Below, one piece after another: positions 1 through 64,000 of a DNA stretch of 64,000 nt. Under the pieces are notes generated by a model, which worked only from the letters and a program-made list of their open reading frames with translations, did no database searches and had not been told where the DNA came from. This stretch comes from Methanoregulaceae archaeon (lineage in GTDB: Bacteria > Armatimonadota > Fimbriimonadia > Fimbriimonadales > Fimbriimonadaceae), in the NCBI GenBank assembly GCA_020850325.1, contig JADZEW010000016.1, positions 186,001 to 250,000 of the forward strand, written 5' to 3'. Position 1 is the first letter of the stretch. Every line of letters begins with the position of its first letter. Position numbers and translations under genes: made by a program.

Positions 1-457
1 GTTCGGTGTCGTCGGTGTCCTCGTCTTCCTTCACGCGGCGGAAGTCTTCGAGCACTTTGGCCGCGATCTTCGGCGTGATCTTCGCCTCGCCGCGGTAGGC
101 GAGCCGCACTGCGTCGACGACGTCGTTGGGCATGGAGGTCTTCAGCAAGTAGCCGAGCGCCCCCGCGCGGAACGCCTGAAAGACCGTGTCATCGTCTTCG
201 TGGCTGGTCAGAATCACGACGGCGACGTCCTTTTCCTGGCGAAGAAGACGCTTGATCAGCTCGAGGCCGTCCATGCGCGGCATGCTGATGTCGGTGAGAA
301 GCACGTCGGGCGGATCGGCAAGGCACTCGTCGAGGGCTTCGCGACCGTCCTGGCAGACGGCGACCAACTCGCACTCGGTCATGAGCTTGAGGGTCTTTTG
401 CAGAACAGAACGCCAAGCTGGCTCGTCTTCGGCCACCACTACGCGGATCGTGGACAT
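1..457 (-). CDS. Response regulator, NarL/FixJ type, C-terminus beyond window edge
   Basis: The frame is open to the left edge, so only the first 152 codons are visible. The N-terminus reads MSTIRVVVAEDEPAWRSVL and is a receiver domain: an acidic pair after the first strand (EDE), a phospho-acceptor Asp in LLTDISMPRMDG, a Thr/Ser switch in VILTSHED, and the Lys of YLLKTSM. After the receiver the chain runs into a charged linker (KEDEDTDD), where a LuxR-type helix-turn-helix is expected but lies outside the window. The ATG follows a TATACT box by 7 nt with no room for a ribosome binding site, so the transcript is probably leaderless. It is divergent from accD, and a perfect 14-bp palindrome lies at its -35 region. 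The output domain and partner kinase are not visible. Confidence 0.88.
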   Translation of the reverse strand, partial: MSTIRVVVAEDEPAWRSVLQKTLKLMTECELVAVCQDGREALDECLADPPDVLLTDISMPRMDGLELIKRLLRQEKDVAVVILTSHEDDDTVFQAFRAGALGYLLKTSMPNDVVDAVRLAYRGEAKITPKIAAKVLEDFRRVKEDEDTDDTE

Positions 458-464
458 GTCCGAG

Positions 465-493
465 AGTATAGCGCGGGTAACCTACCGGTAGGT
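465..493 (-). promoter_or_regulatory. Response-regulator promoter with perfect 14-bp palindrome
   Basis: On the minus strand TATACT (465-470) precedes the response-regulator ATG by 7 nt. A perfect palindrome, ACCTACCGGTAGGT, occupies 480-493, where the -35 element and upstream spacer would lie, and ends 11 nt before the accD start codon. Its position between two divergent genes suits an operator. The protein that binds it is unknown. Confidence 0.5.
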
Positions 494-504
494 AGCGAAC
501 ACTT

Positions 505-1281
505 ATGAGCGCGTTTCTTCAATGTGCGGGATGCAAGAAGATCCTGTTCGCGGCCGAGTTTGAGCAGAACTTGCGCGTGTGCCAGTATTGCGGGCACCAT
601 CATCGGCTCCCCGCGCGAGATCGCATTCTGCTTACCTTCGACCCCGACTCCTTTGTGGAGATGGACGCGGAACTGCGTTCGGGGAACCCCCTTCAGTTTC
701 CGGATTATCAAGAGAAGCGCGAAGCCGCGGAGGCCAAAACGGGCTCGTTCGACTCGATCGTCAGCGGATACGCCGCGCTGGGCGGCGTCCGGGTGGTGAC
801 CGCCGTTTCCGACTTCGCGTTCATGGGCGGCTCGATGGGCTCGGTGGCGGGTGAGAAGATCACGCGCACCTTGGAGCGCGCCGCCGAAGAGCGGATTCCT
901 GCCGTGATCTTTACGACTTCGGGTGGAGCGCGCATGCAGGAAGGGTTGCTGTCGCTGATGCAAATGGCGAAGACCACCGCCGCCGTCCAGCGGTGCAACG
1001 AAGCCGGCGCGCCGTACATCTGCGTGTTCACCGACCCCACCATGGCAGGTGTACTCGCCTCGTACGCTTCGGTCGCGGACGTGATTCTCGCCGAGCCGAA
1101 GGCGCTGATTGGTCTGGCCGGGGCGCGGGTTTCGAAGCAGGCGGGCGTGTCGAAGATTCCCGACGACTTCCAGACGACTGAGTTCGTGTTCAACCACGGC
1201 CTCATCGACCGAATCGTGCCCCGCAAGGAACTGCGCAATACGCTGGTGTCGCTGGTTCGGATGTTGGGCAACGCGGCGTAG
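505..1281 (+). CDS. accD: Acetyl-CoA carboxylase carboxyltransferase subunit beta
   Basis: This is the beta half of the carboxyltransferase that moves carboxyl from carboxy-biotin to acetyl-CoA, giving malonyl-CoA for fatty acid synthesis in the cytosol. The protein has 258 residues, shorter than the roughly 300 of enterobacterial AccD. It starts with a zinc ribbon (Cys7, Cys10, Cys26, Cys29) and continues into the crotonase-like fold, with the family stretches FMGGSMGSVAGEKI, FTTSGGARMQEG and FTDPTMAGVLASYA. An in-frame TAG lies 9 nt before the ATG, so the start is fixed. There is no clear ribosome binding site. The alpha subunit gene is not adjacent in this window. A 7-bp hairpin (1305-1328) follows the stop. 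Confidence 0.97.
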   Translation: MSAFLQCAGCKKILFAAEFEQNLRVCQYCGHHHRLPARDRILLTFDPDSFVEMDAELRSGNPLQFPDYQEKREAAEAKTGSFDSIVSGYAALGGVRVVTAVSDFAFMGGSMGSVAGEKITRTLERAAEERIPAVIFTTSGGARMQEGLLSLMQMAKTTAAVQRCNEAGAPYICVFTDPTMAGVLASYASVADVILAEPKALIGLAGARVSKQAGVSKIPDDFQTTEFVFNHGLIDRIVPRKELRNTLVSLVRMLGNAA

Positions 1282-1304
1282 TCTTGGCTAGGGTTTAAGT
1301 AGTT

Positions 1305-1328
1305 GCGAGGGCACGACGCATCCCTCGC
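1305..1328 (+). terminator. Hairpin downstream of accD
   Basis: GCGAGGG (1305-1311) pairs perfectly with CCCTCGC (1322-1328) across a 10-nt loop, 24 nt after the accD stop. There is no T-run after it, so it may be a factor-assisted terminator or simply part of the adjacent dispersed repeat. Confidence 0.35.
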
Positions 1329-1348
1329 CCACAAGAGACGTAACTAAC

Positions 1349-1381
1349 CACGGAGGGCCCAGGCTGGGTCGTACCAGGGGC
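1349..1381 (+). repeat. Partial copy of the 84-bp dispersed repeat, 3' of rimO
   Basis: This stretch matches the last third of the 84-bp repeat at 2920-3003 and 3024-3107 with a few changes; all three share CACGGAGGG and close variants of GTACCAG. It lies just past the rimO stop codon, so rimO has copies of the element on both sides. The element contains an imperfect hairpin built on GGCTC/GAGCC arms in the full copies. Confidence 0.6.
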
Positions 1382-1389
1382 TATCAGGG

Positions 1390-2781
1390 CTACTGCGGAG
1401 CGCGGGGGCCGGCCATGCGGAGCGGCATCATCTTCCGAGGCGCAGGCGCGTCGTTGCCCTCGACCGCGCCATACAGGTCGTACGGCTCGGCGTCTTCCAC
1501 CTCAACCTCGATGATGCTCCCAAGCGGAGCCGAACCGCGAGCGAACACCAAACCGTCGATTTCGGGCGCGTCCCGGAACGAGCGTCCGACCACCCAGCCG
1601 TCGCGCTCTTCTTCGACCAGCATCGGCAGCGACTTGCCGATCCAGCCGCGATTAACCGCGAGCGAGATTGACTGTTGGCGGCGCATCAGCCGGTCGTATC
1701 GCTCGTTTTTGAGTTTAAGCGGCACCTGATCGGGCATATCGTGGCTCGGCGTACCCGGCTCTCGGCTGAACTTGAACGCGCCCACGCGGTCGAGCTGCGC
1801 GGCATCGAGAAAGTCGAGCACGCTCTGGAACTCTTCCTCGGTCTCGCCGGGGAAGCCCACGATGAACGTCGTGCGGATGGCCACCTCGGGGATCGACGCT
1901 CGGACCTTCTCGAACAGCCGCAGGTAGCGCTCGCCGTCCCAGGGTCGCTTCATGCGCCGAAGGGTGTCGGGGTGGACGTGCTGAAGCGGGATGTCGATGT
2001 ACGGCAGCACCTTAGGCAGGGTCGCCATCGCCTCGATGACTTCATCGGTGAGGCGGTTGGGATAGAAATAAAGGATGCGGATCCAGTCGATGCCGTCGAC
2101 CGCGTTCAACTCGCGCAGAAGCTTGGGCAGGGTGAACTCGCGGTAGAGGTCGTAGCCGTATTGAGTGACGTCTTGGGCGATGAGGTTGATCTCGCGGCAC
2201 CCGGTCTTGGCGAGCTGTTTGGCCTCGGCCACAACACGCTCGATCGGCTTGCTGTCGTGCTTTCCTCGGAAGCTGGGGATCGTGCAGAACGTGCACTGGT
2301 GGTCGCACCCTTCACTGACCTTCAGGTAGGCGCTCCACGGCTTGCCCGCGCGAGCCCGGGTGGCGACGTCGGCCCACAGGTGTTGCGGCGGAGTGACGTC
2401 GAGGGTGGGCTGGCGGCGCTCGATGGTCGCTTGGACGATGTCGTTGAACCGGCTCATCTGCCCGACGCCGACGTACGCATCGGCGCCGGGGGCGAGCCTT
2501 TCGAGCTCGGCACCGAGGCGTTGGGCGAGGCATCCGGCGACGATGACGCGCCCGGTGCGCCCCGCTTTCCGCTCGCGGAGGGCCTCCTTGATCGCGCGGA
2601 GGCTCTCTTCTTTGGCGGATTCGAGGAATCCGCAGGTGTTGATGATGGTGACGTCCGTCTTCTTGGCGGCCCCGTCGACGGCGTAGCCGCCTTGGTCGAG
2701 CACGCCCGCGATCTCCTCGCTATCGACCTCATTCTTGGCGCAGCCGAGGGTCACGATGCGGATTTTGGGAGCGTCGGCCAT
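1390..2781 (-). CDS. rimO: Ribosomal protein uS12 (S12) Asp methylthiotransferase
   Basis: This radical-SAM enzyme adds a methylthio group to the conserved aspartate of ribosomal protein S12. The 463-residue protein has the three-part layout of the family: an N-terminal UPF0004 domain with three cluster cysteines (Cys14 in TLGCAKNE, then NTCGF and AGCLAQ), a radical-SAM domain with the CxxxCxxC motif in GCDHQCTFC, and a C-terminal TRAM domain (PMLVEEERDGWVVGRS onward). The sequence KVSEGCDHQCTFCTIPSFRG favours RimO over its relative MiaB. I placed the start at ATG 2781 (MADAPKIRIVTLGCAKNE); the frame stays open upstream, but those codons are only intergenic repeats. CACAAT lies 7 nt before this ATG. 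The C-terminal tail is about 20 residues longer than in E. coli. Confidence 0.95.
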   Translation of the reverse strand: MADAPKIRIVTLGCAKNEVDSEEIAGVLDQGGYAVDGAAKKTDVTIINTCGFLESAKEESLRAIKEALRERKAGRTGRVIVAGCLAQRLGAELERLAPGADAYVGVGQMSRFNDIVQATIERRQPTLDVTPPQHLWADVATRARAGKPWSAYLKVSEGCDHQCTFCTIPSFRGKHDSKPIERVVAEAKQLAKTGCREINLIAQDVTQYGYDLYREFTLPKLLRELNAVDGIDWIRILYFYPNRLTDEVIEAMATLPKVLPYIDIPLQHVHPDTLRRMKRPWDGERYLRLFEKVRASIPEVAIRTTFIVGFPGETEEEFQSVLDFLDAAQLDRVGAFKFSREPGTPSHDMPDQVPLKLKNERYDRLMRRQQSISLAVNRGWIGKSLPMLVEEERDGWVVGRSFRDAPEIDGLVFARGSAPLGSIIEVEVEDAEPYDLYGAVEGNDAPAPRKMMPLRMAGPRAPQ

Positions 2782-2804
2782 GGGTTCTATTGTGGCGCAT
2801 GGGG

Positions 2805-2900
2805 GCCGGATGGCTCGGGAAGGCTCGGGAAGGGCTCGGTTGGCTCGGATGGGTTCGGGTTTGCTCGGGTTGGCACGGAGGGTCGGGGTGGGTTCGTCCC
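2805..2900. repeat. Degenerate short tandem repeat of GGCTCGG units
   Basis: About ten degenerate units of the form GGCTCGG(G/A)(A/T)(A/T) run in tandem upstream of rimO. Similar units recur at 54010-54050, and looser ones near 44291-44325, each time in an intergenic gap. Together with the next two repeats they fill the 332-nt gap between rimO and the DUF3084 gene. I see no gene in the gap. Confidence 0.6.
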
Positions 2901-2919
2901 CCGACTCAGGAGCGGTGAC

Positions 2920-3003
2920 TGGCGGGACGATGCAACCGCCAGCCTCAGGGATGTAGCCCGCCACTCGTCACGGAGGGCTCAGGTTGGTACGTGCCAGAGC
3001 CAA
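2920..3003. repeat. 84-bp intergenic repeat, copy 1
   Basis: This copy differs from the one at 3024-3107 at only two positions. It contains two inverted-repeat blocks: TGGCGG/CCGCCA near its left end and GGCTC/GAGCC arms near its right end. It reads through in frame upstream of rimO, which gives a false N-terminal extension on the minus strand. Confidence 0.8.
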
Positions 3004-3023
3004 GGTCCCGGTTGAATCGGGAG

Positions 3024-3107
3024 TGGCGGGACGATGCAACCGCCAGCCTCAGGGATGTAGCCCGCCACTCGTCACGGAGGGCTCAGGTTGGTTCGTACCA
3101 GAGCCAA
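3024..3107. repeat. 84-bp intergenic repeat, copy 2
   Basis: Second near-identical copy, offset 104 bp from the first, ending 7 nt from the stop of the DUF3084 gene. A 20-bp non-repeated spacer separates the two. The hairpin potential at the right end could end transcription from the long lpt operon. No open frame in it looks real. Confidence 0.8.
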
Positions 3108-3113
3108 CTCCGG

Positions 3114-4613
3114 CTAACGGAACCGGAACTCGATCTCGAGAGGACCGCCGGCGCGGGTTTGAGACTTGGCCAACGCCTGAAGCCGGACCACGCGCTGCAG
3201 ATTCTGCACGGTCGACACCATTGCGTACACCTCGGCGGGATCGATGCGCCCCAGGCCATCACCGCCGGCGGCGATGATCATCTTGCGCTCCTCAGCCTTC
3301 CTGCGCACAGTCGTGCTCAGCAGATTCGTGACTTGCTCGATGATCTTCCCGACCGAGGCATTTGCGTCGATCCGTTCTTCACCCAGCAACTCACCTTCCT
3401 CGAACACGATCGGGTTGTTGAAGATCTGCACGTCGAGCGGGACGAACTGATTACGGAATGCGTTGAAACGTACGCTGATGACCAGTAGCGACTCCTGCCC
3501 ACGGCCGGTGAGGGCTCGAACAATGGCCTCTCGTTGCTGAGCAACCGTCACCCGCTGGTCGTCTCGCGTGAACAGGTCGATAAGGTCTGCTTCATAGCCT
3601 TCCGCGTTGGGCCTGGCACCTCGCTCGCTGGCGATGCCGCGCGCGCTACGTAGCGCAGATTCAAGCGCGCGCTGAGCTTCCATGGCACTCAGCTGCCGAT
3701 CGAGGGGTGAACGAACCACCTCCTCGCCGATCTGGAAGATCATCGGCTGGTTCAGCCACTCCTGAGCGAGGTCTTGTATTCGTTGAGTCGCGAAGCTGAC
3801 CTGCTGCCGAGCACGCTCGAGTTCCGTATTCAGCTGGGTCAGCTCGGCATTCAGGCTGTCGACGGCCACTCGGCGAGCTTCTTCGGCGTCGGCCAACTCT
3901 TTCTGCCGTTTGGCCAGATCACTCTTGAGTCGATTCAGGTCGCCTTCGCCGGTCTGAATCTGCGACTCGAGCGAGCCAATCTGTTGCGCGAGCCGCAGGA
4001 CTTCGGCATCGGCCTCGACCCGCTGCTTCTGGAGCGTGTCGTAGCTTTGGGTGAGCGACCCGAGCCGATCGCGCGATGCGGTTAAGTCCGATTGCAGCTT
4101 TCCAAGGAGCTCTTGTCGCTGCTTGACCTGGCCGCCAAGTTCGAAGACCTTGCGGTCGAGGCCGCTCGCTTTTTGGACCGCTTCCTTCGCACGTTGCTCA
4201 GACTGCTTGGCCTGCACAGAGTACGTGTCGGATTGCTTTCGCATCGACTCCAGTCGAGCTTCGAGGTCACGGATCTGAGAGTCCAGCTGCCGCGACTTCG
4301 TGAGAATCAGGTCGTATTGGGCAATGGCTCGCTTTCGGGCATCCTCGGCGTTGCGGGCTTCTTGCACCGCGCGATAGCCCTTGGCGATCCAAAGCCGGGC
4401 CTCGGCGCTTGCCGCCATCAGAACCAAGATCGCGAGGAGCGGGGCAAGCACGCCCGCCGAAAACACGATGATCTCGGCGGTGCGCCGTGGCCGCAACCCA
4501 GCCAGACGCAACCGCTTTTTGCCGAGTTCGCGGCCAAAACGGTCGGCGTAGAGGGCGATGAACCCTCCAAGCACAATCACCAAGATAAGGAAGAGCAGGC
4601 TTGTTCGATCCAT
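3114..4613 (-). CDS. DUF3084 membrane coiled-coil protein, last gene of lpt operon
   Basis: The 499-residue protein has two N-terminal membrane segments (about residues 5-23 and 47-69) joined by a basic loop with GKKRLRLAGLRPRRTAEI, the signature of the DUF3084 family known from cyanobacteria and Deinococcus. A long coiled coil follows (about 80-285), then a globular C-terminal region of mixed strands and helices. The family has no established function. Its ATG directly follows the TAG of lptF with no gap, so it is the last gene of the rlmN-lptC-lptA-lptB-lptF unit. Linkage to LPS transport suggests an envelope role, perhaps as a scaffold, but that is inference. Confidence 0.85.
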   Translation of the reverse strand: MDRTSLLFLILVIVLGGFIALYADRFGRELGKKRLRLAGLRPRRTAEIIVFSAGVLAPLLAILVLMAASAEARLWIAKGYRAVQEARNAEDARKRAIAQYDLILTKSRQLDSQIRDLEARLESMRKQSDTYSVQAKQSEQRAKEAVQKASGLDRKVFELGGQVKQRQELLGKLQSDLTASRDRLGSLTQSYDTLQKQRVEADAEVLRLAQQIGSLESQIQTGEGDLNRLKSDLAKRQKELADAEEARRVAVDSLNAELTQLNTELERARQQVSFATQRIQDLAQEWLNQPMIFQIGEEVVRSPLDRQLSAMEAQRALESALRSARGIASERGARPNAEGYEADLIDLFTRDDQRVTVAQQREAIVRALTGRGQESLLVISVRFNAFRNQFVPLDVQIFNNPIVFEEGELLGEERIDANASVGKIIEQVTNLLSTTVRRKAEERKMIIAAGGDGLGRIDPAEVYAMVSTVQNLQRVVRLQALAKSQTRAGGPLEIEFRFR

Positions 4614-5720
4614 CTACATGTTCTTCCGGTGGATGGTGTACCCGGCAACCAGCATTCCGATCACGATGGGCGTGAAACTCGCCGCCCACGGCGGAATCTT
4701 CCCACCCAATGCAAACTGCGCCATGAAGTTCGCCGTCATCATGTACGCAAAAATGATGATGACCGACATCCAAAACCCCGAGGCGGCGCCGGTGCGGTGG
4801 TTGCGGATGCCGAGCGGAGCGCCGACAAGGCCGAACACCATCGCCGACATCGGCAGCGCAAGCTTGTTCCAGTAGCCGTACTCGAGGTTGCGAAGCTGGT
4901 TCTGCGGGAAGGTCGGGCTGAGCTTCGCGAGCCGGATGCGCTCCTGCATTTGCCCCATGCTGAAACTGTCGAGGTCCTTGAGTCGGCTGGCCGCGATGTC
5001 GTCGATCTTCGGCGGCTGCGCCACTTCCGACGGCCAAATGTCCTTGACCACGATGGGGAACTTCAAGTCGTAATCAAACAGCTTGGCCTCGCCCACGACG
5101 CTCCAGTTCTCGGCGTCGGTGAAGCGCAACCGCTCGGCATGGAGATTCCAGCTCGGCTCGCCGTTCTTCTGATACGTGTGAACCCACACCTCCTTCAGGG
5201 ACCGCTCTTGCAAGTTGAAGTCGAGGGCGGAGATCATCGCCACGACCTTGCCGTCCTTGGGGTCGTTGACCACGTGAAAAATCGGCTCGCCCCGCATTTG
5301 GATGCGTTTCTCGATATCGCCTCGCAGCGCGAACCCCTGGTACGCCGCCCACGGCACCACAGTCTCGTTCACAAAGAATGCGAACATCGCCACAACGATG
5401 CCGAACGCCCCGACGGGCACCATGATCCGCCCAATGCTCGAACCCGCGGCGCGAAGCGCGACGATTTCACTGTCGCTGCTCAGTCGGCCGAATGCGAGCA
5501 ACGCGGCGAGGAGCACGGCCATCGAGAACGTCTTGACCATCACCCCCGGCAGCAGCAGCACGGTGAGCTTGAGAATGGTAGACACCGGAATACCTGACAC
5601 GACGTAGTCGGTGAGCTTGAACAGATAGGTCCCCGCCATGATGAGGACGGTAAAGATCGCCACTCCAAAGCCCCAAGGTCCGAAGAGTTCGCTGAGGATC
5701 AGCCGGTCGAGCCGCTTCAA
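4614..5720 (-). CDS. lptF: LptF/LptG family LPS export permease
   Basis: This is an inner-membrane permease of the Lpt machine, which LptB powers to lift LPS from the membrane onto the periplasmic bridge. Features of the YjgP/YjgQ family: a start LKRLDRLILSELF, three early membrane segments, a periplasmic beta-jellyroll region (about residues 125-260), and three C-terminal membrane segments with the family-type stretch NKLALPMSAMVFGLVGAPLG. I chose TTG at 5720: GGAGG lies 7 nt upstream, and the TTG overlaps the lptB stop as TTGA. A start at 5759 would add 13 residues within lptB. Only one permease is encoded here, whereas the usual machine uses an LptF-LptG pair. It could be lptG; the symbol is chosen by family. 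Confidence 0.9.
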   Translation of the reverse strand: MKRLDRLILSELFGPWGFGVAIFTVLIMAGTYLFKLTDYVVSGIPVSTILKLTVLLLPGVMVKTFSMAVLLAALLAFGRLSSDSEIVALRAAGSSIGRIMVPVGAFGIVVAMFAFFVNETVVPWAAYQGFALRGDIEKRIQMRGEPIFHVVNDPKDGKVVAMISALDFNLQERSLKEVWVHTYQKNGEPSWNLHAERLRFTDAENWSVVGEAKLFDYDLKFPIVVKDIWPSEVAQPPKIDDIAASRLKDLDSFSMGQMQERIRLAKLSPTFPQNQLRNLEYGYWNKLALPMSAMVFGLVGAPLGIRNHRTGAASGFWMSVIIIFAYMMTANFMAQFALGGKIPPWAASFTPIVIGMLVAGYTIHRKNM

Positions 5721-6481
5721 GCCGGGTCCTCCGGCGACGCGCTGCCTTGCTGTTTCCAAGCATCGGTTCCGAACTGTTCGCCCAAGTAGTGCTTCCGCAC
5801 TAGGGGGTTCTCCGCGATGTCGGTGCCCTTTCCTTCAGCGATGATCTCGCCGTCGATGAGGATGTAGTTGCGATCGGTGATGCGCAAGGTCGCGGCAACG
5901 TTGTGGTCGGTGATGAGGATGCCGATGTTCTGCCGCTTGAGCCGAAAAATGATCTCCTGGATCTCCTCGATGGTCACCGGGTCGATACCGGTGAAGGGCT
6001 CGTCGAGGAGGATGAACTTGGGCTCGGTCGCAAGCGCGCGGGCGATCTCGACGCGGCGGCGCTCGCCGCCGGAGAGGACATTGCCCAGGCGATCGAGCAG
6101 CGGCTTGATGTGGAGTTCCTCAGCGAGTTGCTCAATCTTCGCGTCTTGTTCTTCCTTGTTGCGCCCGGCAAGTTCCAGCACGAGCCGCATGTTGTCCCGA
6201 ACGGTGAGCTTGCGGAAGACGCTGGGTTCCTGGGGCAGGTAGCCGATACCCGACCGGGCGCGCCGATACATCGGCCACCGGGTGACCTCTTGGTCATCGA
6301 GTAGAACACTGCCCTTCGTGGGCCGAACCAACCCCGTCACCATATAGAACGTGGTCGTCTTTCCGGCCCCGTTGGGGCCGAGCAGGCCGACAATCTCACC
6401 TTGCTCCATCGAGAACGTCACGCCGCGCACGACGGTTCGCCCTCGGTATTGCTTGATGAGATCGCGCCCAGTGATCCTCAA
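5717..6481 (-). CDS. lptB: LPS export ABC transporter ATPase
   Basis: This is the cytoplasmic ATPase of the LPS transporter. The 254-residue protein has a Walker A motif (GLLGPNGAGKTTTFYMVTG), the ABC signature LSGGERRRVEIARAL, a Walker B motif (FILLDEPFTGIDP) and the switch histidine in ITDHNVAATL. FYMVTG after Walker A and the nearly complete agreement with E. coli LptB in this region set it apart from other branched-type ABC ATPases. It starts at a TTG (6481) that overlaps the lptA stop as TTGA; the next residues, RITGRDLIKQYRGRTVV, line up with known LptB starts. It ends inside the start of lptF, so translation is coupled. Confidence 0.95.
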   Translation of the reverse strand: MRITGRDLIKQYRGRTVVRGVTFSMEQGEIVGLLGPNGAGKTTTFYMVTGLVRPTKGSVLLDDQEVTRWPMYRRARSGIGYLPQEPSVFRKLTVRDNMRLVLELAGRNKEEQDAKIEQLAEELHIKPLLDRLGNVLSGGERRRVEIARALATEPKFILLDEPFTGIDPVTIEEIQEIIFRLKRQNIGILITDHNVAATLRITDRNYILIDGEIIAEGKGTDIAENPLVRKHYLGEQFGTDAWKQQGSASPEDPA

Positions 6482-7341
6482 CGCCCGCCGTCTCCCTTGC
6501 GCTTGTCCTGCACGACGGTCCGGCCCGGATCGCCCTCGAGGTCGATCGACTCGATCTCGCCGTCCTTGGTTAGCTTCACGGTCGCGGAGTTCACGCCCGA
6601 GATGTCGCCACCGAGCGTCGGATCGTCGCCCGATATACGCACATTGCCGGTAAACACGATGGTGCGGGCGGCGTCGTTAAACACCATGCGATCAGCCAAG
6701 CCGGTCAGGTTGTACTTCAGCGGCTTACCATCATCCCCGGGGCGCACTCCGGTCATGGTGAGCTTGACCGGGCCGTTCAGCGTCGCGGCCTTGACGGCGT
6801 TGGCGGACGAGCCTTGTTCGCTAAGTTGGATCGTCCCCGAAGCGCCGGTTGCGCTCATCGATTGACCGGCCCCGGGATCGGTCCGGGTGAGGGTGACATT
6901 GCCCCTCACCGTCACCGTGTCGTTGCCGCCGTTGTACTCGGCGGAGGCGGCACGGATATTGGCGGTCTGGTTCTCTTTCGACTGGGCGTTAGCCGAGGCG
7001 CGCACGAAGTTGGCGACGATTCCGCCGGACATAGTCGCGGTTTGCAGCCGGTACGCCTTGGTCTTATCAAGCACCACTAAGCATTCCAAACCGCCGGATT
7101 CGATGTCGATGTTCTCCTTTGCCCAGGTCGCCTTGAGTTTCTTGCCGTCACTCGTCGACACCGTGAACTTGTACTTCCCGCTCCCGAGGTTCTCGATGCG
7201 CATCCGCGAGTAGCCACGGACCCACATGTTGCCCGCCTTATCCTTGATCTCGGGAATCTTGGTCTGACCTGACTGGCTGACGGCAAGCGTCGCGGTAAGC
7301 CCGGCCAGGGAGATGAGCAGAGTAGTGTGGTGCAGTTTCAT
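6478..7341 (-). CDS. lptA: LptA/OstA-like periplasmic LPS transport protein
   Basis: The 287-residue protein starts with a signal peptide (MKLHHTTLLISLAGLTATLAVSQ) and then carries a beta-strand-rich body typical of the OstA/LptA jellyroll, with repeated patterns such as ASAEYNGGNDTVTVRGNVTLTR and DAARTIVFTGNVRISG. In known systems LptA subunits stack to bridge the periplasm. It is longer than E. coli LptA (185 residues) and may hold two OstA units. Its ATG at 7341 overlaps the lptC stop as ATGA. An upstream in-frame extension only reads lptC out of frame. The family call rests on fold pattern and context, not on strong sequence identity. Confidence 0.82.
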   Translation of the reverse strand: MKLHHTTLLISLAGLTATLAVSQSGQTKIPEIKDKAGNMWVRGYSRMRIENLGSGKYKFTVSTSDGKKLKATWAKENIDIESGGLECLVVLDKTKAYRLQTATMSGGIVANFVRASANAQSKENQTANIRAASAEYNGGNDTVTVRGNVTLTRTDPGAGQSMSATGASGTIQLSEQGSSANAVKAATLNGPVKLTMTGVRPGDDGKPLKYNLTGLADRMVFNDAARTIVFTGNVRISGDDPTLGGDISGVNSATVKLTKDGEIESIDLEGDPGRTVVQDKRKGDGGR

Positions 7342-7898
7342 GGCTGTGGTTCGAATGATTCCGGGGTCGCGACGAGGGTGAGTTTGGCATTCGCCCGAAG
7401 GGCCTCGATACCTCTTACCCGATACGATTCGTAGTCGACTTCGATTCCTTTCTGGGCGTCGATGATCCCTTTGACCCCGTCGTACACGAGCTCTCCGCAG
7501 TAGAGAGCACCTTTGGGATTCTCGTTGGTCACCCGCACGCCTCCGATCAGCCGAAGCGAGTTCGTGCCCTTGTCGGCGACGGCTTCGGTGGCGACAAACG
7601 AGCTGGCGGGTTGACCCTGCGTGTAGAACACACCCTTCACGTTTTTCATCCGGCCGCCGAATCGCTGGTCGGTGGTGTATTCGAGCGTGGCCGACTCCCA
7701 TTCGATGCTCCAGAGGATCGTTCCCTTTCCGTCGTCGCTCTTGCGGTCGAGCTGTCCCCCCGCCGAGTTCACGGTACGCGTAACGGGAGGTTCATCCTTG
7801 GGGTCACCTTTGGGCAGGTTCGCCTCCGGAAGCGGCACGGAAGGGGTGCGGCAACCGGCAAGGAGAGCGAGCATTAGGAGAGGACCGGCAACGCGGAT
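7338..7898 (-). CDS. lptC: LptC-like lipoprotein, probable AUC start
   Basis: The gene product anchors the periplasmic bridge to the LptB/F complex in known systems. It has the lipobox LLAGC followed by a spacer and an LptC-type beta-rich domain (TLEYTTDQRFGGRMKNVKGVFY, LRLIGGVRVTNENPKGALYCGELVYD). The start is unusual. The only ATG (7874) overlaps the rlmN stop as TAATG but leaves just seven residues before the lipobox Cys, too few for a signal peptide. An ATC codon at 7898 lies 8 nt after a strong GAGGAGG site and would give a normal 16-residue lipoprotein signal, MIRVAGPLLMLALLAG then Cys. A far-upstream TTG in the same frame is a weaker choice. The stop overlaps the lptA ATG. Confidence 0.75.
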   Translation of the reverse strand: MRVAGPLLMLALLAGCRTPSVPLPEANLPKGDPKDEPPVTRTVNSAGGQLDRKSDDGKGTILWSIEWESATLEYTTDQRFGGRMKNVKGVFYTQGQPASSFVATEAVADKGTNSLRLIGGVRVTNENPKGALYCGELVYDGVKGIIDAQKGIEVDYESYRVRGIEALRANAKLTLVATPESFEPQP

Positions 7899-8938
7899 GA
7901 CGTTGGCCTCCTCGCGAACCGGCCTGCATGCTGGCCGGCAAGTTGTCCGCAAGCGGCGGCGATGTCGTGCCCGCGCTCGACGCGTTCCGTAACGTTCACT
8001 CCCCGGCGCTTCAGTTCGGCCTTGAAGGCACGCACCCGTTCGCGCGAGGGGCGCTTGAACGACTCCTCGGTGGCGACAAAGTTGAACGGGATCACGTTCA
8101 CAACACTGGGCATTCCTTGGATGAGACGTGCCAGTTCCGCCGCCTGAGTCGGTGTATCGGTGAGTTCGGCGAGCAGCAGATACTCGATCGTGATTTTGCG
8201 TCCGGTCGCTCGGCCGTAGGCGCGCATCGCTTCGATAACCTCGGCAATCGGCCACCGCTTGTTAACCGGCATCAGCTGCGATCGGATCTCGTCGTTGGTC
8301 GAATGGAGACTCAGCGCAAGGTGGATCGGAAGCTTGAGATCGGCGAGTTCGTAGATCTGCGGAACGAGACCGACCGTCGACACGGTCAAGTGGCGGTAGC
8401 TCAGTCCGACCTCGTCGTGAAGCAGCCTCAGCGTCTTCACCAAGTTCTCCAGGTTCAGCAGAGGCTCCCCCATGCCCATGAAGACGACATGCGAGATGCG
8501 CCGTTCGGTGAGACGCTGGAGCATCAGGTACTGGCCGATCATTTCCCCCACGGAGAGGTTGCGGTCGAAACCACCCAGCCCCGTCGCGCAGAATCGGCAC
8601 CCCATCGGGCAGCCGACCTGTGAACTGAGGCAGCACGAAACCCGGTCGGCATAGGGCAGCAACACGCACTCGTAGACTTGCTCGTCGCCCCCGTGGACCA
8701 GGAGCTTGTCGACGCCGTCCGTCGAGGTCACGTGACGGGCAACCTCCAAGGGTTGAAGCGACCATTTCTCGGCCATCCGAGCACGGAAGTCCGCCGGGAG
8801 GTCGGTCATCTGCGCCCAATCGGCGACCGCTCGGCGGTAGATCCAGTCGGCAATCTGACGCCCGCGCATCTTCGCGCGGGGCTCATCACCCAGGGCTTGG
8901 GCGATCTCCTCCCGCGTCATCCCGACCAGGGTATCCAC
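7874..8938 (-). CDS. rlmN: Dual-specificity 23S rRNA/tRNA adenine-C2 methyltransferase
   Basis: This radical-SAM enzyme methylates A2503 of 23S rRNA and A37 of some tRNAs. The radical-SAM motif CxxxCxxC appears in SQVGCPMGCRFCATG, preceded by the family stretch YECVLLPYADRVSCCLSSQVGCPM in part, and followed by GMGEPLLNLENL and LHSTNDEIRSQLMP. The C-terminal Cys needed for the methyl-Cys mechanism is seen in GHDIAAACGQLAG. I prefer GTG 8938 (VDTLVGMTREEIAQALG), which lies 6 nt after TACACT; an ATG at 8965 would add nine residues and lies upstream of that box. The gene heads the lpt operon, and its TAA is shared with an internal lptC ATG. Confidence 0.93.
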   Translation of the reverse strand: MDTLVGMTREEIAQALGDEPRAKMRGRQIADWIYRRAVADWAQMTDLPADFRARMAEKWSLQPLEVARHVTSTDGVDKLLVHGGDEQVYECVLLPYADRVSCCLSSQVGCPMGCRFCATGLGGFDRNLSVGEMIGQYLMLQRLTERRISHVVFMGMGEPLLNLENLVKTLRLLHDEVGLSYRHLTVSTVGLVPQIYELADLKLPIHLALSLHSTNDEIRSQLMPVNKRWPIAEVIEAMRAYGRATGRKITIEYLLLAELTDTPTQAAELARLIQGMPSVVNVIPFNFVATEESFKRPSRERVRAFKAELKRRGVNVTERVERGHDIAAACGQLAGQHAGRFARRPTSSALPVLS

Positions 8939-8996
8939 AGTGCGAGTGTACCGGTTGAGCTCCACCAGGTCGGCGGTGAGTGGATTGGGCCAGTTC

Positions 8997-9025
8997 TTGC
9001 ATGTTTCGTCGAGAACTGTTATGAT
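8997..9025 (+). promoter_or_regulatory. Sigma70-type promoter of propeller gene 1, leaderless
   Basis: TTGCAT (8997-9002) and TATGAT (9020-9025) are spaced by exactly 17 bp. The ATG at 9031 lies 5 nt after the -10 box, so the expected +1 falls on or next to the start codon and no ribosome binding site fits. Confidence 0.7.
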
Positions 9026-9030
9026 GTCTC

Positions 9031-12000
9031 ATGCACTTTGAGGGGAGAGAGACGTTTAGCCTTTGGCGACTTGCCGGATTGGTCCTGCTTGCCATGGCGG
9101 CACCGGGTTCCATCGCCCAGACGATCCAACTGATCGGGGGGAATAGGCTCACTGAAGCCGAAGCAGTAGATGCCGTAGGGAACCGGGGAGTCGTGCTCAG
9201 AAAGACCATTGACGGGTTCTTCGAGGTCAGACTCCGGCCCGGTCTAGACCGCATCAGGTTCGCTGAGCAGATGAAGCAGGCGAACATTGAGTTTGTTTTC
9301 GAACTTTCCGCCACCCGCGTTGATCGCCAGAACTTGGCCTCGCTCCGTAGGCACATCGACTATGTGAAGGCGAGGAACAAGGTCCAGGCTACAGGCCCAG
9401 ATTACAGGAAGACGCCCGGAATCTATGCGGCGCTCGAGTACTACCTTTCGACCCGGGTGGGCCTGGATGGAACCGTCGATCAGGATCTCATCAAGCGAGC
9501 GGTGGAACACCGAGAGCAGCTGCCGCCCGCTTCGCTGGGCGGTGGTGGCCACGCCCCGAGCGCGTCGTTCTCGTACATTGGACCCAAGAATCTGGACATT
9601 CCGTATCAACAGTTCTTTGGTCGAGCACCGCTCGCCGGGCGGGTGAATGGCATCGCTTGGTCGCCATCGAATGCCAACGTCATCTATCTCGCAACCGCAG
9701 GCGGCGGGGTCTGGAGAAGTTCTGACCAGGGAAAGAACTGGTCGTTCCGCAGCGCGGGTTGGCAGTTCCTACACACGACCGGCATCGCCGTCCATCCAAC
9801 CAACGAGAACTTCGTTCTTGCGGGCACGGGCGACGCTTACGGCTTCTTCGGAGCGCAGACCATGGGGATAATGCGGTCAACGAACAGTGGATCCACATGG
9901 ACCCAGGTTGGCGCGGCGCAGTTCGGAAACAACATTGTTAGCCGTATCATCTACGATCCGGACAATCCAAACACGGTACTAGCCCTCACCATGGGCGCGA
10001 ACGGCGATATCTGGCGCTCGACCGATGGCGGTTTGACGTGGACCGCGACCGATGCACCAGCTCGATCATGGCAGGACATCGACTTTGGGACATTGTCCAA
10101 TGGAACTCGTGAGTTGTGGGCGGTCTCGGGCGATGGCGGAACTGGCGGCACGATCATGCGTTCGACAAATGGAGGTCGTAACTGGACAGCCATGACCTCT
10201 CCGATGGGCGGAGCGCAGGAGCGCCTCGACGTGGCCTGCTCCAAGGTCACTTTTGGCAAGGTCTACCTCCTGAGTTCGGAACAAGACACCATGTGGCGCA
10301 CGCAAAACAGCGGAACTACGTGGACCAACCTAGACTTGCCGGCTTCGACGAGCTTTCCCAAGGAGCAGGGAAACAACCCGAACTACAACTGGGCCCAAGA
10401 CGAGTACGACATGCATGTGACCACGGCGGCCTATGGCAACGAAGAGAACGTCTGGGTTGGATTGATCACCCTCGCCGTATCAACGGACAGCGGCGCGACA
10501 TGGGTGAACTTCAGCCGGAGTTACGACGAAGACCTTGGCTCAAGAATGCACTGCGACCAGCACACCTTTACACCGCACCCTACCTACGGCTACATCGGCC
10601 TCGCGGGATGTGACGGTGGGGTGTTCCGGACTCAGTACTACCCAGGGTTTCTCGATTCGATCGCTTCGCTGAACGGCACCCTCTACAACCATCAGTTCTA
10701 TCATATGTCGCTTCACCCCACCAGTTACGCCGACCGGATGATGGGGGGGACCCAGGACAATGCCTCACCGGCTTCCCGTGGCAACCTGGCTTCTTGGAAG
10801 AACCTCTACGCGGGTGACGGATCGTGGAGTGACTTCGACCCTAACGATCCGAACATCCACGTGACTAGCTCTCAGCGTGCTTCGGTCTACCGCTACACGA
10901 CCGCATCGGATACCGAACCCGATCGATTGGAGCCGGAGGGGGGATTCGCCTCTGCAGAGTTCATAGCCCCCCTCATCTATGCCTGGGACGGCACGTTGCT
11001 TGTTGGGGCATCCAATCGGGTGCAGCGGTGGATCGGTGATCGAGACTGGACTTTCTCCGGGACCTCGATGGTGGGCCAGCCGCGGGTTATTGCCAAGCAG
11101 GGCATCAGTTCTGCGCGGATGTATGCGGGCACATCAGCTGGACGCGTCTATCGTAGCGACGATCACGGCCACAACTGGACTCGAATCGATGCCGCACCCC
11201 TATCGGTGGATGCGATCGGTGGCATCGCGGTTTCGTGGGCGAGTTCAACCGACGTATTGGTTGGGATCAATCGACCGACCGGTGGATTGTTCAGATGCAG
11301 CAACACCTTGGCGGCCAGCCCGGTTTGGACGGACGTGAGCAGTACGGGCTCACTCGCCTTGCCGCAAACGCCAGTCAACGCCGTGGTGCGCGATCCCTAT
11401 CAGAATCCGATATGGTACGTTGGCACCGACGTCGGTCTCTTTATGACGACCGACTCGGGCGCGACCTGGAAGAACATGAATGCGCTTGGACTGCCCAATG
11501 TTCACGTGAACGCCCTCACCGTTTCCAAGGACAAGGCATACCTCTACGTTGCCACGTTCGGGCGAGGTATCTGGCGCATCCCGCTCGTGAACAACACCTT
11601 CAACTCGTTTACGCTTTCATCCAGCGAGGTATACGGCGACCGGTCGCTGATCGGCACTCTGCAGTTGGCGACGCTCGCGCCTGCGGGCGGAGTTCGGGCC
11701 GTCTTGTCGACCGCGAGCAGCTACGTGACGATTCCCAGCGAAGTTTGGATTCCCGGCAATGCAAGTTCGGTTTCGTTCACGATCACCACGTCGCAGGTGT
11801 TCTCGTCCAACAAGACGGCCGTCATCTTTGCGAACTGTATGGGGCAAACGAGATCGGCGACCTTGACCATCAAGCCGTATCCGACGGTGGCTTCCTTCGT
11901 CCTCACTAAGACCTATCTCTATGGCGGATCTAGCACACAGGGAACGGCAACCCTCTCGGCGGCTGCTCCGTTCGTCGGCTCTATGACCTTCACCGAGGAC

Positions 12001-12732
12001 TCACCGCTGGTGAGCGTAGTTTCTCCGATCACAATCGCGGCCGGAGAGACTTCGAAGGTGACCGTAATCACAACGACCTCTACCGCAAGCACCCGTGCCG
12101 TTCCGATTACGGCAGCATATAAGGGAACGACCAGAGTGGCCACCTTATCGGTGTTTCCTGTGCCCGTTGTCACCGACTTGTCGTTCAGTCCTAACCCGCT
12201 CTTGGCCGGTTTCAGCACCACGTGTACGATAACGCTGAGCGTTCCCGCACCTATCACCACGACGGTCGTCATGACGGACGACTCGCCGTACATTGCCACC
12301 TCAAACCGCACGATTCAGGCCGGTAATCAAACGCTTAGCTTCCTGATCTATGGGAGCAACCCTGACTCTGATGTGGATGTGAAGGTCAACGCAAAAGTGC
12401 TCGAAGATCCGGGAAACCACGTGAGCGCGACACTGACTCTTTGGCGGTCGGTCTTGCAGAGCATCGCAGTGTCTCCTAACCCGATCAAGGGTGGTGAACC
12501 TGGCATCGGCACCATCTCGCTCAACCGTCCGGTCACCCTGAATCGGGTCGTTCAGCTTGGTTCAGAGAACACGAGCCTGGTGAGCGTGCCCGCGGGGGTG
12601 ACTGTTGTTGCGGGCAATAATGCGGCAACTTTCACCGTGCGGACCGTCCGGGTGACGAGCACGCAGAACGTCGTGGTAGGGGCACAGTATCTCGGTCAAA
12701 TCGTCCACACGACGGTGCAACTGAAGCCATAG
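9031..12732 (+). CDS. Secreted Asp-box beta-propeller protein with Ig-like repeats, paralogue 1
   Basis: The first of four tandem paralogues (1,233 residues). Layout: a signal peptide (cleavage near IAQT, residue 29), an N-terminal domain of about 150 residues that I do not recognise (with HIDYVKARNKVQATGP and ALEYYLSTRVGLDGTVDQD), then a propeller of about 660 residues rich in BNR/Asp boxes (SSDQGKNW, STNSGSTW, STDGGLTW, STNGGRNW, STDSGATW, TTDSGATW), then four Ig-like repeats of about 90 residues to the end. Asp-box propellers occur in sialidases, GH74 glucanases and VPS10/Ycf48-type proteins; I see nothing that decides between enzyme and binding protein. There is no lipobox, transmembrane anchor or PEP-CTERM tail, so it is likely exported or held by non-covalent contacts. 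It is preceded by a leaderless-type promoter. Confidence 0.85.
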   Translation: MHFEGRETFSLWRLAGLVLLAMAAPGSIAQTIQLIGGNRLTEAEAVDAVGNRGVVLRKTIDGFFEVRLRPGLDRIRFAEQMKQANIEFVFELSATRVDRQNLASLRRHIDYVKARNKVQATGPDYRKTPGIYAALEYYLSTRVGLDGTVDQDLIKRAVEHREQLPPASLGGGGHAPSASFSYIGPKNLDIPYQQFFGRAPLAGRVNGIAWSPSNANVIYLATAGGGVWRSSDQGKNWSFRSAGWQFLHTTGIAVHPTNENFVLAGTGDAYGFFGAQTMGIMRSTNSGSTWTQVGAAQFGNNIVSRIIYDPDNPNTVLALTMGANGDIWRSTDGGLTWTATDAPARSWQDIDFGTLSNGTRELWAVSGDGGTGGTIMRSTNGGRNWTAMTSPMGGAQERLDVACSKVTFGKVYLLSSEQDTMWRTQNSGTTWTNLDLPASTSFPKEQGNNPNYNWAQDEYDMHVTTAAYGNEENVWVGLITLAVSTDSGATWVNFSRSYDEDLGSRMHCDQHTFTPHPTYGYIGLAGCDGGVFRTQYYPGFLDSIASLNGTLYNHQFYHMSLHPTSYADRMMGGTQDNASPASRGNLASWKNLYAGDGSWSDFDPNDPNIHVTSSQRASVYRYTTASDTEPDRLEPEGGFASAEFIAPLIYAWDGTLLVGASNRVQRWIGDRDWTFSGTSMVGQPRVIAKQGISSARMYAGTSAGRVYRSDDHGHNWTRIDAAPLSVDAIGGIAVSWASSTDVLVGINRPTGGLFRCSNTLAASPVWTDVSSTGSLALPQTPVNAVVRDPYQNPIWYVGTDVGLFMTTDSGATWKNMNALGLPNVHVNALTVSKDKAYLYVATFGRGIWRIPLVNNTFNSFTLSSSEVYGDRSLIGTLQLATLAPAGGVRAVLSTASSYVTIPSEVWIPGNASSVSFTITTSQVFSSNKTAVIFANCMGQTRSATLTIKPYPTVASFVLTKTYLYGGSSTQGTATLSAAAPFVGSMTFTEDSPLVSVVSPITIAAGETSKVTVITTTSTASTRAVPITAAYKGTTRVATLSVFPVPVVTDLSFSPNPLLAGFSTTCTITLSVPAPITTTVVMTDDSPYIATSNRTIQAGNQTLSFLIYGSNPDSDVDVKVNAKVLEDPGNHVSATLTLWRSVLQSIAVSPNPIKGGEPGIGTISLNRPVTLNRVVQLGSENTSLVSVPAGVTVVAGNNAATFTVRTVRVTSTQNVVVGAQYLGQIVHTTVQLKP

Positions 12733-12738
12733 TCATCG

Positions 12739-12775
12739 GATGCCTCCTCATCGTTGCCGATTGCGAGGAGGCATC
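12739..12775. terminator. Hairpin between convergent genes
   Basis: GATGCCTCCTC (12739-12749) and GAGGAGGCATC (12765-12775) form a perfect 11-bp stem with a 15-nt loop, just after the first propeller gene and before the stop of the convergent lipoprotein gene. There is no T-run on either side, so it is a likely but non-canonical bidirectional terminator. Confidence 0.55.
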
Positions 12776-12790
12776 GAATGGAGGTGCTCA

Positions 12791-13720
12791 TTACCGCTTG
12801 ACTTCGCAAACCGCGCGAAGCGTCAGCGGAGCCATCTGCGGGCTCTCCGAGAAGAACGCCCAGAACACCTCGCCCGAAATCTCGTCGATTTCCCCGTTGG
12901 CCTCGATGATCCGGCCGGGCAGCTTGACGATCGTCGACATCGAGATCAGACCGCTGTCCCCTTCGCCGCTGCTTTCGCTCTGAGCCTTTTCCTTGGTCGG
13001 GCCCATGATCTTCTCCGAGTCCATCTTGGCCATTAAGGTTCGGATGGCCTTGAGGCGGGCATCCTTGTCCATCTTGTCGCCAAAGAACTTCTCGAACTGG
13101 ACATCCATCGTGCGCCCAAAGCTGCGGCGGAGTTCGCGCTCGCCCAGGTCCGGGTGCAGGATTAGCGAAGGCAGCATGGGCCGCGTCGGGCCGAAGATGA
13201 TGCGCCAGAGGTCGATCATCGCGGCTTGCGACATCTCTTTGATCTGAGCGTCGGTGACCTCGATGCCGGCCAGGCTCTCGCGCAACATGGTCAGCATCTC
13301 CCCTTCGGGCGAGGGCATGTCGGGCTTCTTCTCACCCGTGTAGGTGATCGTCTCGAGATACTCGTAGCGGCCGTTGCCCAGGTCCTTCACCGTCACCGTG
13401 TTTGAAAGGATGGCCTTGCCCTTCTGCTTGACCCGGAGGTCGTCGGTGATCGTCTCGCCGAGCTTTGCCTGTCGCACCCCGGTGAACACCAGATACTCCT
13501 TTTCGGTGGTTTGGCTGGTCTTCCAGTCGGCGCCCGAGGGCAGGAAGAGGAACTGATCGAACGTGTTTGGCTTGCCCATCATGTCCTCCTTTTGGATGGA
13601 GAACTTGACGGTGCGCGTCCATGCCCCGTCCTCGGCGACCACGGTATCAGTGTTGGTACGAACGCACCCCGCAACCACCGCAAGGGCAGCGAGAGGAAGG
13701 AGTCGGAGCAAAATCTTCAT
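12791..13720 (-). CDS. Lipoprotein of unknown function between propeller genes 1 and 2
   Basis: The 309-residue protein starts with a lipoprotein signal, MKILLRLLPLAALAVVAGC, so its mature N-terminus would be a lipidated Cys19. The body is soluble, with a beta-rich first half (VKFSIQKEDM, EYLVFTGVRQ, GRYEYLETITY) and a more helical middle. A low-complexity linker (KEKAQSESSGEGDSG) precedes a final beta segment. I do not recognise a family. ATG 13720 is chosen because the lipobox spacing is then normal; CATAAT lies 6 nt upstream. The gene runs against its neighbours and shares a 96-bp divergent promoter region with propeller gene 2. Its place inside the array suggests a partner role at the surface, but nothing in the sequence proves it. 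Confidence 0.8.
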   Translation of the reverse strand: MKILLRLLPLAALAVVAGCVRTNTDTVVAEDGAWTRTVKFSIQKEDMMGKPNTFDQFLFLPSGADWKTSQTTEKEYLVFTGVRQAKLGETITDDLRVKQKGKAILSNTVTVKDLGNGRYEYLETITYTGEKKPDMPSPEGEMLTMLRESLAGIEVTDAQIKEMSQAAMIDLWRIIFGPTRPMLPSLILHPDLGERELRRSFGRTMDVQFEKFFGDKMDKDARLKAIRTLMAKMDSEKIMGPTKEKAQSESSGEGDSGLISMSTIVKLPGRIIEANGEIDEISGEVFWAFFSESPQMAPLTLRAVCEVKR

Positions 13721-13759
13721 GACAAGATTATGAAATGTAAACAAACTACGCATTTCTGC

Positions 13760-13788
13760 TTGCAATCAAGGGGCAAACCGGCTATCCT
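13760..13788 (+). promoter_or_regulatory. Sigma70-type promoter of propeller gene 2
   Basis: TTGCAA (13760-13765) and TATCCT (13783-13788) are spaced by 17 bp. Unlike copies 1, 3 and 4, this gene has a leader of about 22 nt with a purine-rich ribosome binding site (GGAGGGAG) before the ATG at 13817. Confidence 0.7.
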
Positions 13789-13816
13789 AGGGTAACCCGA
13801 GAAATCGGAGGGAGAT

Positions 13817-16800
13817 ATGAAAACACAATTGCGTTCAGCCTGGCTCTTGGTAGCCGCGCTGTCTGCCTCGGTCTCCGTGGCGCAATCCAACCTCTTGGTG
13901 GGTTCGCAGGGAGCGACGGAGTCATCCGTTCAGGCAGCAGTCGGAGATCAAGGGAAGGTCCTTGGCAAGAATGATGACGGCTTCTTCATCGTTCGCCTTA
14001 CGCGAGACACGGATCGTGGTCTTGCCATTCAGAAGCTTAAGAAAGCGAACCTCGAGTTCGTTTTCAACGAGTCGGCCACTCAGGTCAACCGTCACAACCT
14101 CTATTCGTTGCGTCAGCACATTGACTATGTGACGGCACGTCACAAAGTTCAAGCAACTGGCCCCGGCTACCGGACGACTCCAGGCTACTATGCGGCGTTG
14201 GAGTACTACCTCTCAACCCGTGTCGGGCCCGACGGGACCGTGGATCAGGACCTGATTCGGCGGGCGGTTGCGCAGCGCGACCAACTGCCGCCGGCATACA
14301 TGGGTGACCCCCAGGGGAACGCTCCGAGCTCTTCCTTCAGCTACGTCGGCCCGAAGGGCCTCGACATTCCTTACCAGCAGTACTACGGCATCGCTCCCTT
14401 GGCGGGCCGCGTTGCCGGTATCGGCTGGTCCAAAACGAATCCGAACGTGATCTACCTCGCAACGGCGGGCGGCGGCGTTTGGAAGTCGACGGATCAGGGC
14501 TCGAACTGGAGCTTCCGCAGCAGCGGATGGCAGTACCTGCACACCAGCAGCGTGGCGGTGGATCCTCTCAACGAGAACAACGTTCTCGTGGGAACTGGTG
14601 ACTACCGTGGCTTTTTCGGAGCCCAGACGATGGGAATCAAGCGGTCCACCAACGGCGGCTCGACTTGGACGACCGTCGGTGCCGCACAGTTTGGCAACAA
14701 CATCGTTACCAAGATTGTCTACCACCCGACGAGCACCAACATCGTTATTGCTCTGACGGCCGGCGCCGATGGCGACATTTGGCGATCGACGGACGGCGGT
14801 GTGACATGGGCGGCAACCGATGCTCCTGCCGGCAACTGGGACGACTGCGACTTCGGACCAGTTTCGAACGGCGTTCGTCAGTTCTGGGCAGTTGGCGGTA
14901 ACAGCACCGCAGGCGGCCGGATTGCACGTTCGGTGAACCAGGGTGGCAACTGGACCATCGTGGCCGACGCGACCTCGACGAGTCAATCGATCATGGACGT
15001 CGCCTGTTCGAAGAATACGTTTGGAAAGGTCTATGTCTTGCATCCCGGAAACAACACGATCTTCCGGACGACGAACAGTGGTTCGTCGTGGACCAACCTG
15101 AACTTGTCGACGAGCGGGACGTTCCCGAATGCGCTGGGTACCAACTCCCTGTACAACTGGAGCCAGGACACCTACGATCTCCACGTGGAGACGGCGCTTT
15201 CAGGCAATACGGAGTTCGTCTACTGCGGATTGATCACGCTCGCCGTTTCGACGGATAGCGGAGCCACATGGTCGGACTTTGGCCGCAGCTACCAGAACAA
15301 CTCTCGGTTGCACAATGACCAGCACTGCTTTACGCCGCACCCAACGAACGGCAATATCGGCATGGCTGGCAACGATGGCGGCGTGTACCGCATCCTAAAC
15401 TTTCCTGGAGTGCTCACAAGCGTGACCTCCATGAACAACAACCTGTACAACACGCAGTTCTATCACATGTCGGTTCACCCGACGAACTACGCGAACTATA
15501 TCATGGGCGGCACCCAGGATAACGCTTCGCCCGCCTCGAAGGCGAACATGAACGCCTGGAAGAACCTCTACGCCGGTGACGGCGCATGGAGCGACTACCA
15601 GCCGAGCAACCCGGCCGTTCACATCACGTCCTCGCAGAGAGCCTCCGTCTATCGGTATACGACGGATGGCGACTTGACTCCGGACGGAATCAGCCCCAAT
15701 GGCGGCTTCGGGTCGGCCAACTTCATCGCACCGTTGACCTTCGCCGGTTCCAGCACGCTGCTGGTCGGTGCAAACAACACGGCGATGCGTTGGACGGGAG
15801 GCACCTCGTGGGCCTCTTCGACCGGATTCGGCAGCAATGCCCGAACTTTCGCCGTGGGCACCTCCAACACGGCTCGCGTTTACGCGGGTACGAACAATGG
15901 CGGCGTTTGGCGCAGCGACAACACGGGTTCGACGTGGACCCAGATCGATACGACGTTGCCGAACAGCGCGATCGGCGGCATTGCCACCTCGTGGACAAAC
16001 TCCGCGGACGTCATTGTCGGTATCAACCGGCCGACGGGTGGACTCTTCCGTTGCTCGAACACCACGGCGGCCACGCCGGTGTGGACGAGCGTCAGTGGGA
16101 CGGGAGTCTTGGCTCTGCCCGAGACCCCGATCAATGCCGTGATGCGTGATCCTTACCAGAGTTCCATCTGGTACGTCGGCACCGACATCGGTGCCTTTAT
16201 GACCACGGACAGCGGTGCGACATGGCGCAATATGAGCAACCTCGGGTTGAGCAATGTCCATGTCAACGCGTTCGCGATTCCGGCTAACAAGAGCTACCTC
16301 TACGTGGCGACGTTCGGGCGCGGCATCTGGCGCATCCCGCTCACCAACAACACGTTCAACTCGTTCACGACGTCCCTCAGCCAGGTCTACGGTGGATCTT
16401 CGGTCAGCGGAACGCTCACGCTCGCTTCGCCTGCTCCGGCAGGAACTCGGGCAATCCTTAGCGAGACGAGTCCCTACGCGTCGATGCCTACAGGCGTCAC
16501 ATTCTCAACGAATGCGACATCGGCCTCGTTCGTGATCAGCACTAGCCAGGTCTTCTCGTCCAACAAGATCGCGTACCTGTACGCGAACCTGATGGGCACG
16601 ACCCGCTCGGTAGCTCTGACGATCAAGCCGTATCCGTACGTGTCTTCGTTCGTGCTGGCGAAGTCCTACCTTTACGGTGGGGCAAGCACGACGGGAACGG
16701 CGACGATCTCGGCACCGGCTCCGTTCACCGGATCGTTCACGTTCTCCGAGAACTCGGCGTTCGTGAGCGTGGTGTCGCCGATCACGATTGGCGCTGGCCA

Positions 16801-17485
16801 ATCGAGCAAGGTCACGACGATCAGCACGACGAAGCCGGCGACGGTTCAGTCGGTGCCGATCACCGCGGCCTACAAGGGAACGACCCGAGTCGCAACCTTG
16901 GTCGTCTATCCGCATCCGGTGGTTGCGAGCCTTACGTTCACGCCCAATCCGTTGCTCGGTGGTAACTACTCCGTGTGCAGGATCACGCTGAACGTTCCCG
17001 CTCCGATCACCACACAGATCGCGATGCAGGACGACTCGCCGTACATCGCGACCTCGACCAAGACCATGCAGGCTGGGCAACAAGTCCTGAGCTTCTCGGT
17101 CTATGGCAGCAACCCGCCGCAGGACGTCAACATCGCCGTCCAAGCACGGGTATGGGAGGACACGGGTCAAGCTACAAACGCGACCCTGGAACTGCTACGA
17201 TCCGAGCTCACCTCGATCGTGGTTAATCCCAACCCCATCCCAGGTGGCAAGTTGGGTGTTGCAACGATCAGGATCAATCGGGCACAGCCGTTGAAGAAGG
17301 GCATTATGCTCTTCTCGGACAACCCGAATGTCTTGACCGTTCCTCGAAGCGTCACGCTCCCGGCTGGCGCTACGGCGGTAAATGCTACGGTGAGAACGTT
17401 CAAGCCAGCAGTAAGCACCAACGTGGTGGTTTCTGCGACCTACTTGAGCACGACGGTTCGAACGACCGTTGTGGTCACTCCGTAA
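13817..17485 (+). CDS. Secreted Asp-box beta-propeller protein with Ig-like repeats, paralogue 2
   Basis: Same layout as the preceding paralogue, 1,222 residues. The signal peptide MKTQLRSAWLLVAALSASVSVAQ is followed by LLVGSQGATESSVQAAVGDQGKV in part, then the shared N-terminal domain (HIDYVTARHKVQATGP, ALEYYLSTRVGPDGTVDQD). The propeller has Asp boxes such as STDQGSNW, STNGGSTW, STDGGVTW and STDSGATW, and the C-terminus has four Ig-like repeats. It is closest to copy 1 by eye (for example GGTQDNASPAS and HVNAFAIP blocks). This copy has the strongest expression signals: a near-consensus promoter, a good ribosome binding site, C/G-ending codons over long runs, and a canonical terminator. It is therefore the likely main product of the array. 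The function is not known. Confidence 0.86.
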   Translation: MKTQLRSAWLLVAALSASVSVAQSNLLVGSQGATESSVQAAVGDQGKVLGKNDDGFFIVRLTRDTDRGLAIQKLKKANLEFVFNESATQVNRHNLYSLRQHIDYVTARHKVQATGPGYRTTPGYYAALEYYLSTRVGPDGTVDQDLIRRAVAQRDQLPPAYMGDPQGNAPSSSFSYVGPKGLDIPYQQYYGIAPLAGRVAGIGWSKTNPNVIYLATAGGGVWKSTDQGSNWSFRSSGWQYLHTSSVAVDPLNENNVLVGTGDYRGFFGAQTMGIKRSTNGGSTWTTVGAAQFGNNIVTKIVYHPTSTNIVIALTAGADGDIWRSTDGGVTWAATDAPAGNWDDCDFGPVSNGVRQFWAVGGNSTAGGRIARSVNQGGNWTIVADATSTSQSIMDVACSKNTFGKVYVLHPGNNTIFRTTNSGSSWTNLNLSTSGTFPNALGTNSLYNWSQDTYDLHVETALSGNTEFVYCGLITLAVSTDSGATWSDFGRSYQNNSRLHNDQHCFTPHPTNGNIGMAGNDGGVYRILNFPGVLTSVTSMNNNLYNTQFYHMSVHPTNYANYIMGGTQDNASPASKANMNAWKNLYAGDGAWSDYQPSNPAVHITSSQRASVYRYTTDGDLTPDGISPNGGFGSANFIAPLTFAGSSTLLVGANNTAMRWTGGTSWASSTGFGSNARTFAVGTSNTARVYAGTNNGGVWRSDNTGSTWTQIDTTLPNSAIGGIATSWTNSADVIVGINRPTGGLFRCSNTTAATPVWTSVSGTGVLALPETPINAVMRDPYQSSIWYVGTDIGAFMTTDSGATWRNMSNLGLSNVHVNAFAIPANKSYLYVATFGRGIWRIPLTNNTFNSFTTSLSQVYGGSSVSGTLTLASPAPAGTRAILSETSPYASMPTGVTFSTNATSASFVISTSQVFSSNKIAYLYANLMGTTRSVALTIKPYPYVSSFVLAKSYLYGGASTTGTATISAPAPFTGSFTFSENSAFVSVVSPITIGAGQSSKVTTISTTKPATVQSVPITAAYKGTTRVATLVVYPHPVVASLTFTPNPLLGGNYSVCRITLNVPAPITTQIAMQDDSPYIATSTKTMQAGQQVLSFSVYGSNPPQDVNIAVQARVWEDTGQATNATLELLRSELTSIVVNPNPIPGGKLGVATIRINRAQPLKKGIMLFSDNPNVLTVPRSVTLPAGATAVNATVRTFKPAVSTNVVVSATYLSTTVRTTVVVTP

Positions 17486-17495
17486 CCGTCTAACC

Positions 17496-17532
17496 AAGCC
17501 CCCGTCCGCTCATCCGCGGACGGGGGCTTTTT
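17496..17532 (+). terminator. Rho-independent terminator of propeller gene 2
   Basis: A perfect 13-bp GC-rich stem (arms AGCCCCCGTCCGC and GCGGACGGGGGCT, loop TCATCC) followed by a T-run. It begins 11 nt after the stop and is the clearest intrinsic terminator in the window. Confidence 0.95.
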
Positions 17533-17560
17533 GTTGCGTCGCTTCGAGCGAATCCCAACC

Positions 17561-17566
17561 TATAAT
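17561..17566 (+). promoter_or_regulatory. Consensus -10 box of propeller gene 3, leaderless
   Basis: A consensus TATAAT lies 7 nt before the ATG at 17574, so the transcript would begin at the start codon. The -35 region is poor. Another ATG at 17565 overlaps the box and is thus unlikely to be used. Confidence 0.65.
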
Positions 17567-17573
17567 GTTACTT

Positions 17574-20500
17574 ATGCGTTTCTGGTTGCGATCGATGGTG
17601 CTAGGCGCGATGATGGGAGGGCTATCCCTCGCGGTCGCCGATACACTGCTGGTCGGATCGCCCAACCTCGACGAGCGCACGGCGCTTGCGAACGTCGGCG
17701 ATCTTGGAAAGGTGGCCGGCAAGAACCCGGATGGCTTCTACGAGGTCGTCGTTTCCGCTACCAGCCGACAACAGGCATTGAAGGGGCTGAAGTCGAAGTT
17801 CAGGTTTGCCTTTGATTCGCGAGCATCACAAGTCGACCCACGCTCACTGCCCTCCTTGCGCAACCACATCGAATACCTGAGGGCTCGCTCCGAGCTTCTG
17901 GCACATGGCCCCGAGGCCAGGCCAACGGCGGGATTCTACGAGGCCCTCGCTTACTATCTCGAGCCTCGGGTTGGCCCCGATGGCACCATTGACCAAGATG
18001 CGGTCAAGCGTGCCGCAGAACATCGGGATCAAATGCCGCATGCCTGGGTTGGTACGAACACCAATGCGCCCTCCTCAACCTTTACGTTTATGGGGCCCAA
18101 GAACTTGGGGGTCGCGTACCAACTCTACATGGGCGTCGGACCCGTCTCAGGCCGCGTGAACGGGATCGCCTACGCGAAGAGCAATCCGAACATCGTCTAC
18201 CTGGCCACCGCGGGGGCGGGTGTTTGGAAGTCGGTCGATCAAGGCACGAACTGGTCCTTTCGAAGCCACGACTGGCCCTTTCTTCACACCAACAGCGTTG
18301 CCGTTCATCCCACCAATCCGAATCTCGTCCTCGTAGGGACGGGGGACTACAAGGGCTTTTTCGGGGCCCAGACTCAGGGCATCATGCGCTCGACCGATGG
18401 TGGATCGACGTGGACCGCGGTGGGCAAGACGTTTGACAGTCAGGTCGTTACGAGGGTGCTTTTTCATCCCGACAATCCAAACATCGCCCTTGCCCTAACG
18501 GGCGGCGCAACCGGCAAAATCTGGCGCTCGACCGACGCGGGTGTAACGTGGTCGGCCACCAACGCAGTCGAGGGCCGCTGGGACGATATCGACTATGGCC
18601 CCGTGAACTCGAAGGGCACTCGCCAGATCTGGGCCGTCGGTGGTAACAACGAGGCAGGCGGAAGGATCGCGATGTCCACGAACCAGGGTCTGACGTGGGC
18701 GACGATTAACGAGCCCACGGTAGGTGTTCAATCCGTGCTCGATATCGCGTGCTCGAAGAAGACGATTGGAAAAGTCTGGGTGATGTACCCCAATAGCAGC
18801 GCCGTGTTCCGCACGACGAATAGCGGAACGAACTGGACGAATCTGTCGCTCACCAGCAACGCCACGTTCCCCAACCACCGCGATCCTGGCGACTCCTTCA
18901 ACTGGCGCCAAAGGAACTACGATTCCTACGTAGAGACGGCTCTCTACGGCGACACGGAGATTCTCTATGTCGGACTCATCACACTAGCGTCCTCGGCGGA
19001 TGATGGGACCACTTGGACGGATGTTGCAAGAGGCTTTCGCGAAGATGCTCGGATGCACGTGGACCAACACTGCTTCACACCCCATCCCACAAACGGATCG
19101 ATCGGGCTGGCGGGGAATGACGGCGGCGTGTTCCGAGTCGTTAATGTCCCTGGCGACACACCGACGACCACCTCACTCAACGCCAAGTTGTTCGCAACCC
19201 AGCACTACCACGTCTCGGTGCACCCTGAGAGCCACGGAACCTACATGATGGCGGGAGCCCAAGACAATGCAACGCCCGCCTCTCGAGGACTGCTGGACGC
19301 CTGGTCAAACCTCTACGGTGGGGACGGGGGGTGGAGCGCCTTTCTGCCCAGTAACCCGAATGTGCATTTCACAACGGGCCAGAGAGGAGCCGTCTATCGC
19401 TACGCTACTAGCTTGGCGAACGTACCCACAGAGATTCGGCCGCCCACTACGGCTGGAACAGCATTCATTGCCCCGATGGTGATTGCCGATTCCGGCCGCG
19501 TGCTCATTGGAGCGCAACAGCGGGTTCAGCGATGGTCGTTCTCGGGCACCCTCTGGTACAGCTCTGCTGACTTCTCAACGGAGATGCGAACCCTTGCGGT
19601 TGCACCCAGTAATCTGCGACACGTCTATGCGGGCGGGTTTGATGGGAGTATCCGAAAGAGCACAGACAATGGCGAGAACTTCTCCCCGTTCCGGAGAGCC
19701 GCATTTGCTCCGGTGAGTGCCTTGGCCGTATCTTGGACCAACGATGACGACCTTCTCGTAGGGCATCAGGGCCCAGAGGGTGGCCTCTTTCGGACGACCG
19801 GCTTTGACCTGGGCCGGGCGTGGACCAATGTCTCCGGCGTCGGTGCTACCGGCCTGCCCGCATCACCCATCAATGCCGTTGCCCGCGATCCCCATCAGAG
19901 CGACGTTTGGTACGTTGGCACGGACGTCGGAGCCTTCATGACCACGAATGGAGGCCAAACCTGGACCAATATGAACCCGCTGGGGCTCGGCAATATCCAT
20001 GTCAACGCCTTCGCGATCCCGCCCGACAAGACCTTCCTCTACGTTGCGACGTTCGGCCGCGGTGTTTGGCGGATTCCGCTGGTCAACAATCAGCTCACTG
20101 CCTTCGAGGTGAATCAGGACATCGTACTCGGCGATCAGCCGATCATGGCAACCCTACGACTCACGCATCCGGCACCGCAAGGCACGACGGTCAAACTGGC
20201 AAGCGCAAGTCCCCACGTGACTATCCCTACCAGCCTGGACTTTCCAGCCGGGACCACGGAGCGGACGTTCACGATCCAAACCAACCAGGTGTTCTCCTCG
20301 CCCCGCACGGCCATCGTGTTTGCGACCTGCATGGGTGCAACCCTCAGTCGAGAACTCACCATTCTGCCTTACCCGACGGTGGCTTCTTTGACCATCCCGC
20401 GCAACTACATGTACGGCGGAAGCTGGCAGTACGCGACCGCCACCCTCTCCGCCCCGGCTCCCTTGGCGGGTTCGCTCACGTTTACAGATGATTCGCCTTT

Positions 20501-21227
20501 CTTGAGCGTGCAGTCTCCGATCACGGTCGGGTTTGGACAGTCTCAGAAGCTGACGACCGTTTCGACAACGAATCCCAGTTCGATGCAGACGGTGACGATC
20601 ACGGCTTCCTACAAGGGGACAACCCGCACGTTGACGGTGTACGTGTATCCGATGCCGGTCATCAAGTCGGTCTCCATGCATCCGATTCCGCTGATCGGGG
20701 GCTTTGTCGGTACGGCGACGGTCACTTTGCAACAGCCAGCACCGATCACGACCGAGATCGCGATTGCGGAGAACTCGCCCTATGTGACCATCCCGTCGCC
20801 GCGAACCCTGCAAGCGGGACAGACCCTGGTGAACATCCCGGTCTACTCGATCAACCCGCTGCAAGACGAGACGATCGGCTTCAATGCGCGGATCGTCGGG
20901 GATCCGGCCGCGCCCAAACCGGGCACCATCGACTTGAGACGGTCTCAGTTGACGTCGCTGTCGGTCAGCTTGAACCCCATCTCTGGCGGGAAGAAGGCCG
21001 TTCTCACGGTGACCCACAACTTGGCGCTACCGGTCTCGCGGGTCGTTTCGTTGAGTTCATCGAACCCGGCGGTCGCATCGGTGCCGGCGGGAGTGACGAT
21101 GATCGCCGGCAGTGCATCGGCCACCGCGACGGTCACCACCTACGCGGTAACGCAGTCCACGACGGTGACTCTGACCGCGAGCTTCAATGGAACGACGCGG
21201 CAGTCGACACTCACAATTCTTCCCTGA
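17574..21227 (+). CDS. Secreted Asp-box beta-propeller protein with Ig-like repeats, paralogue 3
   Basis: The 1,217-residue protein begins with signal peptide MRFWLRSMVLGAMMGGLSLAVADT, then the N-terminal domain (LLVGSPNLDERTALANVGDLG, split here, and HIEYLRARSELLAHGP), the Asp-box propeller (SVDQGTNW, STDGGSTW, STDAGVTW, STNQGLTW, TTNGGQTW) and four Ig-like repeats. The start at 17574 was chosen because TATAAT lies just before it; the frame is open upstream into the terminator of copy 2, which cannot be coding. It is the most divergent of copies 1-3, with GGTQDN changed to AGAQDN, and some propeller blades have lost Asp-box residues. No cell-wall or membrane anchor is visible at the C-terminus (LTILP). 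Confidence 0.84.
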   Translation: MRFWLRSMVLGAMMGGLSLAVADTLLVGSPNLDERTALANVGDLGKVAGKNPDGFYEVVVSATSRQQALKGLKSKFRFAFDSRASQVDPRSLPSLRNHIEYLRARSELLAHGPEARPTAGFYEALAYYLEPRVGPDGTIDQDAVKRAAEHRDQMPHAWVGTNTNAPSSTFTFMGPKNLGVAYQLYMGVGPVSGRVNGIAYAKSNPNIVYLATAGAGVWKSVDQGTNWSFRSHDWPFLHTNSVAVHPTNPNLVLVGTGDYKGFFGAQTQGIMRSTDGGSTWTAVGKTFDSQVVTRVLFHPDNPNIALALTGGATGKIWRSTDAGVTWSATNAVEGRWDDIDYGPVNSKGTRQIWAVGGNNEAGGRIAMSTNQGLTWATINEPTVGVQSVLDIACSKKTIGKVWVMYPNSSAVFRTTNSGTNWTNLSLTSNATFPNHRDPGDSFNWRQRNYDSYVETALYGDTEILYVGLITLASSADDGTTWTDVARGFREDARMHVDQHCFTPHPTNGSIGLAGNDGGVFRVVNVPGDTPTTTSLNAKLFATQHYHVSVHPESHGTYMMAGAQDNATPASRGLLDAWSNLYGGDGGWSAFLPSNPNVHFTTGQRGAVYRYATSLANVPTEIRPPTTAGTAFIAPMVIADSGRVLIGAQQRVQRWSFSGTLWYSSADFSTEMRTLAVAPSNLRHVYAGGFDGSIRKSTDNGENFSPFRRAAFAPVSALAVSWTNDDDLLVGHQGPEGGLFRTTGFDLGRAWTNVSGVGATGLPASPINAVARDPHQSDVWYVGTDVGAFMTTNGGQTWTNMNPLGLGNIHVNAFAIPPDKTFLYVATFGRGVWRIPLVNNQLTAFEVNQDIVLGDQPIMATLRLTHPAPQGTTVKLASASPHVTIPTSLDFPAGTTERTFTIQTNQVFSSPRTAIVFATCMGATLSRELTILPYPTVASLTIPRNYMYGGSWQYATATLSAPAPLAGSLTFTDDSPFLSVQSPITVGFGQSQKLTTVSTTNPSSMQTVTITASYKGTTRTLTVYVYPMPVIKSVSMHPIPLIGGFVGTATVTLQQPAPITTEIAIAENSPYVTIPSPRTLQAGQTLVNIPVYSINPLQDETIGFNARIVGDPAAPKPGTIDLRRSQLTSLSVSLNPISGGKKAVLTVTHNLALPVSRVVSLSSSNPAVASVPAGVTMIAGSASATATVTTYAVTQSTTVTLTASFNGTTRQSTLTILP

Positions 21228-21242
21228 CTTAGCCAAACAGCC

Positions 21243-21272
21243 TTGGCTCTCTGCTGATAATCCGGCTATTCT
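21243..21272 (+). promoter_or_regulatory. Promoter of propeller gene 4, overlapping a small hairpin
   Basis: TTGGCT (21243-21248) and TATTCT (21267-21272) are spaced by 18 bp, and the GTG start at 21279 lies 6 nt after the -10 box. The TTGGCT element is also the right arm of a 6-bp hairpin with AGCCAA (21232-21237), just after the stop of copy 3. Confidence 0.6.
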
Positions 21273-21278
21273 GAAAGG

Positions 21279-24200
21279 GTGCTTGGCTTTCGAAACGTCC
21301 GGACAGCTTTCAGAGTTGGGTTGGTTCTTGCGATCTTCACGGTTGCGGGATACTGCGGCGCGCAAACCACGCTGCTTGTGGGTTCGCCCGGTGCTACCCA
21401 ATCCATGGTAGAGACAGCCCTGAGGGGCCGCGCCCGCGTCCTCGGACAGTCCGACGGTTTCTACCGAGTCCGAGTCGATCGCTCCGCAGACGTTAGAGGC
21501 GTAAAGTCGCGCCTGCATGAGGCGGGCATTACCTACATCTTCCCGCAATCCGCGGCCCTCATCGATCGCAACTCGCTACCTTCGGTGAAGCAGCACATCG
21601 CCTACTTCAAAGCCCGGGCTAAGATCTTGGGCGACGACGGCGAGGCCGTCCGGAAGTCCGCGGGATTCTACGAGGCGCTTGCGTACTACCTCGAGCCCCG
21701 CGTCGGCCTCGATGGGCAGCTGGACCAAGACGCCATACTGCGCGCTGTTGCCCAGCGTGAGCGGCTGCCACTGGCGTGGATGGGCCGCGACCCCAAGGCG
21801 CCCAGCGCGTCGTTCAACTACGTCGGGCCCAAGAACCTCGACATCCCCAAGCAGATTTACTACGGGACTCCGCCGCTGAGCGGGCGGGTCAACGATGCCG
21901 AGTATGCCCCCAGCAACCCCAATGTCATCTATGTCGCAACCGTGGGAGCAGGCATTTGGAAGTCCACCGACCAAGGTACGAACTGGAGCTTCAAGAGCAG
22001 CGGTTGGGAGTTTCTCCACACGACTGCAGTCGCCGTGCATCCCACCAACGAGAACATCGTTCTTGTCGGGACTGGTGACTACTACGGGATGTTCGGGGAG
22101 CAGACCATGGGGATCATGAGGTCTACCAACGGGGGCACCACATGGACTCAGGTCGGCACGGGGACGATGAGGCTGGATGTGGTCACGCGAGTTGTCTTTA
22201 ACCCCGATGATCCCAACATTGTGCTCGCACTCACCGACAGCTCGGACGGCGACATCTGGCGATCGACCGACGGAGGGGTGACGTGGGCAGCAACCAATGC
22301 TCCCGCAGGGAACTGGGATGATATCGACTACGGCATCCGGTCGGGTGGAACCCGGGAGTTCTATGCGGTAGGTGGCAATAGTGAAGCGGGAGGCCGCATC
22401 TACCGATCCACGAATGCCGGATCGACTTGGTCGGTCGTCAATGATGCCACCTCGACGGTGCAAGGGATGCTCGATGTCGCATGCTCAAAGAAGACCTTTG
22501 GCAAGCTGTGGGTGCTTCACCCGGGGGGAAACACCATCTTCCGTTCTTCAAACAGTGGGGCCTCTTGGACGAACCTCAATCTCACGTCAGAGCCCACGTT
22601 CCCGAACGAGCTTAACGAAGACGAGCCTCTCTTCAACTGGGGACAGGATCTGTACGATCTCCACGTAGAAACCGCCCTCTACGAAGGGACCGAGATGCTC
22701 TACTGCGGGCTGATCACCCTGGCCGTTTCCACGAATGACGGCAACACCTGGACGGACGTGGGGAAGAGCTACAAATCGAACTCGCTTATCCACAACGACC
22801 AGCATAGCTTCTCTCCTCACCCCCTCAATGGCTCCGTTGGGCTAGTTGGGTGCGACGGTGGGTTGTTCCGAATCCAGCACGTCCCCGGCAATTTCACCTC
22901 AATCGTGTCCCTGAACGAGGAGCTCTACACGACCCAGTTCTATCACATGTCGGTCCATCCGACCAACGCCAATCACGTGATGGGTGGTACTCAAGACAAC
23001 GCGTCGCCAGCCTCTCGGGGGAGTCTTTCGAACTGGAAGAACCTGCGCGATGGCGACGGATCCTGGAGTGCATTCCTGCCCAGCGACCCGGCCATCCACT
23101 TCACGAGTGCCCAGCGTGGCTCCATCTACCGCTACACGTCGAGCACCGATTACAACCCAGCTTCAATTACGCCTGAGTGGACCCTGGTGAACTTCATCGC
23201 GCCCATGGTGATCTCGGGATCGGGCCGAGTGCTGGTCGGTGCGAACCTTGCGGTTCAACGATGGGCCGGGACCGGAATCGTCTGGACCCCAGCCTCGCCT
23301 TCGTTCAGCACGAACGTCCGGACGCTCGCCGTGGGGATTTCGAACCGAAATCGCGTGTACGCCGGCCTCGACAATGGCGACCTCTATCGCAGCGACAACA
23401 ACGCTGACACCTTCACCAAGATTGATACGGCGGCGCTACCCGACTCGGCGATCGGTGCCATCGCATGCAAAGCGACGAGTTCGACCGACGTGCTGGTCGG
23501 GTTCCAAAGATCGACCGGTGGTCTTTTTCTCTGCCGTGATACTTCGGCGGCCAGCCCAGTATGGACCGAGGTGAGCGGCACGGGCGATACTGCCCTACCC
23601 GCATCTCCGATCAACGCGATCATCTGGGATCCGCACGACCCCAGCGTTTGGTACGTAGGCACCGACGTTGGCGCGTTCATGACCACCGACTCGGGGGCCA
23701 CTTGGGCAAACATGAATGGACTCGGGATCGGCAATGTCCACGTCAACTCGTTCGCGATTCCCGAGGGGCAGGATTACTTGTACGTCGCGACCTTTGGCCG
23801 CGGCATCTGGCGGATTCCCCTGGTCAACAATGACCTCCTAACGCTTACGCCATCGGTCTCCGAGGTCTTCGGCGGGCGTTCACTCGCCGCGACAGTCACC
23901 ATTCAGCATCCAGCCCCCCCGGGGACGCGGGTGACCCTGAGCGACAACAGTTCGTACGTGTCGATGCCCTCGTCGGTCCAAGTCACCCAAGGCTTGACGG
24001 CGGCGGCCTTTACGATCGATACAACTCAGGTGTTCTCATCGAATCGAACCGTGACGTTGACGGCCTCGGCCTTCGGCAACAGTATCACCGCGACCCTTGT
24101 GGTGAAGCCCTATCCGACGGTCGCGTCGTTCGTCTTGGCGAAGACCTATCTCTATGGAGGTGCGGCAACGACGGGCACGGCTACCTTGTCCGCCCCCGCC

Positions 24201-24968
24201 CCCTTCACGGACTCGTTCACGTTCACCGACAACTCGGCGTTTGTCAGCGTTGTGTCACCCATTACTGTGGCTCAAGGGGTCTCGAGCAAGACGACCAACA
24301 TCTCGACGACCAACCCGTCCTCGGTGCAGACCGCGACAATCACCGCGAACTTCAAGGGAACGACCCGAACCGCCACTTTGAGCGTGTACCCGATGGCGGT
24401 CATCCAGTCCTTCAAACTCACCCCGAATCCCCTTCTTGCGGGCTACTTCACGCTGGCACGTGTCACTTTAACGAGCCCGGCTGCCATCACCACCGAACTT
24501 CGATTCACCGAAGCCTCAGGCTACGTCGTCTTCCCCCCCACCCGGACGATTCAGGCGGGCCAAACGACCAACGCGTTCGTGGTCTACGGCTTCCAACCTC
24601 CCTCCGACCAGAGCATCCCGGTGAGCGTAGCCATCGTGGGAGACGAGAACAATCCAACCAACGCGACCCTCGATTTACTGCGCGTTGAACTCACGGGACT
24701 GACCTGCTCGCCCAACCCGGTCCGTGGCGGGGCCTTGGGCGTGTTGACCGCGACGGTAAACCGGGCACTTCCGACCAACCGGCCGGTCTCCTTGACTTCA
24801 AGCAACATCACGATCGCCACGGTGCCGCGAACGGTCACGCTGGTCGCGGGCAATACGACGGTCAGCGCTACGATCAGCACCTTCCCACAAGTGACCTCGA
24901 AGAACGTCGTCCTGACGGCCAGCTATCTCGGCACGACCAAGCAGGTGACGTTGACCGTAAACCCGTAA
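21279..24968 (+). CDS. Secreted Asp-box beta-propeller protein with Ig-like repeats, paralogue 4
   Basis: Last of the four tandem copies (1,229 residues), starting at a GTG that follows TATTCT by 6 nt. The signal peptide ends near YCGAQT (about residue 29). Next come the shared N-terminal domain (HIAYFKARAKILGDDG, ALAYYLEPRVGLDGQLDQD), an Asp-box propeller (STDQGTNW, STNGGTTW, STDGGVTW, STNAGSTW, TTDSGATW) and four Ig-like repeats, each with the pattern GG-x-G-x-L-PAP then TR-ATL. The N-terminal domain is closest to copy 3 (ALAYYLEPRVG), while Ig repeat 2 (LAKTYLYGG, APFTDSFTF) is closer to copy 2, which points to exchange between copies. The stop codon abuts the stop of the convergent MFS gene with no gap. 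Confidence 0.85.
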   Translation: MLGFRNVRTAFRVGLVLAIFTVAGYCGAQTTLLVGSPGATQSMVETALRGRARVLGQSDGFYRVRVDRSADVRGVKSRLHEAGITYIFPQSAALIDRNSLPSVKQHIAYFKARAKILGDDGEAVRKSAGFYEALAYYLEPRVGLDGQLDQDAILRAVAQRERLPLAWMGRDPKAPSASFNYVGPKNLDIPKQIYYGTPPLSGRVNDAEYAPSNPNVIYVATVGAGIWKSTDQGTNWSFKSSGWEFLHTTAVAVHPTNENIVLVGTGDYYGMFGEQTMGIMRSTNGGTTWTQVGTGTMRLDVVTRVVFNPDDPNIVLALTDSSDGDIWRSTDGGVTWAATNAPAGNWDDIDYGIRSGGTREFYAVGGNSEAGGRIYRSTNAGSTWSVVNDATSTVQGMLDVACSKKTFGKLWVLHPGGNTIFRSSNSGASWTNLNLTSEPTFPNELNEDEPLFNWGQDLYDLHVETALYEGTEMLYCGLITLAVSTNDGNTWTDVGKSYKSNSLIHNDQHSFSPHPLNGSVGLVGCDGGLFRIQHVPGNFTSIVSLNEELYTTQFYHMSVHPTNANHVMGGTQDNASPASRGSLSNWKNLRDGDGSWSAFLPSDPAIHFTSAQRGSIYRYTSSTDYNPASITPEWTLVNFIAPMVISGSGRVLVGANLAVQRWAGTGIVWTPASPSFSTNVRTLAVGISNRNRVYAGLDNGDLYRSDNNADTFTKIDTAALPDSAIGAIACKATSSTDVLVGFQRSTGGLFLCRDTSAASPVWTEVSGTGDTALPASPINAIIWDPHDPSVWYVGTDVGAFMTTDSGATWANMNGLGIGNVHVNSFAIPEGQDYLYVATFGRGIWRIPLVNNDLLTLTPSVSEVFGGRSLAATVTIQHPAPPGTRVTLSDNSSYVSMPSSVQVTQGLTAAAFTIDTTQVFSSNRTVTLTASAFGNSITATLVVKPYPTVASFVLAKTYLYGGAATTGTATLSAPAPFTDSFTFTDNSAFVSVVSPITVAQGVSSKTTNISTTNPSSVQTATITANFKGTTRTATLSVYPMAVIQSFKLTPNPLLAGYFTLARVTLTSPAAITTELRFTEASGYVVFPPTRTIQAGQTTNAFVVYGFQPPSDQSIPVSVAIVGDENNPTNATLDLLRVELTGLTCSPNPVRGGALGVLTATVNRALPTNRPVSLTSSNITIATVPRTVTLVAGNTTVSATISTFPQVTSKNVVLTASYLGTTKQVTLTVNP

Positions 24969-26273
24969 CTAGTGCTCGCGCAGGATCTTCAAGGAAATCA
25001 GGAACCCGAGGGTGACGCAGATCGCGGTGCCCATGAAGGGCGAGTAATGGCCAAAGCTCGCGCCGAGGCCCATGCGCTCGCCTACTGGAACCAGGCCCTG
25101 GTAGGATAGCCCCCCCAACGGAGCTCCGACGATCGCCCCGAGGCCCTGCGCCGTCATCACCGCGCCTACGTTAGCGGCACGTTTGTTCGGGTCGAGGTCG
25201 CTGACCGATGCGAGCCATGCGGGGATCGTCAGCAGGAATCCCATGCCCACCGGCAACCCACCCAGGACCAACACCCACGTCGATCGAAAGGCCGGGAAAA
25301 AAGCCCCCATGCAGATCACGATCAGACCAACCGAACATAGCCCCAGCCCAAAATGCACGGCGCGTGCACGCCCGATCCGCTCGCCAAACTTGGCCATCGG
25401 CACGCTAAAGACCGCCATCGCGATCGCGCACGGGAACACGAGCGCGCCGAACTGCGCACCGCTGAGCTTGAACTCCTCGAGCGCGAACAGCTTCACATTC
25501 GTCATCGGGAAGCCGATTCCGCAGAAGGTGACCGCACTCAGCAGGAGGTATGCAGGAATCTGGCGGGCGGTCTTGATGAAGTCGCGTACATGGAACCCCT
25601 CGTCAGGTGGAGCCTCCCGGTGGGCGACGCCATCGGGAACGCGAAGCCGGAAGACCGCAATGGCAACGATGAAGAAGAGGGCCGCCGAGAGATACAAACC
25701 TCCTGAGAAGCCACCGCTGATCGGCAGTAGAGTCGTGTGGGTGAGGTCCTCGACGATACCGCCGATGGGCAACGCAAGCGCGATCCCGATGAGGTAGCAC
25801 ATGTTCAGCAGCGACATCGCCTGCTGCCGCTCGCGGTCCTTGACCACATCGCCCATCAGCGCAAAGGCCGCGGGCCAGAGCATCGCCGCACCCACGCCGT
25901 CTCCAAGGCGCAGGATTGCGAACAGCGCAATCTCCATCGGCTCCCCCACCCCCGGATCGAATCGCGGGACAACCAACGAGAGCAATGACGTGGTCAACGT
26001 GATGAGCGGGCCGATCAACATCAGCCGGCGGGCTCCGATTCGGTCGGCCAGGTGCCCCATGGGGCCCTTCATAACCGCTTCGCTGAGCAAGAATGCCACC
26101 ACGACCAGCGATACGCCGAACGCGCCGAAGCCTCGGTCGTTGCGCAGGTACACGGGCATCGTTGAGATGTTGAGGACTGCGTAGCCGATCTCGGCGAGCA
26201 GGGCAACGAGCAACATTCGACGCACGAAAGGCTGCGCGATCAGGGGTGTGGGCTTTCCGCTTGCCTCCGCCAT
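24969..26273 (-). CDS. MFS transporter, drug or sugar efflux type
   Basis: The 434-residue protein has about 12 hydrophobic membrane segments in two sets of six, with a central cytoplasmic loop (RVPDGVAHREAPPDEGFHVRDF in part). The loop after segment 2 reads GPMGHLADRIGARRLMLIGP, the MFS signature motif A (G-x-L-x-D-R-x-G-x-R-R). A second such motif in the other half is weaker (AKFGERIGRARAV). The substrate cannot be told from sequence. The start is ATG 26273; TATCAG lies 10 nt upstream and a hairpin sits at 26295-26312. The gene is convergent with propeller copy 4, and the next minus-strand gene upstream ends at 26354. Confidence 0.85.
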   Translation of the reverse strand: MAEASGKPTPLIAQPFVRRMLLVALLAEIGYAVLNISTMPVYLRNDRGFGAFGVSLVVVAFLLSEAVMKGPMGHLADRIGARRLMLIGPLITLTTSLLSLVVPRFDPGVGEPMEIALFAILRLGDGVGAAMLWPAAFALMGDVVKDRERQQAMSLLNMCYLIGIALALPIGGIVEDLTHTTLLPISGGFSGGLYLSAALFFIVAIAVFRLRVPDGVAHREAPPDEGFHVRDFIKTARQIPAYLLLSAVTFCGIGFPMTNVKLFALEEFKLSGAQFGALVFPCAIAMAVFSVPMAKFGERIGRARAVHFGLGLCSVGLIVICMGAFFPAFRSTWVLVLGGLPVGMGFLLTIPAWLASVSDLDPNKRAANVGAVMTAQGLGAIVGAPLGGLSYQGLVPVGERMGLGASFGHYSPFMGTAICVTLGFLISLKILREH

Positions 26274-26294
26274 AAGTCTGGGCCTGATACCAAG

Positions 26295-26312
26295 TGCGTC
26301 CGTAAGGACGCA
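26295..26312. promoter_or_regulatory. Perfect 7-bp hairpin upstream of the MFS gene
   Basis: TGCGTCC and GGACGCA flank a GTAA loop, 22 nt upstream of the MFS start. It could be an operator or a terminator for the upstream minus-strand gene; there is no T-run. Confidence 0.35.
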
Positions 26313-26353
26313 TGCGTTGCAGTTTACAAGCCAGAGCCTGAAGGATTCCGTGC

Positions 26354-26815
26354 CTACTCAGGTTCGAGGACGTCGGTTCGAATGTAGAACTTCTGGAACT
26401 TCCATCCGCCACCCCGCTTCACCAGTTTCAAGCTGATGTCTGCGCTACCTACGTCAAATCGGGCGCGGGTGGAGTAGAACCCGATCGTTTCGTTAATGCC
26501 GCCCGTGTTGTCAACAACCACGCGGCCAGTCGGCTTGTCCATGCCCTTGAACTCACCCAGGTACTTGTCGTTCGCGGCGAACTGCTTCTGAAGCTTGGCA
26601 ACCTTGGTCGCGGTGATAAGTTCGACGCTCGATCGCGACCGCCACTGTTCGAAGTCCCACGTCGTGAGAATCGGCGGCAGCGCCCGTTGCAGATAGCTCG
26701 TACATTCGGACTCGAGCCGGGCCAAGTCCTTGACCTGCGGCCCAATGAGCACGAGGCAAATGTAGTAGGACGCCACGCCCATGATCGGCACCCCTGCAAC
26801 CAGCTTTAAACTCAA
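26354..26815 (-). CDS. Membrane-anchored protein of unknown function
   Basis: The 153-residue protein has one N-terminal membrane segment (about residues 4-24, LVAGVPIMGVASYYICLVLIG in part) and a soluble domain with helices and then strands (GRVVVDNTGGINETIGFYSTRARFD in part; ADISLKLVKRGGGWKFQKFYI). The last part looks like a cystatin- or NTF2-like sheet, but I do not recognise a family. The start is placed at TTG 26815, 5 nt after GGAAGG, because the open frame upstream overlaps the end of the oxidoreductase gene. It probably shares a transcript with the upstream oxidoreductase (11 nt between them). Confidence 0.65.
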   Translation of the reverse strand: MSLKLVAGVPIMGVASYYICLVLIGPQVKDLARLESECTSYLQRALPPILTTWDFEQWRSRSSVELITATKVAKLQKQFAANDKYLGEFKGMDKPTGRVVVDNTGGINETIGFYSTRARFDVGSADISLKLVKRGGGWKFQKFYIRTDVLEPE

Positions 26816-26826
26816 ATCGCCCTTCC

Positions 26827-27921
26827 TCAGCCGTTGGCGAAGGGCTCTCCCGCGAGTCGCGCCGGGCGCTCGACCCAACTCTCCAGGGTCACTCGCTCGC
26901 CGCGCTCACCGGAGCGCACCACCGCTTCCATCGCGTCGAGCACGTGGTAGGCGAGCTCGCCGCCCGCACGTACCGCGCGCCCAACGCATAGGGCGTATGC
27001 CATGTCGCGCACCCCCAACCCCCGGCTGTTTTGCGAGTAAGCCTGACCGATCTGAACCGGATTCCACTCCGCATCCCCCGCCCGGCGAACCCAGACTTCG
27101 CCTCCAAAGCCGTTCGGGTCGGGAACGCGGAGGCTGCCCTCGGTCCCGTAAATCTCGAGATGAGGCATCGTGTGATGCCAGATGTCGAAGCTGGTCGTAA
27201 TCTGCCCGATCGCCCCGTTCTCGAACTCAAGCAGCGCGGCGAGGTGGGTCGGAGTTTCGACCGGCACCTTCTGGCCCTGCTTCGGTTCGCTAGTGATGGT
27301 GCGCTCGGGGAACGTGATGCGGGTCATCGCCTGCACGCTACGTATGGGACCGATCAGGGCGACCAATGCGGTCAGATAGTAGGGCCCCATGTCAAACATC
27401 GGCCCGCCTCCGACCTCGTAGTAGAACTCCGGCGAGGGGTGCCAGCTTTCGTGGCCGTGGCACATCATGAACGCGTTCGCGGCGACGACGTCTCCGATCA
27501 GCCCTTGATCGATGGCGTCCACGCACGCCTGAATGCCTGCTCCCAGAAACGTGTCGGGAGCGCCGCCCACGAACCTGCCATTGCGGCGGGCGGCCTCGAG
27601 CACCATCCTCCCTTCGCGGGTCGTGAGTGCGAACGGCTTCTCGGTGTACACGTGCTTGCCAGCTTCGACGGCGGCGAGGTTGATCTCGGCGTGAGCCTTA
27701 GGAACCGTCAGGTTGAGCACCAAGTCGACTGCTTCATCGTTGAGAAGTTGCTCGGGAGTCAGCACCCGGCCGATCCCTCGGGCGGTCGCGACGATGGCCG
27801 CGCGATCAAGATCAAGGTCAGCCAGCGCGACGACTTCGGTCTCGGGATACGCAGCCAAGTTGTCGAGGTAAATGCCGGAGATGTTGCCGCAGCCGATGAC
27901 GCCAACGCGAAGGGGATCCAT
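26827..27921 (-). CDS. Gfo/Idh/MocA family sugar oxidoreductase
   Basis: This is an NAD(P)-dependent dehydrogenase of the glucose-fructose oxidoreductase/inositol dehydrogenase family, 364 residues. The Rossmann start is VGVIGCGNISGIYL, and the family motif EKPF appears in HVYTEKPFALT, with the catalytic Lys in it. A C-terminal alpha/beta domain includes GGGPMFDMGPYYLTALVAL, where the conserved Asp and Tyr are seen, and HTMPHLEIYGTEGSLRVPDP. The substrate is not given by the sequence; the sugar kinase gene upstream suggests a deoxy sugar or a sugar acid. ATG 27921 lies 6 nt after TAACAT, so this gene may have its own leaderless transcript. Confidence 0.9.
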   Translation of the reverse strand: MDPLRVGVIGCGNISGIYLDNLAAYPETEVVALADLDLDRAAIVATARGIGRVLTPEQLLNDEAVDLVLNLTVPKAHAEINLAAVEAGKHVYTEKPFALTTREGRMVLEAARRNGRFVGGAPDTFLGAGIQACVDAIDQGLIGDVVAANAFMMCHGHESWHPSPEFYYEVGGGPMFDMGPYYLTALVALIGPIRSVQAMTRITFPERTITSEPKQGQKVPVETPTHLAALLEFENGAIGQITTSFDIWHHTMPHLEIYGTEGSLRVPDPNGFGGEVWVRRAGDAEWNPVQIGQAYSQNSRGLGVRDMAYALCVGRAVRAGGELAYHVLDAMEAVVRSGERGERVTLESWVERPARLAGEPFANG

Positions 27922-27942
27922 GCTCGGATGTTACCGCCGCCC

Positions 27943-29271
27943 TTAGCGCGGAGAGAAGCGTACGGTCGTGAAGCTGGCTCCAACCGCCCGCAGGAGATCA
28001 TCCCATCCTGAGAACGCCCCCTGAGCGTGGAATTGCATCGCCAAGTTGCCGAGCAAGGTGGACTCGGCGGGGCCAGCGATGACGTCCCGGCCGGAGCCGT
28101 CCGCCAGCGCCTGGGCGAAGGCCCGGCTCTGCGAGCCGCCGCCGGATAATCGGACTTCGGTGAACTGCCTACCCGTCTGCACTTCGAGCCGGCGCAACTG
28201 AGCCACCGTCGTTTGCACCAGGCTGTTGAGCGCAAGTGATGCCCACTCGGCGGCATCCGAGGAAGCAACGGGCACTTGAGCGGCCAGCACGTCGGTCATC
28301 CGCGGTGGGTTGAAGAACTCTGGCCGCATCAAGTCGGCGGCATCCTTGGTGGGCTTGGCCATGGCCAGCCACTCTGGCACGCCGTACGTCAGTCCCAACT
28401 CTTCGTGCACCCGGTTGATCACGTAGAAGCCGGGGATGTTCGCGAGGTAGCGGATGCAGGCATCGACGGTTCGCTCGTTGGTGAACCCCGGGTCAGTAAG
28501 AATCGGCTGGTCGACCACAGTTCCCAGCAGCGACCACGTGCCCACATTCAGGAATGCCTGATTATCGCGCAACGGACCCAGCCCGAGCACCGCGGAGGCC
28601 GTGTCGTGCGATCCGACCGAAACCCAGCGCACCCCGTCCGCGTCGCCCAAGACCCTCCCCGGACGCTGGGGGGCGCGATCGGGAACTGGCCATCCGATGA
28701 GCTCGAACACTCGGGGCCACCACTGGTCGTCGAGCCCCATCAGCTGGGTCGTCGAGGCCATCGTGAGTTCCGTGTGGCGGACGCCGGTGAGCAGGAATCC
28801 GATGAGGTCCGGCGTGAGCATCCAATCGGTCCCGATCAGGTTTGGCTGATCCTCCGCCCGGGCAGCCAGTTGGTAGAGCGTGTTGAAGGGTTGGTGCTGG
28901 ATGCCGGTGCCAGCGTAAATCTCCTGCTGGTGCGGAGCCAGACGCTCGAACATCGCCTGGTGCGATGGATCTCGGTAGGCAACCGGGGATTGGACAATCG
29001 CTCCGTTTCGATCGACGAATCCGTGATCGACGCCCCACGCATCAATGCCGAACGTGGGCTCCCGAAAGTGATCTGCGGCGTAGGCAACGGCTTCTGTTGC
29101 GATCCCGAGAAGCAGATTGAAGTCCCACTCTAGGCGCCCGTTCCGCTCAATCGGGGCATGAGCGCGTTGGGCGATGACCTCGCTGAGTATTCGACCCTCG
29201 TGGAGACGCCCAGCAGCGAAGCGCACGGAGGTTGCGCCAAGATCGACGGCTACCGCTCCGGCGGGCTTCAT
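27943..29271 (-). CDS. FGGY-family carbohydrate kinase, rhamnulokinase-like
   Basis: The 442-residue protein has the two-lobed FGGY kinase layout. The N-terminal phosphate-binding strand reads AVAVDLGATSVRFAAG, and the middle includes FGIDAWGVDHGFVD, where the Asp is the usual catalytic base, as in rhamnulokinases. The second lobe has VSVGSHDTASAVLG, and LSGGGSQSRAFAQALAD binds adenosine. The order of motifs fits RhaB better than xylulokinase or glycerol kinase. ATG 29271 is chosen because TAGACT lies 7 nt upstream and AVDLG follows soon after. It probably works with the dehydrogenase downstream in sugar catabolism. No isomerase or aldolase is present nearby, so the pathway is incomplete here. 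Confidence 0.85.
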   Translation of the reverse strand: MKPAGAVAVDLGATSVRFAAGRLHEGRILSEVIAQRAHAPIERNGRLEWDFNLLLGIATEAVAYAADHFREPTFGIDAWGVDHGFVDRNGAIVQSPVAYRDPSHQAMFERLAPHQQEIYAGTGIQHQPFNTLYQLAARAEDQPNLIGTDWMLTPDLIGFLLTGVRHTELTMASTTQLMGLDDQWWPRVFELIGWPVPDRAPQRPGRVLGDADGVRWVSVGSHDTASAVLGLGPLRDNQAFLNVGTWSLLGTVVDQPILTDPGFTNERTVDACIRYLANIPGFYVINRVHEELGLTYGVPEWLAMAKPTKDAADLMRPEFFNPPRMTDVLAAQVPVASSDAAEWASLALNSLVQTTVAQLRRLEVQTGRQFTEVRLSGGGSQSRAFAQALADGSGRDVIAGPAESTLLGNLAMQFHAQGAFSGWDDLLRAVGASFTTVRFSPR

Positions 29272-29338
29272 GGCTATGAGTCTACTCGCGCTTGAGTGAG
29301 CGACTCCCACAAGCGATCAGTGCCGGCGACTCGGCCGG

Positions 29339-29905
29339 TCAGAGAGACAAGAACCACGTGTGCATCCGAGGATCATCCGTGAGTTCCGGGTGGAACGACG
29401 TACCAATCCGATTGCCTTCTCGCACCGCGACAATCTGTTCGCCGTAAGTTGCCAAGACCTCAACTGCCGATCCGTGCTGCGTGACGATCGGGGCCCGGAT
29501 GAACACCCCGAGCGTCTCCCCGAATCCCGCCACTGATACCGTGTCCTCAAAGGAGTGAACCTGGGCGCCAAATGCATTCCGACGGACGGTGATGTCGAGC
29601 AATCCGAGCCGGTACTGATCCCGGCCCTCCACCTCGCGCGCCATCAAGATCATGCCCATGCAGGTGCCCCAGATGGGCATGCCTTCGGAGGCGCGAGCGA
29701 CAATGGCTTCGCCGAGCCCGAACCGCTGCATCAGCAAGCCGACCGTCGAGCTCTCCCCACCGGGAATGATGAGTTGATCGACGGTGGCGAGTTCTTCCGG
29801 GGTACGGACTTCGAGGGCATCGACCCCCGAGTCGGCGCCACGCAACGCCGCGATGTGCATGGCGTAATCCCCCTGAACGGCGACAACGCCGACCTTGCGC
29901 TGCAT
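29339..29905 (-). CDS. pdxT: Pyridoxal 5'-phosphate synthase glutaminase subunit
   Basis: PdxT releases ammonia from glutamine and feeds it to the PdxS synthase to make pyridoxal phosphate. The 188-residue protein starts MQRKVGVVAVQGDYAMHIA and has the PdxT signature PGGESSTVGLLM, the nucleophile Cys in WGTCMGMILMA, and the His/Glu pair in TSFHPELT. ATG 29905 follows TACACT by 6 nt, the leaderless pattern. The usual partner gene pdxS is not next to it, in contrast to many genomes where the two are paired; it is presumably elsewhere. The divergent gene on the plus strand is the arginase, 53 nt away. Confidence 0.96.
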   Translation of the reverse strand: MQRKVGVVAVQGDYAMHIAALRGADSGVDALEVRTPEELATVDQLIIPGGESSTVGLLMQRFGLGEAIVARASEGMPIWGTCMGMILMAREVEGRDQYRLGLLDITVRRNAFGAQVHSFEDTVSVAGFGETLGVFIRAPIVTQHGSAVEVLATYGEQIVAVREGNRIGTSFHPELTDDPRMHTWFLSL

Positions 29906-29958
29906 GCCCTCAGTGTACTTGCGGTCGGGGCCGGACGGGCGTGAGTACAATCCCCCCG

Positions 29959-30903
29959 ATGGAGATCATCGGAGTCCCGTTTGACTTGTGCGGCTTCCGT
30001 TTGGGTTCGCGACTTGGCCCAGCGGCGGTTCGATTGGCGGGGCTCGCCGAGGCGATGCTGGCCCTGGAGTACGAGGTGCTCGACGACGGCGATGTGGTCA
30101 TTCCTCCTGCTCATCCCGGAGCTGACGGTATCAAGCAGCACGGCCCGGCGGCGTACGTGTTCACGCAAGTGTTCGAGCGCGTGCAGGAGACGCTGTCTGA
30201 GGGCCACATGCCCCTGGTTATCGGTGGCGACCATTCGATTTCGATCGGCTCGATCGGGGCCGCGTTGGGGGCTTACGATGGCGATTTGGCCGTGCTGTGG
30301 GTCGACGCCCACGCCGACCTGAACACTCCTGCCACTTCGCCGAGCGGCAACCTGCATGGAATGCCGCTGGCGTGTCTTATGCACGAGCCCGCGGGCATCG
30401 AAGGCAAGACCGACGAACAATGGCAGTTGCTGCAGAGAAGGTTTGTGCCGAACCCGCTACGAAGCGATCGGACCGCCTTCCTTGGCCTGCGCGATGTGGA
30501 TGCTGGGGAGAGCGATCGGCTTCAGCGGCTTCCTCGGGGCTACGTCTCGACGATGGCCGACATCGACCGACGCGGGCTCGTGACCGAGGTCGATCGGCTC
30601 TCGGCCTGGATCAAGGGGCTCGGGGTCAAGAACCTCTGGATCAGCTTTGACGTGGACGTCCTCGACCCGATCCTTGCCCCCGGCACCGGCACCGCGGTTC
30701 GTGGAGGCTTGACCTATCGCGAGATGCACCTGCTGGGCGAGATGCTCTATGAAATCCTGGAATCGGATGACTGCCCGGTCCAGCTTGTGGGGCTCGATAT
30801 GGTCGAGATCAACCCGCTGTTCGACACCCATAACGAAACGGGCAAGACGGGCGTGGAATTCATTTCCTCGCTGTTTGGCAAGACGATCTTGGGGAGGCTA
30901 TGA
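29959..30903 (+). CDS. rocF: Arginase
   Basis: This enzyme of the ureohydrolase family splits arginine into ornithine and urea with a binuclear manganese centre. The 314-residue protein shows the three metal-binding motifs: GGDHSISIGS, WVDAHADLNTP and SFDVDVLDP. The stretch DAHADLNTPATSPSGNLHG favours arginase over agmatinase, whose loop reads differently. I placed the start at ATG 29959 (MEIIGVPFDLCGFRLGSRLGP), 7 nt after TACAAT; a GTG at 29941 in the same frame lies upstream of that box. It overlaps the following gene by 4 nt (ATGA), so the pair is co-translated, although the two functions are unrelated on paper. Confidence 0.93.
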   Translation: MEIIGVPFDLCGFRLGSRLGPAAVRLAGLAEAMLALEYEVLDDGDVVIPPAHPGADGIKQHGPAAYVFTQVFERVQETLSEGHMPLVIGGDHSISIGSIGAALGAYDGDLAVLWVDAHADLNTPATSPSGNLHGMPLACLMHEPAGIEGKTDEQWQLLQRRFVPNPLRSDRTAFLGLRDVDAGESDRLQRLPRGYVSTMADIDRRGLVTEVDRLSAWIKGLGVKNLWISFDVDVLDPILAPGTGTAVRGGLTYREMHLLGEMLYEILESDDCPVQLVGLDMVEINPLFDTHNETGKTGVEFISSLFGKTILGRL

Positions 30904-31865
30904 GCCGGGAGTTCGGCCGCCGAGTCTTGATCGAGGAGGCCGAGGCTCTCCAACAGCTGGCCGGTAACCTCGGTGACAGCTTCGACCAGGCGGTCGAGTG
31001 GATGCTTGGCGTCAAGGGCCGGGTGATCACGTGCGGGATCGGCAAGAGCGGCCACATCGCCCGCAAGACGGCAGGCACGCTCAGCAGCACCGGCACCCCG
31101 AGCTTGTTCTTGCAGGCGGCGGAGGCGGTTCACGGCGACCTGGGCATGGTCACCGCCGACGATATCGTGCTGCTCTACACCCACAGCGGCGAGACCGACG
31201 AACTTGTCCGGCTTTTCCCTTCGATCCGAGAAATCGGCGCGCGCACGATCCTAATGACCGGCCGGCCAGAGAGTTCGGCGGGGCGCCTCGCCGATCTGGT
31301 GCTCGACACCGGAGTTACTCGGGAGGCGTGCCCGCACAATCTCGCCCCCACGACGAGCACGACGGCGATGCTGGCCCTCAGCGATGCGCTTTCGGTCGCG
31401 GTGATGGAGCGTCGAGGATTCAGCCGTGAGGAGTTCGCTCGCTTCCACCCGAGCGGGGCGCTGGGCAAGCGGTTGCTGCTGCGGGTCAGCGATGTGATGC
31501 GCCCAACTGCCGAAATCGCGCGGGTCTCTGAGGACACGCCGGTGCTCGACGTGATGCGCGCGATCACCAACGCAGGGGTCGGTGCGGCGGTGGTCTTAGA
31601 TGCCGAGAATCGTCTGGTGGGGTTTGTCAGCGATGGCGACTTGCGCCGGCACTTTGTGAGCAGCGCCGAACCGCTTGATGCCCGCGCGGAAGACCTCATG
31701 GCCCGGTCGGTCACGACGATCAGCGAAGACCTACTCGCCGTCGAAGCGCTCGAAGTGTTTCAGAACCTTCCGCGGAAGATCGGCGAGATGCCGGTGGTAG
31801 GGAAGGATAACCGCATCGTCGGCCTGCTCATGCTGAAAGACTTGCTGCGCTCGGGCATTGTGTAG
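30900..31865 (+). CDS. kdsD: Arabinose-5-phosphate isomerase (Kdo pathway)
   Basis: KdsD converts ribulose 5-phosphate into arabinose 5-phosphate, the first precursor of Kdo in LPS. The 321-residue protein has a SIS domain (about residues 25-170, with ITCGIGKSGHIARKTAGTLSSTG in part and LYTHSGETDEL), then two CBS domains (about 205-320; the first begins DVMRPTAEIARVSEDTPVLD), the layout of the KdsD/GutQ/KpsF family. The SIS active-site His lies in HPSGALGKRLLLRV. The ATG overlaps the arginase stop and GGGGAGG lies 2-3 nt upstream. Its presence fits the lpt operon in showing that the cell makes an LPS with Kdo. A GutQ-type role is possible. Confidence 0.92.
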   Translation: MSREFGRRVLIEEAEALQQLAGNLGDSFDQAVEWMLGVKGRVITCGIGKSGHIARKTAGTLSSTGTPSLFLQAAEAVHGDLGMVTADDIVLLYTHSGETDELVRLFPSIREIGARTILMTGRPESSAGRLADLVLDTGVTREACPHNLAPTTSTTAMLALSDALSVAVMERRGFSREEFARFHPSGALGKRLLLRVSDVMRPTAEIARVSEDTPVLDVMRAITNAGVGAAVVLDAENRLVGFVSDGDLRRHFVSSAEPLDARAEDLMARSVTTISEDLLAVEALEVFQNLPRKIGEMPVVGKDNRIVGLLMLKDLLRSGIV

Positions 31866-31940
31866 CCCCGCCAATCCTGCCACGCCGGTACAAGCCAACC
31901 GGCGACTACTGTATCGCGGAGAACGTTTTCGAGTGATGCC

Positions 31941-32141
31941 CTACGCTGCGCCTTCCACAATCGCGATCGTCAGTTCCCGCTCCAGTCGCGTCCCGCTAAC
32001 CTCGGTCAGGTGCGCATGCCCGAGTTCACGGTGCTTGATGAGCTGGTGCAGATACCCCGCCAACTCGGCCGCCTCATCCTGGGTGAGCGTGATGGCGACG
32101 TCGCTTAAAGACCTTCCTCGTTCGTAATCGGTGATTCTCAT
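31941..32141 (-). CDS. Small conserved-looking protein of unknown function
   Basis: A 66-residue acidic protein, MRITDYERGRSLSDVAITL followed by a helical region (QDEAAELAGYLHQLIKHREL) and a strand (RLERELTIAIVE). The composition is that of a folded small protein, and the codon usage resembles its neighbours. The region before the ATG holds two copies of AGGTGCA 13 nt apart separated by an A-run; the closer could serve as a weak ribosome binding site. It lies in the gap between kdsD and the histidine kinase gene. I see no family. It could still be a chance frame. Confidence 0.5.
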   Translation of the reverse strand: MRITDYERGRSLSDVAITLTQDEAAELAGYLHQLIKHRELGHAHLTEVSGTRLERELTIAIVEGAA

Positions 32142-32215
32142 TCCTGCACCTTTTTTTGCACCTGATATCCATATCGCATGAGCGAGGTAGAAGGTTCCAA
32201 CTTGGGTAGCAAGGC

Positions 32216-34552
32216 CTAGGCGGCGAGGGGGATGGGTCGGAATCGATCGACAATCGCGTCCAGATCCGCTGGTTTAACCGGCTTCGTCAGGTAGTCATCC
32301 ATTCCTACCGCGAGACACTTCTCACGGTCGCCTTGCATCGCGTGCGCCGTAAGCGCGACGATCGGGGTGCGCCGGCCCCGCTCTCGATCTTGCTTGCGGA
32401 TCGCGAGCGTAGCCTCGAACCCGTCGAGCACCGGCATCTGCAGGTCCATCAACACCAAGTCGTATTGCCTGGCGGTCGTGAGTTCTAGCGCCTCGGCCCC
32501 GTTCTCCGCGAACTCAACATGGCATTGATGCCTTCCGAGGATCTTCTCGCAGACCTTGCGGTTAACGAAGTTGTCCTCGACCACCAAGATGCTCATTCCG
32601 GCGACCGAAGTCTTGATGATTTTGGCTTGCTCTGCGGCAACTCGAACATTCAGCCCGCGGTGAACATCAGACATGACTTGAAGCAGTTCACTCTGGCGAA
32701 CGGGTTTGGTCAGCGATCGAATCACTCCGATCTCAGCCAGGGCCGAAGCGCTGAGCAGGTGGTTGACCGACGACAGCATAACCATCGCCGGGGCCTGGAC
32801 TCCATAACGGGCCGAAATCTCCTGAGCAAGCTCGACGCCATCCATGTCGGGCATCTGGAAGTCAAGAAGCACGATGTCCGCCGAGGCCTCTTCGAGCCGC
32901 GCGAGAGCCGCCTCGCCGTGAGCCGCGAGCGTTACGTGACATCCCTGTGCGGTCATGAGCCGAGACAAGACCTTGCGATTCGTCATGTTGTCGTCGACCA
33001 CCAAGATGTCGAGACCATCCAGCGTCCGTGGCGCGTCGATCATCCCTGGCTGCAGGACTTGGGGTTCGAGCGGTAAATCAACCCAGAACGTCGATCCCTC
33101 GCCTTCGCGGCTCTTCATGCCGACGCGACCACCCATGAGCGTGGCCAACTGCCGAACAATGGCCAATCCGAGGCCGGTCCCCCCGTAGCGGCGCGTTGTC
33201 GATCCGTCGGCCTGGGTGAAGCTCTCAAAAATCGCGGCGTGGCGGGACTCGGGGATGCCGATTCCGGTGTCGGTCACGCCGAGGCGCAACCACGTCGGTC
33301 CGTCGTCGATCGGCTCGATGCGCAACGCGACCTCGCCGCTTTCCGTGAACTTCAGCGCATTTGAGACAAGATTCGCGAGGACTTGCTTGATGCGAACCGG
33401 GTCGCCGAACCGCCGGTAGGAGAGTTCTTCATCGAGGTCGACCACCATCTCGATGCCCTTGTCTTGAGCTTGCGACGCGAACATCTCTGCGACTTCCTGG
33501 GCGATCCGCTCAAGGTCCAGTTCCACGTGCTCGATCGTCATCTTTCCGGCTTCGATCTTCGAGAAGTCGAGAATATCGTTGATGATGTGGAGCAGGGTAT
33601 CGGCGCTCTGCAGCACGGTCTCCGCAAAGTCGCGCTGGTCTTCGTCCAGGCGAGTCGAGAGCAACAGCTCAGTCATGCCGATGACGCCATTGAGTGGCGT
33701 TCGGATCTCATGGCTCATGTTCGCGAGGAACTCGCTTTTGAGTTGCGAGGCTTCCATGGCGGCCTCTCGCGCCTCGATCAGTTCTTCCACCATCCGGCGA
33801 CGGTCGGTCACATCGTAGATGGCGCCGTCAAGCACCAGACCACCGTCTTCCTCTGACCACGCGACTTTGCCGCGCTCGGAGACCCAAAGCAGGTTGCCCT
33901 GACGGTTCCGAATGCGATACTCGACGACGTAGCTGCCGCGCTCTTCGACCGCGTGCTCGGCGGCGTGGACCAGTTGGGGATAGTCGGCAGGTTCCACGAG
34001 ATCGACAAACTTGATCTGCCGAGACATGAACTCCTCAGGGGTGTAGCCGAGCAGCGCGGTCACGCTGTCGCTCATGAAGTCGATCTTCCATTGGTCGTTG
34101 ATGATCGCCCGGAAGACGGCGCCGGGAATGTTCGCGACGAGCGCGCGCAGCTTCCGCTCCTGGGCCCGAAGTTGCGCCTTGACATCGGTGAGGTCATCGA
34201 CGATGAAGCAGAAGCGGTTCGGAGTGCCGTCGATTGGGGACAACGTAGCAAGGCGCCATCGGTCACCGGTGGCCGTCTCGCGGTAATACTCAAATCGGAT
34301 GGGTTGGCCGCTCGCGGCACATTCTTGGCTTCGCGTGACCCACTCTTCGCGCAGCGGATCGGGGAGGCCCATCTCTTGGCTCGTACGGCCAATGAACTCT
34401 GAGGGTTTGCGTCCGTGGATGCGGGCGCCATAAGCGTTCATCGCGATGTACACGAAGTCGTCGTCTTGAACCTCTATGACCCCCATCGACAGCGTAACGC
34501 TATCGATGAGCCGGCCTAGGCTCGTGGCTGTTCCGTCGTTTGCACTGACCAC
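32216..34552 (-). CDS. Hybrid sensor histidine kinase with two PAS and two receiver domains
   Basis: The 778-residue soluble protein has no membrane segment. Domains in order: PAS 1 (about 15-125), PAS 2 (about 135-250, ending EYRIRNRQGNLLWVSERG), a HisKA dimerisation helix with phospho-acceptor His281 in ANMSHEIRTPLNGV, a HATPase domain (LVSNALKFTESGEV, DTGIGIPESRHAAIFESF, GGTGLGLAIVRQL), receiver 1 (ILVVDDNMTNRKV, acceptor Asp in LLDFQMPDMDG) and receiver 2 (ILVVEDNFVNRKV, acceptor Asp in LMDLQMPVLDG). There is no Hpt domain, so a separate phosphotransferase would be needed to pass the signal on. The GTG start is uncertain; TATACC lies just upstream. No cognate regulator is adjacent. The gene is divergent from rplK. 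Confidence 0.93.
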   Translation of the reverse strand: MVSANDGTATSLGRLIDSVTLSMGVIEVQDDDFVYIAMNAYGARIHGRKPSEFIGRTSQEMGLPDPLREEWVTRSQECAASGQPIRFEYYRETATGDRWRLATLSPIDGTPNRFCFIVDDLTDVKAQLRAQERKLRALVANIPGAVFRAIINDQWKIDFMSDSVTALLGYTPEEFMSRQIKFVDLVEPADYPQLVHAAEHAVEERGSYVVEYRIRNRQGNLLWVSERGKVAWSEEDGGLVLDGAIYDVTDRRRMVEELIEAREAAMEASQLKSEFLANMSHEIRTPLNGVIGMTELLLSTRLDEDQRDFAETVLQSADTLLHIINDILDFSKIEAGKMTIEHVELDLERIAQEVAEMFASQAQDKGIEMVVDLDEELSYRRFGDPVRIKQVLANLVSNALKFTESGEVALRIEPIDDGPTWLRLGVTDTGIGIPESRHAAIFESFTQADGSTTRRYGGTGLGLAIVRQLATLMGGRVGMKSREGEGSTFWVDLPLEPQVLQPGMIDAPRTLDGLDILVVDDNMTNRKVLSRLMTAQGCHVTLAAHGEAALARLEEASADIVLLDFQMPDMDGVELAQEISARYGVQAPAMVMLSSVNHLLSASALAEIGVIRSLTKPVRQSELLQVMSDVHRGLNVRVAAEQAKIIKTSVAGMSILVVEDNFVNRKVCEKILGRHQCHVEFAENGAEALELTTARQYDLVLMDLQMPVLDGFEATLAIRKQDRERGRRTPIVALTAHAMQGDREKCLAVGMDDYLTKPVKPADLDAIVDRFRPIPLAA

Positions 34553-34615
34553 CGGTATAAACCCCAGTAGAGGTATCGGCAGGTTAGTTTGGACTGATTA
34601 GGGGAGGGGAGCGGG

Positions 34616-34621
34616 TATACT
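34616..34621 (+). promoter_or_regulatory. Probable -10 box upstream of rplK
   Basis: TATACT lies 77 nt upstream of the rplK ATG. A TTGGAC upstream is 21 bp away, too far for a standard spacer. A leader of roughly 70 nt would be unusual among the genes in this window, most of which look leaderless, and leaves room for regulation. Confidence 0.4.
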
Positions 34622-34698
34622 GCGGGATCGTTCGGGGTCGGGCTGACGCTTCCTATATTTGCCGCAGACCACCAACTTCTTGAGGTTTTCGAAACACC

Positions 34699-35124
34699 AT
34701 GGCAAAACAGGTTACGAGCGTCATTAAGCTCAATATTCCCGCCGGCAAGGGTACGCCGGCTCCTCCCGTTGGTCCCGCGCTGGGTCAGGCCGGCATCAAC
34801 ATGATGGAGTTCTTGAAGAAGTTCAACGAGCAGACGGCTCCGCAAATGGGCTTCATGCTGCCCGTCGAGATCAACGTCTACTCGGATCGCTCCTACTCGT
34901 TCATCGTCAAGCAGCCGCTGACGACCGATCTGATCAAGCGCGCCGCTGGCATCACAACCGGTGCCGCGAATCCGAAGCTCGACAAGGCCGGCGTTCTCAC
35001 CAGCGACAAGCTCCGCGAAGTCGCCAAGCTGAAGATGGCCGACCTAAACACCGACGACGAAGAGATGGCGATGCGCATTGTCGCCGGGGCTGCCCGCTCG
35101 ATGGGCGTCCGCGTCGAAGACTAG
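34699..35124 (+). CDS. rplK: Ribosomal protein uL11 (L11)
   Basis: L11 forms the base of the GTPase centre stalk of the large subunit. The 141-residue protein is full length, with the family start MAKQVTSVIKLNIPAGKGTP, the flexible linker region PPVGPALGQAGINMMEF, and the RNA-binding C-terminal domain ending RSMGVRVED. It is normally in a cluster with secE, nusG and rplA-rplJ-rplL. Here it stands alone: the next gene is convergent and unrelated, and rplA is not present. A GAGG motif lies about 14 nt upstream, too far for a strong ribosome binding site. A 22-bp palindrome covers its stop codon and a terminator follows. Confidence 0.97.
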   Translation: MAKQVTSVIKLNIPAGKGTPAPPVGPALGQAGINMMEFLKKFNEQTAPQMGFMLPVEINVYSDRSYSFIVKQPLTTDLIKRAAGITTGAANPKLDKAGVLTSDKLREVAKLKMADLNTDDEEMAMRIVAGAARSMGVRVED

Positions 35125-35133
35125 TCTTCGACG
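35112..35133. repeat. Perfect 22-bp palindrome spanning the rplK stop
   Basis: The two halves are exact inverted copies centred within the stop region (core GAAGACTAGTCTTC), with no loop. It begins in the last codons of rplK and ends 9 nt after the TAG. It may be a factor-binding site or add to the terminator just downstream. Confidence 0.7.
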
Positions 35134-35143
35134 GGCTAACAAG

Positions 35144-35174
35144 ATCGGCCGCTCCCTAGACCGGAGTGGCCGAT
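35144..35174 (+). terminator. Terminator of rplK
   Basis: A 12-bp stem with one G-T pair (arms ATCGGCCGCTCC and GGAGTGGCCGAT, 7-nt loop) followed by TT and then TTT after three bases. It lies between rplK and the convergent CoA-binding gene and could serve both. Confidence 0.75.
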
Positions 35175-35180
35175 TTGCGT

Positions 35181-35690
35181 TTAGGACCGGCGCTGCGCCG
35201 AGATAACCTCGGTGTTCATGCCCGCCCAGTGCAGCATGCCGCCGTAACGGCCGTGCTCCATCTTGATGCACTTGTCCATCACGACCTGGAGTCCCGCCTC
35301 GATCCCGCGGTCGGCAGCAGGGAAGTTGATGATCCGAAGCTGCATCCATACGGCTCGGGCGCCGTTCTGGATCGCCTGTTCGACAATCGCGTCGGCTTCC
35401 TCCGCGGGGCGAAAAATATCCACGATATCCACTGCGAACGGGACGTCGGCCAGACTGGCGTACGCCTTCCGTCCGAGAATCTCCGGAGCCTTGGGGTGGA
35501 CCGGGATCACGTCGTAGCCCTTGTCGATGAGATAGCTCGCGACCATGTTGCTCGCCTTGGTCTTCTCGGTCGAGAGACCGATGATCGCGACCGTCTTCGC
35601 TTCGCGAAGCAGCGCTTGAATCGCCTTCGTGTTCTGATAGCGCTCGCGCTGATCGGCATCGAGCGCGGTGTTCAGCTTGATGTCGCTCAC
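35181..35690 (-). CDS. CoA-binding domain protein, YccU family
   Basis: The 169-residue protein is a single Rossmann-like CoA_binding_2 domain: VAIIGLSTEKTKASNMVASYL, then YDVIPVHPKAPEILG and DIVDIFRPAEEA, which match the YccU family. The family binds CoA or a similar nucleotide, but its cellular role is not settled. Its ATG (35690) overlaps the stop of metY as ATGA, so it is translated together with a sulfur amino acid enzyme. The C-terminal CIKMEHGRYGG matches the end of family members. It is convergent with rplK across a terminator. Confidence 0.85.
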   Translation of the reverse strand: MSDIKLNTALDADQRERYQNTKAIQALLREAKTVAIIGLSTEKTKASNMVASYLIDKGYDVIPVHPKAPEILGRKAYASLADVPFAVDIVDIFRPAEEADAIVEQAIQNGARAVWMQLRIINFPAADRGIEAGLQVVMDKCIKMEHGRYGGMLHWAGMNTEVISAQRRS

Positions 35691-36976
35691 GCGGTCACCG
35701 CCGCGAGCGCTTGGTCGAGGTCCGCCAGCAGGTCATCGAGCGTCTCAATCCCCACCGACAGGCGGATGAGGCTCGCGCTGATCCCACCCGCCGCCAGCTC
35801 GGTGTCGGTGAGCTGCTGGTGAGTGGTAGTCGCGGGCTGAATGACCAGCGACTTGGCATCGCCGACGTTGGCGAGATGCGAGAACAGCTGGAGCGACTCG
35901 ATGAATTGCTTGCCCGCCGCGCGGCCATCGTTGCCCTTCAACTCAAACGAGAGGATCGCGCCCGCTCCCTTGGGCAGATACTTCTGGGCCCGTGCATAGT
36001 GGGGGTGGCTCGGCAACCCCGCGTAGTGCACTTTGGTGACTTTTGGGTGCTGCTCGAGGAACTCGGCCACCCCAACAGCGTTAGTGACGTGCCGCTCCAT
36101 CCTCAGCGAGAGCGTCTCGATGCCCTGCAGCAGGAGGAACGAGTTCATCGGCGCGATGCATGCCCCGGTGTCGCGCACCGTCTCCGCACGCAGCTTGACG
36201 AGGAAGCCGTAGTGCCCGAAGGTGTCGAAAAACCGCAGTCCGTGGTACGAAGGCGACGGATCGGCAATCGTGGGGAAGTGGCCAAAGTCGAACTCGCCGG
36301 AGTCGACGACGATACCGCCGATGCTCGTGCCGTGCCCACCGAGATACTTCGTTGCCGAGTGGATGATGAGGGTAGCTCCCCATTCGATCGGTCGGCAGAG
36401 ATACGGCGAGGCGAAGGTGTTGTCGACCACGAGGGGAATCTTTGCGTCGTTGGCGATTTGGGCCAAGGCCTCGAGGTCGGCGATCGCGTTCGTGGGGTTG
36501 CCGATGATCTCGACGAAGAGCATCCGGGTGGTCGGTCGGATTGCTGCCGCCCACGCATCGTTGTCATCAGGCGAAACAAAGGTGACCTCGATCGCAAGCT
36601 TCTTGAGCGTGTGCGTGAGCATGGTCAGCGTTCCGCCGTAGAGCTGGGTCGAGGCGACGATGTGATCACCCGGGGAGCATAGGGTGAGGATCACGCCAAA
36701 CTCGGCGGCCATGCCGCTGGCCACCGCAACCGCCCCCGTGCCACCTTCCAGGGAAGCGACCCGCTCTTCGAGGACGGCGGTCGTCGGGTTGCTGATTCGG
36801 GAGTAGATGTTGCCGTACTCCTTGAGTTCGAAGAGGCTTGCGGCTTCTTCGGCGGAACCGAACACGTAGCTCGTGGTCTGGAAGATGGGTACCGCGCGGG
36901 AGCCGACGTAGGGGTCGGGAATCTGCCCCGCGTGGAGCATTCGGGTCTCGAAACCGTAATCGCGATTGCTCGACAT
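35687..36976 (-). CDS. metY: O-acetylhomoserine sulfhydrylase / Cys-Met PLP enzyme
   Basis: This PLP enzyme of the Cys/Met metabolism family makes homocysteine from O-acetylhomoserine and sulfide. The 429-residue length, with the start FETRMLHAGQIPDPYVGSRA and the insertion typical of MetY, favours MetY over cystathionine gamma-synthase (about 390). The PLP lysine is in HSATKYLGGHGTSIGG, with other cofactor contacts in VVDNTFASPYLC and SGMAAEFGVIL. ATG 36976 (MSSNRDYGFETRML) has GGAG about 5-8 nt upstream; a start at 37024 is in the same frame but overlaps the divergent regulator. It is co-translated with a CoA-binding protein. Confidence 0.92.
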   Translation of the reverse strand: MSSNRDYGFETRMLHAGQIPDPYVGSRAVPIFQTTSYVFGSAEEAASLFELKEYGNIYSRISNPTTAVLEERVASLEGGTGAVAVASGMAAEFGVILTLCSPGDHIVASTQLYGGTLTMLTHTLKKLAIEVTFVSPDDNDAWAAAIRPTTRMLFVEIIGNPTNAIADLEALAQIANDAKIPLVVDNTFASPYLCRPIEWGATLIIHSATKYLGGHGTSIGGIVVDSGEFDFGHFPTIADPSPSYHGLRFFDTFGHYGFLVKLRAETVRDTGACIAPMNSFLLLQGIETLSLRMERHVTNAVGVAEFLEQHPKVTKVHYAGLPSHPHYARAQKYLPKGAGAILSFELKGNDGRAAGKQFIESLQLFSHLANVGDAKSLVIQPATTTHQQLTDTELAAGGISASLIRLSVGIETLDDLLADLDQALAAVTA

Positions 36977-37016
36977 CGTATCTCCATTGTGACGCGTGAG
37001 CGCCTCATACTGAGCT

Positions 37017-37790
37017 ATGCCCACCGCTTCGATGCACTACCGCGAGATTCCCCCCAGCCCGGCGGCGGCGACCGCTGTCGCGAGCTTCTGGGAGTTCGTC
37101 GTGTCGGATTCTGTTGAGGCTTCGCCTTTGCACCGAATCCCCGTTGATGGGTGCGTGTCCTTGGCTGTCTGCAGACCGACTCATGGCCCCTCGCGGGTGG
37201 TTTACGTTGGACCTCGATGCGAGGCCCTTGAAGTTCCGGTATCCGCGGGTGATCACTTCTTCGGAGTTCGGTTCTTGCCCGGATGCAGCCACGCCGCAAT
37301 TGGCATCTCAGGTCTCGAGTGGCGCGACCAGGCGGGCCTGTTCGTTCACCCCCTCGCGACGCAGTTCCTTGAGTCGTTGCAGGGTGTCGATTCCCTCGAG
37401 CAAGCCGTACCCGCGATCGAGAAGCATCTGCAATCCGGAGAACCGTGTCGCTTCGTCCAAAGGGCGGTCTCCACCATCGTTTCCGCCCGCGGATCGGTGC
37501 TCATCTCTGATATTGCGACCTCATTGAACATCAGCGAGCGGCACCTCTTGCGCCGCTTTCGTGAAGACGTCGGGTTGAGCCCCAAGCAGTTCGCTCGAAT
37601 CTGTCGGGCACGGGCTGCGGCGGTCGATGCGTTGCATGGCGAGCAGACCTGGGGCGAGATCGCGGCCGAGCGTGGCTATGCCGATCAGGCTCATCTCTCC
37701 AATGAGTTCACTCAGCTCTTTGGGCTTTCCCCGAGCGAGTTCGAGGTGCGCGTGCTGTCCGACATCGAGCACGGCACTCTTCAGCATTAG
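37017..37790 (+). CDS. AraC-family transcriptional regulator
   Basis: The 257-residue protein has an N-terminal sensing domain of the DUF6597 type (HYREIPPSPAAATAVASFW, with HRIPVDGCVSLAV) and a C-terminal AraC double helix-turn-helix (about 155-250: ISDIATSLNISERHLLRRFREDVG in part, then WGEIAAERGYADQAHLSNEF and the closing LFGLSPSEF). CATACT lies 5 nt before the ATG, a leaderless pattern. Its target and effector are not known; the divergent neighbour is metY, 40 nt away, which makes metY or the gene downstream a natural first guess. Confidence 0.9.
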   Translation: MPTASMHYREIPPSPAAATAVASFWEFVVSDSVEASPLHRIPVDGCVSLAVCRPTHGPSRVVYVGPRCEALEVPVSAGDHFFGVRFLPGCSHAAIGISGLEWRDQAGLFVHPLATQFLESLQGVDSLEQAVPAIEKHLQSGEPCRFVQRAVSTIVSARGSVLISDIATSLNISERHLLRRFREDVGLSPKQFARICRARAAAVDALHGEQTWGEIAAERGYADQAHLSNEFTQLFGLSPSEFEVRVLSDIEHGTLQH

Positions 37791-37840
37791 ATGTCGGAAA
37801 TCTCCAAGATATAACGAAAATTGTGCGTTATGATGGAGAC

Positions 37841-38341
37841 ATGACCTCTTTGCTCCTGTTCGTCGCCCTCGCCCAGCAACCCGCCCCGCCCGATAAGCCC
37901 GCGATCCTCGCTGCGATGAAGGAAGTCAGCTTCCTGGTCGGTGAATGGGAAGGCGAAGGATGGAAGATGATCGCCGGGAAGCGCGAGCCCAGCACCGTCT
38001 CCGAGCGTGTTCAGTGGCAGGCGGGCGGCACCGTCCTTTCGATCAACGGACACGGCAAGAACTCGCAGGGAGCGACGGTGCACGAGGCCTACGGGGTGAT
38101 GTTCTTCGACCTTAAGTCCAAGGAGTATCGCTTGCGCACGTTCCTATCCGACGGCAACACGGGCGACTTCAAGGCCGAGGCCAAAGATGGGGTCATCACC
38201 TGGCACTTGCCGTCCACGCGACCGATCCGCTACACGATCCGCCTCGACGATAAGGGGCGATGGTTCGAGGTCGGCGAGGTCAACACCAGCGGTGAGACGT
38301 GGCTCAAGTTCATGGAGATGACGCTGACGAAGAAGGGCTAA
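37841..38341 (+). CDS. Small lipocalin-like/DUF1579-like beta-barrel protein
   Basis: The 166-residue protein begins MTSLLLFVALAQQPAPPDK, a short and weak signal peptide, then reads SFLVGEWEGEGWKMIAG, HEAYGVMFFDLKSKEYRLRTF and later WLKFMEMTLTKKG. The pattern (a leading G-x-W strand, then repeated strands with aromatic residues) is that of calycin-like barrels of the DUF1579/nitrobindin type, which may hold small hydrophobic ligands. ATG 37841 lies 6 nt after TATGAT, so I chose it over an earlier in-frame ATG that overlaps the box. A possible target of the AraC regulator just upstream. Confidence 0.75.
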   Translation: MTSLLLFVALAQQPAPPDKPAILAAMKEVSFLVGEWEGEGWKMIAGKREPSTVSERVQWQAGGTVLSINGHGKNSQGATVHEAYGVMFFDLKSKEYRLRTFLSDGNTGDFKAEAKDGVITWHLPSTRPIRYTIRLDDKGRWFEVGEVNTSGETWLKFMEMTLTKKG

Positions 38342-38416
38342 GATGAGATCGGAACGCTGATTGGATCACCGGCGTTAGCTTCGAGTAGGCGTTCTCTTGC
38401 GCCAAGGTCTCCGCTC

Positions 38417-39619
38417 ATGAAGCGATTGCTCGTCCTGTTTGCCCTCGTTCCGGCCGTCGCTTGCGCGGAGCTTCGCATGGGGGAGGAGGTTCCGGTCGAG
38501 AGGCTGATCAAGAATGTCGAGGCTTCCCTCAAGTCGAAGCCGACAGACACGGATCAGCTCTTTTTACTCGCCCGACTTCACTCGATGGCTTACGCCTTGA
38601 AGGAGCCCGCCCCATCCGTCTATTTCAAGAAGTGGCAAGATTCGGCGAGCGAGTTCAGATTTGCACCATGGGTCGGCATCCAACTCAAGGTCGAGGTTGC
38701 CGAGACAATCCTCAGTCCGACGCGGCTACAGCACCTTAGGACTTCCTATCTCAACTATCAGAAAGTCGTGGCGTTGAATCCCGAGTCGAGTTTGCCGAAG
38801 TTGGGATGGGGTTGGGTGAGCGAGGAAGCGGCCAAGTATCCCGCGCAGACTGCGAGCTTTGGCGCCCCCAAGAAGCTGACTTCGGCTAACTTCACGGACC
38901 AAGCGATCAGGCTCTACCGCGAGATCGTTGCGAAGTATAGGCCGAATGCTGGTCGCCGTTGGGACTGGCCGGCTGAGGAGCCCGCATACGAAGCTGCAAG
39001 GAACCTGCAACGGCTTGTGAAGGGCGAAACGGTGTACGCGAGAATTGCTCTCATGGTTGAACGTGCGCTACTCGCCACGATCATTGCCGAGTACGAGGCC
39101 AGACCGATCGTGATCTCACCGGTCATCTTTCCCCGGATACCGACTCCGGTCACCCGGCTCGTCGATCCCGCGTGCACCTCCACCTTCGACATCGCTGCGG
39201 ACGGCATTCCACGTCAGTGGCCGTGGGTCACCCCTCAAACCGCGTTTTTGGCATGGGATCCGGCCGGGACTGGCGTCATCAAGGACGGCACGCAGCTCTT
39301 TGGAAACCGCACGTTCAACATGTTCTTCCGGGACGGCTACGCTGCCCTCGCTTCACTCGACAACAACCACGACGGGTGGCTGACTGGGATCGAAATCAGG
39401 GGGATCGTCGTGTGGAATGACCGAAACCAGAACGGCGTCTCGGATCGGGGCGAGGTTCTACCCGCCGAGCGCTTGGGAGTCACTGCGATTCGAACCAAGA
39501 GCAATGGCTCTGCCGGCGGCATGCTCGCCGCTTCGACCGGGATTCGGTTCCTATCCGGGCAAACCGTCCCCACATACGACTGGCTTCCGACCTCGAAGAC
39601 CGGCGCCTTGCAGCGCTAG
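38417..39619 (+). CDS. Secreted protein with TPR-like region and EF-hand-like Ca-binding tail
   Basis: The 400-residue protein has a signal peptide (MKRLLVLFALVPAVACA). Residues 25-240 are mainly helical and look like an irregular TPR array (for example LFLLARLHSMAYALKE, YLNYQKVVALNPES). The C-terminal part has two calcium-type loops: DNNHDGWLTGIE and DRNQNGVSDRGEV, the pattern seen in the dockerin/EF-hand-like segments of secreted bacterial proteins. The Cys at the end of the signal could be a lipobox (AVAC, then AELR), so it might be a lipoprotein. Its stop interlocks with the stop of the convergent cupin gene (CTAG). The function is unknown. Confidence 0.7.
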   Translation: MKRLLVLFALVPAVACAELRMGEEVPVERLIKNVEASLKSKPTDTDQLFLLARLHSMAYALKEPAPSVYFKKWQDSASEFRFAPWVGIQLKVEVAETILSPTRLQHLRTSYLNYQKVVALNPESSLPKLGWGWVSEEAAKYPAQTASFGAPKKLTSANFTDQAIRLYREIVAKYRPNAGRRWDWPAEEPAYEAARNLQRLVKGETVYARIALMVERALLATIIAEYEARPIVISPVIFPRIPTPVTRLVDPACTSTFDIAADGIPRQWPWVTPQTAFLAWDPAGTGVIKDGTQLFGNRTFNMFFRDGYAALASLDNNHDGWLTGIEIRGIVVWNDRNQNGVSDRGEVLPAERLGVTAIRTKSNGSAGGMLAASTGIRFLSGQTVPTYDWLPTSKTGALQR

Positions 39620-40056
39620 CGCCGCACGAACTCGGCGGCCGCCTGTACGAACTCGGCGACCTGCGCATCATCGGGTCGCTGGGGACGATCTCGCTCGGCG
39701 GAAACCACGCACAGGAACCCGAGCGGCACTTCGCCCGTTGCCCGAAACTGGTGCCACGTCATCGGCGGAATGTGCACCATGTCGAACATGCCGATCGGCG
39801 AAACGGTGTCCCCGACGAGCACTTCGCCGCCCCCGCGGATGACCATCACCGCATGCTGGTGATCGTGGCGCTCCAATGTTGAATGTCCGCCCGCGCCAAC
39901 CTCGAAGTAGCGAAACTCGACGGGCAGATTTCCCTCGCCCTTCCACAGCGTCTGGCGGGTCACGTTGCGGAAGTGGGTGCCCTCTTCCTTGTAAGGGTGC
40001 ACGTCCACGCCCTCCCATCGGTAATCCGTCTGATGATGTCGAACCATGCCCTTCAT
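39616..40056 (-). CDS. Cupin-domain protein
   Basis: The 146-residue protein is a single cupin: YFEVGAGGHSTLERHDHQHAVMVI has the first-motif histidines (HDHQH) and a Glu-like position, and IPPMTWHQFRATGEVPLGF has the second-motif His. These would bind one metal. The core lies at about residues 50-125. The start is placed at ATG 40056 (MKGMVRHHQTDYRWEG); the frame is open much further into the divergent queD gene, which is rejected. The substrate cannot be told. It is divergent from queD and overlaps the previous gene by 4 nt at its end. Confidence 0.85.
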   Translation of the reverse strand: MKGMVRHHQTDYRWEGVDVHPYKEEGTHFRNVTRQTLWKGEGNLPVEFRYFEVGAGGHSTLERHDHQHAVMVIRGGGEVLVGDTVSPIGMFDMVHIPPMTWHQFRATGEVPLGFLCVVSAERDRPQRPDDAQVAEFVQAAAEFVRR

Positions 40057-40083
40057 CTCTACGATGGATAGTACACTCCCGTC

Positions 40084-40551
40084 GTGTTTCGGCTCTGCAA
40101 GCGGTTCACCGTCGAAAGCGGACATATGCTCAGCAAGCACCCCGAGCGGTGCCGTTTTCCGCATGGCCACACCCGCACCATTGAGGTCGTCATCGCAGGT
40201 GAAGAACTCGACGATAACGGCATGCTGGTCGATTTTAAGGCCCTCAAACTGGCCATCGAGGACTTGATCGATCGGTACGACCACGCGATGGCGGTGAACA
40301 GTTCCGACCCGTTCCTACCCGCATTGCAGCAGCAATATGGTGATGAGGCGATTGTCGTCTTCGAAGCTCAAGAACCGACCACGGAAGCCATGGCCGAGCG
40401 GCTCTTCGTTGAGATTTCGGGCATTCTCGCCTCGGGATTCGAGGGAGCATCGAAGAGCGGCGCGGTGTATCGCATCCCAACAGGTTCTATTCGGCTGGAG
40501 AGGATTCGGGTTTGGGAGACGCCGGATTCATGGGCGGAATACGGTAGATGA
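40084..40551 (+). CDS. queD: 6-carboxytetrahydropterin synthase / PTPS family
   Basis: This enzyme converts dihydroneopterin triphosphate to 6-carboxytetrahydropterin in queuosine synthesis. The 155-residue protein has the zinc histidines in VESGHMLS and FPHGHTRTIEV, the catalytic Cys in ERCRFPHGH, and the His of DRYDHAMAVN with a catalytic Asp, then the Glu in EPTTEAMAERLF. The GTG start at 40084 is 6 nt after TACACT, so the message is likely leaderless. It overlaps the NanE-NanK fusion by 4 nt (ATGA). No other queuosine gene is nearby; a closely related sepiapterin-type PTPS cannot be excluded. Confidence 0.88.
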   Translation: MFRLCKRFTVESGHMLSKHPERCRFPHGHTRTIEVVIAGEELDDNGMLVDFKALKLAIEDLIDRYDHAMAVNSSDPFLPALQQQYGDEAIVVFEAQEPTTEAMAERLFVEISGILASGFEGASKSGAVYRIPTGSIRLERIRVWETPDSWAEYGR

Positions 40552-41978
40552 CGATTGCCGATCTACTCGTCAAGCTACGACGGACCCCACTCGTCGTATC
40601 CGTTCAGGCCTCACCCGAGTCGCCGCTCGCCTCGACCGGAGCGATCGTCGGCTTGGCTCGCGCCAGTCAAACTGCGCTTGGGTTGCCCAATCCCCTCTTC
40701 CGGCTTGAAGGCATCGACCAGATCGAAGCGGTGCGAGCAGCGACGGATTGTGAATCGATCGGTTTGATCAAGCGCGAATACGACGACTCTGAGGTTTACA
40801 TCACGCCGACGCTCGCCGAAGTCCGAGCGCTGATCGAGACGGAATGCGAAGTCATTGCTCTCGACGCGACCAAGCGCCCGCGTCCAGCTGGCTGTTCGCT
40901 GCGCGAGTTGGTCGCGGAGATTCATGGTGCAGGCGGGCTCGCGATGGGCGATCTTGACGATATCGCGTCTCTGCCAGGCGCGATCGAGGCAGGGTGCGAT
41001 CTTATCGGAACGACACTCGCCGGTTATACAAAGGCGCGCGTGAAGACGTGCGGTCCCGACCTGGAGCTTCTTCGCGAGTTCATCAAGCTTTCGCCCGTTC
41101 CCGTCATTGCCGAAGGACGATATTCGACTCCAGCTCAGGCGCAACTCGCCCTGCGCATCGGCGCCGCCGCAGTCGTCATCGGAGGCGCCATCAACGACCC
41201 CGTGAAGCAAACCCTTGCTTTCGCCAACGAGATGGGTTCGACGGTCGCACGGGTCGGCGCGGTGGACATTGGCGGTACCTGGCTCCGCTTCGGGCTTTTT
41301 GAGGACGGGCGGCTTATCGAAAGCGAACGGATTGCTCTGCCCGGCCGACGCGATGCGCGTGAGGATTGGATCCGGGAGCGCGTCGAGTTCCACCGCGTGG
41401 AGCGGCTCGGCATCTCGACCGGCGGAACCGTCGATCCTGCGACCGGCGTGGTGTGGGAAGCTAAGCCGATCATTCCCGAACACGAGGGGTGCCGGCTCTC
41501 TTCGAGCGAGTTTGGCGTGCCGACGCTGGCGTTGAACGACGGACTCGCGACGGCCTGGGGACACGCCTGCCATCCCGACTTTGCCGGTAGGCGGGTCGCC
41601 ACGCTCGCGCTTGGCACGGGCGTCGGTGTGGGATTCGTGGCGGGGCATCGTCTCGAAATGGGCGCGGGTGGGGCCTATCCGCGATTGAATGATCTCAGCC
41701 CGGTGGCGGGCAGTTCGTTCGAGGACTTGCTCGGCGGGGCCGCACTCAGCCCAGAGCCGTCAGATGATCAGATGGATCGAGCGCGGCTGGCCGCCGCCCG
41801 AGCGGTCAGGGTGCTGCACGCCCTATGGATGCCTGATGTGATCGTTCTCTCGGGCGGGGTGGGACTGCAGCCCTGGTTGGGGCTGGATGAGTTGCCCTCA
41901 GTTGTGCGCTCGCCCTATGGTGCCGACGCAGGGCTCTGGGGCGCAGCTTGGTTGGCGTGGTCGGGGCCGAGCGTATAG
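40548..41978 (+). CDS. NanE-NanK fusion: ManNAc-6-P epimerase and ROK-family kinase
   Basis: The 476-residue protein joins two enzymes. Residues 1-225 are a NanE-type TIM barrel (VSVQASPESPLAS, IGLIKREYDDSEVYITPT, VIALDATKRPRP, GCDLIGTTLAGYT, VIAEGRYSTPAQAQ, GAAAVVIGGAIN), which converts N-acetylmannosamine 6-phosphate to the glucosamine epimer. Residues 233-476 are a ROK kinase (AVDIGGTWLRFGLFEDG, LALGTGVGVGFVAG, VLSGGVGLQPWLG), which would phosphorylate ManNAc or a similar amino sugar. The zinc motif common in ROK proteins (CxCGxxGC) is missing. Fused NanE/NanK proteins are known in other bacteria. No sialate lyase or transporter gene is near, so ManNAc could come from wall or envelope recycling. 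Confidence 0.88.
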   Translation: MTIADLLVKLRRTPLVVSVQASPESPLASTGAIVGLARASQTALGLPNPLFRLEGIDQIEAVRAATDCESIGLIKREYDDSEVYITPTLAEVRALIETECEVIALDATKRPRPAGCSLRELVAEIHGAGGLAMGDLDDIASLPGAIEAGCDLIGTTLAGYTKARVKTCGPDLELLREFIKLSPVPVIAEGRYSTPAQAQLALRIGAAAVVIGGAINDPVKQTLAFANEMGSTVARVGAVDIGGTWLRFGLFEDGRLIESERIALPGRRDAREDWIRERVEFHRVERLGISTGGTVDPATGVVWEAKPIIPEHEGCRLSSSEFGVPTLALNDGLATAWGHACHPDFAGRRVATLALGTGVGVGFVAGHRLEMGAGGAYPRLNDLSPVAGSSFEDLLGGAALSPEPSDDQMDRARLAAARAVRVLHALWMPDVIVLSGGVGLQPWLGLDELPSVVRSPYGADAGLWGAAWLAWSGPSV

Positions 41979-41989
41979 AATAAGGCTGG

Positions 41990-42175
41990 ATGCGCAACCG
42001 AGGCCAACGACGCACGGATATCCTGGACACCAGCGATTGGGCTCACCGTGAGTTGGTCAAGCTCTTGCGCGAGGCCACGCCCGAGCGTCGGTTGCGGCTC
42101 ACGCTGGAGGCCATCGAGTTTGGTTGGGCGCTCGAACGTGCCAGCTTGAGTGAGCGGGAGAAGCAGGCATCTTAG
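41990..42175 (+). CDS. Small basic protein of unknown function
   Basis: A 61-residue helical protein (SDWAHRELVKLLREATPERR, LTLEAIEFGWALERASLSE) with a basic N-terminus. It starts 11 nt after the NanE-NanK stop. TAGAAT lies 8 nt upstream of the ATG and AAGG between, so it could have its own start. The regular charge pattern suggests a real short helical protein. I do not recognise a family. Confidence 0.5.
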   Translation: MRNRGQRRTDILDTSDWAHRELVKLLREATPERRLRLTLEAIEFGWALERASLSEREKQAS

Positions 42176-42228
42176 CGTCCGACGTGCCGAGCAGGCGGCG
42201 GTTTTTCGCCGTAGAATAGAACCGCGCC

Positions 42229-44286
42229 ATGCCCATCGTCACCTACGAAACCCCGTTCGCGATCAGCCGCGACTTTGAACCGAAAGGTGACCAAGCGCAA
42301 GCCATCGAGCAACTTCTCGAAGGGCTCGACGCGGGCTACCGATTCCAAACGCTTCTCGGTGCCACCGGCACCGGCAAGACGTACACGATGGCCAGCGTGA
42401 TTGCGCGCTCACAGCGGCCCGCGATGATCATCGCCCACAACAAGACCCTAGCTGCGCAGCTGTGCCAGGAGTTCCGCGCGTTCTTCCCCGACAACGCGGT
42501 CCAGTATTTCATCAGCTATTACGATTACTACCAACCCGAAGCCTACGTCCCGCAGAACGACCTATACATCGAGAAGGATTCCAGCGTCAACGAGGAGATC
42601 GAGCGGCTTCGGCACGCCGCGACCCAAACGCTTCTAGAACGGCGCGATGTGGTTGTCGTCGCCAGCGTCTCGTGCATCTACGGCTTGGGTTCGCCCACCG
42701 AGTACGCGGAAGCGGTCATCACGTTCGAGACCGGCCAGGAGTTTGACCTTGATGAGGCGCTGAAGAAGCTGACCCAGATGCAGTTCACGAGGAACGAGAT
42801 CCAACTCGACCGGGGCACGTTCCGGGTTCGCGGCGACACCCTCGAAGTCCAGCCAAAGGACGAAGAGATCGTCACCCGGGTCGAGTTCTTCGGCGATACG
42901 GTAGAGCGCATCCGCCTCGTCGACCCGCTGACCGGCGAGGTCCTCGACGAGCCCACCAAGATCTCGATCTTTCCGGCGACCCACTACGTCACGCCCTGGG
43001 AGAAACTCGACAGCGTGATCGAGCAGATCGTCGAGGAGCGTGATCGTCAGGTAGCGACTTTCGAATCGCAAGGCAAGCTGTTGGAGGCGCAACGCCTCAA
43101 GCAGCGCACCGACTTCGACATCGAGATGATGCGGGAGGTCGGCTACTGCAACGGCATCGAGAACTACTCGCGGTACTTCGATGGCCGCGAGCCGGGCGAG
43201 CCGCCGTTTACGCTCCTCGACTTCTTACCCAGCGATGCGATCGTGTTCGTGGACGAGTCGCACCAGACCCTGCCGCAGATCCGCGCCATGTTCAACGGCG
43301 ACCAGCAACGCAAATCGGTGCTGGTGGACTACGGATTCCGACTACCTTCCGCGCTCGATAACCGCCCGCTCAAGTTCGAGGAGTTTCTGAATCGAGTTCC
43401 GCAAGTGGTGTTCGTGTCGGCGACGCCCGGCCCGTTCGAGCGAGAGAATCAGAACCAGGTCGTCCAGCAGATCATCCGCCCGACCTACATCGTTGACCCC
43501 GAGGTCGATATCCGCCCGACAACGGGGCAGATCGACGACCTCATCGGCGAGATCCAGAAGCGCGTCGCGCTCGGCGAGCGAACTCTGGTCACCACGCTGA
43601 CCAAGCGGATGGCCGAGGATCTCACCGGTTACCTCCAGGACCTCAACGTCAAGGTCAACTACATCCACTCCAATGTCCACTCGCTGGAACGGCCTGAGAT
43701 TCTGCGAGACCTACGGTTGGGCGTCTATGACGTGGTCGTCGGCGTCAACCTGCTACGTGAAGGTCTCGACCTTCCCGAAGTGACCCTCGTCGCCATCCTC
43801 GATGCCGACAAGGAAGGCTTCCTGCGGTCGGATACGTCGCTTATCCAGACCATCGGCCGCGCGGCTCGAAATGTCCAAGGCAAGGTGATCCTCTACGCCG
43901 ATACGATCACCGGATCGATGCAGCGCGCGATCGAAGAGACGAATCGCCGCCGGGATGTGCAGCTTGCATACAACCGCGAACACGGCGTCGAACCTACGAC
44001 CATCGCCAAGGCCGTCCGCGAAACCGTTCGATCCTATGATGCGGTCGCTGAGGTGGTGTCGCAGTACAACGCCGAACTTGCAGATAAGGGAGAACTGCGT
44101 CTTGAGGACATCCCGATGCTGATTGGTGCTCTTGAGCAGGAGATGAAGGACCTCGCCAAGGCGATGGAGTTCGAGAAGGCTGCCCAGAAGCGAGATGAGA
44201 TCATCGACCTGCGCAAGTTGATGGGAGTTACCGACGGGAAGATTGGGGTGTCCTCACGCCGCCGCGTGCGGCGGCATCGGGTGTGA
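42229..44286 (+). CDS. uvrB: Excinuclease ABC subunit B
   Basis: UvrB is the damage-verifying helicase of nucleotide excision repair. The 685-residue protein has Walker A in [15 protein letters not shown], the beta-hairpin region [23 protein letters not shown] in part, the DESH box in [13 protein letters not shown], helicase motif VI in QTIGRAARN, and the UvrC-binding UVR coiled coil near the end ([21 protein letters not shown] in part). The starting [18 protein letters not shown] matches the family. ATG 42229 has TAGAAT 11 nt upstream and no clear ribosome binding site. The C-terminal tail is short and basic. Confidence 0.98.
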
Positions 44287-44325
44287 GTCGCACGGGGTTG
44301 GTACGTGTTGGTTCGGTTGGCCCGG

Positions 44326-44369
44326 ACAGGAAAAATCACGAGGGCGCGCGGGGGCCGTCGTACCGCGCA
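44326..44369. repeat. Dispersed repeat family B, copy 1
   Basis: A 44-bp stretch sharing ACAGGAA, ACGAGG, GCGCGCGGGGG and CGTCGTACCGCGCA with 54052-54092 in the same order. It follows uvrB. In both copies a run of degenerate GGCTCGG/GGTTCGG units lies just upstream, so the two elements seem to travel together. No gene is seen in 44287-44460. Confidence 0.65.
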
Positions 44370-44460
44370 GTTTGCAGATCGCGCCGGGCCTCGTCCTTCT
44401 CTCCGTTCCGGACGCGAAACTTGCGCCTACTTCTTTGGGTTGCGGTTAGGAATGAGGCGA

Positions 44461-45039
44461 TCATCCCGTCCAGACTCGCATGATGACTTCGCGCCGGATC
44501 ATCAGCAATCCAAGAATCGCGAACAGGGTGTTTTCCTCGCTGAGCGGATCCTCCAACTCGACCCCGAAGAGCATCCCACGTTCGCGTTCGGAGTCGCGCC
44601 AGGCATCGTGCAACTTTAGGATGAGCCGTCCGTTGAGGTCAAGGGCACGGTTCTGGAACCCATCGCAAGGCAGCAGGCGGAATCGGTGGGGTGCGGGGTT
44701 GGTATCTTCAGGCAGCCGATGTTCGTGAAACCAAAAGGCGGCTACGGGTTTCGAAGTCCCTGCCGCAAAGAGCTCCAGCATTGGACTCGTGCGGAAGATG
44801 AAGTTGGCGGTCGGCGACTGATACATCGGCGTGAGGCGGGTGTGGAACTTGGTGGTGCCCTCGGGTCCATGAACCTCCGCCGTAGGATTGCCGATTCCTC
44901 GGATGACGCGAGCCAACTCAACACCTTCTCGCATCACCCCGGCGGAAGGGAAGAAAGAGACTGTTGTCGATCCGATCACCTCATAGGCAAACTCCGGATC
45001 GTCGGGTTCTGGGTCCGAGAATGACTTGATTACCGGCAT
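44461..45039 (-). CDS. Protein of unknown function coupled to folK
   Basis: The 192-residue soluble protein has a beta-rich middle (EFAYEVIGSTTVSFFPSAG, TANFIFRTSPMLELFAAG) and a C-terminal helix rich in hydrophobic residues (NTLFAILGLLMIRREVIMRVW in part). I do not recognise the family; a phospholipid-scramblase/tubby-like fold is one loose guess. Its ATG lies 10 nt inside the folK end, so the two are co-translated. The last helix might associate with membrane. Confidence 0.7.
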   Translation of the reverse strand: MPVIKSFSDPEPDDPEFAYEVIGSTTVSFFPSAGVMREGVELARVIRGIGNPTAEVHGPEGTTKFHTRLTPMYQSPTANFIFRTSPMLELFAAGTSKPVAAFWFHEHRLPEDTNPAPHRFRLLPCDGFQNRALDLNGRLILKLHDAWRDSERERGMLFGVELEDPLSEENTLFAILGLLMIRREVIMRVWTG

Positions 45040-45482
45040 CGCTCTAACAAGGTGGCCACGAGCCCCAATCCAGGCAGATGAAGCTTCGGGTCGAGCTCGG
45101 CGAGCGGCTCCAAGACAAAGCGCCGCTCCGGAGTGCGCGGATGTGGAACCTCGAGCCTTCCCGACGAGCGAAACGCAACGCGCCCGTAAGCGAGCAGGTC
45201 GAGGTCGATCTCCCGCGGACCGTAGCGAACTGACGGCGTACGCCCAACTTCGGATTCGATCGACTTAAGGCGCGCCAGCAACGCAAGCGGGCCAAGATCT
45301 GTGTATCCAATCGCCGCTCCGTTCAGGTACGCAGGCTGGTCGGTGACGTACATCGGCGCGGTTTCGATGAGTCGGCTCACGCGCAGATCCGCCACCACTT
45401 CACGCAAAAGCGCGATCGCCGCTTCGATGTGGGCTTGTCGGTCGCCCATGTTGCTACCCAATCCGATTGCGACCTGCGCCAT
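45030..45482 (-). CDS. folK: HPPK, folate biosynthesis
   Basis: This is 6-hydroxymethyl-7,8-dihydropterin pyrophosphokinase, which activates the pterin for folate synthesis. The 150-residue protein begins MAQVAIGLGSNMGDRQAHI, has the signature YGPREIDLDLLAYG with the metal-binding Asp pair, and HPRTPERRFVLEPLAEL, all typical of HPPK. ATG 45482 fits the family start; the open frame upstream overlaps the promoter region of hslU and is not used. folP and folB are not adjacent. hslU is divergent, 43 nt away. Confidence 0.96.
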   Translation of the reverse strand: MAQVAIGLGSNMGDRQAHIEAAIALLREVVADLRVSRLIETAPMYVTDQPAYLNGAAIGYTDLGPLALLARLKSIESEVGRTPSVRYGPREIDLDLLAYGRVAFRSSGRLEVPHPRTPERRFVLEPLAELDPKLHLPGLGLVATLLERCR

Positions 45483-45525
45483 GCGGCCTAGGTTTACCGC
45501 ATCGAAGGGGTACAACCTGTATCCT

Positions 45526-46980
45526 ATGCGCCACCCCGTTGAAGAACTCACGCCCCGCCAGATCGTAGCCGAACTCGACAAGTACATCGTCGGTCAGGCT
45601 GCCGCCAAGCGGGCCGTCGCCGTGGCGCTCCGAAATCGTTACCGCCGCCAGCAAGTTGCGCCCGCCGAGCGCGACGACATCTTGCCCAAGAACATCCTGA
45701 TGATCGGCCCGACCGGCGTGGGCAAGACCGAGATCGCCCGCCGTCTCGCCCAGCTGGCCCGCGCCCCGTTCGTCAAGGTCGAGGCTACGAAGTTCACCGA
45801 GGTCGGCTACGTGGGCCGAGATGTCGAGTCGATCATCCGTGAGTTGGTCGCGAATGCGGTGCGCCTAGTTGAGCGCGAGCGGGCGGAGACGGTCCAGCAC
45901 GAGGCTGAAGTGCGCGCCGAGGAGCGGTTGCTCGACCTGCTCGAGTCCGGACACATCGAGCGTGAGCCCGCGCCGAGCTTCACCGATAATCTCTTCCGAC
46001 AAGCGCTTGAGGCTTTCGGCGGAAACGTACCCACCCCCACCCCGACCGAGCCACAACCCGAAGCCGAAGAGGAAGTTGAGGCCTACGACCCCGAGAAGTT
46101 CGAGCGGGAGCGGCAAGAGAAGCGCGAGGCCCTGCGGGCGCAGTTGCGAGCCGGAGAACTCGACAAAGAGTACGTCGAGGTCGATACCGAGGAGCCAAAT
46201 CAGCCGTTCGTGCAGGTGTTCTCGGCCCAAGGCATGGAGGAGATGGGTCTGGACAGCGTCGGCGGATTTGGCACCCGCACGGTCACCCGGAGGATTACCG
46301 TCGCCGATGCGCGGCCGCTGTTGATCGAGCTCGAAGCGCAGACAATGATCGACAAGGGCAGCATCCATCGCGAGGCCATCGAGCGCGCCGAGCAGACCGG
46401 CATCGTGTTTTTGGACGAGATCGACAAGGTCGCCATCAAGAGCCAAGGGTCAGGGCCTGACGTTTCACGGGAAGGTGTGCAGCGCGACCTGTTGCCGATC
46501 ATTGAGGGGTCGACGGTCCCCACCAAGTTCGGCCCCGCGCGGACCGACCACATCCTCTTCATCGCCGCCGGAGCATTCCACATGGCGAGCCCGAGCGACC
46601 TCATTCCCGAACTCCAGGGACGTCTACCGATCCGGGTGACGCTCGACGATCTCGGTGAGTCGGACTTCCGCCGGATTCTTCGGGAGCCGCGCAACGCCCT
46701 CACCAAGCAGTACGAGAAGCTGCTCGCAACCGAAGGCGTGAAGCTGAACTTCAGCGAGGGGGCTCTCGACGTGATCGCTTATTGCGCCGCTGAGGTGAAC
46801 AAGAAGACCGAGAACATCGGAGCCCGGCGGCTGCACACGATCATGGAGCGGCTGCTCGAAGATCTGCTGTTCGATGCCCCCGAATGCGGCGAGATGACCG
46901 TGAACATCGACGACGAGACCGTCCGTTCGAAGATTCTTGTGCTAGTGAAGAATCTGGAAGAGAACCGATATATACTGTAA
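45526..46980 (+). CDS. hslU: ATP-dependent protease ATPase subunit
   Basis: HslU unfolds substrates and feeds them to the HslV peptidase. The 484-residue protein starts MRHPVEELTPRQIVAELDKY, with Walker A in MIGPTGVGKTEIARRLA, the pore-loop motif GYVGRD, a long intermediate domain (about residues 120-260, including an acidic linker), Walker B in IVFLDEIDKVAIK and the C-terminal tail NRYIL, which inserts into HslV in known complexes. hslV usually precedes hslU; here the upstream gene is the divergent folK, and no hslV is in the window. The start at 45526 excludes a long upstream frame that is antisense to folK. Confidence 0.95.
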   Translation: MRHPVEELTPRQIVAELDKYIVGQAAAKRAVAVALRNRYRRQQVAPAERDDILPKNILMIGPTGVGKTEIARRLAQLARAPFVKVEATKFTEVGYVGRDVESIIRELVANAVRLVERERAETVQHEAEVRAEERLLDLLESGHIEREPAPSFTDNLFRQALEAFGGNVPTPTPTEPQPEAEEEVEAYDPEKFERERQEKREALRAQLRAGELDKEYVEVDTEEPNQPFVQVFSAQGMEEMGLDSVGGFGTRTVTRRITVADARPLLIELEAQTMIDKGSIHREAIERAEQTGIVFLDEIDKVAIKSQGSGPDVSREGVQRDLLPIIEGSTVPTKFGPARTDHILFIAAGAFHMASPSDLIPELQGRLPIRVTLDDLGESDFRRILREPRNALTKQYEKLLATEGVKLNFSEGALDVIAYCAAEVNKKTENIGARRLHTIMERLLEDLLFDAPECGEMTVNIDDETVRSKILVLVKNLEENRYIL

Positions 46981-47030
46981 GGATAGCCAGGGGCCCCGCT
47001 TAGGGTTGCTATGGAAAGCAACAACAGGCC

Positions 47031-48413
47031 ATGGAAATTGGGTGGATTAATCGTGGTTTCGCAGCCGGTGTGATGCTGAGTCTGGGTGGACTCAGCATCG
47101 CTGGCTTCAATCCTTCTGAGAAGGAGCGGATTCTTGCGTATTGGAATGAGCCGGGCCGCTACGAGGCTCGCCAGCCCGAGAGCCTCAAGCAACCTTGGGC
47201 CGTGCGCTACACGCCGGAAGGCAGTCTGTGGCTGTGGGCTTACAACAACAAGCGCGGCTACGGCAAAATCTTCGTCGTCCCTGCTCCTCGCAACGAGCGG
47301 GAAAAGCAGTGGGAAGATTGGATCGAGGCGAAGATCGCCTACGACAAATGGCTGGCGACTCGTGCCGCAAACGCGGCTAACGCTGAACTGGGTCTGAAGC
47401 CCGAAGCGATTGGCCCGGAACCGAATCTGCCGGGGCCGATTCCCGAGACGTTGCGCATGATGGTCGGCGACGCGCCGGAGTTTGTGCTTGCCGTTCAACC
47501 CAAGCAGCACGACGTCGTGTTCCACGATGGGATCAAGATCTCGCTGGTCGACAATCCGGCGATGAAGCATCGCTACCCGTACTACCGGGCCGCCGAGGGC
47601 GTCATGCATGGCGGAACTCCGCTCAGCCGGATGCCCGAGAAGGACATCGACGAGTTGTTCAAAGCTGCAGGCATCTCGCCCAGCGCACGGAAGGTAATGA
47701 ACGCCGTTTCGCGCCTGGAAGGTGGTTTCGACTCGGTGAACACGTACGACACGGGTTATGTGTCGGTTGGCTTCATCCAGTTCGCCTGCTTGTCCCGGGG
47801 AGCGGGCTCGCTCGGCGCGGTCTTGCTTCGGCAGAAGCAAGCAAACGTCGAGGCGTTTGAATCCGATTTCCGAAGTTACGGTCTCGATGTAAAGGAAGAC
47901 GGCACGCTCGTCGTGCTTAATCTCGAGGATGGCCAGGAGACCGAGGGCTTCTTCGCCGCCAAGCAGATCATCAAAGACAAGCGGCTGATCGCCGTGTTCC
48001 AACGGGCCGGCCGCCTCAGCAAGCCGTTCAAGATCGCCCAGCTACAGGAAGCGAAGGCCCAGTATTTCCCCGACGAGGAGCAGTTCCCGATCAAACTCGG
48101 TGGCCAGACCCTGAATGTTCGGGTGGCAGACCTTGTCCGTTCTGAGGCCGGACTCGCCACGATCATGGATCGCAAGGTGAACCTCGGCAAAATTCACCCG
48201 CTTCCGAGCGTCGCCCAGCAAGTCGCGGACACGTACGGCTTGAAGTCGCTCGACCAGCTGGCGAAGTACGAGCGCGAGATTGTCGAGGGTGTTCGATTCC
48301 GCAAGGACTACCTGCAGGATGGCTCGTTGAGCCAACCCGCCGCGGTCCCCGCGGCTCCTCGCAACAAGCCCTCCCCAAGTCGCAAAACGACCCGTAGGGG
48401 TCGGGGCTCCTAG
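47031..48413 (+). CDS. Secreted protein with lysozyme/transglycosylase-like segment
   Basis: The 460-residue protein has a weak N-terminal hydrophobic stretch (GFAAGVMLSLGGLSIAG) that may act as a signal. Residues 215-260 read SARKVMNAVSRLEGGFDSV then NTYDTGYVSVGFIQFACL; a Glu (230) in a short helix followed by a G-x-x-Q motif about 18 residues later is the pattern of soluble lytic transglycosylase-type catalytic domains. The N-terminal 200 residues and the low-complexity basic tail (RNKPSPSRKTTRRGRGS) are not recognised. It may cut or bind peptidoglycan, but the call rests on one motif. It lies 50 nt downstream of hslU. A terminator-like structure follows. Confidence 0.6.
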   Translation: MEIGWINRGFAAGVMLSLGGLSIAGFNPSEKERILAYWNEPGRYEARQPESLKQPWAVRYTPEGSLWLWAYNNKRGYGKIFVVPAPRNEREKQWEDWIEAKIAYDKWLATRAANAANAELGLKPEAIGPEPNLPGPIPETLRMMVGDAPEFVLAVQPKQHDVVFHDGIKISLVDNPAMKHRYPYYRAAEGVMHGGTPLSRMPEKDIDELFKAAGISPSARKVMNAVSRLEGGFDSVNTYDTGYVSVGFIQFACLSRGAGSLGAVLLRQKQANVEAFESDFRSYGLDVKEDGTLVVLNLEDGQETEGFFAAKQIIKDKRLIAVFQRAGRLSKPFKIAQLQEAKAQYFPDEEQFPIKLGGQTLNVRVADLVRSEAGLATIMDRKVNLGKIHPLPSVAQQVADTYGLKSLDQLAKYEREIVEGVRFRKDYLQDGSLSQPAAVPAAPRNKPSPSRKTTRRGRGS

Positions 48414-48430
48414 CCCGGTAAAACTACGGG
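48391..48430 (+). terminator. Terminator-like nested hairpins
   Basis: CCCGTAG (48391-48397) pairs with CTACGGG (48424-48430), enclosing a second hairpin GGGCT-CCT-AGCCC that contains the stop codon of the preceding gene. TTT follows the outer stem. Confidence 0.6.
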
Positions 48431-48492
48431 TTTCGTCCGGGTTCGAAGCAAGTTTCACGCCTCCGCGCTATCATGTTAGTAGAGGTAGAACC

Positions 48493-49422
48493 GTGAAACT
48501 GCGAATATACTCCCTTGCCCTGATGGCGTCGATTGCGGGCTTAGCTGCCGCTCAGACGATTGATCCCTACTACGCGTCCAACTACTCCTATGTGGACTTG
48601 GGCTCGGTTACAGGAGTGCCGACCAACTACGGCGGACTCACCCTTCTCGCGGGCAATCCCAACCGACTACTTATTGGTGGAGCTGCAAATGGCGCTGGGG
48701 GTGGTCTGTACGCCATCGACGTCGTTCGCGATGGAAATGGCCATATCACCGGCTTCTCCGGAACGGCCTCGCTGTACGCCAATGCTCCTTACAATGACGG
48801 AGGTGTCGGTTACGGCCCGAACGGCGTACTGTATGCATCGCGCTGGCCTGTGAATGGTCTTGCCCAGTATCTGCCCGGCAGCACCGACCCCGACAAAGTC
48901 ATCGACCTTGCGCCCTACGGGGTTGCTTCATCAAACGCCGCCTTCGTGTGGGGCCCATCCGATCGAAGCTATGCGGGTAGGTTTAAGCTCAGCAGCTATG
49001 GCGGCGGACAGTTCTACGACGTTGCGTACTCGTTCGACTCCTTCGGGATGATTGACATCACATCCGTGACTCAAACCGTGACCCTGGGTGGCGGACCCGA
49101 GGGACTGGCCTATGTCCCGTTGGGTTCCGCGCTGTTCGGCGATTCCCTGCTGGTGGCCGAGTACGCCGCGGGCATGATCTCGACCTACGACGTCGATGCG
49201 AACGGCGATCCGATTCTGGCTAGCCGCCGCACCTTCATGACGGGCTTGTCGGGTGCCGAAGGTGCGTTCATCGATCCGGTCACGGGTGACTTCCTGTTCT
49301 CCACCTTTGGCGGTGGGAATCGGGTGATCAGGGTGACCGGCTTTGCCGTGCCGGAGCCGGGAACGATGGCTGCAATCGGCCTCGGTCTCGCCGCTCTGCT
49401 GCGACGTCGTCGCAACCGTTAA
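48493..49422 (+). CDS. Secreted protein with PEP-CTERM sorting signal
   Basis: The 309-residue protein has a signal peptide (MKLRIYSLALMASIAGLAAAQ) and ends with the PEP-CTERM layout: VPEPGTMAAIGLGLAALL then RRRRNR. In between it reads as a small beta-propeller (for example NRLLIGGAANGAGGGLYAI, GVGYGPNGVLYASRWPVNG, EGAFIDPVTGDFLFSTFGG). PEP-CTERM proteins are cut and attached by exosortase; no exosortase gene is in the window. The GTG start has AGAGG about 8 nt upstream and TATCAT further upstream, so this gene has a normal leader. The function is unknown; a surface or exopolysaccharide role is typical of the class. Confidence 0.85.
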   Translation: MKLRIYSLALMASIAGLAAAQTIDPYYASNYSYVDLGSVTGVPTNYGGLTLLAGNPNRLLIGGAANGAGGGLYAIDVVRDGNGHITGFSGTASLYANAPYNDGGVGYGPNGVLYASRWPVNGLAQYLPGSTDPDKVIDLAPYGVASSNAAFVWGPSDRSYAGRFKLSSYGGGQFYDVAYSFDSFGMIDITSVTQTVTLGGGPEGLAYVPLGSALFGDSLLVAEYAAGMISTYDVDANGDPILASRRTFMTGLSGAEGAFIDPVTGDFLFSTFGGGNRVIRVTGFAVPEPGTMAAIGLGLAALLRRRRNR

Positions 49423-49430
49423 CATCTTGT

Positions 49431-49462
49431 GACGGCGGCCCTTCGTTTTAGGGGCTGCCGTC
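49431..49462. terminator. Bidirectional terminator between convergent genes
   Basis: An 11-bp stem with one G-T pair (GACGGCGGCCC with GGGCTGCCGTC) and a 10-nt loop containing TTTT. It overlaps the last codons of the minus-strand gene at 49448. Confidence 0.6.
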
Positions 49463-50236
49463 AGCTGGGTTGTTCTGCCCCTTGATCGACTCGCCAAGTA
49501 CGAGCATCAGCCCGAGCATCTGCAACGCGATCCCCACGTAGTTCGCCAGGTCAGACCGGCCATCGATATCCGCGATCTGCCTCTCCAATCGGGCGACCTC
49601 GGCCTTCTGCGACCGGATCGTGGCGACCGTCTTCTCGCGGAGGTCCTTCAGTGTGGGCAGGAACGCCAACTCCCAATCCAGCCAGGTGTCGGTGGTGGTC
49701 TCGATTTCCGAGACCTCCCTGATCTTGCGGAGCCGCTTCCCAAGCTCCGTCTTGCCTTCGAAATCGGAGTCGATCGCATCGACTTCCTTGATGATCGCAT
49801 CCACTTTGTCGGGGTCCTTCTCGGCCTGGGCTCGCTGGATAATCTCCCGGATCTTCATCAGGGCATCGATCTCGTCGCCCATCTCATTGGTTTCGGTCTC
49901 CAGCACGTCGATCGCGGGTACGTTGCTGGCCGCGCCGTACGCCTTCGACAGATAGGCTTCCAGCATGTACATCGCGTCGTCGCGCGCGTCGCTGGCTCGC
50001 TCGGCGGGCATGTTCACGTACGCGAGGTGGTGCAGCACCTTGTAGGTGTCGAACTTTGCTTCGGCCTGATACAGCATCGCTGACACTTCGAGGAGTCGGT
50101 CCTTGGCGTACGTGTGTTTGCGCTGGAGTTCGATCTTGTCGTCGTTGAAGTTCGCGATGATCAGCGTGTTGACAACGACCGAGATGACGGATACCGCAAA
50201 CCCGGAAATCAACCAGAAACGATGAGGTAGATGCAC
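49448..50236 (-). CDS. Two-segment membrane protein of unknown function
   Basis: The protein of about 262 residues has an N-terminal membrane segment (FWLISGFAVSVISVVVNTLI in part), a long helical and coiled-coil region rich in acidic and basic residues (DPDKVDAIIKEVDAIDSDFEG, SQKAEVARLERQIADID) and a C-terminal hydrophobic segment (YVGIALQMLGLMLVLGESI). This suggests a periplasmic helical domain held at both ends. I prefer GTG 50236, 7 nt after TAAGAT; the ATG at 50245 overlaps that box and would add only three residues. No family is recognised. The CNNM gene ends 21 nt upstream of this start but is probably a separate transcript. Confidence 0.7.
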   Translation of the reverse strand: MHLPHRFWLISGFAVSVISVVVNTLIIANFNDDKIELQRKHTYAKDRLLEVSAMLYQAEAKFDTYKVLHHLAYVNMPAERASDARDDAMYMLEAYLSKAYGAASNVPAIDVLETETNEMGDEIDALMKIREIIQRAQAEKDPDKVDAIIKEVDAIDSDFEGKTELGKRLRKIREVSEIETTTDTWLDWELAFLPTLKDLREKTVATIRSQKAEVARLERQIADIDGRSDLANYVGIALQMLGLMLVLGESIKGQNNPADGSP

Positions 50237-50265
50237 GTTGCGCATCTTACCAATGAGTGCTTTGG

Positions 50266-51546
50266 TTACGGCGCGGGCTTCTTCAAGGAAACTCTGGTAA
50301 TGCGCCTGCGCGCCATGTTGTCCACCCGCAGAATACCGAGCGGCGTCTCGACTTGGTCACCCACTTGGGGAACCCGCCCCAACGAATCGACGATGAGTTC
50401 CGCGAGGGTGTCGGTGGTCGGTTCATCATCCATCTCGATGCCCAGCTTCGAAACCAGCTCGTCGAAACGCACGCTACCCCGAGCGACAATCCGTCCACTT
50501 TCGTGGACCTCGATCGGCGGGCGCTCGCTCTCCAGCGAGTCCTCAAGCTCCCCGAACAGTTCTTCGACCACGTCTTCCAGCGTGATCAGGCCGCTGGTGC
50601 CGCCGTACTCGTCCATCACCATGACGATCTGGGTTCGATCGTCGCGCATGCGGGTGATGATCCGGTCGAGACCTAAGTTTTCGGGAACGATGATCGCGGG
50701 GCGGATGACGGTCTCCAATCCACTGTCGTCGTCGCGGCCGAGTAGCTTCAGCAGATCGTGAAGGTAGGCAACCCCGGCGATGTCGTCGATGTCGCCTCGG
50801 CAAACGGGAATCCGGCTGTGGGGGAGACTCGCCAGCCGTTCCATCAGCGCCTCCTTCGGGATGCCGATGTCCAGCCAGCCGATGTCCAGTCGGTGGATCA
50901 TGATGTCCTTGGCGGTAAGGCCGTCGAGCTTCAGGGCGCGCGTGACCACATCGGCGTGGCCCTTCTCGAGGGTGCCGAGGCTGCCTCCCGCGCGCACCAT
51001 CATCATCAACTCGTCCTTCTCGTACACCTTCTCCGTGCTCTCGACATCGATGCCGAACGGGCGCAGCAGCAACGCAGCCGACGTGCGCACGAGCCATACC
51101 AGCGGATTGACGAGCCGCGAGAAGATCGAGAGCGGGACGACGGTGAAGTGCGCAATGCTCTCCGGCGCGCGCAGCGCCACGTACTTGGGCACCAGCTCGC
51201 CGACCACCACGATAACGTAGGTGATCAGCAAGTAGCTGATGACAATCGCGATCGCGGGCGGCACCTTCGCCCCAAGGAGGTAGAGAATCTGGGCACTGAG
51301 GAAGGGCTCCGTGACCGAGCCGAGGCCGATACCGATCATGGTGATCGCGATCTGGCTGCCCGCCACCATGCGGCTAACGTCCTGGATCGCGGCAAGTGCT
51401 TTCTGGGCGCGCTTATTGCCCTTCTTAGCTTCTGCCGCGAGCTTGCTCTGGCGTGCTCCCACCAAGGCGTATTCCGAGGCGACGAAGAACACGCTCCCGA
51501 GAACCAGCAGAAAACTCACGAGCAAGACGACGGCGGGTTGATCCAA
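50266..51546 (-). CDS. CNNM/CorC family membrane protein (hemolysin family)
   Basis: The 426-residue protein has a DUF21 domain of about four membrane segments (residues 1-190), a pair of CBS domains (about 210-330, with DIMIHRLDIGWLDIG and VMDEYGGTSGLITLEDVVEE), and a C-terminal CorC/HlyC domain (about 345-420). This is the layout of the CNNM/CorC magnesium-related transporters; the older name hemolysin C is not a reliable function. The TTG start at 51546 is 9 nt after TACAAT; alternative starts are hard to exclude. It probably exports or handles divalent cations. Confidence 0.9.
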   Translation of the reverse strand: MDQPAVVLLVSFLLVLGSVFFVASEYALVGARQSKLAAEAKKGNKRAQKALAAIQDVSRMVAGSQIAITMIGIGLGSVTEPFLSAQILYLLGAKVPPAIAIVISYLLITYVIVVVGELVPKYVALRAPESIAHFTVVPLSIFSRLVNPLVWLVRTSAALLLRPFGIDVESTEKVYEKDELMMMVRAGGSLGTLEKGHADVVTRALKLDGLTAKDIMIHRLDIGWLDIGIPKEALMERLASLPHSRIPVCRGDIDDIAGVAYLHDLLKLLGRDDDSGLETVIRPAIIVPENLGLDRIITRMRDDRTQIVMVMDEYGGTSGLITLEDVVEELFGELEDSLESERPPIEVHESGRIVARGSVRFDELVSKLGIEMDDEPTTDTLAELIVDSLGRVPQVGDQVETPLGILRVDNMARRRITRVSLKKPAP

Positions 51547-51573
51547 GTGACACTGATTGTAGCCGAACTTGGC

Positions 51574-52149
51574 CTAGAACCTGAACCCAAGCACGAACAT
51601 CAACTGGTTCTGGCCCTGGTTGGAGCCCACGAGTCCCGCGTTCGAGATATGGAGCAGCCGGGTGCCGAACAGCATCTCACCGCCCTTGGTGCGGAACGAT
51701 ACGCCAAGCCCGATGACCGGGGTCGAAGACAGCCGCGAGGGGATGTCCTCGGTGCGTAGGTCCGTGTAGTGCAGGCCGCCGCCGATCTCGAAGTACGCCT
51801 GAACGTCTTTGCTGACGGGTGCCCAATAGCGCACGGTAGTCAGCAGTCCGATCGCGTCGGCTCCATTAGGCTTTCGCCCTCGAAACCCTGGTGACGTGCT
51901 GCGGTGATAATAAATCTGAGTCCAGAGGTCGGACGGAGACTTGCCGTGATGCAGCCAAAACGGGGTGTGGCGGATGTGGCCGACGCCGATTCCGCGCACG
52001 GATCGTGGATCCTCGCTGCCGAGGAAGGGGATGAGCGATTTCCCCGAAAAGCCCTCGATGAACCACTTGCCGCGAGGGGCCTCCTGTGCGCCCGACATCG
52101 CCGCCGCCAATAGCACGACGCCCCATCCTCCCTTGCTCCAGCGCAACAT
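51574..52149 (-). CDS. PagL-like / acyloxyacyl hydrolase outer-membrane protein
   Basis: The 191-residue protein starts with a signal peptide (WGVVLLAAAMSGAQ) and is built of alternating strands (for example RGIGVGHIRHTPFWLHHG, VQAYFEIGGGLHYTD, STPVIGLGVSFRTKGGEMLFG in part). Near the end LLHISNAGLV has His167 and Ser169, the catalytic pair of PagL lipid A 3-O-deacylases, followed by Asn170, then GSNQGQNQLMFVLGFRF, whose final aromatic residue fits an outer-membrane barrel. It would trim lipid A in the outer membrane. The start at ATG 52149 rejects a longer frame antisense to der. Its presence fits the lpt operon. Confidence 0.78.
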   Translation of the reverse strand: MLRWSKGGWGVVLLAAAMSGAQEAPRGKWFIEGFSGKSLIPFLGSEDPRSVRGIGVGHIRHTPFWLHHGKSPSDLWTQIYYHRSTSPGFRGRKPNGADAIGLLTTVRYWAPVSKDVQAYFEIGGGLHYTDLRTEDIPSRLSSTPVIGLGVSFRTKGGEMLFGTRLLHISNAGLVGSNQGQNQLMFVLGFRF

Positions 52150-52194
52150 TTTCGGGGTGAGGATACCGGAACCGGGTACCCTGGAGCGGTTCCC

Positions 52195-53547
52195 ATGAGC
52201 GCCAAACTCCCCGTTGTGGTCATCGTCGGTAGGCCCAACGTGGGCAAATCGACCCTTTTCAACCGTCTTATCCGGCGGCGCGTTGCCGTTGTCGAGGACT
52301 CTCCCGGCATCACCCGTGATCGGCTCTATGCCGAAACAGAGTGGCGCGGGAAGCACTTTGTGGTTGTCGACACGGGAGGCATCCTGTTTATGGATGAAGA
52401 TCCGCTGGTTGAACAAATCCGCGTCCAGGCCGAGGTTGCGCTCGCGGAAGCCGACGTCATCCTGTTCCTCGCCGATGCCACGGCAGGTCTGACCGATGAC
52501 GACCGAGACCTGGCCAACCGCCTTCGCAGCGTCTCCAAGCCAATCTTCATTGTGGTCAACAAGGCCGACAACGCCAACCGTGATCTGTACGCCTCGGAGT
52601 TCTATGGACTCGGCTTGGGCGATGTATGGCCGGTATCCGGTCTCCATGGACGCGGGGTGGCCGACCTCCTTGACGAGGTTTATGCGCTGCTGCCGAGCGC
52701 CGAAGAACTTGAAGAGCCGAAAGAAGAGCTCCGCCTGGCGATCGTGGGCCGGCCGAACGTGGGGAAGAGCTCGTTGCTCAACGCCTTCACCGGCGAACAG
52801 CGCTCAATCGTCTCCGACATCCCCGGCACCACGCGCGACGCGATCGACACGCAGATTGAGTTTCAGGACGAGACGTTTCGACTCATCGACACCGCTGGTA
52901 TGCGCCGCCGTGGCAAGATCCAGGGCACGGTCGAATACTACATGGTCAACCGGGCCGTGCGGGCCCTGGAGCGCGCCGACTGTGCACTCGTCGTGATCGA
53001 CGGCGTCGAGGGTCTGACCGACGGCGACAAGCGCATCGCCAAGCTTGCCCACGACTCCGGCCGCGCTTGCGTGTTCGCGGTGAACAAGTGGGACCAAGTC
53101 GAACCGGGTGACCCACTGGTGAACACGAAGTCCGCTCCCAAGCGTGACCTCATGCGCGACCTGCGCGACCACCTTCCCGAACTCTCCTACGCGCCCGTGG
53201 TGTTCACGAGCGCCATCGAAAGCCTCGGCCTCCAGCCGGTGCTAAAGACGGTTCTGCGGGTCATGGAGAACTACAGCTTCCGGCTCTCGACCGGCGTGCT
53301 AAACCGACTGATCGAGGAGGCCATTTACCGGCGTCCCTACAGCAGCAAGGGCAAGGCGTTCAAGGTCTACTATTCGACTCAGGTGGGCACCCGTCCGCCC
53401 CATTTCGTGCTGTTCTGCAACGATCCGGAGTTGATGCACTTCTCGTACAAGCGGTATCTGGAGAACCAAATCCGGAAGCAATATCCGCTGGAAGGTACGC
53501 CGGTGCGCCTGACCGCTCGTTCAAGCCACGTGCGCAAGAGCCCTTAA
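52195..53547 (+). CDS. der: Ribosome biogenesis GTPase Der (EngA)
   Basis: Der is a double GTPase needed to mature the 50S subunit. The 450-residue protein has two G domains: the first begins VVIVGRPNVGKSTLFNRL, with DTGG and NKAD; the second begins LAIVGRPNVGKSSLLNAFTG, with DTAGMRRRGK and NKWD. A KH-like C-terminal domain (about residues 355-450) ends RLTARSSHVRKSP. ATG 52195 has GGAG 8 nt upstream, so this gene uses a ribosome binding site. It is divergent from the PagL-like gene and overlaps the convergent DUF4870 gene by 4 nt. Confidence 0.98.
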   Translation: MSAKLPVVVIVGRPNVGKSTLFNRLIRRRVAVVEDSPGITRDRLYAETEWRGKHFVVVDTGGILFMDEDPLVEQIRVQAEVALAEADVILFLADATAGLTDDDRDLANRLRSVSKPIFIVVNKADNANRDLYASEFYGLGLGDVWPVSGLHGRGVADLLDEVYALLPSAEELEEPKEELRLAIVGRPNVGKSSLLNAFTGEQRSIVSDIPGTTRDAIDTQIEFQDETFRLIDTAGMRRRGKIQGTVEYYMVNRAVRALERADCALVVIDGVEGLTDGDKRIAKLAHDSGRACVFAVNKWDQVEPGDPLVNTKSAPKRDLMRDLRDHLPELSYAPVVFTSAIESLGLQPVLKTVLRVMENYSFRLSTGVLNRLIEEAIYRRPYSSKGKAFKVYYSTQVGTRPPHFVLFCNDPELMHFSYKRYLENQIRKQYPLEGTPVRLTARSSHVRKSP

Positions 53548-53957
53548 ACGGCCTTGCTCAACGCGACGCGCTCCGTCCATTTCGGCTTGGCCGGGATGAT
53601 CCCGCGGTATGCCGTGGATGCATCGCGGATCGCGTTGATGACGTTCCACAGATTGAACAGGGCGAGAAGCAACCAAACGATCAAGCTCTTGATGATCACC
53701 TGAACCCAGTCGATCTTGGAAAGATCGAAGCCGTTTTGCGTGAACTGGTAGATCGTGAGGCCGATGGAAATCGCGAAAATCGTGATCGTCACCGCGATGG
53801 CAACCAGCTGTTCGATGAGCGCCTTGTAGGCTTGGTATCGAACGAACGGTCTACGGCCGAAGAGGATCAGCGCGACCGCCGGCCCCCAGAACGGAGCAGG
53901 AATGGCCGCGAGGTGTACGAGTCCCCCAAGTTTGCGATCCGACTCCCCGATGATCAT
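53544..53957 (-). CDS. DUF4870-type small membrane protein
   Basis: The 137-residue protein has three or four membrane segments (about residues 12-30, 46-68, 88-112) and the pattern GGLVHLAAIPAPFWGPAVALILFG and RYQAYKALIEQLVAI in parts, typical of the DUF4870/Tic20-like family of small membrane proteins. The function of this family is unknown in general. Its stop shares bases with the der stop. Confidence 0.75.
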   Translation of the reverse strand: MIIGESDRKLGGLVHLAAIPAPFWGPAVALILFGRRPFVRYQAYKALIEQLVAIAVTITIFAISIGLTIYQFTQNGFDLSKIDWVQVIIKSLIVWLLLALFNLWNVINAIRDASTAYRGIIPAKPKWTERVALSKAV

Positions 53958-54009
53958 CTCAGGAGTTTACGCGTCGCGACCCTAGCGGGTTTCGGGCATG
54001 CCGGGGTCT

Positions 54010-54092
54010 GGATTGGCTCGGATTCGCTCGGCTTGGCTCGGATTTGCTCCTACAGGAAGACTACGAGGCGCGCGGGGGCGTCGTACCGCGCA
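54010..54092. repeat. Dispersed repeat family B, copy 2, with GGCTCGG units
   Basis: Four degenerate GGCTCGGATT-type units (54010-54050) precede a 41-bp match (54052-54092) to 44326-44369. The gap 53958-54139 between the DUF4870 gene and the amidase holds this repeat and the amidase promoter only. Confidence 0.65.
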
Positions 54093-54139
54093 ATCGATGT
54101 ACGCGACTCCAAATCCCAAATCTGAACTACAATCGCGAT

Positions 54140-55816
54140 ATGGGCTTCGATACCACGCTCGTCTCGCGAAAGTCGTTCCTTGCTTCGGTCCTGGCCGGGG
54201 CCGGTGCGCTCGTTCTTCCCGCTGAAAGTCGGGCCAAGCTGATCGAACTGCAGAGTAAGCCGGAACTCACCGTCGCCGACATCGCCACCGCCGAGCGGAT
54301 CTTCGGCCTCGAGTTCAGCGAAAACGAGCGGAAGGCGATTCTCGCCAGCGTGAAGCAGCAGAGCGGCGGCTATGAGGCGATCCGCAAGCTTGAGATGCCG
54401 AACAGCGTCGCGCCCGCATTTGTGTTTGTTCCCGAAGGCAAGCAGCCGGCCCCGGGCACCCGCAACGACATGCGATACCGCGCGGCCGGGCTGAAAACCT
54501 CGACCGACGAAGACATCGCGTTCCTCCCCGTCATCGATCTCCAGGAGCGCCTGAAGAAGAAAGAAATCTCTAGCGTCGAGCTGACTAAGATCTACCTTGC
54601 CCGGCTGGAGCGCCACGGAGGGCCGTTGCTCAACGTGGTCACCCTGCTGAGCGACGTTGCCCTGAAGCAAGCCAAGCGCGCCGACGAGGAGCGCGCACGG
54701 GGGCGTGTTCGAGGCACATTGCATGGGATTCCCTACGGTGTCAAGGATCTGCTTGCCTATCCTGGCTATCCCACGACGTTTGGCGCGGAACCCTTCGAGA
54801 AGCAGATTCTCGACGAAACCGCCACCGTCATCAGCAAACTTGAAGCCGCTGGAGCGGTGTTGTGCGCCAAGCTAAGCCTCGGTGCGCTCGCCATGGACGA
54901 CCACTGGTTCAAAGGCAAGACCAAGAACCCGTTCAACCTTGAGCAGGGTTCGAGCGGCTCGTCCGCCGGATCGTCGAGTGCGATGGCCGCCGGTTTGGTC
55001 GCCTTCACGATCGGCACCGAGACCTTGGGCAGCATCATGTCGCCCTCGCATCGTTGCCGCGTGACCGGCTTGCGCCCGACGTTCGGGCGGGTCAGCCGCC
55101 ACGGCGCGATGGCGCTGAGCTGGACCATGGACAAGATCGGCCCGATTTGCCGGACTGCCCAAGACTGCGCGGCCGTCCTGGCGGCGATCCACGGCCGGGA
55201 TGCCCATGACCCGACCACCGTCGATCGCCCGCTGCGTTTCCGTCCCGACCTCGACTTGTCGAAGCTCAAGATCGGCTACCTGGAAAACGACGCCGCCCTT
55301 GACGAGGACGATGCTGGCGGGCTGGTGGGCTCGCATCTCGACCTGCTGAAGTCGCTTGGTGCCAACCCGATTCCGATCAAGTTCACCATGCCCACCAACG
55401 GCATCGACACGCTGCTCTCCGTCGAAGCCTCGGCGGCTTTCGAGGCCCTGACCCGCACCGGCGAAGTCAACACGATCAAGAACAGCCTTTGGCCGAACAT
55501 CTTCCGCTCGCACCGGTTTGTGCCGGGGGTGGAGTACCTACAGGCGATGCGCGCCCGCACCCTGCTCATGCGGAAGTTCGAGGAGGAGTTGGGCGACTTC
55601 GATGCGATCATCGCCAGCGACCGGGGCAGCTACCTGCTGTTCATCACCAACTTGACGGGCCACCCGCAGCTCTACGTTCCGCAGGGCCTGACCGCACGCG
55701 GCGCGCAACGGGGGCTCAGCATCATCGGCCGCTTGTACGACGAGGGCACGATCCTCGGGATCGGGGCACGCATCCAGCAGAAGACCGACTACTGGCAGCT
55801 ACGGCCGAAAATCTGA
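54140..55816 (+). CDS. Secreted amidase, amidase-signature family
   Basis: The 558-residue protein carries the amidase-signature fold with the Ser-Ser-Lys triad: Lys in IPYGVKDLLAYPG, the cis-Ser in GSSGSSAGSSSAMAA, and the nucleophile Ser in TIGTETLGSIMSPSHRCR, where the usual DTGGS is replaced by ETLGS. The N-terminus has a Tat-like signal (TTLVSRKSFLASVLAGAGAL), in which SRKSFL has one Arg-Lys pair instead of two Arg. Export is likely, but whether by Tat or Sec is unsure. A region of about 110 residues before the amidase core is not recognised. ATG 54140 is 6 nt after TACAAT. The substrate is unknown. It is convergent with pstA. Confidence 0.85.
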   Translation: MGFDTTLVSRKSFLASVLAGAGALVLPAESRAKLIELQSKPELTVADIATAERIFGLEFSENERKAILASVKQQSGGYEAIRKLEMPNSVAPAFVFVPEGKQPAPGTRNDMRYRAAGLKTSTDEDIAFLPVIDLQERLKKKEISSVELTKIYLARLERHGGPLLNVVTLLSDVALKQAKRADEERARGRVRGTLHGIPYGVKDLLAYPGYPTTFGAEPFEKQILDETATVISKLEAAGAVLCAKLSLGALAMDDHWFKGKTKNPFNLEQGSSGSSAGSSSAMAAGLVAFTIGTETLGSIMSPSHRCRVTGLRPTFGRVSRHGAMALSWTMDKIGPICRTAQDCAAVLAAIHGRDAHDPTTVDRPLRFRPDLDLSKLKIGYLENDAALDEDDAGGLVGSHLDLLKSLGANPIPIKFTMPTNGIDTLLSVEASAAFEALTRTGEVNTIKNSLWPNIFRSHRFVPGVEYLQAMRARTLLMRKFEEELGDFDAIIASDRGSYLLFITNLTGHPQLYVPQGLTARGAQRGLSIIGRLYDEGTILGIGARIQQKTDYWQLRPKI

Positions 55817-55819
55817 TCG

Positions 55820-56677
55820 TCAGCCCGCGCGCTTCTGAGAACGTGATCGCAGATAGATCGCGATCGAGTTCATGAAGAGCAGGGCTACCATCAGGACCAC
55901 GATGGCTCCGGCCGCCGCGACTTTGAACTCCTCTTTCGCCTCGGACGACCAGTTGTAGATCTGGATCGGAAGCACCGTGAAGGGGTCACTGATGCTCTTC
56001 GGCGCCATTCGCGCGTAGGTGACGGCGCCCACGATGATGAGGGGGGCGGTTTCGCCGATGGCGCGTGAAAGGGAAAGGATGATGCCAGTGAAGATGCCGG
56101 GTCCGGCCGCGGGAAGAACCTGTCGCCGGATCGTCTGCCATTCCGTTGCGCCGAGCGCCAACGATCCCTCGCGGAACGACCGGGGCACCGCTCTCAGGGC
56201 CTCCTGGGACACGATGATGACCATCGGCAGAATCAGTAGGGCCATCGTCAAGGAAGCGGCGAGAATGCTTCGCCCCATGCCAAACGTGCGAACAAAAACC
56301 GCCAAGCCGAGCAAGCCGTAAACGATCGACGGGACACCGGCGAGGTTCGAAATGTTGAGCTGGATGAACTCGGTGAACCGGTTCTTCTTACGCGTGTATT
56401 CCTCGAGGTAGATGGCGGCGGCGATGCCCACCGGCACCGCGATGATCCCGGTCAGCACGATCACCCAGATTGAACCGATGAGGGCAACCTTGATGCCTGC
56501 ATTCTCGGGCTTGTACGAGGCTGGCTTCGTCAGAAAGTCCGCGTTGATCCGCGGGACCCCCTGAGAGAAGATGCTCCACAACAAGACGACCAGCATCAGA
56601 ACGCCGATGCCCGTGGCGATCAAGCACAACACCTGGAACAGGCGGTCCTTGCGCTTTCGCCCGGCCAGCGAGATCAT
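55820..56677 (-). CDS. pstA: Phosphate ABC transporter permease PstA
   Basis: PstA is one of the two channel subunits of the high-affinity phosphate importer. The 285-residue protein has six membrane segments, with the ABC permease EAA loop in SFREGSLALGATEWQTIRRQVLPAA in part, and SRAIGETAPLIIVGA, which marks PstA. The ATG overlaps the pstC stop by 4 nt. The expected next gene, pstB for the ATPase, is not present: the convergent amidase gene ends 3 nt after pstA. Confidence 0.96.
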   Translation of the reverse strand: MISLAGRKRKDRLFQVLCLIATGIGVLMLVVLLWSIFSQGVPRINADFLTKPASYKPENAGIKVALIGSIWVIVLTGIIAVPVGIAAAIYLEEYTRKKNRFTEFIQLNISNLAGVPSIVYGLLGLAVFVRTFGMGRSILAASLTMALLILPMVIIVSQEALRAVPRSFREGSLALGATEWQTIRRQVLPAAGPGIFTGIILSLSRAIGETAPLIIVGAVTYARMAPKSISDPFTVLPIQIYNWSSEAKEEFKVAAAGAIVVLMVALLFMNSIAIYLRSRSQKRAG

Positions 56678-57606
56678 GTGTACACCTGCCGGTAGCGCTT
56701 CACCAGCTTGTTGGCGAGCACATTCATCAGGTAGGTCATCGCAAACAGCGTCAACCCGACGGCGAAGAGGGTGTAGTAGGCGTTTGACCCGGCTGGGATG
56801 TCACCCTTGGCGATCTGGACGATATAGGCAGTCATCGTCATGATGCTCTCTCGTGGGTCGAGCGTGAGTGCGGGTTGGGCACCGGCGGCAAGCGTGACCG
56901 CCATGGTCTCACCGATGGCGCGGGAGAGGGCCAGGATGAAGCTCGCCATAATGCCCGACAGGGCGGCCGGGACGACGATCTTCAGAGTCACCTCGGTCTT
57001 CGTAGCACCCAGCCCATAGGCCGCTTCACGCAGACCGCGGGGGACGGCGCGGATCGCATCTTCGCAGAGGGATGCGACCAGCGGGAGGATCATGATGCCA
57101 ACGACGATTCCGCCCGAGAGCCCGTTGTAGGTGTCGATTCCCGGGATGAATTTCATGAGAAAAGGAGTCACCACGAACAGGCCGAAGAAGCCGTAAACGA
57201 CGGTCGGAACGCCGGCGAGGAGTTCGAGGCCCGGCTTGAGCATGGCCCGGGTCCGAGATGACGCGTACTCGCTGAGGTAGATGCCGATAAGCAACCCGAG
57301 AGGAATCGCGATGAGCCCAGAGCTGATCGCGATCATCAGGGTGCCCGTGATCAGCGGGATGACGCCGTACGTCGGTGGCTCGTAGGTGGGAGCCCACTTC
57401 GTCGTTCCGAAGAACTCGGTGATGGACACCCGCGAGAAGAAGACGAGCGAATCGCTGAACAGGGTGAAGAGGATGCCGAACGTCGTCAGCACCGAGACGA
57501 GCGCACACAGCAGGCAGAAGAACTTGATCGCCCCTTCGACGAACGCCGAGAATCCTCCGCGGTGGCGGAGGATGCTGCGGGTTCCCGAAGAGGCGACCTT
57601 GGCCAT
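56674..57606 (-). CDS. pstC: Phosphate ABC transporter permease PstC
   Basis: Second channel subunit of the phosphate importer, 310 residues. Six membrane segments are visible, with GVIPLITGTLMIAISSGLIA, the EAA loop GLREAAYGLGATKTEVTLKIVVPAAL in part, and SRAIGETMAVTLAAGA, which marks PstC. The start ATG 57606 lies 6 nt after the pstS stop, and GGCG/AGGT elements are weak, so translation may be coupled. Confidence 0.96.
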   Translation of the reverse strand: MAKVASSGTRSILRHRGGFSAFVEGAIKFFCLLCALVSVLTTFGILFTLFSDSLVFFSRVSITEFFGTTKWAPTYEPPTYGVIPLITGTLMIAISSGLIAIPLGLLIGIYLSEYASSRTRAMLKPGLELLAGVPTVVYGFFGLFVVTPFLMKFIPGIDTYNGLSGGIVVGIMILPLVASLCEDAIRAVPRGLREAAYGLGATKTEVTLKIVVPAALSGIMASFILALSRAIGETMAVTLAAGAQPALTLDPRESIMTMTAYIVQIAKGDIPAGSNAYYTLFAVGLTLFAMTYLMNVLANKLVKRYRQVYT

Positions 57607-57612
57607 TGATGC

Positions 57613-58644
57613 TTACTTGGCGTCGCGGGCGAGGACGTCTTCGATCTTGAGTCCGACCTCGGTACCTTGGAAGCGCGTGCCGGTCTTCATCTCATCGATG
57701 TGCTGAGTTGCCAACGTGTAGGCCGTTTCGGGCAGCTCGATGTAGCCGGTCTCCTTGATGAAGGGACGTCCCTCGGCGGACAAAAGGAACTTGGCGAACG
57801 CCTTGACTTCGGGCCGATCCATCGACTTGCGGTTGATGTAGATGAAGAGAGGCCGCGAGAGCGGAGCGTAAGTGCCGTCGTTGATCGTTTCAGCGGTCGG
57901 TTCGATCGGGCCCTTGCCGCCGTCGATCTTCACGATCTTGAGTTTGTCCTTGTTCTCGACGAAGTAGGCGTAGCCGAAGTAGCCGAGTCCGCCTTTGTCA
58001 CCGGCGACGCCCTGGACGAGCGTGTTGTCGTTTTCGCTGGCTTGGTAGTCCGAGCGGCTGGACTTCTTCTTCTGGACGATGGCTTCGGTGAAGTATTCAA
58101 AGGTGCCCGACGCGGTGCCGGCACCGAAGAGCTTGATCGGCATATCCGGGAATCCCGCGCGCACGTCCTTCCAGTTGTTGATCTTGCTGTCCGGCGACCA
58201 GATCGCCTTCAGCTCCTCAACGGTCAGGCTGTCGGCCCAGTCATTGCTCGGGTGCACGACGACGCTGAGACCGTCAAAGGCAACAGGCAGTTCGATGAAC
58301 TCGATCCCATTCGCCTTGGCCGCTTCGACTTCTTCCGGCTCGATGGGACGCGAGGCACCCGCAATGTCGAGTTCGCCGTTGACGAACTTCTTGAATCCGC
58401 CGCCGGTGCCGCTTTCGCTGACCGTGATGTTGACTCCTCCGTTGGCATCCATGAAGCCTTCGGCCACCGCTTGGGAAATGGGATAGACGGTGCTCGATCC
58501 ATCGATGCTGATTTTCCCGGCGAGTTCTGCGCCAGGGGTCGAACTGCCCGAGCCGGAGGTTTGGGCACCGCCACCGCCGCTGCCGCAACCGGCAAGAACC
58601 AGGGCACCAAGCCCCGCAAGAATCCAAGAGTGTGAGATATTCAT
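57613..58644 (-). CDS. pstS: Periplasmic phosphate-binding lipoprotein PstS
   Basis: PstS captures phosphate and hands it to PstC/PstA. The 343-residue protein has a lipobox (LGALVLAGC) and the PBP-like fold: SIDGSSTVYPISQAVAEGF, with phosphate-loop residues, then SESGTGGGFKKFVNGELDIAGASR in part, and LFGAGTASGTFEYFTEAI. I choose ATG 58644 because AAGAGG lies 6 nt upstream; an ATG at 58650 directly abuts that site and is less likely. A structured and probably PhoP/PhoB-controlled leader precedes it. The gene starts a pstS-pstC-pstA unit. Confidence 0.95.
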   Translation of the reverse strand: MNISHSWILAGLGALVLAGCGSGGGGAQTSGSGSSTPGAELAGKISIDGSSTVYPISQAVAEGFMDANGGVNITVSESGTGGGFKKFVNGELDIAGASRPIEPEEVEAAKANGIEFIELPVAFDGLSVVVHPSNDWADSLTVEELKAIWSPDSKINNWKDVRAGFPDMPIKLFGAGTASGTFEYFTEAIVQKKKSSRSDYQASENDNTLVQGVAGDKGGLGYFGYAYFVENKDKLKIVKIDGGKGPIEPTAETINDGTYAPLSRPLFIYINRKSMDRPEVKAFAKFLLSAEGRPFIKETGYIELPETAYTLATQHIDEMKTGTRFQGTEVGLKIEDVLARDAK

Positions 58645-58647
58645 GAG

Positions 58648-58706
58648 CATCCTCTTAACAATTCAAAGCTACCGGTTGAATGTTAAGAGGATGTTAATAT
58701 TGTTAA
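58648..58706 (-). promoter_or_regulatory. pstS control region: TTAACA repeats and a 13-bp inverted repeat over the RBS
   Basis: On the minus strand three TTAACA boxes occur (at 58701-58706, 58692-58697 and 58681-58686), the last two spaced 11 bp, which matches the direct-repeat form of PhoP boxes in Bacillus. In addition CATCCTCTTAACA (minus strand, from 58693) and TGTTAAGAGGATG (ending at 58648) form a perfect 13-bp inverted repeat, extended by TTCAA/TTGAA after a one-base bulge. The right arm holds the AAGAGG ribosome binding site, so the RNA could fold and hide it. Confidence 0.65.
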
Positions 58707-58708
58707 GA

Positions 58709-60676
58709 TCAGCGTCCAGGTTGGCGCTGTGTGACCTCCGTAGGCGGATTCAAGGGCGTAGCATCTCCCCATGTCAGCGTTGCGCTGACTCCTTCCGAGT
58801 TTTGGATCGGCAACGTAGGCGCAACGGAGCCGCTCGGGATAACGTACGTCGTCGTGTTAAACGGTACGTTGAACGTGAAGTAGCCGTCCAGAGAAGCGGG
58901 CACCTGAGTCACGATCGGCGCGCTTCCGGTGGTGGAATAGGTCCGGGTGTAGGTGCCCGACGTCTGGATGATCATGTTCTCAATTCGACCAGACGTGATG
59001 TTCATGTCACCGCTGAAGATGATGCCGTTGGCGATCAACTCGATGTCCTTCGACGTCAAAGGCGTTCCGCCCGACCACGTGATTGTCGTGTCTTGACTGG
59101 GTTTGTATTGCCCAGTGGCCGACACTTGACCGGTGGTGTCGTCGAGTTGGAAGATCATGACCGGGTGGCGAACGATGTTGCCTTCCGGACTCCAGCGCGC
59201 GCCCCGGGCATCGACGCGGAACCGGAGGTTCATCGTCACCGTGTAGCGAAGGGTTCCCCGCCCGTACAGCGTGTACGTCACGGGAAGGGTCCAGAAGGTG
59301 ATCGGGACGCGGTTGCTGAACAAGCTGCCCTTGATCACTTGGAGGTCACCCGTGGGATACGGCTTGGGCGGTCGAATCTTGATCCCCTCCACTTCATCCC
59401 ACGAGACGATCTGGCACTCGGTGTTGCCCCACATCACCCTTCCAACCTTGCCGGAGGTGCGAGGGTCGGGCCCAAACGTGCCCTCGATGAGGTACTTCGT
59501 GAAGTTGCTTTGGTTGTCCCGTGCTTCGAAAATGGCCCGCGCGATCGTTGGGCGGAGGATGAGCGACTTGAATCCCGCTTTGTAGGACCATTGCAGTTGA
59601 GCGATGCTGCCCGGACTAGGGTCCATATCGTAGCCCTTATCCTGCATCCAGAACTGAACGGCGTCGATATCAAAGGGGCGCTCCGGTGGGTTCGACATCG
59701 GCGGCTCGAGGTTCACTCCAAGCAGCCGATCGAACATCAGTTGGTGTCGCTGGCCGCTCGAAAAGCCCGCCAGCGCGTTCCATCCCACATAGGTGCCCGC
59801 ATTGGCCGTCTGAAACGCGGTTCGAAGCGGTGCGGCATTGGACGTACATGAGTCCATCGCAACAAACGCGTTGGGCGCCATGCTCAGGTGGCGGGTGATG
59901 AAGAGATCGGAGATCGCATAGACGGGAATCGCCTCCTTCTCGCCATTGGGAAGAATGATCTCGCGAGCCACCAAGAGTAACTCGCCAGCTTCACGGTAGG
60001 GCTTGTACGCACCTTGCCCCAACGCGACGGTCGCGTCCATCCCAATGTTGATCGCATACCGTGTGCGAATCTGGTCCCCGAACTTGTCACGACAAATCCC
60101 GGAGTGGGCTTGCCAGAAGAGGACTCCCGAACCGTTGATGGCGCTGAGAAGTTGCTCGATCGTCGGCTTGACCAAACGCGTCGCCGTGTAGCCGTAGTTG
60201 TTCAGGTCGAGACGAATACCCTCGGTGCTGTCCTCGAACAGGCCATCCTCGAGGGACCAGATCACCGTTGCCTTGACTGCACCAGGGACATCGTTCTTTC
60301 GAATCTGTGACTGTGCCTGGGAGGCGATCGGTGCTGGACTCGGTGTGCGGTTGTCGATATACATCGTGCCATCGCCATCCTTGTACAGGATCCACACGTT
60401 GTCGGTCGATGGCTCAACGCCTGCATCTTGGACCAGCGGACTGGCCTTAGCCCAAGCCACCAGGTTGGCATGTCGCTGGGCGCGCGGAAGCGCACGCCAG
60501 GTGTTCATCTGGGTGCCCATCGATCTCACGAAGGTGAGCTTCGCCCCTTCGTTGGCGGTCCGGCCGGTGCCGCCTCCGCCCCCGCCTCCACCGGTGAGAC
60601 CATCTCCTCCGCTGCCGCCGCAGGCGGCAATCACGGCAATCGAAACCACAACGAGCAAGCGACGTGCAAGGCTCAT
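58709..60676 (-). CDS. Lipoprotein with possible clan CD (caspase-like) His/Cys pair
   Basis: The 655-residue protein has a lipobox (VIAAC, Cys19), then a Gly-rich linker (GGSGGDGLTGGGGGGGGTG), and a large soluble body. Residues 180-195 read NGSGVLFWQAHSGICR: a hydrophobic strand ending in His191-Ser-Gly. Residues 270-280 read FVAMDSCTSN: a hydrophobic strand then Asp-Ser-Cys277. This spacing and order (His-Gly strand, then Cys after a hydrophobic strand about 85 residues later) is the clan CD peptidase pattern of caspases, gingipains and CHAT proteins, but the usual HG is HSG here. The C-terminal half is beta-rich, unrecognised. TAAGAT lies 6 nt before ATG 60676. A non-catalytic protein remains possible. 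Confidence 0.7.
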   Translation of the reverse strand: MSLARRLLVVVSIAVIAACGGSGGDGLTGGGGGGGGTGRTANEGAKLTFVRSMGTQMNTWRALPRAQRHANLVAWAKASPLVQDAGVEPSTDNVWILYKDGDGTMYIDNRTPSPAPIASQAQSQIRKNDVPGAVKATVIWSLEDGLFEDSTEGIRLDLNNYGYTATRLVKPTIEQLLSAINGSGVLFWQAHSGICRDKFGDQIRTRYAINIGMDATVALGQGAYKPYREAGELLLVAREIILPNGEKEAIPVYAISDLFITRHLSMAPNAFVAMDSCTSNAAPLRTAFQTANAGTYVGWNALAGFSSGQRHQLMFDRLLGVNLEPPMSNPPERPFDIDAVQFWMQDKGYDMDPSPGSIAQLQWSYKAGFKSLILRPTIARAIFEARDNQSNFTKYLIEGTFGPDPRTSGKVGRVMWGNTECQIVSWDEVEGIKIRPPKPYPTGDLQVIKGSLFSNRVPITFWTLPVTYTLYGRGTLRYTVTMNLRFRVDARGARWSPEGNIVRHPVMIFQLDDTTGQVSATGQYKPSQDTTITWSGGTPLTSKDIELIANGIIFSGDMNITSGRIENMIIQTSGTYTRTYSTTGSAPIVTQVPASLDGYFTFNVPFNTTTYVIPSGSVAPTLPIQNSEGVSATLTWGDATPLNPPTEVTQRQPGR

Positions 60677-60701
60677 ACTTGCATCTTAGCCGAAGTTGAG
60701 C

Positions 60702-61442
60702 CTAATCGCGATGCTGGCGGACGAAAAATTGGTTGCGAATTTCGCCCAGTCGCAGCGAGCGAACCGATCCGTCCGCGAACTGCAGCAGCGCGAGTCCCTC
60801 GGATTCGAGCGATTGCGCTTCGATGTTTACCCGGCGCTTGCCCTGGTGGCGGCAGTCGATGGTGGGTGCTCCGTGCCAAATGAAAGGCGGGTCGATGTAG
60901 CCATAGTCGTATGCTTGGCCATCGCCGCCGAACCATGAGGCGAAGTAGTAGGCACTGGTCGCGAACGCGACCATCTGGCTTGGGTCGCTCAATTCCGAGG
61001 AGGACGCAGGTTCATCCAAGTGGCTGGTTCCGTCGTTGTAGACGTGGGCGGCCGAGCCCAGTGTGCCCCAGTTGTAGCCGAAGCCGGAACCATCGCCCAT
61101 CCAAGCCCTCGCTTGGTGGGTCGGATCCTTCGCGATCTTGTCACCGGTGTAGGGCGCGAGGATGCCACCCTCGGGCAGCCACTTCGAATCCGTGCTGAGC
61201 CGGCTTCCGAACCAAGCGACCGTGCCGTCCATCTGGCCGTGGAAGGGAATCATGTACCGCTCGTCGTGATCGGAGACGTACATGTTGAGCGCCGGACCCA
61301 GCTGACGGATGGTCTGCAGCGCGTGGTACTGATTGGCCGAGCCCCGAGCGGCGATAATCGCGGGCACGAAGGTCGCGTAGAGGATCGCCAAGATCCCCAT
61401 CACGGTCAACAACTCCATCAGCGTGAAACCACGTCTTCGCAT
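60702..61442 (-). CDS. Type II/IV pseudopilin-like protein with C-terminal DG motif
   Basis: The 246-residue protein begins MRRRGFTLMELLTVMGILAI, a class III prepilin signal with cleavage after Gly5, methylated Phe and the Glu at +5 of the mature chain. A long hydrophobic helix follows to about residue 30. The rest is globular, ending with HQGKRRVNIEAQSLESEG, then LLQFADGSVRSLRLG, a His-x(n)-DG end seen in the large H-X9-DG pseudopilin family of Planctomycetes and Armatimonadota. GAGGG about 5 nt upstream supports ATG 61442. Such proteins are found in many copies per genome and their role is unclear; a type II secretion or surface role is possible. Confidence 0.85.
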   Translation of the reverse strand: MRRRGFTLMELLTVMGILAILYATFVPAIIAARGSANQYHALQTIRQLGPALNMYVSDHDERYMIPFHGQMDGTVAWFGSRLSTDSKWLPEGGILAPYTGDKIAKDPTHQARAWMGDGSGFGYNWGTLGSAAHVYNDGTSHLDEPASSSELSDPSQMVAFATSAYYFASWFGGDGQAYDYGYIDPPFIWHGAPTIDCRHQGKRRVNIEAQSLESEGLALLQFADGSVRSLRLGEIRNQFFVRQHRD

Positions 61443-61506
61443 TTACACCCTCGCCAAGAGCCAAAATCCACAATCAGCGGCCGGGCAGTTCCGCACTATT
61501 GCTGGC

Positions 61507-62481
61507 TTACTTGCAGAAGATCAGCGTTAGGGCAAGGGCCAGCGCGGCTAAGAACACCCACTGTCCCACGCCGACCAAAATCGGCTTGACTCCCGCGCGG
61601 ACGATCTGCCGGAAGTCGCTGAACAACCCCACCCCGGCCATGCCAACGCATAAGACGAACAGGTCGAGGTCTTCCACGAGCTTGGCCGTGGACTTCGGCA
61701 CCTCGACGAGAGTCCGGAACGCAGCTAGCAGCACGAACACAACCAAGAACCACGGCACCAACGGCACCTTCGCCTCGCCGACATTCTGCTCCTTCTTGCG
61801 GAGCATCCAGCCGAGATAGAACACCACCGGGGCCAAGAGGCAGATTCGGGCGAGTTTGGTGACGGTCGATGGGCTGATCGCATCGGGAATCGCATTGCCG
61901 GCGGCGATCACCTGGGCCATTTCGTGCAGGCTTGCCCCGTTCCACACTCCGTAGACGAAGGGGCTCAGATTGAGCGCATTGCCCAGCAGTGGATACACCA
62001 CAATGCCCACGGTCCCTACGAGGGTGATGATTCCCAATGGCAGCGCCGAGTCGCTCTGCTCGCCTTGGACCACGGTGTCCGCCGCGACAATCGCCGAAGC
62101 GCCGCAGATGCCTCCACCGACGCCCAGCAGCAGGTTCATCTTGTCGGGAAGCCCAACCCGTCGTCCCAGCCACCAGCCGAACGCCAACGCGGCCACCGTC
62201 GATACCACGACGACAACCAGCGCGGAGCCGCCGATGGAGGCAAGCTCCTGCAGACTCAGCTTGAACCCCAATCCGGCGACCCCCCACCGAAGGATCGGCT
62301 TCTGAGCGAGCTGGAGTCCGGGCTTCCAGGTGAACGGAAGCTGCATGAGGCTCGCGATCACCATCCCGAGCAAGATGACGGTCAGCAAGGGGCTGATGGT
62401 CAGGTTCGGCAACAGCACCTTAGGCGCATAGGCCAAGGCGGCGAGGAAAACCGCGACGAGGAGCCCGGGAACGAGCTTCAC
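61507..62481 (-). CDS. YeiH-family membrane protein (UPF0324), putative sulfate exporter
   Basis: The 324-residue protein has about 10 membrane segments. Family features seen are LLLGVGGGICGASAIVAAD and YGVWNGASLHEMAQVIAAG, which mark UPF0324/YeiH, predicted sulfate exporters in taurine-using bacteria. The GTG start overlaps the stop of the cysteine dioxygenase gene as GTGA, so they are co-translated. This pairing suggests that it exports an oxidised sulfur product of cysteine breakdown. Transport of sulfate has not been shown for most members. Confidence 0.85.
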   Translation of the reverse strand: MKLVPGLLVAVFLAALAYAPKVLLPNLTISPLLTVILLGMVIASLMQLPFTWKPGLQLAQKPILRWGVAGLGFKLSLQELASIGGSALVVVVVSTVAALAFGWWLGRRVGLPDKMNLLLGVGGGICGASAIVAADTVVQGEQSDSALPLGIITLVGTVGIVVYPLLGNALNLSPFVYGVWNGASLHEMAQVIAAGNAIPDAISPSTVTKLARICLLAPVVFYLGWMLRKKEQNVGEAKVPLVPWFLVVFVLLAAFRTLVEVPKSTAKLVEDLDLFVLCVGMAGVGLFSDFRQIVRAGVKPILVGVGQWVFLAALALALTLIFCK

Positions 62482-63044
62482 TCGGAGTAGCAGAGATCGC
62501 GGCGCACCCGCTGGTACTCGCCCTCATTCTCGGTGGGCTGGAAGATGTAGCACCACTCAAGTTCCTCGGCGTAAACGTGGATGGTCACCGCGGGGGTGTC
62601 GAGCGCATTCGCAATGGTGTGATACTCGAACGGCGGGATCAGCGCGCCTGCGTCGCCGAGCCCGGCCGTGACTTCGGTTTCGGGCGAGAATCGGAAGCGA
62701 TCGCCTTCCTCGCTCTGCTTGGAATAGGAGACCACCTTGATCTGCCCCCGGTAGACACATTCGACGCACCAGTGCCCGCAATGGTCGTGCAGCGCTGTAC
62801 CCTGGCCCTCGCCCCAGACCATGATCACCACGCTGTATCGCCCCTTCGGATCGCGGTGAAGCAGGCGTCGCGCGTAACTGCCAGGAGTCGGCTCAAGAAA
62901 CTCGGCAGGAAGAATATCATCGCCGCTCGACACGATGTTGTGCAACGCGTCCTTGACGCACGTGCAGAGGCTGCGGCAGTCCTCCATCTCGACCGCACGG
63001 TCAAGTTGCTCGATGAGTTCGTTCAGGGGAGTCGTAGTGGACAT
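62478..63044 (-). CDS. Cysteine dioxygenase
   Basis: This non-haem iron enzyme oxidises cysteine to cysteine sulfinate. The 188-residue cupin has the three iron histidines: His86 and His88 in TALHDHCGHWC, and His142 in EYHTIANAL. Cys93 and Tyr158 (in TIHVYAEELEW) occupy the positions of the Cys-Tyr crosslink of cysteine dioxygenases, and Arg60/Arg61 lie where substrate-binding Arg is expected. ATG 63044 has GAGAA about 10 nt upstream. It is co-transcribed with the YeiH-type exporter. Confidence 0.9.
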   Translation of the reverse strand: MSTTTPLNELIEQLDRAVEMEDCRSLCTCVKDALHNIVSSGDDILPAEFLEPTPGSYARRLLHRDPKGRYSVVIMVWGEGQGTALHDHCGHWCVECVYRGQIKVVSYSKQSEEGDRFRFSPETEVTAGLGDAGALIPPFEYHTIANALDTPAVTIHVYAEELEWCYIFQPTENEGEYQRVRRDLCYSE

Positions 63045-63098
63045 GATGCGTTCTCGGAAAACGGTTATGCTATAGGTTAGCCCATCGGAGCCCAACCC

Positions 63099-63299
63099 AT
63101 GCCTAAGAACCGCATCATCTATTTCGGCATTCTCGTTACCGCGGGCGCGGCCCTGCTCTGGATCGGCGCAGTTTTCCTTGCGACGATCAAGGACGTGTTG
63201 ATCTACTTCGGCGCGGCTGGCGTGCTTCTCATCGTGATCGGCGTGATCCTCGAAGCCCGCAAGAGCAAGACCCCTGCGGACTCCGAGAACCGGGGCTAG
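63099..63299 (+). CDS. Small membrane protein with two segments
   Basis: A 66-residue protein of two membrane segments (about 6-28 and 33-52; IIYFGILVTAGAALLWIGAV, VLIYFGAAGVLLIVIGVIL) with a charged tail (EARKSKTPADSENRG). CGGAG lies about 9 nt before the ATG and TATGCT further upstream (63066-63071). The stop interlocks with the stop of the convergent gene as CTAG. No function is known. Confidence 0.65.
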   Translation: MPKNRIIYFGILVTAGAALLWIGAVFLATIKDVLIYFGAAGVLLIVIGVILEARKSKTPADSENRG

Positions 63300-64000
63300 C
63301 GTCGACGTCGTCGCAACATCGCCGCGATGCCCAGCGTTACGGCGACCATGGAGGCGGGCTCGGGCACGGCGACGAGCACATCGCCCATGTTGACCCCGGT
63401 CGCGATGGTGCCTGCGTGAGTCCACCCGCCGCCACCGAACGAGAAACGATCAATGACGCCGCTCGTGTGGCCAGCTACGAACATCTCTTGGTTGTCGGGG
63501 CTAAACGCCAAGCTGATGGGGCCGCTTGCGGTGGCCACGACGCTGGATGTTGCCACGTCGCCGTTCGCGTCAAACGCGATCCTGTGAACGGTACCGGAGG
63601 CGAAGCCGGCGATGAAGAGCTCATTGCCGCGCCAGTTGCCGTTGTGCAAACCGGCCGAGCCAGTGATATTGTAGACTCCGCTCAGATTCCCGGTGGCGAC
63701 TTCGTACTTTAGCAGGTTGCCCGACACCCCTTGGGTGACGTAGAGCCAGAGCCCATTCGCCGAAACGAAGGCGTCGCGGCTCGGGCCCGACCCTAGCGTC
63801 CCGTCAGGATTGACCACGCCCCCGGCGTACGTAAATCGGGACACTGGCCCATTGACGTTTGTGGCGAACAGCTCTCCCGCGTTGGAAAAGACGATTCCGT
63901 GAGTTCCGAAGAGCGAGTTGCCCGAAACCGTACCGTTCGCGATATAGGTGTCGCTGTTGCTATCGTAGTTGAAGCGAGACATGCTGCTTGGTGAAGCGTT
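63296..64000 (-). CDS. PEP-CTERM protein, N-terminus beyond window edge
   Basis: The frame is open to the right edge (ATG 63982 is the first in the window but no signal peptide follows, so the real start lies further on). The visible 234 residues form a beta-propeller-like protein (FGTHGIVFSNAGELFATNV, RDAFVSANGLWLYVTQGVSG, SGPISLAFSPDNQEMFVAG) ending with the PEP-CTERM tail VPEPASMVAVTLGIAAML then RRRRR. The internal repeats resemble YVTN/NHL-type propellers. It is likely exported and processed by an exosortase encoded elsewhere. Confidence 0.85.
   Translation of the reverse strand, partial: NASPSSMSRFNYDSNSDTYIANGTVSGNSLFGTHGIVFSNAGELFATNVNGPVSRFTYAGGVVNPDGTLGSGPSRDAFVSANGLWLYVTQGVSGNLLKYEVATGNLSGVYNITGSAGLHNGNWRGNELFIAGFASGTVHRIAFDANGDVATSSVVATASGPISLAFSPDNQEMFVAGHTSGVIDRFSFGGGGWTHAGTIATGVNMGDVLVAVPEPASMVAVTLGIAAMLRRRRR

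Follow-up and report, generated by a model that had tools for sequence, protein, structure and literature searches.

The window analysed here is a 64,000-nucleotide stretch of contig C16 from a 3.5-Mb assembly. As read from their open reading frames, four same-strand paralogues at positions 9031–24968 encode secreted proteins of 1,217–1,233 residues. The named relatives of these proteins among GTDB contigs belong to Armatimonadota, several being labelled Fimbriimonadaceae; because a match also sits in Fimbriimonadaceae bacterium ACE_ARM8 (CP075366), a genome placed in the window's family, the host, an Armatimonadota bacterium, most likely belongs to the family Fimbriimonadaceae. The surface biology of this phylum is little known, and a search of the literature on Armatimonadota secreted proteins returned nothing on the array proteins. 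The locus comprises the following features:

7874–8965, minus strand: rlmN-like gene, the left border of the array
9031–12732, plus strand: copy 1, 1,233 aa; signal peptide to 9117, N1 9118–9345, N2 9346–9564, double propeller 9565–11634, Ig1–4 11635–12729
12739–12775, no strand assigned: inverted repeat GATGCCTCCTC...GAGGAGGCATC, read in the sequence, where copy 1 and the lipoprotein gene converge
12791–13720, minus strand: lipoprotein gene (lipobox LAVVAGC), between copies 1 and 2
13817–17485, plus strand: copy 2, 1,222 aa; signal peptide 13817–13882, N1 13883–14110, N2 14111–14332, double propeller 14333–16390, Ig1–4 16391–17482
17496–17529, plus strand: strong terminator-like hairpin with a 14-bp stem (11 G-C), downstream of copy 2
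17574–21227, plus strand: copy 3, 1,217 aa from the ATG at 17574 (an alternative ATG at 17565 gives 1,220 aa); N1 17634–17858, N2 17859–18077, propeller 18078–20129, Ig repeats 20130–21224
21279–24968, plus strand: copy 4, 1,229 aa, GTG start; N1 21363–21587, N2 21588–21809, propeller 21810–23870, Ig1–4 23871–24965
24969–26273, minus strand: MFS transporter gene, the right border of the array

A preliminary description of this DNA had reported four genes of this size in one orientation, and they are indeed present; its broad picture of gene family, secretion and mosaicism is likewise sound. The array is tandem but not contiguous, since the minus-strand lipoprotein gene separates copies 1 and 2. 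Copies 2–4 share 49–63% identity with copy 1. To the left, the array is bordered by rlmN and an Lpt export cluster, with every gene on the minus strand, and to the right the stop codon of the MFS gene abuts that of copy 4. The lipoprotein gene is conserved, adjoins rlmN in both species compared below, and found no match in a Pfam search; the inverted repeat next to it is possibly a terminator shared with copy 1. Elsewhere in the window, a single plus-strand ORF at 40548–41978 matches both NanE (ManNAc-6-P epimerase) and a ROK kinase, that is, a fused epimerase-kinase.

Transcription of the array as a single operon was considered and set aside, given the strong terminator after copy 2 and the −10-like boxes at the starts of copies 1, 3, and 4. 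Because of the hairpin between them, copies 2 and 3 are probably separate transcription units. Copy 2 has an upstream Shine-Dalgarno sequence (GGAGGGAG), and copies 1, 3, and 4 carry a TATNNT box 5–8 nt upstream of the start (window positions 9000–9031, 17545–17574, and 21255–21279, respectively), which reads TATAAT shortly 5' of the ATG in copy 3 and TATTCT in copy 4. Such a box also precedes the starts of X and Y, two copies of a congeneric genome introduced below, and this layout suggests leaderless mRNAs for copies 1, 3, and 4 as well as for X and Y. It is a by-eye reading, since sites found in a generic sigma-70 consensus scan were no more numerous than expected by chance.

An AlphaFold2 model of mature copy 2 (mean pLDDT 87.5) agrees with the domain plan proposed earlier (signal peptide, head of about 150 residues, propeller, and four Ig repeats). 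The head, for which Pfam and NCBIfam gave no match, consists of two parts: N1, of approximately 70 residues, and N2, a helical segment ahead of the propeller. Structure prediction, a step that the preliminary description had proposed, gives N1 (residues 1–69 of mature copy 2, pLDDT ~90) a ferredoxin-like beta-alpha-beta-beta-alpha-beta fold, and models N2 as three helices between N1 and the propeller. The N1 segments of the window copies did not match the Pfam prodomain PF22148 even at E 10. An N1 profile built from 23 family members retrieved subtilase prodomains of the same order from a set of 241 ORFs (best E 1.9e-6), and profile-profile alignment (hhalign) against such prodomains gave 95.9% probability over 65 columns, with column-shuffled controls at or below 0.9%. 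This link runs via intermediates, as a profile restricted to the array genes plus paralogues gives 68.9%. In structural comparison, N1 matches the subtilisin propeptide 1scj with a Z of 6.6, a score tied by unrelated ferredoxin-like folds (HMA, ACT-type). On its profile, then, N1 is a remote homologue of the subtilase prodomains. In every copy it is followed by N2 and the propeller, not by the S8 peptidase to which prodomains of this class are fused.

N2 can be aligned across Fimbriimonadales, and its core (QRAYPxxxIDxxAxxxA..RxxM, before WxxxGPxNxxGR) occurs ahead of BNR propellers in several phyla, including Bacteroidota, Ignavibacteria, Chlorobiota, Actinomycetota, and Acidobacteriota. Across 201 sampled genomes of the phylum, N1 and N2 occur together within the family only, and N2 alone is more widespread. 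The head had initially been regarded as impossible to place and as a potential new family; instead, N1 is tied to the prodomains and N2 to bacterial BNR proteins of several phyla.

Each copy matches the Pfam Sortilin-Vps10 family (PF15902) at 1e-20 to 1e-27, with scores of 74–95 bits that exceed the cut-off of 33. That family has a single 10-bladed propeller; the propeller of the copy 2 model (approximately model residues 135–820) fits the 7+7-bladed GH74 fold far better, with weaker matches to sortilin and SorCS. GH74 proteins are the top structural matches (6p2k_A: Z 31.5, rmsd 3.6, 602 residues aligned), the best Foldseek match of the propeller model is 6mgl (E 1.7e-25), and a profile search of the PDB retrieves the GH74 structure 6p2m (E 7.5e-52). 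The propeller is thus modelled as a tandem 7+7-bladed GH74-type fold, and the single Asp-box propeller of the first reading gives way, in structural alignment to GH74, to two seven-bladed ones.

The first-blade Asp of 2cn2 (YARADIGG) is what we take to be the GH74 catalytic base. At the position aligned with this Asp of the 2cn2 segment YARADIGGAY, copies 1–3 have Ala and copy 4 has Val, the aligned segments being YLATAGGG (copies 1 and 2), YLATAGAG (copy 3), and YVATVGAG (copy 4). The same Asp is Ala in 2cn3, and 6mgl is titled in the PDB as a D60A mutant of a different GH74 member; the GH74 profile alignment left out the region of the second catalytic Asp. Because the GH74 base is lost, the modelled propeller most likely binds a glycan or protein and does not hydrolyse xyloglucan.

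Catalysis of another kind has to be weighed at this point. Among 25 propellers from many phyla, the H, D, and H of HxDxH, the DGG, and the Q and D of QDN are invariant against a mean column identity of 21%, and these residues (HxDQH, GxDGG, and QDN), conserved across phyla, could form a candidate active site despite the lost GH74 residue. They would fit catalysis outside the cell by Asp-box enzymes of a non-GH74 type (a lyase, a hydrolase, or another class), with copies that differ in substrate, and a match to the NCBIfam 'F510_1955 family glycosylhydrolase' points the same way, although its 72–99 bits lie far under the curated cut-off of 175. We consider this unlikely, as the GH74 base is absent and the invariance may also mark structural or metal sites.

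An alternative centred on the head holds that N1 is a true prodomain-type inhibitor or chaperone, the array proteins being non-proteolytic partners that bind the cell's own subtilases and regulate them. Beyond the kinship of N1 with subtilase prodomains, the window's genome has nine prodomain-family places; its subtilases carry the same prodomain class, some of them with an Ig tail as well, and an Ig-tailed subtilase on contig C26 has a weak prodomain match. The propeller profile also matches the dispase autolysis-inducing protein (5fzp, E 1.2e-22), a propeller that by its name acts on a protease, on which a literature search yielded nothing of use. Set against these points are the 68.9% probability reached by the array N1 alone, the generic nature of ferredoxin-like folds (HMA and ACT-like domains being tied), and a neighbourhood in which no subtilase gene adjoins the array, and such a regulatory role appears improbable to us.

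The C-terminal Ig region extends the comparison to the whole secretome. An Ig-tail profile (A5) had 48 matches in approximately 38 distinct ORFs of the window's genome and 49 matches in the congener, compared to 0–12 in each of 25 other genomes of the family and order; a C-terminal tail of three to four Ig domains is strongly expanded in the genus relative to the rest of the family. Among its carriers are a glucose/sorbosone dehydrogenase (GSDH), two subtilases, and a PD40 propeller, as well as tandem arrays of eight and four ORFs, and in nearly all of them the tail reaches the C-terminus. The locus is in this way tied to a genus-specific secretome of some 38 proteins sharing one Ig tail, which probably acts as a spacer or display module. 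In agreement with the preliminary description, the array proteins showed neither an LPxTG nor a PEP-CTERM anchor; with no recognised anchor, attachment to the surface would be a guess. The eight-ORF array (contig C26:163000-182500 of the window's genome) is larger than that of the window and consists of tandem secreted ORFs, each roughly 700 aa long and with the same Ig tail; a similar run occurs on contig C166 of the congener.

Copy turnover was assessed against one congeneric genome (G001), a fragmented assembly; a contig break splits its copy 3, and the gene order there was pieced together from the ends of the two contigs. That order is rlmN, lipoprotein gene, copy 2, copy 3, Y, a 189-bp MFS 3'-end fragment, X, and MFS. 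Copy 1 is absent from the congener, where the rlmN-lipoprotein junction is intact, and the extra copy Y is present. Copies 2 and 3 have one-to-one orthologs with 75–93% identity in most domains (82% overall for copy 2), whereas the N1 of copy 3 is only 46% identical to that of its ortholog, its other domains being at 75–93%. Copy 4 shares 67–74% identity with X from N1 to the propeller and 39–65% in the tail; the former part appears orthologous to X, the latter not clearly so. The MFS fragment, on congener contig C171 (5222-5410 of the extracted locus), matches the 3' end of the intact gene at 95.8% identity and, as a duplicate lying between two copies, is a relic of rearrangement. Since Y and X share only ~59% of their DNA positions, they did not derive from each other in the event that left the fragment; a joining of divergent alleles at this relic is one reading. 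Between the same two species, array orthologs are 65–82% identical in amino acids, compared to ~92% and ~96% for the non-array paralogues C8 and C1. Copy number and copy sequence both shift more quickly in this cluster than among related genes at other genomic sites. Repeated local duplication, as first proposed, is incomplete in view of the copy loss and gain and the MFS relic.

Whether copies have also exchanged segments is less clear-cut. The preliminary description paired the heads of copies 1 with 2 and 3 with 4; the former pair stands (N1 identity 49%), and the latter was not seen, as N1 of copies 3 and 4 is 32% identical and that of copies 3 and 2 is 42% identical. It also likened the second Ig repeat of copy 4 to that of copy 2. 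These repeats are 73% identical, compared to 46–49% for the remaining Ig repeats, but in most copy pairs Ig2 is conserved better than any other repeat, and the best Ig2 tree does not join the two, tolerating their grouping when forced (p 0.167). The per-domain phylogeny proposed at the outset yielded partly incongruent trees. Many cross-tree AU tests reject, although the trees compared differ in several weak branches; ten single-clade constraint tests, with uncorrected p-values, are cleaner. By these tests, propeller A rejects the orthology of copy 2 (p 0.028), with copy 1 joining the congener's copy 2, and the grouping of copy 4 with X is rejected by Ig4 (p 0.041) and by the whole Ig region (p 0.047). 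There was no rejection for N1 of copy 3 (p 0.122) or for Ig2 of copy 4 with X (p 0.391), and after correction for ten tests none is significant. Replacement of N1 in copy 3, to which its 46% identity and AU rejections had pointed, was not upheld: forcing both copy 3 N1 domains together is not rejected, and hence fast divergence is equally possible.

Recent gene conversion between the window copies was not borne out by a permutation test of maximal shared fragments (28 pairs), in which no within-genome tract reached a global p < 0.05 (copies 1 and 4, p 0.07). The strongest cross-paralogue fragments connect copy 4 with the congener's copy 2 in Ig2 (p 0.032) and copy 1 with the congener's copy 2 (p 0.029); because they link genes of two species, they would be old. 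Exchange between copies, the part of the early mosaic picture backed by the incongruent domain trees, is therefore plausible, presumably old, and unproven, as the constraint p-values are marginal and no within-genome conversion is significant. Those same results, together with the one-to-one orthologs that copies 2 and 3 keep over nearly all domains, suit ordinary tandem duplication with relaxed divergence, free of exchange or selection for diversity and compatible with any function. We hold this to be a substantial possibility, if not the favoured one, as it sits poorly with the copy turnover and the MFS relic, with the faster divergence of array genes than of paralogues elsewhere, and with the rejections by propeller A and the Ig region.

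Taken together, the array proteins are built from known parts: a prodomain-like head, a GH74-like double propeller, and a shared Ig tail. Their anatomy, predicted folds, missing base Asp, and shared tail, as well as the copy turnover and faster divergence of their genes, were computed directly. We give about even credence to the reading that they are secreted, predicted binding proteins, not active in the manner of GH74, with a fast-changing repertoire. The four genes would then form a small family, quick to turn over, whose products are exported by Sec and bind targets outside the cell, with N1 as a permanently fused, subtilase-prodomain-like head and N2 as a helical linker that bacterial BNR proteins commonly share. 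The propeller, lacking the GH74 base, would most likely bind its glycan or protein target in the interlobe cleft, and the four-Ig tail used across the secretome would probably serve as a spacer or display module, possibly at the cell surface. Turnover and piecewise exchange might maintain a varied repertoire.

A bolder and very improbable extension is a natural diversification locus, in which divergent alleles of other strains are stacked and heads and tails recombine or hyper-diverge. Each lineage would thereby acquire a private set of secreted binders, whose prodomain-like head would adjust their contact with the cell's own Ig-tailed proteases. Stacking of divergent alleles is suggested by the Y-X junction in the congener, where the relic is 96% identical and the flanking copies are 59% identical in DNA. 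An uncatalogued head gains a relationship (to subtilase prodomains) and the propeller gains a fold (GH74-type, base lost), and the two species can be compared for the ways in which such arrays of secreted repeat proteins acquire, drop, and reshape their members.

Asp-box propellers rank with the most frequent propeller families of bacteria, and the domains found alongside them are of many kinds, for binding, adhesion, and hydrolysis (PMC2716378), so the propeller class alone does not fix function. Three known systems frame these proteins. GH74 xyloglucanases (PDB 2cn2, 6mgj, 6p2k, and 5fkq) share with the array a tandem seven-bladed Asp-box propeller of ~600 residues (Z ~30), but at 15–20% identity, and the array proteins differ in having Ala or Val for the base Asp, a prodomain-like head, and an Ig tail. 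The secreted BNR/Sortilin-Vps10-like propellers of Bacteroidota, Ignavibacteria, Acidobacteriota, and other phyla have the same HxDQH, GxDGG, and QDN residues and N2 core; no case of N1 together with N2 was seen beyond the family, and the C-terminal regions of these relatives differ from that of the array. Lastly, the N-terminal prodomains of fervidolysin and subtilisin (PF22148; PDB 1r6v and 1scj) resemble N1 in fold and profile, whereas the N1 of the array is fused to a propeller and lacks a peptidase domain.

Follow-up and report, generated by a model that had tools for sequence, protein, structure and literature searches.

A Fimbriimonadaceae array of four secreted propeller genes with one conserved, Shine-Dalgarno-led copy among leaderless-type neighbours

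Introduction

Zheng et al. 2011 (PMC3160421) report that leaderless genes whose start codon is preceded, at about 10 bp, by a TA-like signal account for more than 20% of the genes in Actinobacteria and Deinococcus-Thermus. Three of the four array genes described below (copies 1, 3 and 4) fit this TA-led class, in a host that, unlike those cases, belongs to the Armatimonadota. In the part of a 16S/mRNA pairing survey used here (PMC10783764), Fimbriimonadia are listed with 25 in the '%' column (taken by the column heading alone), below most of the entries shown, which agrees with the weak Shine-Dalgarno (SD) signal reported here; that part treats anti-SD pairing, and leaderless promoters of Fimbriimonadia are not its theme. 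The words 'Armatimonad' and 'Fimbriimonas' are both absent from the portion of PMC5397173 available to us, and our search, outside which most subscription journals lay, returned no literature on leaderless promoters in Armatimonadota or Fimbriimonadia and none on a Fimbriimonas S-layer.

The array proteins share their propeller repeats, common to all four copies, with the Vps10/sortilin and Asp-box propellers (PF15902), and differ from Vps10/sortilin in being bacterial and secreted and in having an additional domain at the N-terminus and Ig-like domains at the C-terminus. They are not of the type of the SLH-barrel envelope proteins, for which the genome holds one separate gene (barrel recognized by eye) with a make-up that we take to be that of the SlpA type of Deinococcus-Thermus and of SLH porins. 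Inspected by eye, this separate gene shows its own hairpin and SD-like string.

Layout of the array

The window (the whole stretch of DNA analysed, 64,000 nucleotides) comes from a member of the Fimbriimonadaceae (Armatimonadota), whose genome we call G000, and carries on its forward strand a four-gene array of related secreted Vps10/Asp-box propeller proteins, with the following features:

8997..9025, + strand: copy 1 promoter-like site, TTGCAT-17-TATGAT, with TG-N ahead of the -10; the ATG follows 5 nt on
9031..12732, + strand: copy 1, 1233 aa, secreted Vps10/Asp-box propeller protein (PF15902, 6.7e-27); leaderless posterior 0.93
12739..12775, unstranded: hairpin between copy 1 and the convergent 309-aa gene, 11 perfect bp, without a U-tract on either strand
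12791..13720, - strand: gene of a predicted 309-aa lipoprotein (lipobox by eye), leaderless-type, divergent to copy 2
13760..13788, + strand: copy 2 promoter-like site, TTGCAA-17-TATCCT, kept in the sister species G001
13789..13816, + strand: copy 2 leader region, mRNA 5' end predicted at about 13795, with hairpin and SD; kept in G001
13817..17485, + strand: copy 2, 1222 aa (PF15902, 1.2e-20), signal peptide by eye
17496..17529, + strand: putative intrinsic-terminator hairpin of copy 2, 14 perfect pairs and a 6-nt loop, then TTTTTG
17561..17566, + strand: copy 3 -10 element TATAAT, 7 nt from the ATG at 17574; identical arrangement in G001
17574..21227, + strand: copy 3, 1217 aa, leaderless-type
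21243..21272, + strand: copy 4 promoter-like site, TTGGCT-18-TATTCT, 6 nt from the GTG at 21279; equal spacing at copy 4b of G001
21279..24968, + strand: copy 4, 1229 aa, GTG start, leaderless-type

The array paralogs are 52-63% identical to copy 2, and copy 3 starts 88 nt past the copy 2 stop. For the 309-aa gene we obtained zero Pfam matches at 0.001 (searched with the longer reading frame) and zero NCBIfam matches at 0.1.

Initiation signals in the array and across the genome

Copy 2 has the -35/-10 pair with 17-bp spacing that the earlier note had described (TTGCAA at 13760-13765, TATCCT at 13783-13788), as well as the claimed leader and strong ribosome binding site: the SD string GGAGGGAG lies at 13807-13814, ahead of the ATG at 13817 (SD-led posterior 0.94), behind a predicted leader of about 22 nt. 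The purine-rich SD close to the start and a promoter distant enough to leave room for a leader place this copy in the SD-led class. A leader hairpin (CCGA-GAAA-TCGG, 13797-13808) that overlaps the SD is predicted in both species; its folding energy does not rise above chance, and we dropped it as strong evidence because 26 of 200 shuffles fold equally well in each species.

The leaderless look ascribed to copies 1, 3 and 4 was borne out as well: their -10 hexamers precede the start codon by 5, 7 and 6 nt, respectively (leaderless posteriors 0.93, 0.97 and 0.89), within the roughly 5-8 nt that define the class. We rejected a uniquely good promoter of copy 2, as all four copies match the consensus at 8 of 12 positions: copy 1 (TTGCAT-17-TATGAT), copy 4 (TTGGCT-18-TATTCT) and copy 3 (a perfect TATAAT) have competing sites, and 43 of 264 operon-first genes equal or beat this score. 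A stock promoter scan, which requires at least 9/12, misses the copy 2 promoter; over 7500-26500 it counts no more sites than in shuffled sequence (promoters 3 vs 4.4, terminators 14 vs 15.5). Since every copy has its own promoter-like site, the separate control proposed for the copies is plausible.

For the genomic context, genes were called with a simple codon model in 580 kb (the window plus 516 kb of the 3.52-Mb genome), a hand-picked rather than random sample that takes in the ribosomal-protein operon and the paralog loci; 445 of the 471 genes entered an initiation model, a mixture fitted to these very genes, which supplied the class shares and was checked at displaced positions. Leaderless starts are frequent in this genome: 90 of 264 operon-first genes fall into the class, compared with 5-25 of the 264 when the model is applied at eight displaced positions. 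The same model gave an excess in G001 (14/36 vs 2-4 displaced), G008 (7/32 vs 0-2) and G014 (16/59 vs 5-7), and counts without a clear-cut excess in G018 (7/44 vs 0-8) and G023 (8/40 vs 3-5). Among 113 leaderless genes a -35 consensus was not visible, the only enrichment being of G at -2 and -1 before the hexamer. SD matches were found at 71 of 264 true starts and at 39-72 of 264 displaced positions, and as the true starts do not top the highest displaced value, the SD class overall is weakly defined. Among operon-first genes, the codon adaptation index (CAI) of the 69 leaderless ones does not differ from that of the 45 SD-led ones (p = 0.48); thus, the equation of leaderless with weak fails as a general rule here.

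Comparison with the sister species

Of the genomes analysed, two carry the array, G000 and G001, and it was compared between them, the latter being a fragmented assembly in which copy 3 is split over two contigs. Copy 1 is absent from its place in G001, where the RlmN gene directly adjoins the 309-aa gene (contig C162). G001 also possesses an additional copy, 4a, and a 68-residue fragment of the adjacent MFS gene lies between this copy and 4b. Of the two species, copies 1 and 4a are each present in one only, copies 2 and 3 in both. Across promoter and leader, copy 2 is identical to its G001 counterpart in 50 of 58 columns, as against 25 of 57 for the 57 nt upstream of copy 3 and 31 of 57 for copy 4 compared with 4b. 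This conservation upstream of copy 2 may be due in part to the divergent 309-aa gene, the protein of which is 97% identical in G001.

Among the proteins, copy 2 is 83% identical to its ortholog and the halves of copy 3 reach 75% and 82%; copy 4 (vs 4b), the most diverged array member, comes to 64%. Synonymous divergence (dS) is 0.88 for copy 2, 1.43-1.59 for copy 3 and 1.78 for copy 4/4b, with 0.36-0.71 in seven flanking genes and high values also outside the array (1.08 for the C8 paralog elsewhere); the lower dS of copy 2 could stem from gene conversion. By dN/dS (0.146 for copy 2, 0.123 and 0.076 for the copy 3 halves, 0.164 for copy 4/4b) copy 2 is not the most constrained, and the C-terminal half of copy 3 is equally conserved (82%).

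Setting side by side the anatomy, conservation, codon ranking and copy turnover established here by computation, we lean, by a little, towards copy 2 being a conserved and insulated core gene in an array that changes, the other copies being separately promoted and leaderless, with some that come and go. The rival that survives best, possible in our view though with the chances against it, is drift without regulatory meaning, by which the leader and hairpin differences would be incidental and copy 2 merely well kept. Across bacteria in general, related genes drift in their initiation type (Zheng et al. 2011, PMC3160421), and drift would sit well with leaderless starts that are common and equal in CAI to SD-led ones, with a copy 3 protein conserved about as well as that of copy 2, and with a tree in which two type changes suffice over 17 labelled rows. 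It sits less well with the finding that copy 2 has kept its promoter, its leader and the stem of its hairpin far better than copies 3 and 4 have kept their upstream stretches, and with the constancy of type across the two species, in which all six other array genes read as leaderless and both copy 2 genes as SD-led (the window's four copies called by model, the G001 genes by eye).

Within the same tree copy 2 is nested among leaderless copies, and with two changes needed this speaks for copy 2 having regained its leader. The labels, assigned by eye to 17 of 22 rows, leave aside five homologs whose signal is not clear (L019, L020, L059, L060 and L061; L020 scores slightly higher as leaderless, 1.8 vs 0.0) and count the C8/C155 pair as SD-led despite a low best model score (-0.6); L051, the fifth G000 paralog, was scored, gave no clear initiation signal and was kept out of the tree. 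Counter to the regain, the first codons of copy 1 carry GAGGGGAGAGAG-ACG, with the ACG 26 nt past its -10 (the copy 2 ATG lies 28 nt past its own), and might be the relic of an SD-led start. This is suggestive only, because 5 of 127 leaderless genes, copy 1 among them, have a strong SD-like string within the first nine codons and because MAFFT does not align the upstream regions of copies 1 and 2 in the relic register.

Codon adaptation and protein architecture

The CAI values of the four genes are unequal, with copy 2 the highest (0.608, bootstrap 95% 0.583-0.635, vs 0.525, 0.542 and 0.568, the interval of copy 4, 0.540-0.597, overlapping that of copy 2), and the ranking recurs in G001 (0.631 vs 0.489-0.555 for the other array genes, computed with the weights of G000). 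The codon use 'as in highly expressed genes' that had been claimed for copy 2 is therefore right in rank within the array but not in level, as the gene falls at about percentile 41-42 of 226 sampled genes (mean 0.620, sd 0.066). As the odd one out, copy 2 holds up: initiation type, hairpin and codon use all differ from the other copies, and again do so in G001.

All four copies match PF15902 above its curated cut-off (74-95 bits vs 33), their best matches among solved sequences are xyloglucan hydrolase/Gly74A chains, and the NCBIfam F510_1955 glycosylhydrolase model is matched below its cut-off only (72-99 bits vs 175). Copy 2 is laid out as a signal peptide, a small N-terminal alpha/beta domain, an Asp-box/Vps10-type propeller and about four C-terminal Ig-like beta-sandwich domains. 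The model of the mature protein has a mean pLDDT of 60.8 and a pTM of 0.32, with 71-89 per block from about residue 820; the propeller, which would have ten blades in the Vps10/sortilin family, is poorly modelled (below 50 over residues 361-626). With this weak model, Foldseek placed ciliary proteins first and GH74 enzymes at ranks 4, 10, 13 and 14; as all TM (query) values were near 0.15, we assigned no function to copy 2 from these matches.

The earlier note had also suggested that copy 2 might be the main surface protein, perhaps of an S-layer, with the others as alternative versions, a view that we hold to be decidedly improbable. The signal peptide (by eye), the beta-rich architecture, the strong SD, the hairpin and the top codon adaptation of the four would suit such a role, and the S-layer chains 7ptp and 5ftx are among the Foldseek matches, yet these folds come at ranks 27 and 40 with TM 0.10-0.13, beside titin and complement, from the weak model. 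The average CAI of copy 2 (percentile 42 of 226 genes) lies below that of C1, a leadered paralog outside the array (0.664), and of the SLH-domain protein encoded elsewhere in the genome (0.748); because the same index puts the latter at the 99th percentile (99.1 of 218 genes), the main-surface or S-layer reading is not supported. The SLH-domain protein, the single SLH match in G000, lies outside the array and is 98.5% identical between the two species, whereas the Pfam scan of copy 2 at 0.001 gives PF15902 only and no SLH. S-layer proteins without SLH exist, and the absence of this domain is by itself no exclusion.

Hairpins at gene ends

Behind copy 2 there is a hairpin with a G+C-rich stem and a U-tract (TTTTTG), as expected of an intrinsic terminator; the stem, described earlier as a perfect 13 bp, has 14 pairs, folds at -31.8 kcal/mol and is equalled by 0 of 200 shuffles. 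Perfect stems of at least 14 bp follow 5 of 470 sampled genes, and of at least 9 bp 32 of 470 gene ends vs none of 470 after shuffling; where convergent genes share a hairpin, it is scored for both. Copy 1, said to lack such a terminator, indeed has no U-tract but does have the perfect 11-bp hairpin in common with the convergent gene (12739-12775; -23.8 kcal/mol, matched by 0 of 200 shuffles). The exact pattern of the copy 2 hairpin occurs at one place per genome in the two genomes, and we rejected it as a repeated element.

In G001 the stem and loop of the copy 2 hairpin are identical (34 of 34 columns) and the U-tract behind them is degraded; termination may thus not be the conserved role of this hairpin. 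That the leader hairpin and the 3' hairpin are RNA stability or regulatory elements, rather than plain leader and terminator, is most improbable. In its favour, both are letter-identical between the species although the U-tract is not kept, and the 5' one is predicted in both; against it, the 5' hairpin lies within the chance level given above.

Discussion

Returning to copy 2 as the core member of a changing array, we reason that copies 1, 3 and 4 would be translated from leaderless mRNAs beginning at or beside the start codon, and copy 2 from a short-leadered mRNA that carries a strong SD, its hairpin limiting read-through into copy 3. Copy 2 would then be the steady core, its better codon use being kept in the sister species along with its promoter, leader and the stem of its hairpin. 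In this scheme the mRNAs presumably start where predicted and the hairpin presumably terminates transcription, copy 2 is probably expressed more than the other copies, and SD-led and leaderless copies would be expected to differ in their response to the state of the translation machinery.

A bolder extension, which we regard as unlikely, is that the array acts as a translational selector, in which shifts of the translation machinery would pick the surface variant without a dedicated regulator. If so, the IF2/IF3 ratio, 70S versus 30S initiation and starvation would set which variant is made, with copy 2 dominant in growth and copies 1, 3 and 4 where leaderless mRNAs are favoured.

For the organism, a leaderless start is to be judged against its own genome, in which such starts are common and no marker of poor codon adaptation. 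The array offers related secreted proteins that naturally differ in initiation type, a setting that suits measuring the effect of SD-led versus leaderless initiation on expression beyond the usual model bacteria.

Organization of the array and its products

Four genes for related secreted propeller proteins of the Vps10/Asp-box type (1217-1233 codons, all in the same direction) form an array in the 3.52-Mb draft genome (G000) to which the window belongs (G000:C16:186001-250000):

9031-12732, forward strand, copy 1
12791-13720, opposite strand, 309-aa gene lying between copy 1 and copy 2
13817-17485, forward strand, copy 2
17574-21227, forward strand, copy 3
21279-24968, forward strand, copy 4
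downstream of copy 4, opposite strand, MFS transporter gene

Pfam Sortilin-Vps10 was recovered above cut-off in all four proteins, each of which starts with a putative signal peptide (assigned by eye); PF15902 matches numbered 28 in G000 and 31 in the fragmented genome of its sister species (G001), several per protein. The closest solved sequences were xyloglucan hydrolase and Gly74A chains, with the match falling in the propeller repeats. The predicted structure of mature copy 2 (mean pLDDT 60.8) was of fair quality for the N-terminus and some of the propeller; its best region was the C-terminal third, modelled as a row of about four beta-sandwich domains. From the fold class, our guess is adhesion or extracellular polymer binding. 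The product of the 309-aa gene is a predicted lipoprotein (97% identity with its G001 counterpart) with zero matches in Pfam and NCBIfam; the codon adaptation index (CAI) of this gene, 0.712, lies within the top 25 of 226 genes.

Expression signals and leaderless initiation

Copy 2 is preceded by TTGCAA-17-TATCCT, a leader and GGAGGGAG, followed by ATG, and a 14-bp perfect hairpin with a U-tract lies 3' of its stop codon. Such stems are rare, since only 5 of 470 sampled gene ends carried perfect stems of at least 14 bp (32 of 470 at least 9 bp, versus 0 of 470 shuffled ends). Copy 1 shares an 11-bp hairpin, devoid of a U-tract, with the convergent 309-aa gene, and a strong hairpin is absent after copies 3 and 4 (longest perfect stems 6 and 3 bp). 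The best promoter match reaches 8 of 12 consensus positions in every one of the four copies and is equalled or exceeded by 43 of 264 operon-first genes; thus, the promoter of copy 2 is ordinary. Of the full set of signals that the earlier note reserved for copy 2, the leader, the Shine-Dalgarno (SD) sequence and the hairpin stood, but the promoter did not set it apart from the other copies.

Initiation was surveyed in a 580-kb sample of G000. Among operon-first genes, TANNNT peaked at -12 from candidate starts (30 matches, versus 0-8 per position between -45 and -16), with a lesser second rise at -4, where the pattern runs into the start codon. In a mixture model of 445 genes, 34.5% fell into a leaderless and 45.3% into an SD class. 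When a posterior of more than 0.7 was required, 90 of the 264 operon-first genes were leaderless (versus 5-25 at eight displaced positions) and 71 matched SD (versus 39-72 at the same controls), and therefore copies 1, 3 and 4 conform to a common local architecture and it is SD that is the weak signal genome-wide. Where a gene had one candidate start (n=65), the leaderless share was 34%, versus 3-11% at three displaced positions. Upstream of 113 leaderless genes of the sample, positions -2 (0.56) and -1 (0.50) before the -10 hexamer were G-rich and a -35 consensus was not visible, which suggests that promoters of G000 resemble the extended -10 type.

Codon usage

CAI was referenced to 14 ribosomal-protein genes (ten checked, L2 and L12 confirmed separately, S17 and L24 assigned by position and by eye). 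Copies 1-4 scored 0.525, 0.608, 0.542 and 0.568 (mean of 226 genes 0.620, sd 0.066), and the ranking was the same in G001 (copy 2 0.631 versus 0.489-0.555 for the others; mean of 42 fetched genes 0.627). Hence, the highly-expressed-type codon choice attributed to copy 2 was borne out in its order among the copies, but not in its level (percentile 42). On an index of ribosomal-protein versus average codon choice, copy 2 stood at percentile 75 and copies 1, 3 and 4 at 13-18. Among paralogs outside the array, C1 (0.664) lay above copy 2 and C8 (0.588) below it. Operon-first genes of the two initiation classes showed no CAI difference (leaderless 0.626, n=69; SD-led 0.613, n=45; p = 0.48; computed without the ribosomal-protein reference set and without any gene shorter than 200 codons).

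A candidate envelope protein elsewhere in the genome

The sole SLH match of G000 lies at the N-terminus of a 648-aa protein:

L071 (G000:C7:34001-42000), positions 3738-5684 of the reverse complement, reverse strand, SLH-domain protein

Beyond this domain its sequence reads as a coiled coil followed by a probable beta-barrel. The gene has a CAI of 0.748 (percentile 99.1 of 218 genes), its own SD-like string and terminator-like hairpin (by eye), and 98.5% identity in G001. If the bacterium has a dominant envelope protein, this would be the better candidate; the difference seen in copy 2 is real and conserved, and was over-interpreted toward an S-layer protein in the earlier note, which proposed copy 2 as the main surface protein, perhaps of S-layer type.

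Divergence from the sister species and history of initiation type

Seven flanking genes share 90-98% identity between G000 and G001 (dS 0.36-0.71), versus 83% for copy 2 (dS 0.88, dN/dS 0.146; contig C162 of G001 is 82% identical to it), 75% and 82% for the halves of copy 3 (dS 1.43 and 1.59, dN/dS 0.123 and 0.076) and 64% for copy 4 against its counterpart 4b (dS 1.78, dN/dS 0.164). As copy 2 does not stand out by dN/dS, and dS is likewise high in the C8 paralog (1.08), the core status of copy 2 is supported more by regulatory regions and codon use than by the protein. Its promoter and leader keep 50 of 58 columns in G001 and its hairpin 34 of 34 (U-tract degraded), and of 57 upstream bases copy 3 keeps 25 and copy 4 keeps 31. 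G001 lacks a copy 1 counterpart at its place and has an extra copy, 4a, after which comes a piece of the MFS gene, the footprint of a tandem duplication:

L046 5206-5409 (G001:C171), between 4a and 4b, MFS 3'-end fragment, 68 residues, 96% identity to the neighbouring MFS gene

In the tree, array copies cluster separately from paralogs elsewhere, with copy 1 sister to copy 2. SD-type starts occur in the C1/C42 paralog pair, less clearly in C8/C155, and in 5 of 10 homologs from other genera (the other 5 have no clear type, one leaning leaderless). The C1 pair (L050 7353-7397 and its L048 counterpart) has TATAAT 36 nt before ATG and an SD string, GGGAGGGAGC, identical in both species, both much like copy 2. 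Within the first codons of copy 1 (9040-9054), GAGGGGAGAGAG followed by ACG lies almost as far from the -10 as SD and ATG do in copy 2, possibly a relic of an SD-led start.

A model of the array

We consider it somewhat probable that copy 2 is the SD-led, insulated core member of an array whose other copies are separately promoted, leaderless and in part variable. Each gene would have a separate promoter; copies 1, 3 and 4 would be translated from leaderless mRNAs and copy 2 from an mRNA with a short SD-bearing leader, the hairpin separating it from copy 3. Copy 2 would thus be the steady core, with copy 3 also kept and copies 1, 4 and 4a as the variable part. It is also possible, if rather doubtful, that initiation type drifted in the array and has no regulatory meaning: both dN/dS and how well copy 3 is conserved argue against a uniquely constrained copy 2, which makes copy 2 as core somewhat less probable and drift somewhat more so.

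According to one source, leaderless initiation depends on initiator tRNA bound to the ribosome, and a high IF2/IF3 ratio favours it (PMC10783764), and so SD-led and leaderless copies could respond differently to physiological state. The more useful outcomes are the prevalence of leaderless starts across this genome and a naturally occurring group of paralogs with contrasting types of initiation.
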